From the NCBI GenBank assembly GCA_024403415.1, contig JAKSRY010000022.1:1-38283 (forward strand): a DNA stretch of 38,283 bases, written 5' to 3'. Shown here in pieces: positions 1 to 38,283 of this stretch (the stretch's first letter is position 1; every line of letters starts with the position of its first letter). The position numbers and the translations under genes are program-made. The stretch comes from Lachnospiraceae bacterium. Lineage in GTDB: Bacteria > Bacillota > Clostridia > Lachnospirales > Lachnospiraceae. The notes beneath the pieces were generated by a model. The model was not told the DNA's origin. It worked only from the letters and a program-made list of their open reading frames with translations, and made no database searches.

Positions 1-905
1 GCTTCAAGGTTGTAGTAGTATCCATCAGCGTTCTTTCCAACATATGAACCACCGTTAGAGAATACAGCTGCTCTTGTCATAACACCTTCGTTAAGTGTAA
101 GACCATATACATCGATAACACCATCGTTATCTGTATCACGATGAACCTGTTCCATAAGGTTAGCAAATGCATCCCATGTCCATGTTCCGTTAGCCTGCAT
201 CTCATAAATGCTGTTAGGATCGATACCAGCATCTGTTAATACTCTCTTGTTGAAGTATACACCAGTTCTAGGTTCTCCAGGACCAGCGTTCATAGCATAA
301 ATAGCATTTCCCTTTGAGTACATTTCATGAACCTTGTTGCTCTGGAACATAGGCTGAGAGAAATCAAGGCAATCAATTGTAGACAAATCGTACATCAAAC
401 CATTAGCCATACCAGAAGTAATAGCCGGGTCACCACGAAGAACGAAGATGTAGTTGTTGTCATCTCCACCTGTTGTAACGTAGTCTACGAAATCCTGAGG
501 ACATGAACCCCAGTCAGAGATAGCTAATTCCTTAATCTTGAAATTATATGTCTCCTGGATCCAATCTCTCCATTCCTGACGAGCTTCTTCATAATCATTA
601 GTAGGTTCTGCAACCTCACCTGATGACCACCAGTCACGAATAACGATTTCCATACCACCAAGGTCATATGGATTTCCGTTAGCATCTGTTAATACAGTGT
701 AAGGGCTAACTTCTTCTTCTACAACTTCTTCTGTTACTTCTTCAGTAGCTTCTTCTGTAGCAGGAGCAGCTTCTTCTGTCTTAGCTTCTTCTGTAGCAGG
801 TGCTTCTGTAGTAGTTGTTTCGTTACTGCTACAAGCAACAGCACTCATGCAAACAGCTGCAGCTGAAATTGCTGCCAAAACTTTCTTTGCCATAGGCTTT
901 TTCAT
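1..905 (-). CDS. Extracellular solute-binding lipoprotein of a sugar ABC importer (3' end outside window)
   Basis: The frame is open from an ATG at 905 to the window edge, giving the first 301 residues. The start follows an AGGAGG Shine-Dalgarno at 914-919. A basic N-terminus and hydrophobic stretch end in a lipobox-like A-V-A-C with Cys25 as the likely lipidated residue. A low-complexity Thr/Glu/Ala linker covers residues 30-66 and probably spaces the binding domain from the membrane. The remainder resembles family 1 (MalE-type) binding proteins, with the usual pattern of motifs such as GPGEPRTGVYFNK and NGTWTWDAF. An EF-hand-like loop with Asp256, Asp258, Asp260, Gly261 and Asp264 probably binds calcium. 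The gene lies 149 bp downstream of permease pair 2 and has its own promoter, as expected for a binding protein needed in excess. The substrate is inferred from context to be a xylan-derived oligosaccharide; the sequence does not show it. Confidence 0.9.
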   Translation of the reverse strand, partial: MKKPMAKKVLAAISAAAVCMSAVACSSNETTTTEAPATEEAKTEEAAPATEEATEEVTEEVVEEEVSPYTVLTDANGNPYDLGGMEIVIRDWWSSGEVAEPTNDYEEARQEWRDWIQETYNFKIKELAISDWGSCPQDFVDYVTTGGDDNNYIFVLRGDPAITSGMANGLMYDLSTIDCLDFSQPMFQSNKVHEMYSKGNAIYAMNAGPGEPRTGVYFNKRVLTDAGIDPNSIYEMQANGTWTWDAFANLMEQVHRDTDNDGVIDVYGLTLNEGVMTRAAVFSNGGSYVGKNADGYYYNLE

Positions 906-927
906 TAATTTTTCCTCCTTAATATAT

Positions 928-950
928 TTAACGAACACTATGCTCGTTAA
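928..950. repeat. Inverted repeat in the leader of the solute-binding gene
   Basis: TTAACGA at 928-934 and TCGTTAA at 944-950 form a perfect 7-bp dyad with a 9-nt centre. It lies between the predicted transcription start (near 955) and the AGGAGG ribosome-binding site. It could be an operator for a dimeric repressor or a leader hairpin. The dyad is seen; the role is inferred. Confidence 0.5.
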
Positions 951-961
951 CCACAATATGA

Positions 962-970
962 ATTATATCA
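962..970 (-). promoter_or_regulatory. Extended -10 promoter for the solute-binding lipoprotein gene
   Basis: On the minus strand the sequence reads TGATATAAT, a perfect TATAAT hexamer (962-967) with the TGn extension. The -35 position is poor, as is usual for extended -10 promoters, and falls within the stem-loop at 972-1017. Transcription should start near 955, giving a leader of about 50 nt. This would let the binding protein be made in excess over its permeases. Confidence 0.65.
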
Positions 971-971
971 G

Positions 972-1017
972 AACTTTTGAATAAAATCTATAAAAATTTT
1001 AATTTTATTCAAAAGTT
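972..1017. repeat. Perfect 15-bp AT-rich inverted repeat between permease and binding-protein genes
   Basis: AACTTTTGAATAAAA at 972-986 is the exact reverse complement of 1003-1017, separated by 16 nt. It starts 37 nt downstream of the stop codon of the permease gene and overlaps the -35 zone of the promoter at 962-970. In the permease transcript it could fold and stabilise or end the message. As DNA it could be an operator. No run of T follows the stem on the minus strand, so a simple intrinsic terminator is less likely. Confidence 0.6.
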
Positions 1018-1054
1018 GTTAACATTTTGTTCATATTCTATTCTGTTACGATAT

Positions 1055-2065
1055 TTACATCTTAATACCGGAACTTGAAATACTCTCAACGAATGCTCTC
1101 TGCGCAAACAAATACAAGATAATCAGCGGAACAACAATCATCAAAGTACCTGTAGCAAGTATACAGTTGGAATAAGCAACCGAAATTGTTGTCTTAACTC
1201 CCAATTCACGCTGAATGTATGCACCCAACGAATCTACGATTCTTGAAAGACCTGTTCCCAATAACTTTGTTGTTCCAAGGAACATCTTTGAATAGAATCC
1301 ATCAGTCCACTGCCATACAAATGCAAAAAGGAAACATGAAGTTAAAATAGGCATTGCTTCAGGAAGCATAATTCTAAAGAATGTCTTCAAGGTTCCGCAA
1401 CCATCAACATAAGCAGCTTCTTCCAAATCGCCAGGGATATTTCTAAAGAACTGTCGAATCATATAAATGTACAATCCATTCTTCAATCCCATACAGCCTG
1501 CACTCATCAGATAATATGGAAGAACCGAACCTCTAAGATTTATTGGTTCTCCATTAATCAAACTGAATATTCCAAATATATCAAAGAACTTAAAGTGCAA
1601 ATGAAGTGAGGTTGCAATTGTCTGTGGTGGAATCAAAATTACCAAAATTACACAGGCAAACCAGAAATTTTTAAGTGGAAACTTAAATCTTGCAAATCCA
1701 TATCCTACCAGTGTACACATCATAATCTGTAAAAGAGCAATTGATAATGATATTAAAAATGTATTCCTAATTGATACCGAATAATCCATCAATTCTGCTG
1801 ACAACTTATAATTCTCAGTAGTAAAATGCTCCGGAATGGATACTACTATCGGATTATACAAATCCTGTTCAGTCATGAAGGAAATAGAAATCTTATTCAA
1901 AATAGGCTGTAAGATCAGGAAACACAATCCAAAAAGAAGAATAAATCTGCAAATGCTAACAGCAATCGATGTTGCTTTCTTCTTTAATAAATACCCGCCG
2001 GACTTTCTGTTTCTCTCCCAGAAGGTACCGTTTGAATTAACCATTTTCTTTTTAGTTTTAATCAT
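1055..2065 (-). CDS. Carbohydrate ABC importer permease 2, MalG/UgpE type
   Basis: This 336-residue inner-membrane subunit belongs to the CUT1 sugar importer family. A basic N-terminus is followed by about six hydrophobic segments, the first near residues 32-54. The cytoplasmic EAA loop that docks on the ATPase is clear: it begins EAAYVDGCG, followed by TLKTFFRIMLPEAMPIL. The C-terminus (SISSSGIKM) is typical of MalG-like subunits. The gene overlaps the upstream MalF-like gene by 8 bp, showing translational coupling and a heterodimeric pore. The start at 2065 sits behind AGAGG with a rather long spacer; an alternative start at codon 8 has no better site. No ATPase is encoded nearby, so energy must come from a shared subunit elsewhere. 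The substrate is unknown but probably an oligosaccharide from xylan or its side chains. Confidence 0.93.
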   Translation of the reverse strand: MIKTKKKMVNSNGTFWERNRKSGGYLLKKKATSIAVSICRFILLFGLCFLILQPILNKISISFMTEQDLYNPIVVSIPEHFTTENYKLSAELMDYSVSIRNTFLISLSIALLQIMMCTLVGYGFARFKFPLKNFWFACVILVILIPPQTIATSLHLHFKFFDIFGIFSLINGEPINLRGSVLPYYLMSAGCMGLKNGLYIYMIRQFFRNIPGDLEEAAYVDGCGTLKTFFRIMLPEAMPILTSCFLFAFVWQWTDGFYSKMFLGTTKLLGTGLSRIVDSLGAYIQRELGVKTTISVAYSNCILATGTLMIVVPLIILYLFAQRAFVESISSSGIKM

Positions 2066-2972
2066 AATAATATACCCTCTTCGAAATAAATAGTGACGTT
2101 ATACCAATAAATACCAATATCAGCAAGAAATATATCCAGCTCATTGCCGATGCAAAACCATAATCAAGATTATCAATCATTACTTTCTGAATCTTCTTAA
2201 TTACTTCATTATCTGATCTCATACTGAAATCGATAACGGTATAAATCCAGTTAACAAGGAATAATGAACTGATCATAGGGAATGTTATCTTCCACAAACT
2301 TTCCCACTTAGTACATCCTTCAATATCTGCTGCTTCGTACATACTTGAACTTATTGTCTGCAAACCTGAAAGGAAAATAATAATCTGAATTCCTGAAGCC
2401 AAAGCAACATCATATATATGATCAATAATTTCAAACAATGTATCAAAAGCTCTTACACCAACTCCCGAAGTTCGAAGAACATCCTCCAAGGCTCCCGTTA
2501 TACTTATGTTTGATGTTGTATCCTCAATTGTCTGAGCAAGTTGAGCCATCAACTGGTTATTTGATTCAAGACCAAGAATAACACCTGATGAAAGAATAAC
2601 CGGCAAGAAGAACACAGCTCTTACTAACGCCCTTCCACGGAATTTTTGATTCAGGATTAACGCCATGAAAAAGCTGAATACTATAATAGCTATAGTGTAA
2701 GCCATCATTCGTCCCATTTCCTCAACCAGCAATCTTGAATACTCCGGATCAACTGTAAAAGCGTTTTTGTAGTTATCCAAACCTATCGGAGTACTTGTAA
2801 ACTCCCCGGAACCTAATGTAACTGTACAAAAACTCATCCAAAGAGATTGGAAAAATGGCTTCACCATAAATACTAAAAAGCCGATTATAAATGGTGCGAT
2901 AAACAGATAACCCGATATCGCCTTTCTTTTTTGAAGGCCGGCAAGTTTGTTTTTAGGCATCTTCATCTTCAT
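2058..2972 (-). CDS. Sugar ABC importer permease 2, MalF/UgpA type
   Basis: This 304-residue permease is the partner of the MalG-like subunit encoded at 1055-2065. The basic start is followed by a first membrane segment (GYLFIAPFIIGFLVF) at about residues 21-37, with further segments to the C-terminus. The EAA loop reads EAADIEGCTKWESLWKITFP, the conserved contact with the ATPase. An Asn/Gln-rich periplasmic stretch of roughly residues 130-180 is longer than in minimal permeases. The start at 2972 follows GGAGAG with a long spacer; methionines at codons 3 and 5 are possible alternatives. The 49-bp gap from the DUF5696-type gene carries a small hairpin. It is clearly the second importer of the locus because a separate pair lies at 7899-9747. 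Confidence 0.92.
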   Translation of the reverse strand: MKMKMPKNKLAGLQKRKAISGYLFIAPFIIGFLVFMVKPFFQSLWMSFCTVTLGSGEFTSTPIGLDNYKNAFTVDPEYSRLLVEEMGRMMAYTIAIIVFSFFMALILNQKFRGRALVRAVFFLPVILSSGVILGLESNNQLMAQLAQTIEDTTSNISITGALEDVLRTSGVGVRAFDTLFEIIDHIYDVALASGIQIIIFLSGLQTISSSMYEAADIEGCTKWESLWKITFPMISSLFLVNWIYTVIDFSMRSDNEVIKKIQKVMIDNLDYGFASAMSWIYFLLILVFIGITSLFISKRVYYYD

Positions 2973-2991
2973 TGGTACTTACTCTCCTTAA

Positions 2992-3006
2992 TGCCAAAAT
3001 CTGGCA
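2992..3006. repeat. Small intercistronic hairpin
   Basis: TGCCA at 2992-2996 pairs with TGGCA at 3002-3006 around a 5-nt loop, in the gap between the DUF5696-type gene and permease pair 2. It lies just upstream of the Shine-Dalgarno of the MalF-like gene. It may influence processing or decay of the message; this is inferred from position only. Confidence 0.35.
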
Positions 3007-3021
3007 AATAATATATTGATA

Positions 3022-5631
3022 TTACTTAACAACTAAATAATCTCTTGCTGGAACTGTTACACCATCGGCAGTTTCATCACTGTAACCATAGTTAACATAT
3101 ACCTTTGTTCCATCTGCATACACTGTACATGAAAGTGTTGGTGTTAAATTATCATGACCTGTCATTTCCTGATTAAATGTATGTCCAAGTTCATTATTAT
3201 ATCTTGTACATATTTCTACCATTCTGTCATGCCATGAATCAAAATTCGATCCATAATATTCGGTATAATATGTGTTCTGAAGAACGAATGCTGTTTCTTT
3301 CATAAGACTGAACTGAAGTCCTGCACCATACTCTGCAGAATAAAGAATTTCTTCTTCAGGATTACCACATATATTAATCGGATTACCTGTGTAATCTATA
3401 TATCCATGAATTGCTAACTGGAAGAATGGAACACACTCATCAATAATAGTATATTCGCTACCTCTCAAATCCATATTGGTTACAATATCAGAATAAGGAA
3501 CCGCATAATCATTACCCATATTAATCATGAGCTTCAAGCCCTTATCATCCATTGCCTTGAACTTATCTTTTTGAAGTTCAAGCACTGATTGTCTTGAATG
3601 GAAATCATCAAGGTAATAATCGGCTGCCAAATCTTCTCCGATATCCTCAAATGAAACACCCTGTGCACCGAAATCCTGAGCTGCTTCAAGAAGATTATCA
3701 ACCATTTCCATAGCCTTATTGGTATGTAACAAATAATATGGCTTAAAATGCTCTCTTGCCGCATATGTTACATGGCTGTATCTGTACAATTCTGCTCTTT
3801 CTTTTGATATCAGTTTAGCTGCATCTGTAAATGAGAAGAAACCATCAAAAATATCACTCTCATATGCATACATTGTTACACCATTAAGATACAGATTAAC
3901 GCCTAACTCTTTTGCTTTTGCGGTCAAATCTCTGAGATCACTCTTTGATCCTAAGTCAGAAATTGTCTTTACATGCTCAAGCACTCTCTGGTTAACACCC
4001 TTATTACACCATCCGACAAACTTAACTGAAAGGTTTTTAATTCCATCCTCTGTCAATATTTGAATAATATCTCCGGCCTCTTCATAAGATGTAAGTTTTA
4101 AAGGTCTGGAAACAGGAACACCTACGATCTGCTTAACCTTTTCAGCTGCTCCAACAATTTCAACTGCAACAGGAGCATTGGTGTCTTCATTCAGTGAAAG
4201 ATAACTTCCATACTGTTCCTTCAGATATGACTCATAATCCTTAGCCATATCTACATAATCTCCGGATGAAACAAATCTGAATTTCTGACTAATGTCTTCA
4301 TCAGGTAATTCCTGAATGAACTTAAATACATCAGAGTTTGCAATCTCACCTACATCATACTGTTCTCTTTCACAAATACTGTAAATTGCATTTACATAGT
4401 TATAACTATTGGTTTTTCCTGCAATATCTGCCTGGATGGATGCATACGAACTGCCGTCCTCAAGAATACAAATGAATGAATCATCCTGATTTGCAACGCC
4501 ATACACACCGTAATATGCTCTGGTATTATGTACTACTGCATCTCTTGTAAGGCACATATCCCATCCATACACATTGGTATAATAGTTACTCTGTGATACT
4601 TTACCATTATTAAAGTTAATAACCGAACCACCACCTTCAGGTACAAACAGATAACCTTCATCAGTTGGTCCGCCACATCCAAAATACGGAAGAAGGGTCA
4701 ATGTATAAACAGGGAACTCTTTCTTATATTCAATACTCTTCATTGGAACATTAACTTTAAGTCCATCTTCTTCAAGAGTATATTCTACGTCAACATTAAA
4801 TACCGGCTTATCATTCGAACTTTCAGACAAATCAAGTTCTTTATCTTTTGCATAATCTTCTAATGTATATCCTGCTTCAGCAAATATACCTTCAAACTTA
4901 TTTCTGACATTATCCTTAGCATTATCTCTCAGAATATAGATTATCTCATCTGCAAGAATAGGATACTTCTCAAGAAGTTCATCTTTATTATTTCTGTCCT
5001 TCTTCTTTAAGTTATTGATATCTTTCTTTTCATAATACTGCTTAATGCTGGTTGCATCTTTGTCAGACATATTTGCAATCCACTTATCAAAATCAGTCTT
5101 CTTACAAACGGTGGGAATAATAAATTCCTTCTGAACTTCACCAAGAGAATAACTTACCGTAACAGTATTTCCTTCTGTCTTGATATCATAAATTCCGTTC
5201 ATAACACTATATGCATAGCTGTTATATGTTGTTTCCAAACCGGTTTCTGTCATATAAGACATAAGAAGTGTTGACTGGAGTCTGTTCTTCTCATCCTGAA
5301 GTGCAAGTGAATCTGATGCACCGCCAGCCGGATTCGAATACCAGATTTTTCCTGTTTCTTTAACTTCAACATTAAACTGTGTTGTCATTGGATCCATGGT
5401 AAACTTAAATTTATCATTCTCAACAACAATCGGTTTTTCATCCCCCATATACTTTTCGACTGCTATTATCTCCTGTTCTTCCTCAGCATTCTGATAATTA
5501 AAAACAACCAAAACTCCTATTACAATAATCAGTGTAAGGATAACCGGAAAAATTAAGCTCTTCAAAAATTTTATTCTGTTATTTCTTTTCTCAACCTGTC
5601 TTTCGGTTAATTTGTTCTTCTCTTTACTCAT
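3022..5631 (-). CDS. Large membrane-anchored DUF5696-type protein, glycosidase-like architecture
   Basis: This 869-residue protein has a basic N-terminus and one membrane segment at about residues 25-46, so the bulk should lie outside the cell. Residues 60-480 look beta-rich (with a Lys-rich helical insert at about 180-265), followed by an alternating alpha/beta region at about 510-790, then a beta C-terminus. The alpha/beta part has features of a TIM-barrel glycosidase: NLSVKFVGWCNKG (534-546), LGVNLYLNGVTMYAY (576-590), GVSFEDIGEDLAADY (658-672) and DECVPFFQLAIHGY (731-744). Glu662, Asp663, Glu666, Asp667 and Asp731 are candidate catalytic acids. I recognise the family as DUF5696, often found beside CUT1 sugar transporters, but no activity is known to me. 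The start at 5631 follows GGAG at 5 nt. It sits between a YIP1-family gene and permease pair 2. That it is an enzyme is an inference from fold-like motifs. Confidence 0.8.
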   Translation of the reverse strand: MSKEKNKLTERQVEKRNNRIKFLKSLIFPVILTLIIVIGVLVVFNYQNAEEEQEIIAVEKYMGDEKPIVVENDKFKFTMDPMTTQFNVEVKETGKIWYSNPAGGASDSLALQDEKNRLQSTLLMSYMTETGLETTYNSYAYSVMNGIYDIKTEGNTVTVSYSLGEVQKEFIIPTVCKKTDFDKWIANMSDKDATSIKQYYEKKDINNLKKKDRNNKDELLEKYPILADEIIYILRDNAKDNVRNKFEGIFAEAGYTLEDYAKDKELDLSESSNDKPVFNVDVEYTLEEDGLKVNVPMKSIEYKKEFPVYTLTLLPYFGCGGPTDEGYLFVPEGGGSVINFNNGKVSQSNYYTNVYGWDMCLTRDAVVHNTRAYYGVYGVANQDDSFICILEDGSSYASIQADIAGKTNSYNYVNAIYSICEREQYDVGEIANSDVFKFIQELPDEDISQKFRFVSSGDYVDMAKDYESYLKEQYGSYLSLNEDTNAPVAVEIVGAAEKVKQIVGVPVSRPLKLTSYEEAGDIIQILTEDGIKNLSVKFVGWCNKGVNQRVLEHVKTISDLGSKSDLRDLTAKAKELGVNLYLNGVTMYAYESDIFDGFFSFTDAAKLISKERAELYRYSHVTYAAREHFKPYYLLHTNKAMEMVDNLLEAAQDFGAQGVSFEDIGEDLAADYYLDDFHSRQSVLELQKDKFKAMDDKGLKLMINMGNDYAVPYSDIVTNMDLRGSEYTIIDECVPFFQLAIHGYIDYTGNPINICGNPEEEILYSAEYGAGLQFSLMKETAFVLQNTYYTEYYGSNFDSWHDRMVEICTRYNNELGHTFNQEMTGHDNLTPTLSCTVYADGTKVYVNYGYSDETADGVTVPARDYLVVK

Positions 5632-5649
5632 TGTAGCTCCTAAACAATA

Positions 5650-5670
5650 AATTCATGAAGTATATGAATT
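5650..5670. repeat. Intercistronic hairpin upstream of the DUF5696-type gene
   Basis: AATTCAT at 5650-5656 pairs perfectly with ATGAATT at 5664-5670 around a 7-nt loop. It lies in the 58-bp gap upstream of the DUF5696-type gene, just before its Shine-Dalgarno. It may affect message stability or translation; no terminator T-run follows. Confidence 0.4.
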
Positions 5671-5689
5671 CGACTATCAACAACTGTCA

Positions 5690-6346
5690 TCACAATCGGA
5701 AAAGCAGTTCTCGACCTAATGAAATGAAATATGCAACACCCTGTGAAATCATTCCAAAGAATATCATCAGAATAAAAACCATTACCAAAATTGCAAATAA
5801 TGTCGCAACCGTAAACAATATATTCTTTCCACCTGAATATTCATGAATCTGACCCATCGCAACTATAATAAGAATTGCTGCATATATCAGTGAAATAACA
5901 TCAAGCATTCCGTATATTGCCGACTCTTCAACTGTCAGGAAATTACTTACAAACATAATTGGAATCTGAATCAATGGATACGGAACCAATCCATAACAGG
6001 TGGCCATATAAACCTGACCCAGTCGCCCTTTTCCATCAAACAACGTTGTCAGTGCCCAGTTACCAATTACAAACAATAACAACGGGAATAATACACTTAA
6101 TATATACGTAATAATATTTAACTCTTCCCAGTTAACTATCAATACAACGAAACCGGTGTACTTTAGTTTAATTACTCTTGTCAACAACGTAAGTATTAAT
6201 ATCGTATTTGCGGCAGCCATAGTGCCACGTTTTTCATGGGTTAAATCCCAATAACCATCCATTGGATGAGTCATACAATATAAAGCAAATTTTAATGACT
6301 TAAGGTATCTTACCCAAGTTTCTTTTTTTCTTAAGGAAGCAAACAT
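5690..6346 (-). CDS. YIP1-family polytopic membrane protein
   Basis: This is a 218-residue integral membrane protein. The N-terminal cytoplasmic stretch contains HPMDGYWDLTHEKRGTMAA (about residues 32-50), matching the conserved entry motif of bacterial YIP1-family proteins. It is followed by about five or six hydrophobic helices, including LLLFVIGNWALTTLF, LVPYPLIQIPIMFVSNFL and FTVATLFAILVMVFILMIFF. No catalytic motif is visible and the molecular role of bacterial YIP1 proteins is not established. I chose the ATG at 6346, which has GGAG seven bases upstream, over an in-frame TTG two codons earlier that would sit directly on the Shine-Dalgarno. The gene lies 22 bp after the NHL-propeller gene and before the DUF5696-type gene. 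This suggests the three products form one membrane assembly serving the two importers, which is inference. Confidence 0.8.
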   Translation of the reverse strand: MFASLRKKETWVRYLKSLKFALYCMTHPMDGYWDLTHEKRGTMAAANTILILTLLTRVIKLKYTGFVVLIVNWEELNIITYILSVLFPLLLFVIGNWALTTLFDGKGRLGQVYMATCYGLVPYPLIQIPIMFVSNFLTVEESAIYGMLDVISLIYAAILIIVAMGQIHEYSGGKNILFTVATLFAILVMVFILMIFFGMISQGVAYFISLGRELLFRL

Positions 6347-6368
6347 ACTCAAACTCCGTTTAGTTTAA

Positions 6369-7880
6369 TTACTTTGACAAATCTATCTTTTCACGTTCTG
6401 CAAGTGCTATTTCCATCTTGATATGCTTAATTCGTCCAATCACAAGAGGAACAATTATAACAACAGCAAGAATTGCAATTATGATTCCGATATGGTCTTC
6501 AACATACTGCTTACGATACTGCTTATAAGCTTTTGAATAATTCTCATCATCATATTTTACTTCGAAATATTTCATAGCTTCTTCAAATCTACGCTGTCTT
6601 AAGAGTGAACGACCAATACCTATATAAGCAAGATCATAGTTACCATTCTGACTCATAACTGATTCCCAGGATTTTCCTGAAGCCTCATAATCACCTGCAT
6701 CAAACTGCTCAATTGCGTTATAAACAGTCCGTCCAAACTCTGTTGGTATAAACATTGTCAATGAACAATCAAGACTATCAAGAACAAATAAATCATGACC
6801 TATATGTTCTATCGCTGCAGGACGTCTGAAGTAACCATCCATATTTCCGTTACCGCCGAAGGTGAAAACCATATGTCCCTGATCGTCATATGCGAACAAA
6901 CGACCTCTGTTATTGTCAAGACAAACATATACATCGTTTTCCATAACAGTAACATCAACGAATACTGAAGGACCTTCATGTCCACCACCGTTACCCCAAT
7001 AGAGGTCACCTACAGGATACCAGTCACCATTCTTAACAAGAATGTTATTACCCATAAGGTTAAGTTTTCTTACAGCATCAGCAGTACCATTATCAAGAGC
7101 TTCCTCATCAGCTCCACTGATTACGCCATATATAAATCCTTCATAATCCATATATATGTTACTGTACTCAGTAGGAACGAAAGATTCCATCTTTTCTAAC
7201 TGTTCCTGTGTTGCAAGCTTCTTCCAAATATAATCTGTCCAGTCGTAGGTAACAGGTGTAGCTCCTACAAATCCGGAAAAAGTTCCATCACTTTCGTATT
7301 TTACAAGACCTTTATTAATTCCTGTAGCAATACAATAGACTCTTTCCGCACTGTCAATAACCATCTTTGTCGGCTGGAACTCAAGTTTTTCATCCAGCGT
7401 GTTATCAACAGGTTTTACGAATTCCATCATATAATTTAAGTTCGAATCAAGTTTGAGAATTCGTCCATTACCATTATCACAGATAAAATAGTTACCATCT
7501 TCAGAGATTGCAAAGTCTGTCGGTGATTTAAATGTATTTATATCCGCCCCCTGGAACGAATCAATAATCCTTGTCACTTCAAGTTTCTCAAGTGAAGATC
7601 TCTCAAGCTCAATGATTCTGTTATTTCCTGTATCACATATGTAAATCAGATTTCCATATGCAAAAAGTCCTGAAGGATTATTAAGTTTAACATCCAGATT
7701 CAAGTCAGTTGATGTAAAAACTCTGCAAACCGAATACAAATCCGGACTTTCCTGAACTTCTCCCCAGTAATCATAGTTATATGTATAATTACTTTCTTTT
7801 GTAAAAGCAGTGAGCGGTGCAACAACTGTTAAGATAACCGCAAATACCGCAGCACTGATCCTCGAAAAAATCTTTTTCAT
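6369..7880 (-). CDS. Secreted, membrane-anchored NHL-repeat propeller protein with helical-repeat C-terminus
   Basis: This 503-residue protein starts with a signal sequence (hydrophobic residues 9-26, ending near an A-F-T site). Residues 45-380 carry NHL-type beta-propeller blades, for example GNLIYICDTGNNRIIEL (76-92) and DGNYFICDNGNGRILKLD (128-145), with a likely further blade ending at FVLDSLDCSLTMF. Residues 385-457 form TPR-like helical pairs (YNAIEQFDAGDYEASGKSWE; LAYIGIGRSLLRQRRFEEA). A C-terminal membrane helix at about 464-482 is followed by a short Lys-rich cytoplasmic tail. The propeller should therefore sit outside the membrane, probably binding protein or glycan; no enzymatic residues are recognised. 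The start has GAGG eight bases upstream. It lies 18 bp after permease pair 1 and 22 bp before the YIP1-family gene. Function is unknown. Confidence 0.85.
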   Translation of the reverse strand: MKKIFSRISAAVFAVILTVVAPLTAFTKESNYTYNYDYWGEVQESPDLYSVCRVFTSTDLNLDVKLNNPSGLFAYGNLIYICDTGNNRIIELERSSLEKLEVTRIIDSFQGADINTFKSPTDFAISEDGNYFICDNGNGRILKLDSNLNYMMEFVKPVDNTLDEKLEFQPTKMVIDSAERVYCIATGINKGLVKYESDGTFSGFVGATPVTYDWTDYIWKKLATQEQLEKMESFVPTEYSNIYMDYEGFIYGVISGADEEALDNGTADAVRKLNLMGNNILVKNGDWYPVGDLYWGNGGGHEGPSVFVDVTVMENDVYVCLDNNRGRLFAYDDQGHMVFTFGGNGNMDGYFRRPAAIEHIGHDLFVLDSLDCSLTMFIPTEFGRTVYNAIEQFDAGDYEASGKSWESVMSQNGNYDLAYIGIGRSLLRQRRFEEAMKYFEVKYDDENYSKAYKQYRKQYVEDHIGIIIAILAVVIIVPLVIGRIKHIKMEIALAEREKIDLSK

Positions 7881-7898
7881 ACTTTCGACCTCTTAGAA

Positions 7899-8804
7899 TT
7901 AATCCTTCAAACCTGAACTAGCCATTGTCTCAAGAATCTGGCTTTCAGAAAAGACAAATATAAGAATTGGAACAATCATTACAACGACCAAAACCGCCAT
8001 ACCTTGTCCGGTTCTTGCAATACCACCACTCTGTACCTGCTGTAATGCATAAACCAGAGTTTTTCTTTCTTCTGAATAAATAAAGGTTGATGCTTTATTG
8101 TTCCACAATGCCTGTACTGAGAAAATAATCAATGTCATCCAAGCCGGTTTTACGTTCGGCATAACGATTCCCGAAAATACTTTCCACTCGTTGGCACCAT
8201 CTATCTTGGCCGCTTCAATAAGAGAAGTCGGCAAACCTTCCATAAACTGCTTCATAAGGAACAATCCCATTGGTGAAGCAAATGCAGGAATAATAATAGC
8301 CCAGTATGTATCAATCCATCCTAACTTATTTAATATAATGTAGTTAGGAATCGCTGTAGCCCATCCTGTAAACATCATTGAAATTGTAACAACTTTGAAG
8401 AATCCCTGACCGCCCGGGAAATCATATTTTGCAAGCACAAAAGCTGCCATTGAAGCTACAATCAAGTGTCCAAACGTACCGACAAATGTGATAAATACGG
8501 TATTGAACAAGTATCTTGAGAAAGTAACCCAGCTCTTACCCATTGTAACAAACAAATCTGTAAAGTTATCAAAAGTGGGATGCTGTGCAAAAATTGTTGG
8601 AGGGAACTTAAACAGTTCATCCAAAGGTTTCAATGCTGCATTAACCGCAAATATAATCGGGAATGCCATAACAAATGCTGCTAAAGCCAGGAAAACATAT
8701 AATGCAATATCTCCTCCGATTGATCTATTCGGTTTACGACGCTTAATTAATTTCTTTTTATAAGGTTTTTCAACTTGTGCTTTCTTTTCTTTTCTCTTAC
8801 TCAT
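7899..8804 (-). CDS. Carbohydrate ABC importer permease 1, MalG/UgpE type
   Basis: This 301-residue CUT1 permease has a strongly basic cytoplasmic N-terminus (residues 1-27). About six hydrophobic segments follow, the first at 30-52 (ALYVFLALAAFVMAFPIIFA). The ATPase-contact loop reads EAAKIDGANEWKVFSGIVMP, a very regular EAA motif. The C-terminus (ETMASSGLKD) is the usual MalG-like ending. It starts 4 bp after the stop of the MalF-like gene at 8809, so the two are co-translated as a heterodimer. It differs clearly in sequence from the MalG-like protein encoded at 1055-2065, so the two are separate importers and not a recent duplication. The substrate is inferred from context only. Confidence 0.94.
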   Translation of the reverse strand: MSKRKEKKAQVEKPYKKKLIKRRKPNRSIGGDIALYVFLALAAFVMAFPIIFAVNAALKPLDELFKFPPTIFAQHPTFDNFTDLFVTMGKSWVTFSRYLFNTVFITFVGTFGHLIVASMAAFVLAKYDFPGGQGFFKVVTISMMFTGWATAIPNYIILNKLGWIDTYWAIIIPAFASPMGLFLMKQFMEGLPTSLIEAAKIDGANEWKVFSGIVMPNVKPAWMTLIIFSVQALWNNKASTFIYSEERKTLVYALQQVQSGGIARTGQGMAVLVVVMIVPILIFVFSESQILETMASSGLKD

Positions 8805-8808
8805 CTCA

Positions 8809-9747
8809 TCAAGTTCCTACTCTTCTCAAAAGACTCTGAATTGCCTTGTTACATAAAATCATCATCAGGAATAATACTGTTGCAATTGCACATGCATATC
8901 CCATCTCAAATCTTGAATAACCATAGTCAAACAAGTGTGTAACAATTGTTCGCGCTGCATAGTCTGTACTTGGATATCCACAAAGTGCCATCGTTACATC
9001 ACATACACCAAATGCCTGAGTAATTGACATAACCGCACCAAATAACAACATAGGTTTCATGTTAGGAAGTGTGATGTACCAAAGTTCCTGCCAACGGTTC
9101 TTAACACCATCCATATATCCTGCTTCGAACTGCGACCTGTCTACGCCCTGCAGGCCGGCTACGAATGACAGGAATCCGGTTCCCAAACTCATCCACAAAA
9201 TTACCAACATACAAATCGGTAACATATATGTAGGATTAATCAACCAGAGAATCGGTGTATCTATAATACCAATATCCATAAGAAGAGCATTTACATATCC
9301 GTATGTGTCTCCTCTAAAGAATATTGAAAAGATAACATAACAGTTACCTGCAATTGTAGGTGCATAGAATATGATAACGGCAACCGATCTTACCCATCTT
9401 GGAAGTTCGTTAATCAACCATGCAAACAGGAATGAAGCTATATAACCAATCGGTCCTGTTATAACTGCAATCAACAGCGTATTCTTTATACTGGTTAAGA
9501 AAATATCATCTTCCAATATCAAACTTATATAGTTCTGTAGTCCCATAAATCTTGGCGGTTCCAAGATATTGTAATAAGTGAAACTAAAGAAAATTGAGGC
9601 CACAACCGGAAAAATGAAAAACATTGCAAACAAGATTGCATATGGTGCAAGGAATGCATAACACATTTTGCTTCGTTTAGCCTTTTTCCATGCCACTCTG
9701 GCATTGTGCTTACGTAAGGCCCAATATTTGTGAAAAAATTCTTTCAT
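8809..9747 (-). CDS. Sugar ABC importer permease 1, MalF/UgpA type
   Basis: This 312-residue CUT1 permease has a basic cytoplasmic leader to about residue 29. The first membrane segment (YAFLAPYAILFAMFFIFPVV) is at about 30-49, and more follow to the C-terminus. The EAA loop is present in a divergent form, beginning FEAGYMDGVKNRWQELWYITLP. The start at 9747 has GGAG about nine bases upstream. It follows the large CBM-like/solute-binding fusion gene by 15 bp and precedes its MalG-like partner by 4 bp. Together these three genes make importer 1, which also lacks its own ATPase. Confidence 0.93.
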   Translation of the reverse strand: MKEFFHKYWALRKHNARVAWKKAKRSKMCYAFLAPYAILFAMFFIFPVVASIFFSFTYYNILEPPRFMGLQNYISLILEDDIFLTSIKNTLLIAVITGPIGYIASFLFAWLINELPRWVRSVAVIIFYAPTIAGNCYVIFSIFFRGDTYGYVNALLMDIGIIDTPILWLINPTYMLPICMLVILWMSLGTGFLSFVAGLQGVDRSQFEAGYMDGVKNRWQELWYITLPNMKPMLLFGAVMSITQAFGVCDVTMALCGYPSTDYAARTIVTHLFDYGYSRFEMGYACAIATVLFLMMILCNKAIQSLLRRVGT

Positions 9748-9762
9748 GTCGCAGGTCTCCTA

Positions 9763-12750
9763 CTATTTATCTCCATCTTCATATACGGTCATACCAAACT
9801 CTTTTCGCTTCTTGGTAATTTCCTCATCAATCTTAATCGAATAGTCTATGATAGTCTCTCGCGAATCATCCTTGTCGTTGATAACCTTTCTGATTGCATT
9901 AGAGATATGACGTCCTGTATAGTATCCGCCAGGCACTTCTCGGATACCTACTGTCTGATCCCACTGATCATTAAGAACTGCTATATCATGAGGGCTCCAA
10001 GAAAGCTTTGAGAAAGCATCTCTGTTGGCTGTAGCATATCGAGCTGAAGAACCAAGTAACGCTTCTATTTCTCGTCCAAATCTAACCTGCGTTTCAGGTT
10101 TTGCCCACCATTCCATGAACTTCCATGACTTTTCTTTAAGCTGCTGATTATCAGTTGAAATCATCATAGTTGCAGAACCGGTGATAAAGTCAGATCTGTC
10201 AAGATATTCCTCACCATTTTCGTCAACACGTGGTGTTCCAGGAATCAGTGTAAAGTCCCAAAGACCACGAATTTCCGGTGCCGATACCATCAAGGTATTA
10301 TATGTAGAATAAGGTGCAATACCAATTGGCATTTCTCCTGAACGGAATCTTGAAACAAAGTCATAAATTACCGGCAAGCCATAGTCATTGAAGTATTTAA
10401 CATAATCATCAAATGCTCTGATACCTGCTTCAGTATCAACTGTTGTCTTGTTCCCCACTTCGTTATACATATCTCCACCATACTGATAAAGCAGTGAGAA
10501 ATATAATGAAAGGTCAGGTACATTAGACATTGTCTGTGTTGCTGATGAAGAAACTGTCGAGGAACCTGCCGCAGTAGGAATACCTACTGACAAGTTATTT
10601 CCCTGAATTGTAGGTAACAATTCAATAAATTCCTTCCAAGTATTAGGTATCGCAAGACCAAGTTCTTCCATTACGTCCTTTCTGTAGAACATAACGCTGA
10701 AGGTCTGTGTTTCAGGAAGTCCATATACATGCTCATCAAGTCTGTACTGTTCATATGAACTTTCTGAATAATGACTTATTACATCCTTAAATGTATCAAA
10801 CTGTGTTAAATCTTCTGCTGCATTACGCAATGCATAGTTTACAGGCTGATCCGCACCAACAGAAAGAACTACGTTAGGTCCCCTTCCTGCCAAAACGGCA
10901 TTAAGCAAAGCACCCGGATCTACGATTTCAACGTTAACAGGAACTCCTGAATTAGGTGTGAAATCATCGTCAACCATTGCTTTCAGAATTGTTCCCTGAT
11001 CACGGCCGGTTAAGATCCAAACTTTTACTATATCTTCCTGTGAATCATCATATACATCACCAACAGAATTGTAATCTACAAAGAATGATGCAAAGAATGA
11101 TTTAACTTCATGCCACAATTTACCAAAAACATTAGCTGAGTCCTTATCAGGATTAACATCTGTTCCTGAAACTACAAGATAATCAACATCAAGTCTTGTA
11201 GAAGCCATATTAAGAGCTGCTGTTCCAAGTGCTGTGATATTATCCTTAAATGTAGTAAACTCTCTTGTTATCTTTCCGGGTTTCTCACAGAATCTTTCAA
11301 GCTGCTGTGCAACTGTCTGAGCTGTTGCAATCTGATCAGCCTTCTGTCCCGAATATGCAACCATATCATCAACTATCTTATAGAGTCTCTTGCACTCAAG
11401 ATCCATTGCCTCCATAATTTCAGGATACATCTTGTCTATATGATAATCTCTGTACTGGTCCGGGCTTGCACCTGTGTAAACCAATATCTTACGATATATC
11501 TGATTTAATCTGAATGTTGAATCCTCAAGGTCTTCAAGAATCTGACCTACACCACCGAGTGTAGCTTCAAGTCTGATAGTATGCTGACCTTTTGTAAGAT
11601 AGAAATTGTATAAAGATCCATTCTCATCTGCAAGATCAACACATTCCCAATCATTTTCATAATCAAAGGATACTGTTCTTGCTTCTTCGAAAGGTATTTC
11701 TCCATCAATCAAAAGACTACGTGATGATACCGAACCTCTCTGGTAGTTTTGGCGGCCCTTAACCATTATGTTATACAAACCATCTTCAGGAACTTCAAAA
11801 TTCCATTCAATCCATTGGCCTGCGTCTCTCCAGGTTTCACCACCTACGTAGTTAAGAATTGTATTTGTAACACTGTTTGGAACAGTTGTTGGTGAAGATC
11901 TGTCATATTTTGCGTACAATGAAGATTCTGATCTCAATGTTGAATCTTCACCCTGAATAGTAAGCATAAACTGCTTAGCTGCATCCGAAGAAGAAACCTT
12001 CGGGCAAGCTGCTGCATACTCTTCATATGTAGCAAGCTTCATAACTTTTCGAACCTCAAGATTCTTAATCACCATCGGTTCGCTTTCTGCATAAAGTGCA
12101 ATTGTATTAGTTCCTTTATTTAAGTAAAACTTAAAAGGATCTATGATATAACCCATATCATCTCTGAAGTATGCATTCTGCCAATCATACACCTCAACCT
12201 GAATAGGTCTGATTTCGTTACCCTGGTTATCTACTCTCTTTTCACCACCATCAGTCCAAATTCTTGTAAAGCTGATATTTCTTGCATCCTCAAAAGGAAC
12301 TTCTCCGTTTATATATACACAACGTTCTGCAGGAACGCCTCTGGATTCCGGAATAAGATAATCAAGATAAAGATTGTAAAAACCTTCTTCCTGAACATCC
12401 ACATCAAATGATACTGTCGAACCAATATCTGTGAAGAGTGCCTTGTCCACTCCCTCGTAGTTATTTACTACAGATACTTCAGCATCACCTTCTGACTTGT
12501 AGTTAAAAATATCTACTACAACCCCATCAGCAGGTTCTTTGGCATCAGCATGACCATTAAGATAACCGGTATAAGTTCCCTGTCTCTCCATACCGGCAAT
12601 ATCTTTAGAAAGGTCCACACCGGCATACTTCTCTGAAAAGTTTTCCTGATCAACCAGGGAAAGAATCACGAAAAGCAATACAAAAGCCGCAACCACTGCT
12701 AAAAATATGATTAATTTTTTCAAGCTCTTCTTTTTTTCAACATTTTCCAT
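9763..12750 (-). CDS. Membrane-anchored fusion of two CBM-like modules and an ABC solute-binding domain
   Basis: I chose the ATG at 12750 (995 residues) because GGAG lies six bases upstream; an in-frame extension to 12804 has no ribosome site. Residues 11-32 form a membrane anchor with no lipobox. Residues 75-235 and 265-400 look like two jelly-roll carbohydrate-binding modules (CBM6/35-like). Each has a motif of the kind INGEVPFEDAR or IDGEIPFEEAR, a GFYN/GLYN strand and a closing YLNKGTNTIAL or YLTKGQHTIRL strand. A helical linker covers about 400-540. From about 572 to the end is a family 1 solute-binding domain (VYGLPETQTFSVMFYRKDVM; SFKFMEWW-like WKFMEWWAKPETQ). Such a protein could hold polymeric or oligomeric glycan at the membrane and hand it to permease pair 1. 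The CBM assignment is from pattern only. It is about twice the usual length of a binding protein. Confidence 0.86.
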   Translation of the reverse strand: MENVEKKKSLKKLIIFLAVVAAFVLLFVILSLVDQENFSEKYAGVDLSKDIAGMERQGTYTGYLNGHADAKEPADGVVVDIFNYKSEGDAEVSVVNNYEGVDKALFTDIGSTVSFDVDVQEEGFYNLYLDYLIPESRGVPAERCVYINGEVPFEDARNISFTRIWTDGGEKRVDNQGNEIRPIQVEVYDWQNAYFRDDMGYIIDPFKFYLNKGTNTIALYAESEPMVIKNLEVRKVMKLATYEEYAAACPKVSSSDAAKQFMLTIQGEDSTLRSESSLYAKYDRSSPTTVPNSVTNTILNYVGGETWRDAGQWIEWNFEVPEDGLYNIMVKGRQNYQRGSVSSRSLLIDGEIPFEEARTVSFDYENDWECVDLADENGSLYNFYLTKGQHTIRLEATLGGVGQILEDLEDSTFRLNQIYRKILVYTGASPDQYRDYHIDKMYPEIMEAMDLECKRLYKIVDDMVAYSGQKADQIATAQTVAQQLERFCEKPGKITREFTTFKDNITALGTAALNMASTRLDVDYLVVSGTDVNPDKDSANVFGKLWHEVKSFFASFFVDYNSVGDVYDDSQEDIVKVWILTGRDQGTILKAMVDDDFTPNSGVPVNVEIVDPGALLNAVLAGRGPNVVLSVGADQPVNYALRNAAEDLTQFDTFKDVISHYSESSYEQYRLDEHVYGLPETQTFSVMFYRKDVMEELGLAIPNTWKEFIELLPTIQGNNLSVGIPTAAGSSTVSSSATQTMSNVPDLSLYFSLLYQYGGDMYNEVGNKTTVDTEAGIRAFDDYVKYFNDYGLPVIYDFVSRFRSGEMPIGIAPYSTYNTLMVSAPEIRGLWDFTLIPGTPRVDENGEEYLDRSDFITGSATMMISTDNQQLKEKSWKFMEWWAKPETQVRFGREIEALLGSSARYATANRDAFSKLSWSPHDIAVLNDQWDQTVGIREVPGGYYTGRHISNAIRKVINDKDDSRETIIDYSIKIDEEITKKRKEFGMTVYEDGDK

Positions 12751-12830
12751 AACTGTCTCCAAAAATACACATAATAATATTAACGATATATATAATAATA
12801 ACAATCGTGCAAATATACTTGCTAATTAGT

Positions 12831-12845
12831 GCTTTTATTAAAAGC
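12831..12845 (-). other. Short hairpin after the GH10 stop codon
   Basis: GCTTTT and AAAAGC pair around a 3-nt loop ten bases after the GH10 stop. No T-run follows, so it is more likely to be a 3'-end stabiliser or weak processing site than a strong terminator. Read-through from the xylanase gene into the importer genes is therefore possible. I see only weak candidate promoter hexamers in the 104-bp gap. Confidence 0.35.
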
Positions 12846-12854
12846 AAAATTTGA

Positions 12855-14279
12855 TTAGTCTTCCTTACCAAAAACGAAAAAGCATGGTTTAGGCTGATAA
12901 TTATCATCAAACAGGAGTGGACACTGAACAGAATTTTTACTATTTCCGCCACCCACATTATTTGCTGTCTGCAGCCATGAATACTTATCAACTGTTCCCC
13001 AGAAAGTAATTCCGGTAAGCGTTGTATCCGGAGTATTGTTTGCTGATCCCATTGAATAATAAAGCATGTTATATCTCTTCCTCTGCTTTTCATATTCTTC
13101 AACTTTTGCTTCGTCAGAACCGTCATAATCACTTGATGCTCTAAGATCAAGCTCTGTAATCTGAACTTCACCGACTATCTTTCCATATTCCTTCATTGCT
13201 ACTTCCAATGAATTTGCATTCGGATCTTCCATTTGATAATGTCCCTGAAGGCCCATGGCAGTAATTCTGGTGCCAACTCCTCTTTCACCCTCAAGGTCCT
13301 TGATAGTCTGCAGAAGTTCCTTGATTCCATTCATTTTTTTGATAACCGTTTCATTATAATCATTATAGTAAAGTTCAAGTGTTTCAGGAGCGTATTTATT
13401 TGCAAACTTGAACGCATTAATTATGTACTCATTGCTTCCGTAAACATGCCACCAGCTTGAATTGCTTCCATGAGTATCATTGCTGAGTGGTTCAGAATTT
13501 TCACTGTCAGTCCTGTACTTACCTGTTGCATCCGAAATTGCTTCATTTACAACATCCCAGCCATAAAACATATCTTTATACTTACTGTCATCTCCTGTGA
13601 AATGAGTAAGAACCGTTTTAATGTACCACTCCAGTCTCTTATTCATCGTTTCTTTATCAACATATGGATTCTTCTTGTCATAATCCTCATGGAAAAACCA
13701 CTCTGGAGTCTGCGAATGCCATACAAGCACGTGACCTCTGACCATAATCTTTCTGTCAGGATTTGCTTCATTCCAGTCATAAATCATATCAAGCATCTTT
13801 TCCGGTCTCGAAAAATCCATAACCGGAACAGTAATAATTTCGCCGTTAAGTTCTTCCTGTTTTGTTCCGGGACAGCTTCCGTTGCTGTAGCCAAACAGAG
13901 AATCCGGTTTCAATTCGTTTCCAAAAGTAATCGAATCAAAATGTGTTGTTACTATATTAAAAACCTGTGGATCCTGTAACTCCGAAAGGGTTGCTGAACA
14001 TCCGATTCTGCACCCCATTTTCTTGGGAACACAATCTCTGAGAGCCGGTACATTAACTTCTTCAGCCGCAGCATTTTCCATTGTCTCTTCTGCAGTATCC
14101 TCTGCTTTTGCATCAGTCGCCTCAGCACTTTCTCCTTCATTGTCAGTTTCAGGTGTTTCCGCCACTGTTTCGGAATTATTCCCCGTAGTATTACCTGCTG
14201 TCACTTCTTCCGAGCAGCCTGACAAAAGGAATGCCGACATCGTTACCGCCATCAATCCGGATAAAAACTTTCTTTTCAT
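12855..14279 (-). CDS. Lipoprotein endo-1,4-beta-xylanase, glycoside hydrolase family 10
   Basis: This 474-residue GH10 enzyme cuts the xylan backbone with retention of configuration. The signal peptide ends in a clear lipobox L-S-G-C with Cys22. An acidic, Ala/Thr/Glu-rich linker covers residues 25-75. The GH10 barrel spans about 85-470. The acid/base Glu246 is in WDVVNEA and the nucleophile Glu376 is in VQITELDLR; GHVLVWHSQTPEWFF (182-196) is the usual substrate-binding strand. The length fits one catalytic domain without a binding module. The start at 14279 has AGGAG about six bases upstream. It is transcribed away from the AraC-type gene, with a dyad in its upstream region. Being attached to the cell surface, it would deliver xylooligosaccharides to the adjacent importers. 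Confidence 0.96.
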   Translation of the reverse strand: MKRKFLSGLMAVTMSAFLLSGCSEEVTAGNTTGNNSETVAETPETDNEGESAEATDAKAEDTAEETMENAAAEEVNVPALRDCVPKKMGCRIGCSATLSELQDPQVFNIVTTHFDSITFGNELKPDSLFGYSNGSCPGTKQEELNGEIITVPVMDFSRPEKMLDMIYDWNEANPDRKIMVRGHVLVWHSQTPEWFFHEDYDKKNPYVDKETMNKRLEWYIKTVLTHFTGDDSKYKDMFYGWDVVNEAISDATGKYRTDSENSEPLSNDTHGSNSSWWHVYGSNEYIINAFKFANKYAPETLELYYNDYNETVIKKMNGIKELLQTIKDLEGERGVGTRITAMGLQGHYQMEDPNANSLEVAMKEYGKIVGEVQITELDLRASSDYDGSDEAKVEEYEKQRKRYNMLYYSMGSANNTPDTTLTGITFWGTVDKYSWLQTANNVGGGNSKNSVQCPLLFDDNYQPKPCFFVFGKED

Positions 14280-14330
14280 TTTTCAACTCCTGTCTATATT
14301 AAAAATTCCATCAAAAATATCTTTAAATAA

Positions 14331-14347
14331 CTGACATTTTATGTCAG
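14331..14347. promoter_or_regulatory. Palindromic operator candidate in the divergent xylanase/AraC region
   Basis: CTGACAT at 14331-14337 and ATGTCAG at 14341-14347 form a perfect 7-bp dyad with a 3-nt centre. On the minus strand its first half (CTGACA) could serve as a -35 element for the xylanase gene, though the matching -10 is weak. Such symmetry fits a dimeric repressor better than AraC-family direct repeats. The sequence is seen; the role is inferred. Confidence 0.5.
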
Positions 14348-14397
14348 CGCACTACAAAAATGTTAATAAAAATATTCCGTTATTGTCTTGTCAAATA

Positions 14398-14426
14398 TTG
14401 CTATTTTGCTCATATCGTGCTAAAAT
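14398..14426 (+). promoter_or_regulatory. Promoter of the AraC-type regulator gene
   Basis: TTGCTA (14398-14403) and TAAAAT (14421-14426) are separated by 17 bp, and the -10 carries the TGn extension (TGCTAAAAT). GTGC and GCAC flank the -10 as a short dyad. Transcription would begin near 14433, leaving a very short leader before the ATG at 14447. Confidence 0.55.
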
Positions 14427-14446
14427 GCACCTTGAGGTTAAATCAT

Positions 14447-15382
14447 ATGGCAGCAAAAACGAATTCTGAAATAAGTAGCAATTATAATACAATAAATATA
14501 GATTATACCGGAGAACGTACTCTTGATGGTGATGAGGAAAAAGTAGAGTTTTACCAAAACACCTCAAGTCGAATCTGGCTCAACGATTTGAATGTTGATT
14601 TTCCTGCTCACTGGCATCAGGCACTTGAAATAATAATGCCTGTCGAAAACACCTATGATGTCGATGTAGCCGGAGAATTACTCCGTCTCGAAACCGGTAA
14701 TATACTTATAATCCCCCCCGGTGAAATACATACTTTAACAGCCCCCAGGGAAGGAAAACGTTTCATCTTTATTATGGACTTATCCATGATAAGTATGTTG
14801 CGTGGTTTTGCCGGAATAAAAGCCCTGATGAATCATCCGATACTCATCAACAGGGAATCGTTCCCATTAATATATGATGATATATATCAGATACTTCTCC
14901 AAATGCGAAATGAATATTTTCGAAATGGCGAATATACAGAACTTGCCATTCAGGCCTTGTTGCTGAACCTGTTTATAAAACTTGGTGAGAACCATAACAA
15001 TGCTGATGCCCTCTTCCCCAATGTAAGACTCAACAAACAAAAGGAATATGTTCAGCGTTTTAATCAGATTCTGGAATACATTGATGAACACTACATGGAA
15101 GACATCACGCTCGAGGATACTGCCAAAGCTGCAGGATTCTCAAAATATCACTTTTCAAGATTGTTCAAACAATATACAGAATTTACGTTTTGCGATTATC
15201 TGTGTTTCAGACGAGTTAAGGCCGCTGCTGAACAGTTGTCGGAGCCTGATTACTCAATTACCGACATCGCCATGAATTCCGGTTTCCCAAGCATTTCTAC
15301 TTTTAACAGATTATTCAAACAACAGATGGGATGTACTCCAAGAGAGTACCGAAGTAAAAATGCAGGCAAAACGCGTATGTAA
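14447..15382 (+). CDS. AraC-family transcriptional regulator with cupin sensor domain
   Basis: This 311-residue regulator is the only clear plus-strand gene here. An open frame extends to 14360, but I chose the ATG at 14447, which has GAGG upstream and lies after the promoter. The N-terminal half is a cupin-type sugar-sensing domain (HWHQALEIIMPV; IIPPGEIHTL). The last ~100 residues form two helix-turn-helix motifs typical of AraC proteins: DITLEDTAKAAGFSKYHFSR and then ITDIAMNSGFPSISTFNRLF, ending in TPREYR. It lies head-to-head with the GH10 xylanase and tail-to-tail with the GH43 gene. It is thus the likely activator of the xylan locus in response to an oligosaccharide; target and ligand are inferred from position. 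Confidence 0.93.
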   Translation: MAAKTNSEISSNYNTINIDYTGERTLDGDEEKVEFYQNTSSRIWLNDLNVDFPAHWHQALEIIMPVENTYDVDVAGELLRLETGNILIIPPGEIHTLTAPREGKRFIFIMDLSMISMLRGFAGIKALMNHPILINRESFPLIYDDIYQILLQMRNEYFRNGEYTELAIQALLLNLFIKLGENHNNADALFPNVRLNKQKEYVQRFNQILEYIDEHYMEDITLEDTAKAAGFSKYHFSRLFKQYTEFTFCDYLCFRRVKAAAEQLSEPDYSITDIAMNSGFPSISTFNRLFKQQMGCTPREYRSKNAGKTRM

Positions 15383-15396
15383 AATAGATAAAGCAC

Positions 15397-15423
15397 AGGC
15401 ACCTTATAGCAGGTGCCTTTTTT
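15397..15423 (+). terminator. Intrinsic terminator after the AraC-type gene
   Basis: AGGCACCT (15397-15404) and AGGTGCCT (15411-15418) form a perfect 8-bp stem with a 6-nt loop, followed by a run of six T (15418-15423). It closes the plus-strand regulator gene. On the minus strand the stem is followed by a weaker T-poor tail, so it may only partly serve the convergent GH43 gene. Confidence 0.85.
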
Positions 15424-15443
15424 ATTTCCTGTTATTCTGTCTT

Positions 15444-17003
15444 CTATTCGTATCTGTAAACAAAATCCTTAAATACAGCACTTCCACCCGTTTCTCTCAT
15501 AGAAAAAATAAACAATCCAAAACGAGCACCGGTAAAATGATCAAGGCCAAATATCAGTTTATGAGATTCTCCAACCTTTACAAACTTATCACCTTTCAAA
15601 TAGAAGAAATCCAGTCTGTCCTGCATATCTGTAAACTCTGCTTTCAAGCATAAAGTTACTATAGGACTCTGGAGTCTGATTTTCTCGACCACATCGCCCG
15701 GAAGATAATTTCCTCCGCCTCCAATTTTCATAGGTTCTGTATCATTATTAACCACTTTAATCAGGTAATAATTTCCGCCTTCTCTGGTAACTGCCAGATA
15801 ACCATATCGTCCCTGTAAGGCACATAAGCCAACTACATCCTGATCTTTAATCATTGTAGCGTCAACTGTAACCTCAGCCTCACATCTTGGGAACATCATT
15901 CTTTGAGTCAGACAGTTCTGCGCATGTGTGAGATTCGTTGACAATTTACCGGTTTTAATCTGCAACCCGCCTTCCGGAAGCAGCGTCCACAATTTATTGT
16001 TAGGGCAATGATTCCACTGCCACTGTTTTTTTAATACTTTTAATTCTTCTTCATTCTCCGGAATGAATGAATCGGATGTATATAGAGGTTCATATTTATA
16101 ATATGGCCTTGAAGTTCCGACATTAAATTTATCAGGTGTTTTTCCATCTACTCCAAGCACAGGAAAATCTTCTTCAAACTTCATCGGTACAAGTACCGGC
16201 ATTCGTCCGACTGCCCCACTATCCTGAAACATTACTGCATACCATTTTCCTGCAGGTGTATCAACAATTCCGCCCTGAGCAACTCCCTGTCCGCAGTAAT
16301 TACGATCATCATTAAATATATCTTTTCCAATATACGGTCCTTCAATATTATCAGCTACAAAGCATGCCTCAGTTCTTCTTCCCGGCATTTCCTTGGGCCA
16401 ATGAATCAAAAACAGATAATACTTTCCGTTTATCTTATAAAAATGTGATCCTTCATACCCCAGGATGACATCATTTTTTTCTTCAACTATTATTTTATCA
16501 ATTCCGCCCTTCTTAGGTCCTTTTAAATCTTCATCCAATTCAAGCAGATGAATAGCAAAATTGCCATGTGTCAGAAAAACTCTTCCGTCATCATCAAAAA
16601 GAAGCGAACAGTCATGATAATATCCTTCAATTGTTCTCTTTTCCCACGGGCCATTTATATTCTTTGAGGTAAAAAGATATGTTGTCTGTGTAAAATGACT
16701 TACAAATACTACATAGAAAGTACCTTCATGATATCTCAAGGAAGCAGCCCACATACCTCCTGCATAATTACTGCTCTCATTTTCAAGACGTTCATTGGCA
16801 TTATCATCCAGACTCTCGAATACATAAGAAGCAATTTCCCAGTTGCAAAGATCATATGAACGCAAAATAACACCGCCGGGCATAAAATACATGGTGGTGC
16901 TAATCATATAATACACATCCTGGACCCTGATTACATCGGGATCCGGATAATCTGTCTTTATTATTGGATTCAATTCCTGACTGAGTGCCTTTTTTCTGGC
17001 CAT
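15444..17003 (-). CDS. Glycoside hydrolase family 43 enzyme (beta-xylosidase/arabinofuranosidase type), cytoplasmic
   Basis: This 519-residue enzyme has no signal peptide, so it should act in the cytoplasm on imported oligosaccharides. The N-terminal five-bladed propeller has the GH43 triad: base Asp21 in YPDPDVI, pKa-tuning Asp131 in YYHDCSLLFDDDG and acid Glu184 in GYEGSHFYKINGKYYLFL. From about residue 320 a lectin-like beta-sandwich follows (WQWNHCPNNKLWTL; FPRCEAEVTVDATM; HFTGARFGLFIFS), as in GH43 beta-xylosidases with a second domain. The likely activity is removal of xylose or arabinose from xylooligosaccharides; the sequence alone does not fix which. The start at 17003 has AGGAG six bases upstream and its own promoter at 17085-17113. 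Confidence 0.93.
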   Translation of the reverse strand: MARKKALSQELNPIIKTDYPDPDVIRVQDVYYMISTTMYFMPGGVILRSYDLCNWEIASYVFESLDDNANERLENESSNYAGGMWAASLRYHEGTFYVVFVSHFTQTTYLFTSKNINGPWEKRTIEGYYHDCSLLFDDDGRVFLTHGNFAIHLLELDEDLKGPKKGGIDKIIVEEKNDVILGYEGSHFYKINGKYYLFLIHWPKEMPGRRTEACFVADNIEGPYIGKDIFNDDRNYCGQGVAQGGIVDTPAGKWYAVMFQDSGAVGRMPVLVPMKFEEDFPVLGVDGKTPDKFNVGTSRPYYKYEPLYTSDSFIPENEEELKVLKKQWQWNHCPNNKLWTLLPEGGLQIKTGKLSTNLTHAQNCLTQRMMFPRCEAEVTVDATMIKDQDVVGLCALQGRYGYLAVTREGGNYYLIKVVNNDTEPMKIGGGGNYLPGDVVEKIRLQSPIVTLCLKAEFTDMQDRLDFFYLKGDKFVKVGESHKLIFGLDHFTGARFGLFIFSMRETGGSAVFKDFVYRYE

Positions 17004-17084
17004 AATCTTCTCCTATAGAATAAACATACAAACTATGATAATGATATTCTTATCGGGCACCTTTTTCTCACTAGCCATTGTTGT

Positions 17085-17113
17085 TTTATAACCATTCTTT
17101 GCGAAAAGGCCAA
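17085..17113 (-). promoter_or_regulatory. Promoter of the GH43 gene
   Basis: On the minus strand TTGGCC (plus 17108-17113) and TATAAA (plus 17085-17090) are spaced by exactly 17 bp. The -35 begins just beyond the rsgA stop codon, so the GH43 gene can be controlled separately from the housekeeping operon. No terminator is seen between rsgA and GH43, so some read-through is likely. Confidence 0.5.
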
Positions 17114-17115
17114 TC

Positions 17116-17991
17116 TCAGTATTGCTTTTTCTGTTTCAGTTCCTCGTAAAGAACTTTATAGTTTTCATATCTGATTTTACTAATAGTTCCTTCCTCAACT
17201 GCAGTTTTAATTCCGCATACAGGTTCCGATATGTGGGAACACAAGGCATATTTACAGTTCACTTCATATTCAGCAAATTCGGTATAATACTTCCACAGAT
17301 CTTCTTTATCTATATCTGAAAGATACAAAGAAGTAAATCCGGGGGTATCCATAATAAACGTATCATTTGAAAGAGCAAATAACTGTGAATGGCGTGTGGT
17401 ATGTTTTCCCCTTTCGATTTTACGGGATATCTCTCCCGTTTCCATGGACGCATCGGGATGTAAGGCATTTACTATAGTAGACTTCCCAACTCCTGACGGC
17501 CCTGCAATTACTGTTGTTTTTCCTTTAAGAGTTGATTTTATCAGATCAAGCCCTTCATTATTGGTTCCGCTTGAGAAAATTACAATACAGCCGCAGCCTT
17601 CATATGATTTTCTTAGTTCTTCCATCTCCTTATCCGTTGCTATATCTTTTTTATTAAAACATATAACTGTCGGAATGTTTTCTCTGTTCATGGAAATAAG
17701 AAATCTGTCCAGCAAATTATAATTCGGATCCGGTTTGGTAATCGCAAATATAATAAGTGCCTGATCGACATTTGCACATGCAGGACGGATTATGCTGTTC
17801 TTTCTCGGTAATATATTAATAATATTTCCCGTCAGTTCTTTTTCATCAATTATTTCAATTTCAACGTTGTCACCAACAAGCGGTTTTATTCCCTCTTTAC
17901 GAAAAATACCCTTGGCCTTACATTCAAATAGGCCAAGGGTTGTATGAACATAATAAAATCCAGCTATTCCTTTTATGATTTTTCCTGTCAT
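17116..17991 (-). CDS. rsgA: Ribosome small subunit-dependent GTPase A
   Basis: This 291-residue GTPase helps mature the 30S subunit and is a circularly permuted GTPase. An OB-fold at the N-terminus (GKIIKGIAGFYYVHT) precedes the G domain. In permuted order come the G4 motif FNKKD, the P-loop GPSGVGKST and the G3 motif DTPGF. A C-terminal zinc-binding element follows (CKYALCSHISEPVCGIK: Cys, Cys, His, Cys). I chose the ATG at 17991, with GGAG five bases upstream, over an overlapping GTG at 17997 that leaves no spacing. It begins 2 bp after the PASTA kinase stop. Neighbouring rpe and thiamine pyrophosphokinase genes, which often follow in Firmicutes, are absent here. Confidence 0.96.
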   Translation of the reverse strand: MTGKIIKGIAGFYYVHTTLGLFECKAKGIFRKEGIKPLVGDNVEIEIIDEKELTGNIINILPRKNSIIRPACANVDQALIIFAITKPDPNYNLLDRFLISMNRENIPTVICFNKKDIATDKEMEELRKSYEGCGCIVIFSSGTNNEGLDLIKSTLKGKTTVIAGPSGVGKSTIVNALHPDASMETGEISRKIERGKHTTRHSQLFALSNDTFIMDTPGFTSLYLSDIDKEDLWKYYTEFAEYEVNCKYALCSHISEPVCGIKTAVEEGTISKIRYENYKVLYEELKQKKQY

Positions 17992-17993
17992 AA

Positions 17994-20384
17994 TCACTCC
18001 GATTCAAGCTTAAATGTTTTTTGTCTTGTAAACTCCATATATCTGTCCTCTTCAGGAATAATAACTACCGTTCCATCCGGTGCAGTTTCTGTATGTTCAT
18101 TAATATGCTTTGTATACTGGAAAATCAATCTTCCCGTGGGAACTTTAATTCCATGATGAACCTGCAAATCCATAGGGAATGCTGTAACAGTTGTATCAAT
18201 AATCGGTGTGCTGTCTTCTCCATCCGGAATAAGTGTAACATGTACAGGTGTTCCCGGCATAAATTCAGGATCTTCAAGGGACGGACCTTCGATATATTCC
18301 TCAAACTTATACAGTTCCGGTCCAATTGCTACCACATAATCAATTTTGGTTCCGGCTTCGATTTTTGTTCCGGCTTCAACACTCTGAGATGTTATTGTTC
18401 CATCAAGCATAGGATCATCAACATCTTCCTGCTTAACATCTCCTATTTCCAATCCACGTTCCTGCAGCATAATAATTGCAGAGGCTTCATCCTGTCCCAC
18501 AAGATTAGGCATTTCAATCTGAGATAAATCCGGTCCCTGGCTTATATAGATTGTAACTGTAGTGCCAAAGAGAGCTTTTGCATTTCCTTCCGGAGTCTGC
18601 TTAAATACATATCCGGCCTGAATATAATCATCAAAACCGTCCTCTGTCTCAACTTCAAATCCCTTATCACGCAAAACCGCTGTTGCCTCAGCAAGAGACT
18701 TATTAACTATATTAGGAACATCAACCCCTTTTTCACCAAGGTTAATTGTAATAACAACGTTACTGCCTTTAGGAAGCATATCACCTCTTGCAGCAGAACA
18801 CCTCATTACAACTCCTTCCGGCAAATCAGAGCTTACATCAGATTCTATTTCCGGAGTAAATCCAAGTTCAATCAGGTCTTTTTTAACTTCTTCGGCATCT
18901 CTGCCTATAACATCTATATCAAACTCAACCTGTTCAACCTGTTCCTGTCCTATTTCATCAGAATCATCCTCGGAAGAACCAAATATATCAAGTTTATTGA
19001 AAATAACAACAAGAATTATTACTCCCACAATAACTGCTGCCAAAACAGCTATCAGTACTGTAATCTTCTCAACTTTCTTGTCCTTATTTTTAGCTTTTGA
19101 ACGCTTATCATAATATTCATCATCATATTCATCATCATAATAATCATCCTGATAGTCATCCGCATAATCATCGTACTGATCATCATATCCGTCATCATAT
19201 CCCGACTGATTATCATACCGATCGTCGTACACGTTGCCATATTGATCAGTGTACATCTGCTGATCTGAATACTGACCATCATACTGGTCACCATACTGAT
19301 TACCATATTGATCATTATACGCCTGTTGATCTGAATACTGGCCATCATACTGGTCGCCATACTGATTACCATATTGATCATTATACGCCTGCTGATCTGA
19401 ATACTGGCTATTATACTGATTACCATACTGACCATACTGCTGTCTGTTACGAGAGCGCTGAGACTGTCGCTTTATTCTGCTCAAATCAGAATCCTGCACA
19501 GCCTTCGTTGCACCAATTTCATCATGACTGTCAAGATTAACAAAACTCTCATCAGGATTCATAAGTGCATATTTTAAGTCTTTAATCAAATCTCCCATAG
19601 TCTGATATCTTCTATCCGGAGATTTTTGACAACACTTATATACAACCTCTTCTATACTAACCGGAATTTCCGGAACAAAATCTCTTGGAGAAGGCATATT
19701 TTCCTGAATATGTTTGATAGCAATCGCTACCGTAGTCTCCCCATTAAACGGAACCCTGCCCGTAAGCATCTCAAACAGAGTAATACCTAAAGAATAGATA
19801 TCTGATTTTTCGTCGGAATATCCGCCCCTTGCCTGTTCAGGAGAAGTATAGTGAACAGATCCCATAACATTTGATGTAATAGTATTGGATGTCGCAGCCT
19901 TTGCAATTCCAAAATCTGTAACCTTAACTTTTCCCTCTTTGGATATAATAATATTCTGAGGCTTAATATCTCTGTGAATAATATGATTATTGTGAGCCGC
20001 TTCTATGCCCATACTCACCTGTATGGCAATACTTACTGCTTCCTTGAAAGATAATCTCGACTTCTTCTCGATGTACTTCTTAAGAGTAATTCCCTCAACA
20101 AGCTCCATAACAATAAAATAGACGCCGTCTTCCTGTCCAACATCATAAACGTTGACAATATTAGGATGCATCAACCCTGCTGCAGCCTGTGCTTCAACCC
20201 TGAATTTCGATACAAAATTAGCATTTTCACTAAATTCCTGCTTAAGAATTTTTACAGCTACGTGTCGATTAAGCTTATGATCCTTGGCCTTGTAAACATC
20301 GGACATTCCACCTGTACCGATTTTTTCAAGGATCTCATATCTTTCCGCTATGATCATTCCAATTCTAACTACTCTATCTATCAA
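17994..20384 (-). CDS. prkC: PASTA-domain Ser/Thr protein kinase (PrkC/StkP family) with Tyr/Gln/Asp-rich linker repeats
   Basis: This 796-residue membrane kinase senses peptidoglycan fragments and controls growth and wall synthesis. The start is a TTG at 20384 with AGGGTGA upstream; an ATG nine codons later lacks a good site and would remove conserved residues before the kinase domain. The kinase spans 15-275: glycine loop IGTGGMSDVY, Lys45, HRDIKPQN with Asp139, and DFG at Asp157. Residues 316-427 are a Tyr/Gln/Asp-rich linker with 22-residue repeats, turning into acidic DDxYDD runs. The membrane helix is at 441-462. Outside follow three PASTA repeats (about 487-550, 553-617, 622-688) and a beta-rich C-terminal domain of about 100 residues. 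Its cognate phosphatase gene ends 11 bp upstream. The long repetitive linker is unusual for this family. Confidence 0.96.
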   Translation of the reverse strand: MIDRVVRIGMIIAERYEILEKIGTGGMSDVYKAKDHKLNRHVAVKILKQEFSENANFVSKFRVEAQAAAGLMHPNIVNVYDVGQEDGVYFIVMELVEGITLKKYIEKKSRLSFKEAVSIAIQVSMGIEAAHNNHIIHRDIKPQNIIISKEGKVKVTDFGIAKAATSNTITSNVMGSVHYTSPEQARGGYSDEKSDIYSLGITLFEMLTGRVPFNGETTVAIAIKHIQENMPSPRDFVPEIPVSIEEVVYKCCQKSPDRRYQTMGDLIKDLKYALMNPDESFVNLDSHDEIGATKAVQDSDLSRIKRQSQRSRNRQQYGQYGNQYNSQYSDQQAYNDQYGNQYGDQYDGQYSDQQAYNDQYGNQYGDQYDGQYSDQQMYTDQYGNVYDDRYDNQSGYDDGYDDQYDDYADDYQDDYYDDEYDDEYYDKRSKAKNKDKKVEKITVLIAVLAAVIVGVIILVVIFNKLDIFGSSEDDSDEIGQEQVEQVEFDIDVIGRDAEEVKKDLIELGFTPEIESDVSSDLPEGVVMRCSAARGDMLPKGSNVVITINLGEKGVDVPNIVNKSLAEATAVLRDKGFEVETEDGFDDYIQAGYVFKQTPEGNAKALFGTTVTIYISQGPDLSQIEMPNLVGQDEASAIIMLQERGLEIGDVKQEDVDDPMLDGTITSQSVEAGTKIEAGTKIDYVVAIGPELYKFEEYIEGPSLEDPEFMPGTPVHVTLIPDGEDSTPIIDTTVTAFPMDLQVHHGIKVPTGRLIFQYTKHINEHTETAPDGTVVIIPEEDRYMEFTRQKTFKLESE
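19257..19388 (-). repeat. Two 66-bp tandem repeats inside the kinase linker
   Basis: Two adjacent 66-bp units encode the same 22-residue segment (from AYNDQYGN to GQYSDQQ) and differ at only about three bases. Degenerate copies extend on both sides over about 19104-19439. The near-identity at DNA level points to recent duplication by slippage or recombination, so copy number may vary between strains. Confidence 0.85.
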
Positions 20385-20395
20385 AACTTATCACC

Positions 20396-21127
20396 CTACT
20401 GAAAATCATCAATTAATATAACTGCAATGTTGTCTTTACCACCGTTTTCGTTTGCCCTGGCAATCAGTGTTTCAGACTTTTCATCTATTGAAAGGTCGCT
20501 ACTTAATACAACCGCTATTTCCTCATCCGAAAGCATATTGGTTAATCCGTCAGAACACATAAGAACCAAATCGCCCGGTTTCAGTTCCTCCGAAAAGAAA
20601 TCAACCTCTATCGAATCTCTGGCACCTATAGCCCTGGTAATTATATTTTTATCAGGATGATTTCTTGCAGTTTCAGGAGTCATTCCTCCCATTCTGACCA
20701 TCTCTTCCACAAGTGAGTGGTCTCGTGTAATCTGCTTCAATTTTCCGTCCGTAAAAATATAAAGTCTGCTGTCACCAACATTTGCCACTTCAAGCTGATG
20801 TTCTTCTGTTGATGCAACAACAATAGTAGTTCCCATTCCGTACAGAGCCTTGTCACTTCTTGCCTTTTCACGAATAAGTTCATTTGCAATCCTAATAGCC
20901 TTACCAAGGATTCTGAAAGGTTTGGGTTCGGTATTATCACGGATTTCTTTAACAACCGTTTCTACCGTGAATGAAGATGCAAAATCTCCTGCATTGTGTC
21001 CTCCCATTCCGTCAGCCACAATATAAAGATTCTTGAGATTACCTACTGCTTCATCTGAGGTATACACGAAATCCTGATTCAGTTGTCTTTTTCGACCTAT
21101 ATCAGTCTTTGAAAAAGAATGTGCCAA
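20396..21127 (-). CDS. stp: PP2C-family Ser/Thr protein phosphatase (Stp/PrpC)
   Basis: This 243-residue PPM phosphatase reverses phosphorylation by the adjacent PASTA kinase. It has the metal-binding motifs of the family: ADGMGGHNAGDFAS near residues 38-51, GTTIVVA, ANVGDSRLYIF, TRDHSLVEEMVRMG, CSDGLTNML and a closing GGKDNIAVILI. The usual size for the bacterial single-domain family is about 240-250 residues. The start is a TTG at 21127 with GGAGG seven bases upstream; no ATG lies nearby. The gene ends 11 bp before the kinase, so phosphatase and kinase are co-expressed. The gene is known as stp, stp1 or prpC in other genera. Confidence 0.95.
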   Translation of the reverse strand: MAHSFSKTDIGRKRQLNQDFVYTSDEAVGNLKNLYIVADGMGGHNAGDFASSFTVETVVKEIRDNTEPKPFRILGKAIRIANELIREKARSDKALYGMGTTIVVASTEEHQLEVANVGDSRLYIFTDGKLKQITRDHSLVEEMVRMGGMTPETARNHPDKNIITRAIGARDSIEVDFFSEELKPGDLVLMCSDGLTNMLSDEEIAVVLSSDLSIDEKSETLIARANENGGKDNIAVILIDDFQ

Positions 21128-21161
21128 TTATTATCCTCCCTTAGGATCTAAATAAACACAA

Positions 21162-22199
21162 CTAATCGACGCTCTCAGTCATCTGTCGTCTCCTAAGCTG
21201 ACCGCAAGCGCCATCAATATCTGACCCTAATTCTCTTCTAATAGTAACATTTATACCATTTTTTTCAAGTTTATTTTTGAACCGTAAAATAGCATCTTTG
21301 CCGGAACGCTTATAATCACGTTCCTTTATGGGGTTAACCGGAATTAAATTTATATGACAATTTAATCTGCCTGCTATTTCTGAAAGTTTTTCAGCATCAT
21401 CAACTCCGTCATTCTCTCCGCTGACAAGTGCATACTCAAAACTTATCCGCCTTCCCGTATTGTCAAAATACATTTCACAGGCTTCAATAATTTCATCAAT
21501 ACTGTATCTGTTTGCTACCGGCATCAGTTTTTTTCTTTTTCCATCAGTAGGTGCATGCAAGGATATCGCCAATGTTATTTTCAAATCTTCTTTGGCAAGC
21601 CTTTTAATATTTTCTACAAGTCCGCAGGTAGAAACCGTTATATTTCGCTGGCTGATATTTCTTCCGTTTTCGTTACTGATAAGTCTGACAAACCTTACAA
21701 GGTTATCATAGTTGTCCAGCGGTTCCCCGGTTCCCATGACAACAATATTGGAAATCTTTTCCCCTGTATCTCTCTCTATTGCATATATTTGTTCAAGCAT
21801 TTCAGATGCATCAAGATTACGCTTCAGACCATCAAGTGTTGATGCGCAAAAACTGCATCCCATTCGACAACCAACCTGTGAAGAAATACATACACTGTTT
21901 CCGTGCTTATATCTCATAAAAACCGACTCGACAAGGCTCTCGTTATCAAATGCAAAAAGATACTTTCTTGTACCGTCTATCTGGGATTCCTGAACTCTTA
22001 CCAGTTTTGCTTTGGCATAAGCAAAATTATCGTTCAGTTTAACCTTTAAGCTTCCCGGTATATTTTTCATCGCTTCATAATCAGACGCCAGATGCACATG
22101 CATCCATTCATAGAGCTGTTTTGCTCTGAATTTTGGTTCTCCAAGTCTGACTATTTCTTCTGTTAATTCTTCTAAATATAATGATTTTATATCTTTCAT
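21162..22199 (-). CDS. rlmN: Dual-specificity 23S rRNA A2503/tRNA A37 C2-methyltransferase
   Basis: This 345-residue radical SAM enzyme methylates C2 of A2503 in 23S rRNA and A37 in some tRNAs. The iron-sulfur triad is Cys111, Cys115 and Cys118 in GCRMGCSFCAS. Other family motifs include MGTGEPLDNYDN, ISLHAP and NLIPVNP, and the catalytic Cys332 is in DIDGACGQLRRR. The N-terminal helical domain (residues 1-75) is typical and length matches the family. The absence of Cfr-specific features and the conserved housekeeping context favour RlmN over the resistance enzyme Cfr. The Shine-Dalgarno is weak (AAGGG, long spacer). The gene follows rsmB by 27 bp. Confidence 0.96.
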   Translation of the reverse strand: MKDIKSLYLEELTEEIVRLGEPKFRAKQLYEWMHVHLASDYEAMKNIPGSLKVKLNDNFAYAKAKLVRVQESQIDGTRKYLFAFDNESLVESVFMRYKHGNSVCISSQVGCRMGCSFCASTLDGLKRNLDASEMLEQIYAIERDTGEKISNIVVMGTGEPLDNYDNLVRFVRLISNENGRNISQRNITVSTCGLVENIKRLAKEDLKITLAISLHAPTDGKRKKLMPVANRYSIDEIIEACEMYFDNTGRRISFEYALVSGENDGVDDAEKLSEIAGRLNCHINLIPVNPIKERDYKRSGKDAILRFKNKLEKNGINVTIRRELGSDIDGACGQLRRRQMTESVD

Positions 22200-22226
22200 A
22201 TATTTTAGCAGTGCCCTTTAAGCTAT

Positions 22227-23480
22227 TCATCTGCGAGTTCTTTTCAGTTTCGCATAATAAAACCCATCTGTATCATCAATTCCCTGTATAAACTGTCTTT
22301 CTTCAACGAGTTCAAATGGAAGCTCATTTACTATTTTCTTAACCATTTCACAGTTTTCTGCCGGATTTAAGGTACAGGTGCTGTACATTAATGTTTTTCC
22401 GACTTTAACATATTTGTACACCGTACTGACTATATCCCACTGGAGTTTAACCAGAGAATCAATATCCGACTCCTTAAGTTTCAGTTTAATATCTGTCTTT
22501 TTAGCCAAAACACCAAGTCCGGAGCAGGGAACATCTGCAATCAGTACATCCACACTTTCCTCAAACTGCTCATCAAAAGAAGCTGCATCCCAGACCTGTG
22601 TCTTCACATCCGTAATATGACACCTTTCAAGATTCTGTCGAATAAGATTAATCTTCCTGTCAGAAACATCTCTTGAAGTCACTCTGCCTCCGCAATCATG
22701 CGCATGAATGCTTTTTCCACCGGGTGCAGCACATACATCAAGTACAATGTCTCCCTCTTTAATACCGGATTTTTCAACAACCATCATGCTGCTGACATCC
22801 TGAACGATAAAATCACCTTCAGCATATCCTTCAATATCCTTAAGCGCCTTCCCCTTTTCAACAATGTACGCATATTCAAGTAATGGATGACGTGTTAATC
22901 CTGCATAATCCTTCAGTTCATTTCTGACCCTGATTGAAACCGGATGTTCTTCAACAGAACTGTGGATAATTGCGTCAACCGTATCCTCTGAATATGCTTT
23001 AAGCAGAAGATTTTTAATCCACTCCGGAAATGTATTTTGAGCCTCTATTTTTATACTGCTCTTATTCTTTGAAATATTTCGCAAAATACCATTAACAAAG
23101 GGTGCAAGATTTACAAACCCATGCTTTTTGACAAAAGTAACCAATTCACTGACTACCGCATAATCAGGACTCGAATCCATCATCAGAATCTCATAAGTCC
23201 CCATTCTAAGTACTGTTCTTATAAGCGCTTTTTGTTTTTTTACCTTGGTTTTAGCAAAAGAATCAATAACCTCATCTATTGCGGGCAAAAGTTCTATAGT
23301 GCCCTCTATCATTCGCTTGATGTATGCCTTTTTGGATTTATCAAGGTAATCAAACTTATCAAGAACATCCTTCTCAATAATGTGAGAATATTGATTATTT
23401 TCGAGTATCTCTATTAAACTTTCGTATACTATTTCACGTTCTTTAGCCAAATCAAAATCTCTTTCTATATATATTTGCAC
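22227..23480 (-). CDS. rsmB: 16S rRNA m5C967 methyltransferase
   Basis: This protein of up to 417 residues has a NusB-like N-terminal RNA-binding domain (about 15-140) and a Rossmann methyltransferase domain with C5-cytosine motifs. The motifs include the SAM-binding VCAAPGGKSIHA, IADVPCSGLG (the Pro-Cys motif) and YSTCTLNPAEN with the nucleophilic Cys. The start is uncertain: GTG at 23480 is the most upstream choice but has no properly spaced Shine-Dalgarno. A TTG ten codons in (near 23453) has AAAGAGA upstream and lies just before the conserved first helix. It follows fmt by 62 bp. Its order with fmt, rlmN and the phosphatase/kinase pair is conserved across Firmicutes. Confidence 0.94.
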   Translation of the reverse strand: MQIYIERDFDLAKEREIVYESLIEILENNQYSHIIEKDVLDKFDYLDKSKKAYIKRMIEGTIELLPAIDEVIDSFAKTKVKKQKALIRTVLRMGTYEILMMDSSPDYAVVSELVTFVKKHGFVNLAPFVNGILRNISKNKSSIKIEAQNTFPEWIKNLLLKAYSEDTVDAIIHSSVEEHPVSIRVRNELKDYAGLTRHPLLEYAYIVEKGKALKDIEGYAEGDFIVQDVSSMMVVEKSGIKEGDIVLDVCAAPGGKSIHAHDCGGRVTSRDVSDRKINLIRQNLERCHITDVKTQVWDAASFDEQFEESVDVLIADVPCSGLGVLAKKTDIKLKLKESDIDSLVKLQWDIVSTVYKYVKVGKTLMYSTCTLNPAENCEMVKKIVNELPFELVEERQFIQGIDDTDGFYYAKLKRTRR

Positions 23481-23542
23481 ACCATTAGTACAAATATATT
23501 CTCTTTACTATCAATTCAAATGAATAATCATAAATTAATCAT

Positions 23543-24475
23543 CTATTTGCCTAATGTAGCTCCAACCGCAACCTTGTAACCCAAAAGAAAGTCATGAACT
23601 GTCATTCTCTTCTTTCCTTCAAGTTGAATTTCTTTAATTGAAATGGCACCATTTCCGGTTTTAACAACAATAGCATCGCTGTTAACTTCTATCACACTTC
23701 CGGGCGCTTCTGTGCTCTCAGTTTTGACAATGTCAGCTTTCCAAATTTTAAGTGTTTTTCCATTTATCATTGTGAATGCCGAAGGCCATGAATTAAGTCC
23801 TCGAACATATCTCTCAATTATTTCAGAATCCCTGCTAAAATCTATGAGTCCCATATCCTTTGTTATTTTACCGGCATATGTGGATTCTGCTTCGTTCTGC
23901 CTGATTGGAATGAGTTCGCCCTTTTCAATCTTGACAAGGGCTTCGCATATGAGCTCAGATCCCAACAGCATCAGTTTATCAAAAAGACTTTCTCCCGTAT
24001 CACAGGCCTCAATATCAATTGCCTTCTGTAAAAGCATATCGCCTGTATCAAGACCTTTATCCATCTGCATTATTGTGACACCTGTCTGTTTCTCTCCATT
24101 CAGTATTGACCACTGTATCGGAGCAGCTCCTCTGTATTTTGGTAGTAAGGATGCATGAATATTTACGCATCCGTATTTTGGCATATTTAGAATATCTTCG
24201 GTAAGAATCTGCCCAAAAGCAGCAACTACACATATATCTGCTTCAAACCCTTTTAAGTAATCAACATTTTCCTTTTCTCTGATTTTGACAGGCTGAAAAA
24301 CATTCATATTATGTGCAACGGCATATTCCTTTACAGGACTTTGACTTACCTGTTTTCCTCTTCCTTTTTCTTTGTCCGGCTGCGTTACAACGAGCACTAT
24401 TTCATGTCCTGCATTATCAAGAGACTCCAATGCCTTTGCTGCAAAATCCGGTGTTCCCATAAAAATGATTTTCAT
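23543..24475 (-). CDS. fmt: Methionyl-tRNA formyltransferase
   Basis: This 310-residue enzyme transfers a formyl group from 10-formyl-THF to initiator Met-tRNA. The N-terminal Rossmann domain starts MKIIFMGTPDFA. The signature NIHASLLPKYRGAAPIQW carries the catalytic Asn/His, and GVTIMQMDKGLDTGDML follows with the catalytic Asp. The C-terminal OB-fold domain spans about 205-310. Its start codon overlaps the def stop by one base (TAATG), coupling it to the deformylase that removes the same formyl group. The length is normal. Confidence 0.97.
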   Translation of the reverse strand: MKIIFMGTPDFAAKALESLDNAGHEIVLVVTQPDKEKGRGKQVSQSPVKEYAVAHNMNVFQPVKIREKENVDYLKGFEADICVVAAFGQILTEDILNMPKYGCVNIHASLLPKYRGAAPIQWSILNGEKQTGVTIMQMDKGLDTGDMLLQKAIDIEACDTGESLFDKLMLLGSELICEALVKIEKGELIPIRQNEAESTYAGKITKDMGLIDFSRDSEIIERYVRGLNSWPSAFTMINGKTLKIWKADIVKTESTEAPGSVIEVNSDAIVVKTGNGAISIKEIQLEGKKRMTVHDFLLGYKVAVGATLGK

Positions 24476-24963
24476 TATTCTTCTTCCTCTTGTGCCATCA
24501 GATCACTGTTATTAACGAGTTCTCCCTCTACTCTTTCCACATAGAGATGACCATCAAGATGATCATTTTCATGCAGAATAGCTCTTGCCAGCAATTCTTC
24601 TGCCTCAAGTTCAAATTCCTCAAGATTTTCATCCAAAGCTCTCACCTTGACATAATTTGGTCTTGTAACCATTCCTGATTTACCCGGAACTGAAAGGCAT
24701 CCTTCGTATCCCCTCTGCTCACCATCTGTTTCAATAATTTCCGGATTAATAAATACCATCGGGTCTTCTCCTGTGGTATCTACTACAAATATTCTTTTAA
24801 GAATTCCAACCTGTGGTGCTGCAAGTCCAACACCGTCAGCCTCATACATTGTGTCAAACATATCATCTATGAGATCCATCGTTCTTCCGTTCATTTCCTT
24901 AACTTCCTTACACACTTTGTTAAGTACAGAATCTCCCATTTCTCTTATGTTTCTAATCGCCAT
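24475..24963 (-). CDS. def: Peptide deformylase
   Basis: This 162-residue metalloprotease removes the N-formyl group from new proteins. All three motifs are present: GVGLAAPQVG, EGCLSVPG (metal-ligand Cys) and HENDHLDG (the HExxH metal site). I chose the ATG at 24963 with AGAGGG seven bases upstream; a TTG two codons earlier would sit too close to that site. The acidic C-terminal tail (after about residue 148) is slightly extended. It overlaps fmt by one base and lies 97 bp downstream of priA, with a hairpin in the gap. Confidence 0.97.
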   Translation of the reverse strand: MAIRNIREMGDSVLNKVCKEVKEMNGRTMDLIDDMFDTMYEADGVGLAAPQVGILKRIFVVDTTGEDPMVFINPEIIETDGEQRGYEGCLSVPGKSGMVTRPNYVKVRALDENLEEFELEAEELLARAILHENDHLDGHLYVERVEGELVNNSDLMAQEEEE

Positions 24964-25009
24964 TTCCAATCCCTCTCATCCACTTTATAATAAATCCTTA
25001 TCAATCAAT

Positions 25010-25035
25010 AAAAGTGCCTGCAAGCTGCAACTTTT
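25010..25035 (-). terminator. Possible weak terminator or attenuator between priA and def
   Basis: On the minus strand AAAAGT, a bulged T and GC pair with GC-ACTTTT around a 9-nt loop, followed by ATTG. The U-tract is short and partly paired, so it may only reduce read-through into def-fmt. I found no convincing promoter between it and def. Confidence 0.35.
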
Positions 25036-25060
25036 CCAAAAAACTATTTTATCCATGCTA

Positions 25061-27283
25061 TCAGTATAGATCAAAGCTCACTGTCTCTGTTATAATCGGA
25101 GCCGTTTCCAGATATTCTTCCATTTTGTTTCTGGACATCTCTATATCTTTAATATCCTCACCCTTTAAGTATAAATTGAACCTAAACATATCCTTTACCT
25201 TACTTACAGTATCCGGAGCCGGTCCAATAACCCTGACTTTTCCGACAACTCTTTTTGCCAATGCTTTTGCCAAAGATTCCGCTCTCATCTCAGCTGCCGA
25301 CTGAACCCTTATATGCATCATCGCACCTGCCGGAGGGTAATCTCCAAGCATTCTGTATGCAATCTCTTCTTTATAGAACCCTTCGTAGTCCTGATGTGCT
25401 GAATGAATAATGCTGTAATGATCCGGTCTGTATGTCTGAATAATTGCCTCGCCTTCCTTTTCGCCTCTGCCGGCGCGGCCTATGGCCTGCGTCAAAAGTT
25501 GGAAGGTTCTCTCTGCCGTTCTAAAATCCGAATCGTTTAATGACAAATCTGCTGCCAGTATCCCGACCAGCGTTACATTTGGAAAATCGTGCCCTTTGAC
25601 TATCATCTGAGTCCCTACAAGAACATCTGCTTCCCCTTCAGCAAAACTGCTTAATATATTTTCATAACTGTCTTTGGTTCCGGTAGTATCCGCATCCATT
25701 CTAAGGACTCTGATTTCGGGATAAATCTTCTTCAATTCATCCTCAATCTGTTGAGTTCCTGCCTTAAAACCGGAAATGTATTTAGAACCGCATTCGGGAC
25801 ATATCTTTACATCCTGTGTCTGATAGCCACAATAATGACATATCAGTTTTCCACCACGATGTCTTGATAAAGATACATCACAATGGTTACATTTCATAAC
25901 ATGTCCGCACGCCCTGCAACTGACAAATCCGGAATATCCTCTTCTATTCAGGAACAGCATAATCTGTTCCTTTTTATTCAGTCTGTCAGCAATAGCCTCC
26001 TTCAGTTTAAGACTAAGAACAGAACGATTTCCATTTTTAAGTTCTTCCCTTAAATCTACAATCGAAGTCTTGGCAAGCTGATTACCCGTTAGTCTTTTCG
26101 TCATTTGAAACAGTTTGTAATATCCGTTTTTTGCAAGAAAATATGTCTCTATTGACGGAGTTGCCGATCCAAGGACCAGCGTTGCCCCTTTTATCCTGCA
26201 TAATTCTTCTGCAGTCTGCCTTGCATGATAACGCGGATTGTTCTCACTAATATAACTGCTCTCATGCTCTTCATCTATGATAACCAGTCCAAGCTTCCTG
26301 AACGGCACAAACAATGCCGATCTCGGACCGATTATGACATCGATATCACCATTATAGGCTCTCATACACTGATCGTATTTTTCACCTGCCGAAAGGGTTG
26401 AATTCATAACCGAAACCCTGTCCCCAAAACGTTTATAAAAACGCATCAGTGTCTGGTAAGTGAGTGCAATTTCCGGAATAAGCATTATACACTGTCTGCC
26501 TTCCTTTATCGCATGCTCTATAAGTTTTATATATACTTCTGTTTTTCCCGAACCGGTTATGCCATGAATAAGATACTTTCCATTTTCTGACGTATCCGTC
26601 ATATTTTTACTCATACCAGAAGTTATCTCACTGACAATATCTGCCTGTTCTTTTGACAAAATCTTCTGGTCTTCCGGTTTGTCGGATGAGTTGACCGGAT
26701 TACGATATACCTTCTCGCTCTCTATTACAATGGTCCCATCCTTAACAAGGCTTGTAAGTGTGGATGAACTGACATGGAGTTTTGACACCACAAGATCATA
26801 CGGCAGCATTTCCTCATTTTTCAGTTCTTCAAGAATCCTGACCTTCGCTTTCTGTTTCTTACGCACTGCCTGTGCGTATAAAAATATAATCTCTTCCGTC
26901 GTCCGTTTTCGTATGATAGTTTTAATTTCTTTACTTTTAACTACTTTTTTAACCGGCAAGACGGTTTTCAAGGCCGCTATCATGGTTGAGCCATATGTTT
27001 TCTTCATCCAGGATGCAAGTCTTACGGCATCTGCCTCAACCCCAAGTTTACCCTCACTCAGACCTTTAAGATATTTAAGTCTTTCGACTGGATATTCGTT
27101 CTTTTGCGTTATTTCAATTACAAAGCCTTCTCTTAGCGAATTGCCTTTTCCGAACGGAACTTCCACACAGTCCCCTTCTTTAACAACGCCTATCAGATTC
27201 TGTGGGATAATATATTGAAACGGTCTGTCAACCTTCTCATGAGAAATATCTATTATTATATTTGCAAAAAGATATTCACTCAT
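25061..27283 (-). CDS. priA: Primosomal protein N' (replication restart helicase)
   Basis: This 740-residue superfamily 2 helicase restarts stalled replication forks. The N-terminal DNA-binding region (1-200) is followed by Walker A GITGSGKTEVY and the DEEH box in LVIIDEEHESSY. Eight zinc-binding cysteines lie in CRACGHVMKCNHC and CHYCGYQTQDVKICPECG, inserted in the helicase core. Motifs V/VI (LVGTQMIVKGHDFPNVTLV; LTQAIGRAGRG) follow. The ATG at 27283 has GGGGAG upstream and overlaps the murE stop by one base (TGATG), so the two are translationally coupled; an earlier TTG has too little spacing. Confidence 0.97.
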   Translation of the reverse strand: MSEYLFANIIIDISHEKVDRPFQYIIPQNLIGVVKEGDCVEVPFGKGNSLREGFVIEITQKNEYPVERLKYLKGLSEGKLGVEADAVRLASWMKKTYGSTMIAALKTVLPVKKVVKSKEIKTIIRKRTTEEIIFLYAQAVRKKQKAKVRILEELKNEEMLPYDLVVSKLHVSSSTLTSLVKDGTIVIESEKVYRNPVNSSDKPEDQKILSKEQADIVSEITSGMSKNMTDTSENGKYLIHGITGSGKTEVYIKLIEHAIKEGRQCIMLIPEIALTYQTLMRFYKRFGDRVSVMNSTLSAGEKYDQCMRAYNGDIDVIIGPRSALFVPFRKLGLVIIDEEHESSYISENNPRYHARQTAEELCRIKGATLVLGSATPSIETYFLAKNGYYKLFQMTKRLTGNQLAKTSIVDLREELKNGNRSVLSLKLKEAIADRLNKKEQIMLFLNRRGYSGFVSCRACGHVMKCNHCDVSLSRHRGGKLICHYCGYQTQDVKICPECGSKYISGFKAGTQQIEDELKKIYPEIRVLRMDADTTGTKDSYENILSSFAEGEADVLVGTQMIVKGHDFPNVTLVGILAADLSLNDSDFRTAERTFQLLTQAIGRAGRGEKEGEAIIQTYRPDHYSIIHSAHQDYEGFYKEEIAYRMLGDYPPAGAMMHIRVQSAAEMRAESLAKALAKRVVGKVRVIGPAPDTVSKVKDMFRFNLYLKGEDIKDIEMSRNKMEEYLETAPIITETVSFDLY

Positions 27284-28761
27284 CAATTCTCCCCAAGAAT
27301 TTCCTTTATAAGAACCCTTTCGTCCATAGGATACTTAACACCCTTTATTTCCTGATAATCTTCATGGCCTTTGCCGGCAAGAACAATGATATCATTTGCC
27401 TTTCCATTGTTAATCGCATAACGGATTGCATCCTTTCGATCGATTATCTCAACATACTTCCCTGAAGTTTTATGCATTCCCGTTTTGATATCATTTATTA
27501 TATCCTGAGGATTTTCATCCCTTGGATTGTCTGATGTTATTATTGTGAGATCAGACAACTTTCCTGAGATTTCACCCATCTCAAAACGTCTGTCTCTTGA
27601 GCGGTTTCCTCCGCATCCAAATAGAGTAATAAGTCTTGCAGGCTTATATTCTCTTAATGTATTAAGAATGCTTTCAAGGCTAAGCGCATTATGAGCATAA
27701 TCTATAATCATGGTAAAAGGATATGGTGTCTTCACAATCTCTATTCTTCCTTTAACCATGGTTGTTGCAAGTGCGTCCTTAACAACTTCATCCGGTACAT
27801 TAAAGTGACTGCATACTGCTGTAGCTGCCATCGCGTTGTATATTCCAAATCTACCCGGAGTCGGAATCTGAGCTACAAAATTATATAATCCATGGAGATT
27901 AAATTTAACACCAAGTTGTCCAGGTTTTTTAATCAGTTCAGGATTTTGGGCAAAGAGATCTGCCTCTTCATTAAATCCATATGTTTCAAGTTCCGCAGTA
28001 TGTCCTTTAATAACTTTAACAAGGCTATTGTCATCTGCATTAACAATTCCTATCTTACATTGCCTGAAAAGCATACTCTTACATTCAATATATTCTTCCA
28101 TGGATTCATGTTCATTAGGTCCTATATGATCCGGACTGAGATTTGTAAATATACCTATTTCAAAAGTGAATCCTTGTGTTCTGTGCAACTTAAAGCCCTG
28201 ACTCGCGGCTTCCATAACCACTATTTCTACACCTTCCGCAAGCATGTCAGCAAAAACCTTCTGTAGAACAAAAGACTCAGGAGTTGTATTCTTTGAAGGT
28301 ATATGTTTATCTCCATAAGCTATCTCTATTGATCCTATAATTCCGACCTTAAAACCGGCCTTTTCAAGAATTCCCTTAATAAGATATGATGTAGTAGTCT
28401 TCCCTTTCGTACCTGTAATACCGATAACCTTAAGTTTGTCGGCCGGATGATCATAAAAAGCTGCACTGATAAAAGCCATCGCATATCTTGAATCTTTCAC
28501 CTTAATAACGGTGACATCCTTTCTTACTTCGTCTATAGCCTTTAAGTCAATATCTTTTTCAACAATAAGTACTTTTGCGCCCTTTTGAACCACATCTGCA
28601 GCAAACGAATGACCATCTACCTTGAATCCTGAAATACAAAAGAATAAATTGCCTTCAGCAACATTCCTTGAATCCATCTCTATTCCGGTAATATCAATAT
28701 TAATATCCCCCTGAACTACCGTATATTCTATATTTTTTAATAATTCAACAAGATTATTCAT
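27283..28761 (-). CDS. murE: UDP-MurNAc-L-Ala-D-Glu:meso-diaminopimelate ligase
   Basis: This 492-residue cytoplasmic Mur ligase adds the third residue of the peptidoglycan stem. The ATP loop is GITGTKGKTTTSYL (about 114-127). DNPRDENP at 411-418 is the DNPR motif that selects meso-diaminopimelate over lysine, so the wall is predicted to be DAP type. The frame is open further upstream to 28836, but the ATG at 28761 has GGAGG directly in position and gives the normal length. It is the first gene of a long operon led by the promoter at 28873-28881. Its pairing with priA ties wall precursor synthesis to the PASTA kinase genes downstream in the same unit. Confidence 0.97.
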   Translation of the reverse strand: MNNLVELLKNIEYTVVQGDINIDITGIEMDSRNVAEGNLFFCISGFKVDGHSFAADVVQKGAKVLIVEKDIDLKAIDEVRKDVTVIKVKDSRYAMAFISAAFYDHPADKLKVIGITGTKGKTTTSYLIKGILEKAGFKVGIIGSIEIAYGDKHIPSKNTTPESFVLQKVFADMLAEGVEIVVMEAASQGFKLHRTQGFTFEIGIFTNLSPDHIGPNEHESMEEYIECKSMLFRQCKIGIVNADDNSLVKVIKGHTAELETYGFNEEADLFAQNPELIKKPGQLGVKFNLHGLYNFVAQIPTPGRFGIYNAMAATAVCSHFNVPDEVVKDALATTMVKGRIEIVKTPYPFTMIIDYAHNALSLESILNTLREYKPARLITLFGCGGNRSRDRRFEMGEISGKLSDLTIITSDNPRDENPQDIINDIKTGMHKTSGKYVEIIDRKDAIRYAINNGKANDIIVLAGKGHEDYQEIKGVKYPMDERVLIKEILGEN

Positions 28762-28872
28762 ATTTCCTCCATTCTGCAAGCTGTGTCTGATATCCGTAAT
28801 GTTTACAGGCACTCTTTTATGCTCAATCCAAACCAAAAGAAAATCATTATGTCAGAAAAAACCTAACATCTG

Positions 28873-28881
28873 ATTATATCA
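28873..28881 (-). promoter_or_regulatory. murE: Extended -10 promoter of the murE-rsgA operon
   Basis: On the minus strand TGATATAAT gives a perfect -10 (plus 28873-28878) with the TGn extension; the -35 (AATACA) is weak. Transcription would start near 28866, leaving a leader of about 105 nt. Near its 5' end the leader can form a 7-bp stem (ATGTTAG with CTGACAT, one G-U pair) around a T-rich loop. It is the only strong promoter I see for the nine genes down to rsgA. Confidence 0.65.
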
Positions 28882-29040
28882 CATTTTCACCTATATGTAT
28901 TCCGGCTTGTTCTTTTGGCATTTTTTATAAATACAATTCTTTTTTAAGATTTAAAACACAATTTGGACACAAACATGCCTTATTCTGTAATCAGGATAGA
29001 AAAACAACTATCTCCCCCTCATATTAGCCGAAAGGCAAAG
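28882..29040. other. Intergenic region with small hairpins
   Basis: This is the middle of a 331-bp gap between murE and the PfkB-family gene. It holds a GATAG/CTATC hairpin at 28995-29012 and a GCC-GAAA-GGC hairpin at 29027-29036, whose loop is a GNRA tetraloop only if the plus strand is transcribed. A weak plus-strand reading frame of 67 codons overlaps it but has no family resemblance. I see no known riboswitch motif. Confidence 0.4.
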
Positions 29041-29070
29041 GAAAAGTCCTACCAGACAGTAGGACTTTTC
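29041..29070. terminator. Bidirectional intrinsic terminator
   Basis: GAAAAGTCCTAC (29041-29052) and GTAGGACTTTTC (29059-29070) form a perfect 12-bp stem with a 6-nt loop. Both strands carry TTTTC at the stem end. On the plus strand TTTTATT follows; on the minus strand CTTTG follows. It lies 22 bp after the stop of the PfkB-family gene and so closes the scfA-to-PfkB unit, while the plus-strand orientation looks even stronger. Confidence 0.85.
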
Positions 29071-29092
29071 TTTTATTATGTAAACCACTTAG

Positions 29093-30079
29093 TTAAAATT
29101 CTATATGCATACTATCCTGAATCTTCAGATTCTTTTCAATTTCAGTTGCAGCAGCCATATCTATAACACCATTTTCCAGAGTAAGCACGTTGGCTGCTGA
29201 TATTGCTACACACTTTTTGGCAATATCTTCCATCCTAAGTCCTTCTGAATCTGCCATGGCAAAAGCGGCTACAGCACTGTCTCCCGATCCCACGGAATTA
29301 ACCACCTCAAGCCTTGGCGCAGACACTTTGACAATTTTTATTTTGCCCTGTAGCTTATCTTCATCCATGTCGGCTGACCGAGCTTCATATTTTCCATAAA
29401 TAATACCATCTGCTCCCATTGAGACAAGAACGTTCGAAATGCCACTTCTTATCAAATCTGTTACAGTTTTTGCAATGCTTTCGAATCCATCAAATTCTAT
29501 ACCTGTAAGCTGCGTCAATTCTTTTAGATTTGGCTTTATCATATACGGTTTGGCTTTGATTCCACTTTTTAGATTTTCACCCGATGCATCAAGAATCACC
29601 TTCACACCATAGGATTTTGCTATCATGGTCAAATCCGCATAAATATCAGGAAGTATTCCCTTTGGTGCTGAACCTGAGATAATAACATATTCACAATCTT
29701 TTATATTTTCTTCAAATTCGTCAAGGAAACGTAACCTGTCTGATTCCGTAATATCAGGCCCCGGTTCCAGTAATTCTGTCACCATCCCATCATCCGACAC
29801 AATATTTGTCGAGGTTCTGACATCTCCCGGCACTCGGGTAAGGGCATCCAAAGCTCCAATATTCACCAGGCAGTCACTGATAATCTGCCCTGAATTATTC
29901 CCCAGTAACCCCAAAGCCTTAACATCATAATTATATTGCCTTAGAACCTTGGTAACATTAATTCCTTTACCACCGGCTATATTTCTGACAGAGTCCATTC
30001 TGTTAACTTCACCAAGGTTTAGTTTCCCAATGTTCATTGTCTTATCGATTGCAGGATTTAATGTAATAGTAGCTATCAT
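29093..30079 (-). CDS. PfkB-family hexose-phosphate kinase (1-phosphofructokinase/tagatose-6-phosphate kinase type)
   Basis: This 328-residue sugar kinase has the 1-phosphofructokinase branch start (MIATITLNPAIDKT), the substrate-binding GGKGINVTKVL and the ATP/catalytic VNSVGSGDSAVAAFA with the catalytic Asp. FruK-type enzymes phosphorylate fructose 1-phosphate and LacC-type ones tagatose 6-phosphate; the sequence does not separate them. No fructose PTS or regulator gene lies nearby. The ATG at 30079 overlaps the recJ stop as ATGA and has AAGGA nine bases upstream; an earlier TTG has only 3 nt spacing. The coupling to recJ is odd functionally and may just reflect co-transcription. Confidence 0.9.
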   Translation of the reverse strand: MIATITLNPAIDKTMNIGKLNLGEVNRMDSVRNIAGGKGINVTKVLRQYNYDVKALGLLGNNSGQIISDCLVNIGALDALTRVPGDVRTSTNIVSDDGMVTELLEPGPDITESDRLRFLDEFEENIKDCEYVIISGSAPKGILPDIYADLTMIAKSYGVKVILDASGENLKSGIKAKPYMIKPNLKELTQLTGIEFDGFESIAKTVTDLIRSGISNVLVSMGADGIIYGKYEARSADMDEDKLQGKIKIVKVSAPRLEVVNSVGSGDSAVAAFAMADSEGLRMEDIAKKCVAISAANVLTLENGVIDMAAATEIEKNLKIQDSMHIEF

Positions 30080-31842
30080 ATGCAATAATCCTTCATAATA
30101 ATCTGTACCGTTCTTTTCCCTCTGAACTCATTTATATCAGTAGCATACGCAATCTTGATAATAATATTACGCCCCATACCGGCTGCAAGACTATCTAAAG
30201 CAGACTCTCCAAAATTTTCTGTAATGAATGTATCAAAATCTTCCAAATCATCAAAGTAAACCATGTCATATCTGTGTCCATATTCATCACTGATTACAAA
30301 TTTACCTATCATTCTGCTGCTTCCAACTTTTCTGTATGAAATAACAGATATATTTTTAGTGGCAAACAGTGGTTTCGGATTTCCGGTACCTGTCGGTTCC
30401 ATAAGTTCAAAGGATTCGACAAGTTCCTGAGAAATATATCCAATTGGCATCGGAACATCTATATGTAATTTGCGTATAAGATCGTTTTCACTTATATTGG
30501 CATTCTCATTTAATCTTCTGCGAAGAACATCTATATCTTCGGCTGACTTTAGGGATATTCCTGCAGCCATCTTATGGCCTCCGAATTTAGTGAATAAATC
30601 ACCAACTTCCACAAGTGCATCATACATGTCATATCCTTCAATTGAACGCCCTGACCCTTTAACACCTTCCTCTGCATCAGTGATAACGAAAGTAGGTTTA
30701 TAATACTTTTCTTTTATTCTTCCGGCGATTATACCTGCTATGGATTCATGAAAATCCTTAAGATAAATGACAATGACCTTCATTGCATCACTATCCATGC
30801 CTTCAATTATCTCAATAGCTTTTTTCGTTCCATCTTCTGTCATTTTCTTACGAGACTCATTCAATTCTTTTAATTCTGTAGCAATAACACATGCCTCATC
30901 AAAAGATTCGGTCTGAAACAATTCCAGCGCCCTTTTTGCCGTATCGAGTCTACCGGTTGCATTCAATGTCGGTCCAAGAATGAATCCAAAATGATATGAC
31001 TCTATCGGCTTATCTGAAAGTCCTGTGATTATCTTTAATGCTTTAAGTCCGACATTCAACGGCTCATTCATCAGTCTGATACCTTCTTTTACTATGATTC
31101 TGTTTTCATCAAGAAGCTCCATAACATCACAGACTGTAGCCATGGCCGCAAATGGAATTAATTCCTCAATAACATTGGGATATTTATCTCCAAGTAAAAT
31201 TTCTACCAGTTTAAATGCAACCACTGCACCGCATATCGACTTAAAAGGATAAGGACAGTCCTCCTGCTTCGGGTCAACAACAACGGCAGCATTTGGAATA
31301 ATATATCTCTTATCTTCTCCATTTATCTCATATGGCACTTCATGATGGTCTGTAACAATTACCGTAATACCATATTCATTAGCAAGCTCTATCTGATCAT
31401 AAGCCGATATACCATTATCACAAGTGATAATAGTATCTACAGCATCCTCATGAGCTTCATTAATCAGATTGTCATTTAGGCCATAACCATCTTTAATTCT
31501 ATGCGGAATAACATGGTCAACATCTGCCCCAATGGTTTTCAGACCCTTTAGCAAAATATATGTTGAGCTGATACCATCAACATCATAATCTCCTATTATT
31601 CTGATTTTGCATTTGTTATTAATCTTGTTCAGCAGCAAAGCAGCTGCGTCTTCCATTCCCTTCATAAGACGACCGTCATGAAGTTTTGACATATCTCCGT
31701 TCAGAAACATATCAATATTATCATCACCTATTACATCACGATTTCTAATGAGACGAGCTACAACCGGATCAATATTATATTTAGATGCTATTAAATCAAA
31801 TTCAGCCTTCTTTGCTGAAATCATCCACTTAGTCTTTGGCAT
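30076..31842 (-). CDS. recJ: Single-stranded-DNA-specific 5'-3' exonuclease
   Basis: This 588-residue DHH-superfamily nuclease acts in recombinational and mismatch repair. The metal-binding motifs are clear: RIIGDYDVDGISSTYIL (motif I), TCDNGISAYDQI (motif II), VTDHHEVP (the DHH motif) and NAAVVVDPKQ (motif IV). The DHHA1 domain has GSGRSIEGYDMYDAL and FGGHKMAAGISL. A C-terminal OB-like domain follows. The start at 31842 lies behind AGGGTGA. Only about 34 bp separate it from the terminator stem after secDF, too little for an independent promoter to be obvious. Its place after secDF is conserved in many Clostridia. Confidence 0.97.
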   Translation of the reverse strand: MPKTKWMISAKKAEFDLIASKYNIDPVVARLIRNRDVIGDDNIDMFLNGDMSKLHDGRLMKGMEDAAALLLNKINNKCKIRIIGDYDVDGISSTYILLKGLKTIGADVDHVIPHRIKDGYGLNDNLINEAHEDAVDTIITCDNGISAYDQIELANEYGITVIVTDHHEVPYEINGEDKRYIIPNAAVVVDPKQEDCPYPFKSICGAVVAFKLVEILLGDKYPNVIEELIPFAAMATVCDVMELLDENRIIVKEGIRLMNEPLNVGLKALKIITGLSDKPIESYHFGFILGPTLNATGRLDTAKRALELFQTESFDEACVIATELKELNESRKKMTEDGTKKAIEIIEGMDSDAMKVIVIYLKDFHESIAGIIAGRIKEKYYKPTFVITDAEEGVKGSGRSIEGYDMYDALVEVGDLFTKFGGHKMAAGISLKSAEDIDVLRRRLNENANISENDLIRKLHIDVPMPIGYISQELVESFELMEPTGTGNPKPLFATKNISVISYRKVGSSRMIGKFVISDEYGHRYDMVYFDDLEDFDTFITENFGESALDSLAAGMGRNIIIKIAYATDINEFRGKRTVQIIMKDYCI

Positions 31843-31875
31843 TTTTCTTAATCACCCTAATCTTCTACACAGACT

Positions 31876-31902
31876 AAAAAGGCCTGCCATCAGGCAGGCC
31901 TT
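31876..31902 (-). terminator. Intrinsic terminator between secDF and recJ
   Basis: AAGGCCTGCC (31879-31888) and GGCAGGCCTT (31893-31902) form a perfect 10-bp GC-rich stem with a 4-nt loop. On the minus strand TTTTT follows (plus 31876-31880). The stem lies 5 bp after the secDF stop. Because recJ starts 34 bp downstream, read-through is probably needed for recJ and the PfkB-family gene. Confidence 0.88.
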
Positions 31903-31907
31903 AGAAA

Positions 31908-34160
31908 TTATTCTTTCTCGTATTTTTTCTTGTTCTTCTTTCCTCTCAGTATCATATAGAATGATGATGCAAGGAAAATTGATGAATATGTACCGCAAAG
32001 GATACCAACCATCAATGGCAAAGCAAATTCTCTGATTGATGTAACACCAAGGATGTAAAGACATGCAACCATGATAAATGTTGTTAATGATGTGAAGATT
32101 GAACGGCTAAGAGTCTGAGTAACTGACTCGTTAACTGTATCTTCAAGAGCATCCTTAGGTCCCATAAGTTCTTTATTTTCTCTGATACGGTCGAATATAA
32201 CGATTGTTGCATTAATTGAGTAACCTACAATAGTAAGCATACATGCAATGAATGTGCTACCAACCGATACTCTTGCAATTGCATAGAATGCAAGAACAAC
32301 CAGTACGTCATGAACAAGTGCTAATACTGATGAGCAACCAAATCTAACATCCTTAAATCTGAACCAGATGTAAAGAAGCATAAGCACTGATGCAACAGCA
32401 ACTGCTATAAGTGCATCGGTCTTCATCTCACCTGAAATCGTAGAACTGATTGATTCTGATCCGGCAATTGTAGCCTGGAAGTTATCCTGCATTGCCTTTT
32501 CAAAAGCAACACCCTGTTCCTCTGTCAAAAGATTAGTCTTGAAGATAACATTGTTGTTTCCTTCAATCTTCTGTGACATTACACTTGATCCACCTGTTAC
32601 ACTCTCGATAACAGGAACAATCTTCGAATCAATCTCTTCAATTGAATAGTTTTCATTAAATGTTACTTCAGTAGATGTACCACCTACAAAATCAAGACTG
32701 TAATTGAGTGCTCCCTCATCCTTTGCACCATGAATACCCATAAATACAAATCCTGCGATAATAATAATAAGTGAACATGCAATACATACAACCTTTTTCT
32801 TAAGGAAGTCAACCTTCTTAACAGATTTTGTAACACCATAAAGTTTTTCTGATTTAAGTCCGATTCCAAGTAAGGCCTTCATAATCCACTTTGTTACAAA
32901 AAGTGCAGTAAACATTGAAAGGATAATACCAAGAGCAAGAGTTGCTGCAAATCCCTTAATAGGACCGGTTCCCAATGCACCAAGTACAGCAGCTGCAATA
33001 AGTGTTGTGATATTACCGTCTACGATAGCTGAAAGAGCTTTTCTGTAACCTATATCAACTGAGCTTGTAACTGTCTTTCCTTTTCCAATTTCTTCTCTTA
33101 TACGGGCAAAGATGATAACGTTAGCATCAACTGCCATACCTACCGACAGGATAATACCCGCAATACCCGGAAGTGTTAATGTAATCTCGAATGCGTCAAG
33201 AAGAAGTATTATTAACTCTGAATAAAGTCCCAATGCAAGCGAAGCTGCAAGTCCTGAAACCCTGTATATAAGAATCATAAATACTACAATAATGATAAAT
33301 CCAATGATTGCTGCCTTAATTGATGTAGAAATTGCATCAGTACCAAGCTGAGCTCCAACCACCTTAGAATGAAGCATCTCAAGTTCAACCTTAAGTCCAC
33401 CGATTCTGATGGTTGATGCAAGCTTTTCAGCCTCCTCATATGTGAAGCTTCCTGAAATCTGAGCATTTCCATCTGAAATCTTATCATTTACATTAGGCGC
33501 AGAAACAATCTCTCCATCATAGTAAATAGCGATTGTTTCTCCCTTAGCTACAGCTGCTTCAGTTGCAGCTGCAAACTTATCGGTACCCTCACTTGTAAGA
33601 GTTAAAGAAACAATATATTTATTATTCTTCATGTTATCCTGAATGTTTCCTGCCATGGCAGAAGCAACATCAGTACCATAGAGAACAACGCTTCCATTAT
33701 CAACAATCTCTTCTATTGTATGGTTAAGCATGTAAACAGGACGTCCATCCTCTGAATATCCTACAAATGTATAGTTGTCGGCACCATTAGGATCCTTCTG
33801 GCAAATAAAATACAAAGATCCCGGTCTTCCCAACTCCTGAAGTACCTGCTTATCATCGCTCATACCCGGAATTTCAATACTAATTCTGTCTGTTCCTTCC
33901 TGATAAACCTGAGCTTCTGTACTGTAATTCTGTACTCTCTGCTGAAGCTTATAGACTGTATCCGACATATCTGTTGCACTTGGGTTTGATCCTTCAGCTG
34001 CCTGATATGTGATTGAAACACCACCCTTCAGATCAAGACCAAGCTTAATATCCTTAGCCGCACCGCTATTGCCATCAAATCCGGTAATTGCAGATATTCC
34101 GAATACAGCAAGCAGAGCTATCAATACTATTAAGGATATTATGGAAGTTCCTTTTTTCAT
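31908..34160 (-). CDS. secDF: Fused Sec translocon accessory protein SecDF
   Basis: This 750-residue membrane protein uses the ion gradient to pull exported proteins through SecYEG. The SecD half starts with a membrane helix at 7-26 and the D1 motif LGLDLKGGVSI (40-50). A P1 ectodomain follows to about residue 260 (GRPGSLYFICQ; VSLTLTSEGTDKFA; SAPNVNDKISDGNAQISGSF), then membrane helices with GMAVDANVIIFARIREE. The SecF half begins near residue 445, with FVGGTSTEV and then a helix bundle including SINATIVIFDRIREN. Fusion into one chain is common in Firmicutes. The P1 domain is closely matched by the separate lipoprotein encoded upstream at 34305-35123. The gene ends in a strong terminator. 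Confidence 0.97.
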   Translation of the reverse strand: MKKGTSIISLIVLIALLAVFGISAITGFDGNSGAAKDIKLGLDLKGGVSITYQAAEGSNPSATDMSDTVYKLQQRVQNYSTEAQVYQEGTDRISIEIPGMSDDKQVLQELGRPGSLYFICQKDPNGADNYTFVGYSEDGRPVYMLNHTIEEIVDNGSVVLYGTDVASAMAGNIQDNMKNNKYIVSLTLTSEGTDKFAAATEAAVAKGETIAIYYDGEIVSAPNVNDKISDGNAQISGSFTYEEAEKLASTIRIGGLKVELEMLHSKVVGAQLGTDAISTSIKAAIIGFIIIVVFMILIYRVSGLAASLALGLYSELIILLLDAFEITLTLPGIAGIILSVGMAVDANVIIFARIREEIGKGKTVTSSVDIGYRKALSAIVDGNITTLIAAAVLGALGTGPIKGFAATLALGIILSMFTALFVTKWIMKALLGIGLKSEKLYGVTKSVKKVDFLKKKVVCIACSLIIIIAGFVFMGIHGAKDEGALNYSLDFVGGTSTEVTFNENYSIEEIDSKIVPVIESVTGGSSVMSQKIEGNNNVIFKTNLLTEEQGVAFEKAMQDNFQATIAGSESISSTISGEMKTDALIAVAVASVLMLLYIWFRFKDVRFGCSSVLALVHDVLVVLAFYAIARVSVGSTFIACMLTIVGYSINATIVIFDRIRENKELMGPKDALEDTVNESVTQTLSRSIFTSLTTFIMVACLYILGVTSIREFALPLMVGILCGTYSSIFLASSFYMILRGKKNKKKYEKE

Positions 34161-34218
34161 AATTACTCTCCTTCTTGTAACTTAAATGAAATCCATTCAA
34201 TGCTACTTAACTTTATTT

Positions 34219-34224
34219 ATTATA
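34219..34224 (-). promoter_or_regulatory. Possible -10 element before secDF
   Basis: On the minus strand a perfect TATAAT occurs in a very AT-rich stretch 60 bp before the secDF start, giving a leader of about 50 nt. The -35 is poor (TTCTTT at 18 bp, TTGGTA at 14 bp). The AT-rich context makes chance matches likely. Confidence 0.3.
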
Positions 34225-34304
34225 AATATATATTTTTGTACCAAAGAAATATTTACCAACTAAAAAAATACTCTTTTATATATTTCAGGCATCTGATCTG
34301 CAAA

Positions 34305-35123
34305 TCAGTGTTCGCCCTTTTTCCAGCAATATTCTATACACTCAAAGTCCGTTTTGGTTTTACCCATTCTTATAGCTGCTGCAAGTTTATCTGCTTCTTC
34401 ATATGTGAAGATTCCTGAAATCTGTACTTTTCCATCTGTAATCTTGGCAACAACATTAGGTGCTGAAATTATTTCACCATCACAATAGATAGCAATAGTT
34501 TCTGCATTTTCAGCTGCAGCCTCAGTAGCTTTTGCGAACTTATCAGCGCCCTCTTTTGTAAGTTCAATTGAGACCGGATATAATTTGTTATTCAGGTTGT
34601 CATGAACAACTGTCGCCTTGGCAGCTGCAACATCCCCATTTGAAATGATAATACTGCCATTTGCAATCAGCTCATCGATGCTACGATTAAGCTCATAACT
34701 TGGAAGTCCATCATTTATGTCAAAAGAATAATTATCCGTTCCATCAGGGCCCTTTTGACTTATGAAATACAATTCTGATGCATTTATCGTGTTAACCAGT
34801 TCCTCAACTAACCGATCATCATTGTTGATTCCCGGAATTTCAACACGTATTACATCCGCACTTTCCTTCAACACCACCGCTTCCGTACTATAGTCCAGTA
34901 CTTTCATCTGAAGCATATCGATTATATTGGATATCTCTTCTGAACTTGGAATTTTATCCCGGACAATTCGATATCTGACCAAAACTCCACCTGCAATATC
35001 GATTCTGCTTTTTTCCGGTTGTGCCGGTTTTTCATCTTCTTTTCCACACCCCAAGATTGAAAAAGCTATTAAAATAAAGGCTATCAGTAATATCAGATAT
35101 TTCTTTGAATTTCTTGTTTTCAT
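34305..35123 (-). CDS. Lipoprotein consisting of a stand-alone SecD-like ectodomain
   Basis: This 272-residue protein starts at an ATG at 35123; a frame extending 12 codons further upstream starts at TTG without a ribosome site. The signal peptide ends in a lipobox I-L-G-C at about residue 26, so it should be tethered outside the membrane. The rest aligns along its length with the P1 region of the neighbouring SecDF. Shared features include MLQMKVLDYSTEA with LQQRVQNYSTEA, SELYFISQKGPDGTDNY with GSLYFICQKDPNGADNY, and SAPNVVAKITDGKVQISGIF with SAPNVNDKISDGNAQISGSF. The D1 motif is reduced (DIAGGVLVRY) and all later SecD helices are absent. The reading frame is intact with its own signal, so it looks like a functional paralogue, not a broken secD. 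A role as a SecDF partner, chaperone or competitor is inference. It lies between scfB and secDF. Confidence 0.85.
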   Translation of the reverse strand: MKTRNSKKYLILLIAFILIAFSILGCGKEDEKPAQPEKSRIDIAGGVLVRYRIVRDKIPSSEEISNIIDMLQMKVLDYSTEAVVLKESADVIRVEIPGINNDDRLVEELVNTINASELYFISQKGPDGTDNYSFDINDGLPSYELNRSIDELIANGSIIISNGDVAAAKATVVHDNLNNKLYPVSIELTKEGADKFAKATEAAAENAETIAIYCDGEIISAPNVVAKITDGKVQISGIFTYEEADKLAAAIRMGKTKTDFECIEYCWKKGEH

Positions 35124-35179
35124 CACTATTTCCCACAGTTTAGACAAATCTAAATTCAATAATCTGTCAAGCGGTCATC

Positions 35180-36568
35180 TCATTCTTCTGCCAAAGCAGC
35201 TTTAATCATTATCGCGCATTCTATACGCTTCTTTTGAAGTTCACAGCCTGCTTCATATGAATCTGTTATGCTGCCATGGAAATTATATGCATTTGCTGCA
35301 CAGCCTCCTGAACAGTAAAACTTAGCAAAACAGTCCCTGCATTTAGGCTTAGCATAAACATTAACACACTTGAATTCATTTTGTATATCAGTTCTGGTAA
35401 TTCCATCAAAAACATTTCCCATAAGGAATTCGTCTTTTCCTACGAACTGATGACAAGGATACAAATCTCCCCATGGTGTAACTGCCAGATATTCGGTACC
35501 CGAACCACAGCCTGATAGTCTCTTGGCAACACAAGGGCCGCCTTCCAAATCTATCATGAAATGGAAGAAATTAAATGGTTTTCCTTCCTTATGCCTCTTG
35601 ATAACTTCAACGGCAAGCTTGTCATACTGTTCAAGCAATCCCGGTATATCTTCTTCTCTTAATGAATAGTCATCTGTAGGCTCTGCAACAACAGGTTCTA
35701 CGGAAATCTGTTCAAAACCAAGGTCAGCAAGATGAATAACATCCTCACTAAAATCAAGATTGTTCCTTGTGAAGGTTCCTCTGACATAATATTTGTCCTG
35801 ATTTCTTGAATCAGCAACCTTTTGGAACTTAGGAACTATGATATCATAACTACCCTGTCCGCCTCTTCTTGGCCTCATAAGGTCGTTAATTTCTTTTCTG
35901 CCATCTATACTCAATACAACATTGTTCATTTCTTTATTTATGAACTCAAGCATTTCATCATCTAGCAAAATACCATTTGTTGTAAGAGTAAACCTGAATT
36001 TCTTGTTATTTGGCTCTTCGAGAGATCTTCCGTATTCAACAAGCTTCTTTACAACCTCGAAGTTCATTGTCGGTTCTCCGCCAAAGAAATCAACCTCAAG
36101 GTTAACTCTGTTTCCTGAATTTGCTACCAGAAAATCGAGAGCCTTGCATCCTACTTCATAACTCATAAGAGCTCTTCTTCCATGATATTCGCCTTCTTCA
36201 GCAAAACAGTATTTGCATGCAAGGTTACAATCATGGGCTATATGAAGACATAATGCCTTAACAACAGTCTGTCTTTTCTTAAAATCAATAATATACTGCT
36301 CATATACATCTTCTGTGAACAACTGCTCTTTAGATTTAAGTTCAAGAATGTCATCCATTCCCTCATTAATATCTTCCTTTGAATACTTGCTCTCCAATGC
36401 TTCTACAGCAACACTTCTCATTTCTTCCTCAGAAATGTCTTTTTTACTGTTGATTGCATCTTCAATAACAGGTATCAAATCATAAACAAGTTCATCCACA
36501 ATATGAACAGAACCCGAATTAACATCAAGAACTATGTTATATCCGTTGTTTTGATAACGATGAATCAA
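35180..36568 (-). CDS. scfB: Thioether cross-link-forming SCIFF peptide maturase (radical SAM/SPASM)
   Basis: This 462-residue enzyme installs Cys-to-residue thioether bridges in the SCIFF precursor. The start is a TTG at 36568 (M-I-H-R-Y-Q-N-N-G-Y, as in the family) with GAGGAG seven bases upstream. The longer open frame up to 36607 would begin inside the hairpin at 36582-36610. The N-terminal RRE-like peptide-binding region covers about 1-95. The radical SAM cluster is Cys114, Cys118 and Cys121 in HDCNLACKYCFAEEG. The C-terminal SPASM region holds further cysteines in AKRLSGCGSG, LYPCHQFVG and PKCRDCFAKFYCSGGCAAN, ligands for auxiliary clusters. Its substrate gene lies immediately upstream. 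The C. thermocellum homologue is known as CteB. Confidence 0.96.
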   Translation of the reverse strand: MIHRYQNNGYNIVLDVNSGSVHIVDELVYDLIPVIEDAINSKKDISEEEMRSVAVEALESKYSKEDINEGMDDILELKSKEQLFTEDVYEQYIIDFKKRQTVVKALCLHIAHDCNLACKYCFAEEGEYHGRRALMSYEVGCKALDFLVANSGNRVNLEVDFFGGEPTMNFEVVKKLVEYGRSLEEPNNKKFRFTLTTNGILLDDEMLEFINKEMNNVVLSIDGRKEINDLMRPRRGGQGSYDIIVPKFQKVADSRNQDKYYVRGTFTRNNLDFSEDVIHLADLGFEQISVEPVVAEPTDDYSLREEDIPGLLEQYDKLAVEVIKRHKEGKPFNFFHFMIDLEGGPCVAKRLSGCGSGTEYLAVTPWGDLYPCHQFVGKDEFLMGNVFDGITRTDIQNEFKCVNVYAKPKCRDCFAKFYCSGGCAANAYNFHGSITDSYEAGCELQKKRIECAIMIKAALAEE

Positions 36569-36581
36569 AATAAATCTCCTC

Positions 36582-36610
36582 AAAAAGCGAAGTGCCGCTA
36601 GCGGCACTTC
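36582..36610 (-). terminator. Hairpin attenuator between the SCIFF peptide and its maturase
   Basis: A perfect 22-bp palindrome (36589-36610, 11 bp per arm, centred on CTAG) is followed on the minus strand by GC and TTTTT (plus 36582-36586). The T-run abuts the GAGGAG of scfB. It should end most transcripts after the peptide gene, giving an excess of substrate over enzyme. Confidence 0.85.
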
Positions 36611-36637
36611 ACAATTGTCTGCATAAATTTTAAATAA

Positions 36638-36784
36638 TTATTTAGAAACCTTCTCACATGTCTGGTTTCCAACTGTGCAAGAAGTCTTGCATGCTGACTG
36701 GCAAGATGTCTGGCATTCGCCACATCCACCCTTCTTAGCAGATTCCTTTAAGTCTCTTGTTGTTAATGTCTTAATTCTTTTCAT
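36638..36784 (-). CDS. scfA: Six-cysteine ranthipeptide precursor SCIFF
   Basis: This 48-residue RiPP precursor is shorter than usual gene-finding cutoffs. The leader MKRIKTLTTRDLKESAKKGG is followed by a core with six cysteines at 21, 24, 28, 32, 36 and 43, separated by Ser/Thr residues (CGECQTSCQSACKTSC). This matches the SCIFF (six cysteines in forty-five residues) family, whose cysteines are bridged to neighbouring residues by the maturase encoded next door. The start has GGAGG eight bases upstream and a strong promoter. SCIFF is nearly universal in Clostridia, but its role is unsettled. Its context with secDF and recJ is conserved. Confidence 0.96.
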   Translation of the reverse strand: MKRIKTLTTRDLKESAKKGGCGECQTSCQSACKTSCTVGNQTCEKVSK

Positions 36785-36820
36785 TATATCTACCTCCATC
36801 GGTTATTATACTTATACATA

Positions 36821-36857
36821 CTGTGTGATTATAACACAGACATAACTACACCGTCAA
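36821..36857 (-). promoter_or_regulatory. scfA: Strong promoter of the SCIFF operon with a dyad over the -10
   Basis: On the minus strand TTGACG (plus 36852-36857) and an extended -10 TGTTATAAT (hexamer plus 36828-36833) are 18 bp apart. CTGTGT (36821-36826) and ACACAG (36834-36839) form a dyad around the -10, which could bind a repressor. Transcription should start near 36821, about 37 nt before the ATG. Confidence 0.72.
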
Positions 36858-36863
36858 ATATAT

Positions 36864-38138
36864 TCATTCTTCATTTCCACACTCTTCAGGTTCGTCATTT
36901 ATGGTAAGGATTACCTTTAATATTCTGTTCTGGCTTATGCCGGATACTCTTAAAGTATAACCTTCTTTAGTAGTAATCACCTCTCCGTCTTCCGGAAGTC
37001 TGTCCTCCAGATATTCGATGACCAGTCCACCTATAGAGTCATAATCCTCTGAGTGAAGTTCGGTTCCAAGCTCATCATTAATATCGTCAAGCTTCATACC
37101 TCCTTCAATCAGATATGTATTTTCCTGCATTTTCTGAATGAGATTTTCCTCATCCTTGTCATATTCGTCTCGTATTTCCCCTACTATTTCTTCAAGAAGG
37201 TCTTCCAACGTTACCATTCCGACACAGGAACCATATTCATTAAGGACAAGCGCCATTCCTACAGATTCCTTTCGCATCTGTTTCAAAAGGTCATCTGTCT
37301 TTTTGAATTCAACAGTAAAGAACCCGGGCCTCATTATTTTTTCGGTACTATAATCCTCAAGATTCTCCAAAAGGAGAATATCTTTCACATTAACCACACC
37401 AACTATATTATCACTGTCATCTTCATAGATAGGAATTCTGGTATAAGTATTTTCCTTAAAAAGCTTAAGTATATCTTCTAAACTTGCCGATTTTTCTGCA
37501 GTTACCATATCTGCACGCGGAATCATGACGTCCTTAGCCACCGATTCACCAAAATCAAACACATTGATAATCATTTCTTTTTCTTCAGATTCTATAACTC
37601 CGTCCTCATGGCTGACATCAACGTAATTTCTGAGTTCATCCTCTGTCATGACAGAATGGGCATTGGGATCTATTCTGAATAATTTCATAAAGGCTTTTGA
37701 AATGATGTCCACAAGAAAAATAACCGGTGTCAGTACCTTCATAAGTACATATATAATTCCCGCTGAAGCCATGGCCATTTTTTCTGCTTTGGCACTTGAA
37801 AGGTTTTTAGGTATGATTTCACAAAAGATAAGTACCGTCACCGTCAAAACCGCTGTTGCTATTCCGACATTTATATTTATCCTCGTGGCAAAAACAGTTG
37901 CAAGCGATGATGCCGTCAGATTAACAACATTATTACCTATCAGGATTGCTGAAAGCATCTGTCCGTACTCATCAAGTATCTTAAGTACTCTAGCCGCTCT
38001 CTTATTTCCATCCTGTGACAATGTCAGAAGTTTAACCTTGTTCACCCTTGTGAGTGCTGTTTCCGCAGCTGAAAAGAAAGCTGATAATATAAGCAAAACA
38101 AAAGTTACTATCAGTTGTATTATACTTTCCGTGTCCAA
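36864..38138 (-). CDS. CNNM/CorC-family membrane protein with CBS domains (hemolysin family)
   Basis: This 424-residue protein has an N-terminal DUF21/CNNM transmembrane domain (about residues 1-180; helices such as LIVTFVLLILSAFFSAAETAL and ATAVLTVTVLIFCEIIPKNL). A pair of CBS domains follows (about 205-330; VAKDVMIPRADMVT, YTRIPIYEDDSDNIVGVVNVKDILL, GMVTLEDLLEEIVGEIRDEYD). A CorC_HlyC domain lies at the C-terminus. Relatives take part in magnesium or cobalt export and resistance; the old name hemolysin is misleading. The start is a TTG at 38138 with AGAGG about eight bases upstream and a promoter at 38177-38185. It is upstream of scfA but separated by the scfA promoter. Confidence 0.93.
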   Translation of the reverse strand: MDTESIIQLIVTFVLLILSAFFSAAETALTRVNKVKLLTLSQDGNKRAARVLKILDEYGQMLSAILIGNNVVNLTASSLATVFATRININVGIATAVLTVTVLIFCEIIPKNLSSAKAEKMAMASAGIIYVLMKVLTPVIFLVDIISKAFMKLFRIDPNAHSVMTEDELRNYVDVSHEDGVIESEEKEMIINVFDFGESVAKDVMIPRADMVTAEKSASLEDILKLFKENTYTRIPIYEDDSDNIVGVVNVKDILLLENLEDYSTEKIMRPGFFTVEFKKTDDLLKQMRKESVGMALVLNEYGSCVGMVTLEDLLEEIVGEIRDEYDKDEENLIQKMQENTYLIEGGMKLDDINDELGTELHSEDYDSIGGLVIEYLEDRLPEDGEVITTKEGYTLRVSGISQNRILKVILTINDEPEECGNEE

Positions 38139-38176
38139 TTATTTATCCTCTCCTATGTCAAGAAATCAATATTCCT

Positions 38177-38185
38177 ATTATAACA
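38177..38185 (-). promoter_or_regulatory. Extended -10 promoter of the CorC-like gene
   Basis: On the minus strand TGTTATAAT gives a perfect -10 (plus 38177-38182) with the TGn extension; no good -35 is present because the terminator hairpin occupies that place. Transcription should start near 38170, giving a leader of about 30 nt. Confidence 0.6.
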
Positions 38186-38189
38186 CATT

Positions 38190-38209
38190 AGGGAGCCCGA
38201 AAGCTCCCT
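38190..38209. terminator. Hairpin after the edge gene
   Basis: AGGGAGC (38190-38196) and GCTCCCT (38203-38209) form a 7-bp GC-rich stem with a 6-nt loop. On the minus strand it lies 21 bp after the stop of the edge gene but lacks a T-run; on the plus strand CTTTG follows. It probably insulates the edge gene from the CorC-like gene. Confidence 0.55.
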
Positions 38210-38230
38210 CTTTGTACGTGAATGACATGT

Positions 38231-38283
38231 TTATATTACCATATTACTTATTTGCTTTTCAATCGCATTCTTTTCTTCTACAT
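38231..38283 (-). CDS. C-terminal end of an unidentified gene
   Basis: The minus strand is open from the window edge to a TAA at 38231-38233, encoding VEEKNAIEKQISNMVI. The charged, helical character and the hairpin just downstream suggest a real C-terminus. There is too little sequence to assign a family. Confidence 0.5.
   Translation of the reverse strand, partial: VEEKNAIEKQISNMVI

Follow-up and report, generated by a model that had tools for sequence, protein, structure and literature searches.

The window, which makes up an entire contig of 38,283 nt (G000:C15; Lachnospiraceae bacterium, assembly GCA_024403415.1, contig JAKSRY010000022.1), carries nine minus-strand genes for putative sugar import together with three local neighbours, as follows.

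9763..12750, minus strand: CS, membrane-anchored fusion binding protein (ORF, Pfam and model)
8809..9747, minus strand: MalF1, first CUT1 permease (PF00528, 48.2 bits)
7899..8804, minus strand: MalG1, partner of MalF1 (PF00528, 46.1 bits)
6369..7880, minus strand: NHL propeller protein (PF01436, 36 bits, cut-off 20)
5690..6352, minus strand: YIP1 membrane protein (PF04893, 44.4 bits, cut-off 28.6)
3022..5631, minus strand: DUF5696 protein (PF18952, E 2.5e-197)
2058..2972, minus strand: MalF2, second CUT1 permease (PF00528, 28.6 bits, barely over the cut-off of 26.4)
1055..2065, minus strand: MalG2, partner of MalF2 (PF00528, 43 bits)
3..956, minus strand: SBP2, solute-binding protein (lipoprotein-like), truncated at the contig end (PF01547 and position in relatives)
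12855..14279, minus strand: GH10 xylanase with a lipoprotein-like start, a local neighbour outside the conserved module (Pfam and sequence)
14360..15382, plus strand: AraC-type regulator, a divergent local neighbour
15444..17003, minus strand: GH43 enzyme, signal peptide not visible, a local neighbour

All nine genes of the original prediction were thus found in the predicted order and on the predicted strand from ORF coordinates and Pfam matches. Intergenic gaps across the nine genes, as given by ORF coordinates, were 4 to 98 bases, and the ORFs of MalG2 and MalF2 overlapped by 8 bases. The gap beside SBP2 would be larger if translation started at an in-frame ATG further in. Sites resembling promoters or terminators were no more frequent in an operon signal scan than in shuffled sequences, and co-transcription is therefore suggested by the gaps alone.

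BPD_transp_1 (PF00528) was over cut-off in all four permeases, that is, in both partners of each pair. MalF1, MalG1, MalF2 and MalG2 formed four separate clades, and clade agreed with gene position with zero exceptions. A loose EAA-loop pattern was matched by 109/109 MalF1, 110/111 MalG1, 119/130 MalG2 and 80/125 MalF2 sequences; nearly all displayed stretches from the 45 pattern-negative MalF2 sequences were variants of the loop, that of L129 being too short to judge. No ATPase gene was present among the ORFs and Pfam matches of the module. The genome contained one UgpC/MsmX-type ATPase match over cut-off (493 bits, at G000:C56:9-1070), which we infer to serve the module permeases.

Each importer appears to have one sugar-binding protein, identified by matches over cut-off for CS and by position in most of 80 loci for SBP2. 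The CS ORF opens at TTG 12804, with an in-frame ATG at 12750, and its product comprises an N-terminal membrane helix, two CBM35/CBM6-like beta-sandwiches, a helical stretch and an MBP-like solute-binding domain. Solute-binding protein families of Pfam matched CS at 81.9 and 80.5 bits, both over cut-off. The CBM label of the original prediction was not borne out by CBM_35 (PF16990, 25.6 bits against a cut-off of 28) but was supported by a CBM35/CBM6-like fold in the CS model, which aligned in Foldseek with 2w1w (TMt 0.64) and 2cdp (TMt 0.64); this part was modelled with good confidence, the solute-binding domain was modelled poorly, and pLDDT was 62 overall. SBP2 has a start that reads as lipobox-like, and the incomplete gene in the window matched PF01547 below threshold (19 bits, cut-off 26). 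Thus, because SBP2 is cut by the contig end and its match is below cut-off, the claim of two complete importers is not borne out by the window itself but by relatives, in which an SBP2 relative occupied the same position in most of 80 loci from the named genome collection.

The NHL protein has a signal-like N-terminus, a TPR-like segment and a C-terminal membrane helix, the membrane parts being read from sequence, and the family profile matched both NHL and TPR structures. It was not found in locus L086 on a tblastn recheck. Fusion of YIP1 to the NHL C-terminus was seen at 61 of the 141 loci, made up of 38 family ORFs and 23 of the 40 phylum loci, and these fusions speak for an association of NHL with YIP1. 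An apparent YIP1-DUF5696 fusion in L056 proved to be two reading frames.

The complete nine-gene set was found in the same order in 60 of 80 loci from the named collection, while the remaining 20 end at a contig edge inside the module; by this count the grouping is more than chance. Gene order was fixed across the loci compared, 101 from Lachnospiraceae and 40 from the wider phylum; odd orders at L047, L050, L083, L088, L101 and L123 were shown by tblastn to be artefacts of ORF picking. The YIP1 type and the MalF1 type occurred in the identical 62 of 299 Lachnospiraceae genomes, which are related and so do not represent 299 independent trials, and DUF5696 was present in all 62. Over the phylum (Bacillota), DUF5696 was present in 37 of 398 genomes sampled. 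The highest number of YIP1-type matches per Lachnospiraceae genome was at least 10, copy numbers being lower bounds because few candidates were scored in each genome (3 to 10 where a cap applied). Loci cut by contig ends aside, the trio of NHL, YIP1 and DUF5696 genes adjoined a permease pair in the 101 and 40 loci, in keeping with the predicted tie to CUT1 importers; a trio scattered without transporters, the contrary outcome named beforehand, was seen at none of them. Pairwise distances among module parts correlated at 0.91-0.97 over 59 loci (0.80-0.88 for SBP2), values that partly reflect common ancestry of whole loci. Thus, two distinct CUT1 permease pairs, each partner in a clade of its own, travel with a fixed NHL-TPR, YIP1 and DUF5696 set. 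The upstream permease pair was missing in 11 of the 40 phylum loci, and gene order therefore does not require one complex with both importers.

The DUF5696 protein consists of an N-terminal membrane helix and an ectodomain that was modelled over its full length with a GH129-like fold (beta-sandwich, TIM barrel and C-terminal beta domain). Sequence similarity was remote, the DUF5696 profile matching 5opq at E 2e-12 and NagBb at E 5e-7, and no Pfam glycosidase family matched any of 33 DUF5696 members scanned at E up to 0.1. Given the fold, these proteins could be active surface glycosidases, related to GH129 and with catalytic residues that vary by subfamily, that trim oligosaccharides before import. 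By a tentative mapping in which ZgGH129 E517 corresponds to N704 by weak local alignment and D486 to D663 by strand position alone, the window protein has D663 but N704 and thus an incomplete catalytic-acid pair; the candidate counterparts of ZgGH129 E517 and E531 are N and T, respectively. Acids stood at both 663 and 704 in 18 of 140 proteins, 5 among the 100 of the family and 13 among the 40 of the phylum, whereas the pair was missing in the other 122; position 704 was mostly non-acidic in the split type and position 663 mostly glycine in the fused type. Since the GH129-like acid pair is not conserved, the glycan cutting envisaged for the trio is disfavored for most DUF5696 members, but the 13 phylum proteins with acids at both positions indicate that some may be enzymes. 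The near constancy of D358, W541, R680, N753 and E767 across the 100 family and 40 phylum proteins leaves room for other chemistry at D358 and E767. On balance, general glycosidase activity is considered unlikely, though it fares best among the alternatives to cooperative import.

Less likely still is that the trio acts as a glycan sensor and transport regulator in which NHL and DUF5696 read an external ligand and YIP1 relays its presence to importers or ATPase. Such a role would suit the topology predicted from sequence, which has the propeller and the protein with the sugar pocket on the outer face and, inward of them, a membrane protein whose loops are conserved, as well as the constant company of importers, but no signaling domain was found in the NHL, YIP1 or DUF5696 protein and AraC regulation is already at hand next to the window copy. 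Quite improbable is an envelope role merely linked genetically to sugar uptake, for example in assembly or placement of surface lipoproteins or permeases, which would fit the role of eukaryotic YIP1 proteins in membrane traffic and the failure of a sequence search to find a solved relative of this YIP1 type, but not the strict co-occurrence of the trio with one special CUT1 clade rather than CUT1 permeases generally (at least 411 bits for the MalF1 type as opposed to 177.6 or less for other permeases among the matches listed from 12 phylum genomes).

Evidence on substrate came from 167 near neighbors of 100 family loci (at most two from any one locus, on the same strand and 250-1300 aa long, short and edge-cut ORFs excluded). 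Among the first 25 families listed for each half of the set, these included GH43 (21), GH130 (14), GH51 C-terminal domain (13), GH3 (9), GH10 (7) and melibiase (7), with at least 4 each of GH16 and GH26, each counted from one half of the set. Some neighbors were unrelated to glycans (prismane protein, cation efflux, Fe-alcohol dehydrogenase). The prediction of xylan as substrate was thus supported by local context in the window but not by other loci, where enzymes target many glycans, and a xylan-only system is rejected. The glycan probably differs from copy to copy, with xylan fragments for this copy.

Recurrence of the nine-gene set in relatives suggests an uncharacterised machine for uptake of plant-fibre sugars. 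The reading that we prefer, a conserved Bacillota glycan-import module with cooperating subunits, is given somewhat less than an even chance of being correct, and its steps stand in falling order of confidence. First, the module products would cooperate at the membrane, with NHL-YIP1 and DUF5696 as ancillary subunits nearest the MalF2-MalG2 importer and with CS-MalF1-MalG1 as a partner that would be needed in the same genome but not adjacent. Second, the permeases would use the shared UgpC/MsmX-type ATPase of the cell. Third, most DUF5696 proteins, by analogy with CD98hc, may hold or guide an oligosaccharide in a glycosidase-like pocket instead of hydrolysing it, and the CBM-bearing CS and fast-evolving SBP2 may take different ligands. 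Fourth, the external NHL propeller and membrane YIP1 might tether or gate the hand-over.

CD98hc (SLC3A2) is a membrane-anchored pseudo-amylase heavy chain that partners an amino-acid transporter. DUF5696 resembles it (7df1) in combining a membrane helix and a sugar-enzyme-like barrel with a link to a transporter, here a genetic one. GH129-type enzymes for comparison are NagBb and ZgGH129/DagB (structures 5wzn, 5opq and 8rzk; PMC5698469). The DUF5696 ectodomain shares their full-length fold and remote sequence similarity but differs in its N-terminal membrane helix, non-conserved catalytic acid pair and importer-operon location. Among the papers listed, a search for a ZgGH129 mutant gave none on the enzyme, and no title or abstract in other searches concerned a module like that of the nine genes. 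Literature searches, from which most subscription papers were outside scope, found no paper on DUF5696, none pairing NHL repeat with solute-binding protein and oligosaccharide, none linking Yip1, NHL repeat and ABC transporter, and none on Caldicellulosiruptor with ABC transporter and NHL repeat. DUF5696 gains a fold and constant genetic partners from the analysis.

Athe_0595-0598 of Anaerocellum bescii is a CUT1 oligosaccharide importer with a shared MsmX/MsmK/UgpC ATPase (PMC12838199), and sugar ABC systems of Butyrivibrio provide a comparison set (PMC6344614). Such importers share with the module permease domains, binding proteins, neighboring glycoside hydrolases and an ATPase elsewhere in the genome, whereas the module stands apart in having two permease clades that are fixed in each copy and in its NHL/YIP1/DUF5696 set; neither NHL nor Yip1 is mentioned in the text of either paper.

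Compared with the SusCD route of Bacteroidetes, in which surface capture of long glycans is coupled to uptake via a TonB-dependent channel, less is understood of how long branched plant glycans enter Gram-positive gut and rumen bacteria. Recurring in 62 of 299 Lachnospiraceae genomes, the module, which includes three proteins of unknown role, is a candidate major route of uptake that lends itself to testing. No SusC or SusD homologues were found among its parts by Pfam. In a bolder version, which we regard as doubtful, it would be a Gram-positive counterpart of SusCD in which a GH129-like pseudo-glycosidase and NHL-TPR-YIP1 physically couple two ABC importers, the CBM-bearing binding protein passes plant-fibre chains to the permeases, and mainly SBP2 and nearby enzymes are retuned for each glycan. 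The task would then be similar to that of SusCD, but with no outer membrane and with ABC importers in place of the TonB-dependent channel.

The complete 38283-base contig that forms the window (G000:C15, from a genome of 87% completeness) carried the following genes of the module.

12750-9763, minus strand: CBM-SBP fusion binding protein (CS)
9747-8809, minus strand: permease MalF1
8804-7899, minus strand: permease MalG1
7880-6369, minus strand: NHL protein
6352-5690, minus strand: YIP1 protein
5631-3022, minus strand: DUF5696 protein
2972-2058, minus strand: permease MalF2
2065-1055, minus strand: permease MalG2
956-3, minus strand: binding protein SBP2, running off the contig end

Ahead of these genes, on the same strand, lay the gene of a GH10 xylanase whose N-terminus resembles that of a lipoprotein; past it came an AraC regulator in divergent orientation and a GH43 enzyme without a visible signal peptide. 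No ATPase gene was found within the module, and one UgpC/MsmX-type ATPase elsewhere in the genome scored above cut-off. The nine-gene array of the original prediction was right and understated, as it proved to be a recurrent, coherent system.

This recurrence was evident among 101 Lachnospiraceae loci, i.e., every listed DUF5696 match above 400 bits (100 loci) and the window's own. The NHL gene was immediately upstream of DUF5696 in 99 (one contig-cut, locus L086 without it), YIP1 was scored by script in 99 (one cut; that of locus L056 recovered by tblastn), a downstream permease pair was present in 96 (the other five cut) and an upstream pair in 90 (ten cut, L086 without it). L086 (G161:C36), the sole such uncut family locus, contained DUF5696 and YIP1 without a detectable NHL gene or upstream importer, the place of which was occupied by ORFs of 442 and 522 aa. 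When the best 80 loci of at least 499 relatives in named genomes were kept, 60 contained the full nine genes in order and the remaining 20 had a contig edge inside the module. Carriers included Butyrivibrio hungatei DSM 14810 (L154), B. proteoclasticus P6B7 (L161) and MAGs labelled as Acetatifactor or Roseburia.

Across the phylum, 40 of 56 listed DUF5696 places were taken from 32 genomes. NHL was upstream of DUF5696 in all 40, YIP1 was present in all 40 by locus listing (38 by a stricter script) and a permease pair followed DUF5696 in 39, the remaining one being cut (37 by the stricter script, which missed L275 and L278). The upstream pair was absent in 11/40 loci and cut in five more, and a CS-MalF-MalG set lay downstream in L262, L270, L275 and L276. 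MalF1-type permeases were found somewhere in 12 of 12 phylum genomes searched, at 411 bits or more (other listed permeases, at most 177.6 bits). Thus, NHL-YIP1-DUF5696-MalF2-MalG2 is a tight core and importer 1 (CS-MalF1-MalG1) a constant but movable partner.

In a permease tree, gene position matched four clades without exception, also for copies with a downstream importer 1: MalF1 (109 sequences after length filtering, support 0.998), MalG1 (111, 0.995), MalF2 (125, 0.952) and MalG2 (130, 0.924). EAA-like loops were retained, and therefore both permease pairs can plausibly use an ATPase. Among 59 loci with every component, pairwise distances correlated at 0.91-0.97 between components and at 0.80-0.88 with SBP2, which was the most variable (mean identity 0.21) as opposed to MalF1, the least (0.51). 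These values suggest a largely uniform role for importer 1 in all copies, with SBP2 being the part that is adapted. The structure model of CS (pLDDT 62, pTM 0.50) was of fair confidence for a membrane helix, a pair of beta-sandwiches and a helical stretch, and of poor confidence for the solute-binding part; among its Foldseek matches were CBM35/CBM6 modules as well as MBP-like proteins.

Besides its NHL propeller, the NHL protein has a TPR-like segment. NHL and YIP1, two genes in the window, formed a single ORF in 38 family cases (four incomplete at contig edges) and in 23/40 phylum loci. As judged from sequence, the NHL C-terminus past the membrane helix and the YIP1 N-terminus would both face the cytoplasm, so that their fusion would be topologically simple. 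No solved relative of this YIP1 type was found by sequence.

DUF5696 exceeded the Pfam cut-off in 82 of 299 sampled family genomes, many with weak partial matches, and reached E up to 1e-50 in 63. A YIP1 profile and a MalF1 profile (the latter at E up to 1e-80) were each positive in 62, and by script comparison these sets were identical and inside the 63; the 63rd genome, G030, had only a partial DUF5696 match. Presence was patchy, since carriers were spread over 62/298 genera and G190, the only further genome labelled with the genus of the window, had no YIP1 or MalF1 match. DUF5696 at E up to 1e-20 occurred in 37/398 genomes across the phylum. The weak rows, e.g., G000:C4:12140-12478 (L002), covered the middle of the profile only in many family genomes; the proteins behind them, mostly about 440-900 aa and some above 1000, may be of another GH129- or GH36-like kind. 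G285 (some partial), G173, G288 and G161 each had six to ten YIP1 matches of the module type, and some species may hold many module copies for different glycans.

The window also carried a cysteine-rich peptide adjoining a SCIFF maturase (TIGR03974, E 8.7e-239) within 34305-36799 on the minus strand. Together with the features below, this resembles the SCIFF ranthipeptide cluster already known.

36638-36799, minus strand: cysteine-rich peptide, up to 53 aa
34305-35159, minus strand: SecD-like head protein
31908-34160: SecDF

The proposal that the trio and the importers form an envelope complex is better supported than before, and such a complex is plausible; glycan cutting is the less probable role of DUF5696 in most members. 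The complex itself, any hand-over of glycan between module parts and the assigned substrate are putative. Among 167 near neighbours of the module in family loci, the commonest enzymes were GH43 (21), GH130 (14), GH51 (13), GH3 (9), GH10 (7) and the melibiase type (7), a variety that argues for one kind of module with many plant glycans. Xylan, the example originally put forward, is suggested for the window copy by the adjoining GH10 and GH43 genes and is a local focus. In a Butyrivibrio study (PMC6344614), CUT1 genes adjoining GH10 and GH43, not necessarily copies of the present module, were induced on xylan or pectin.
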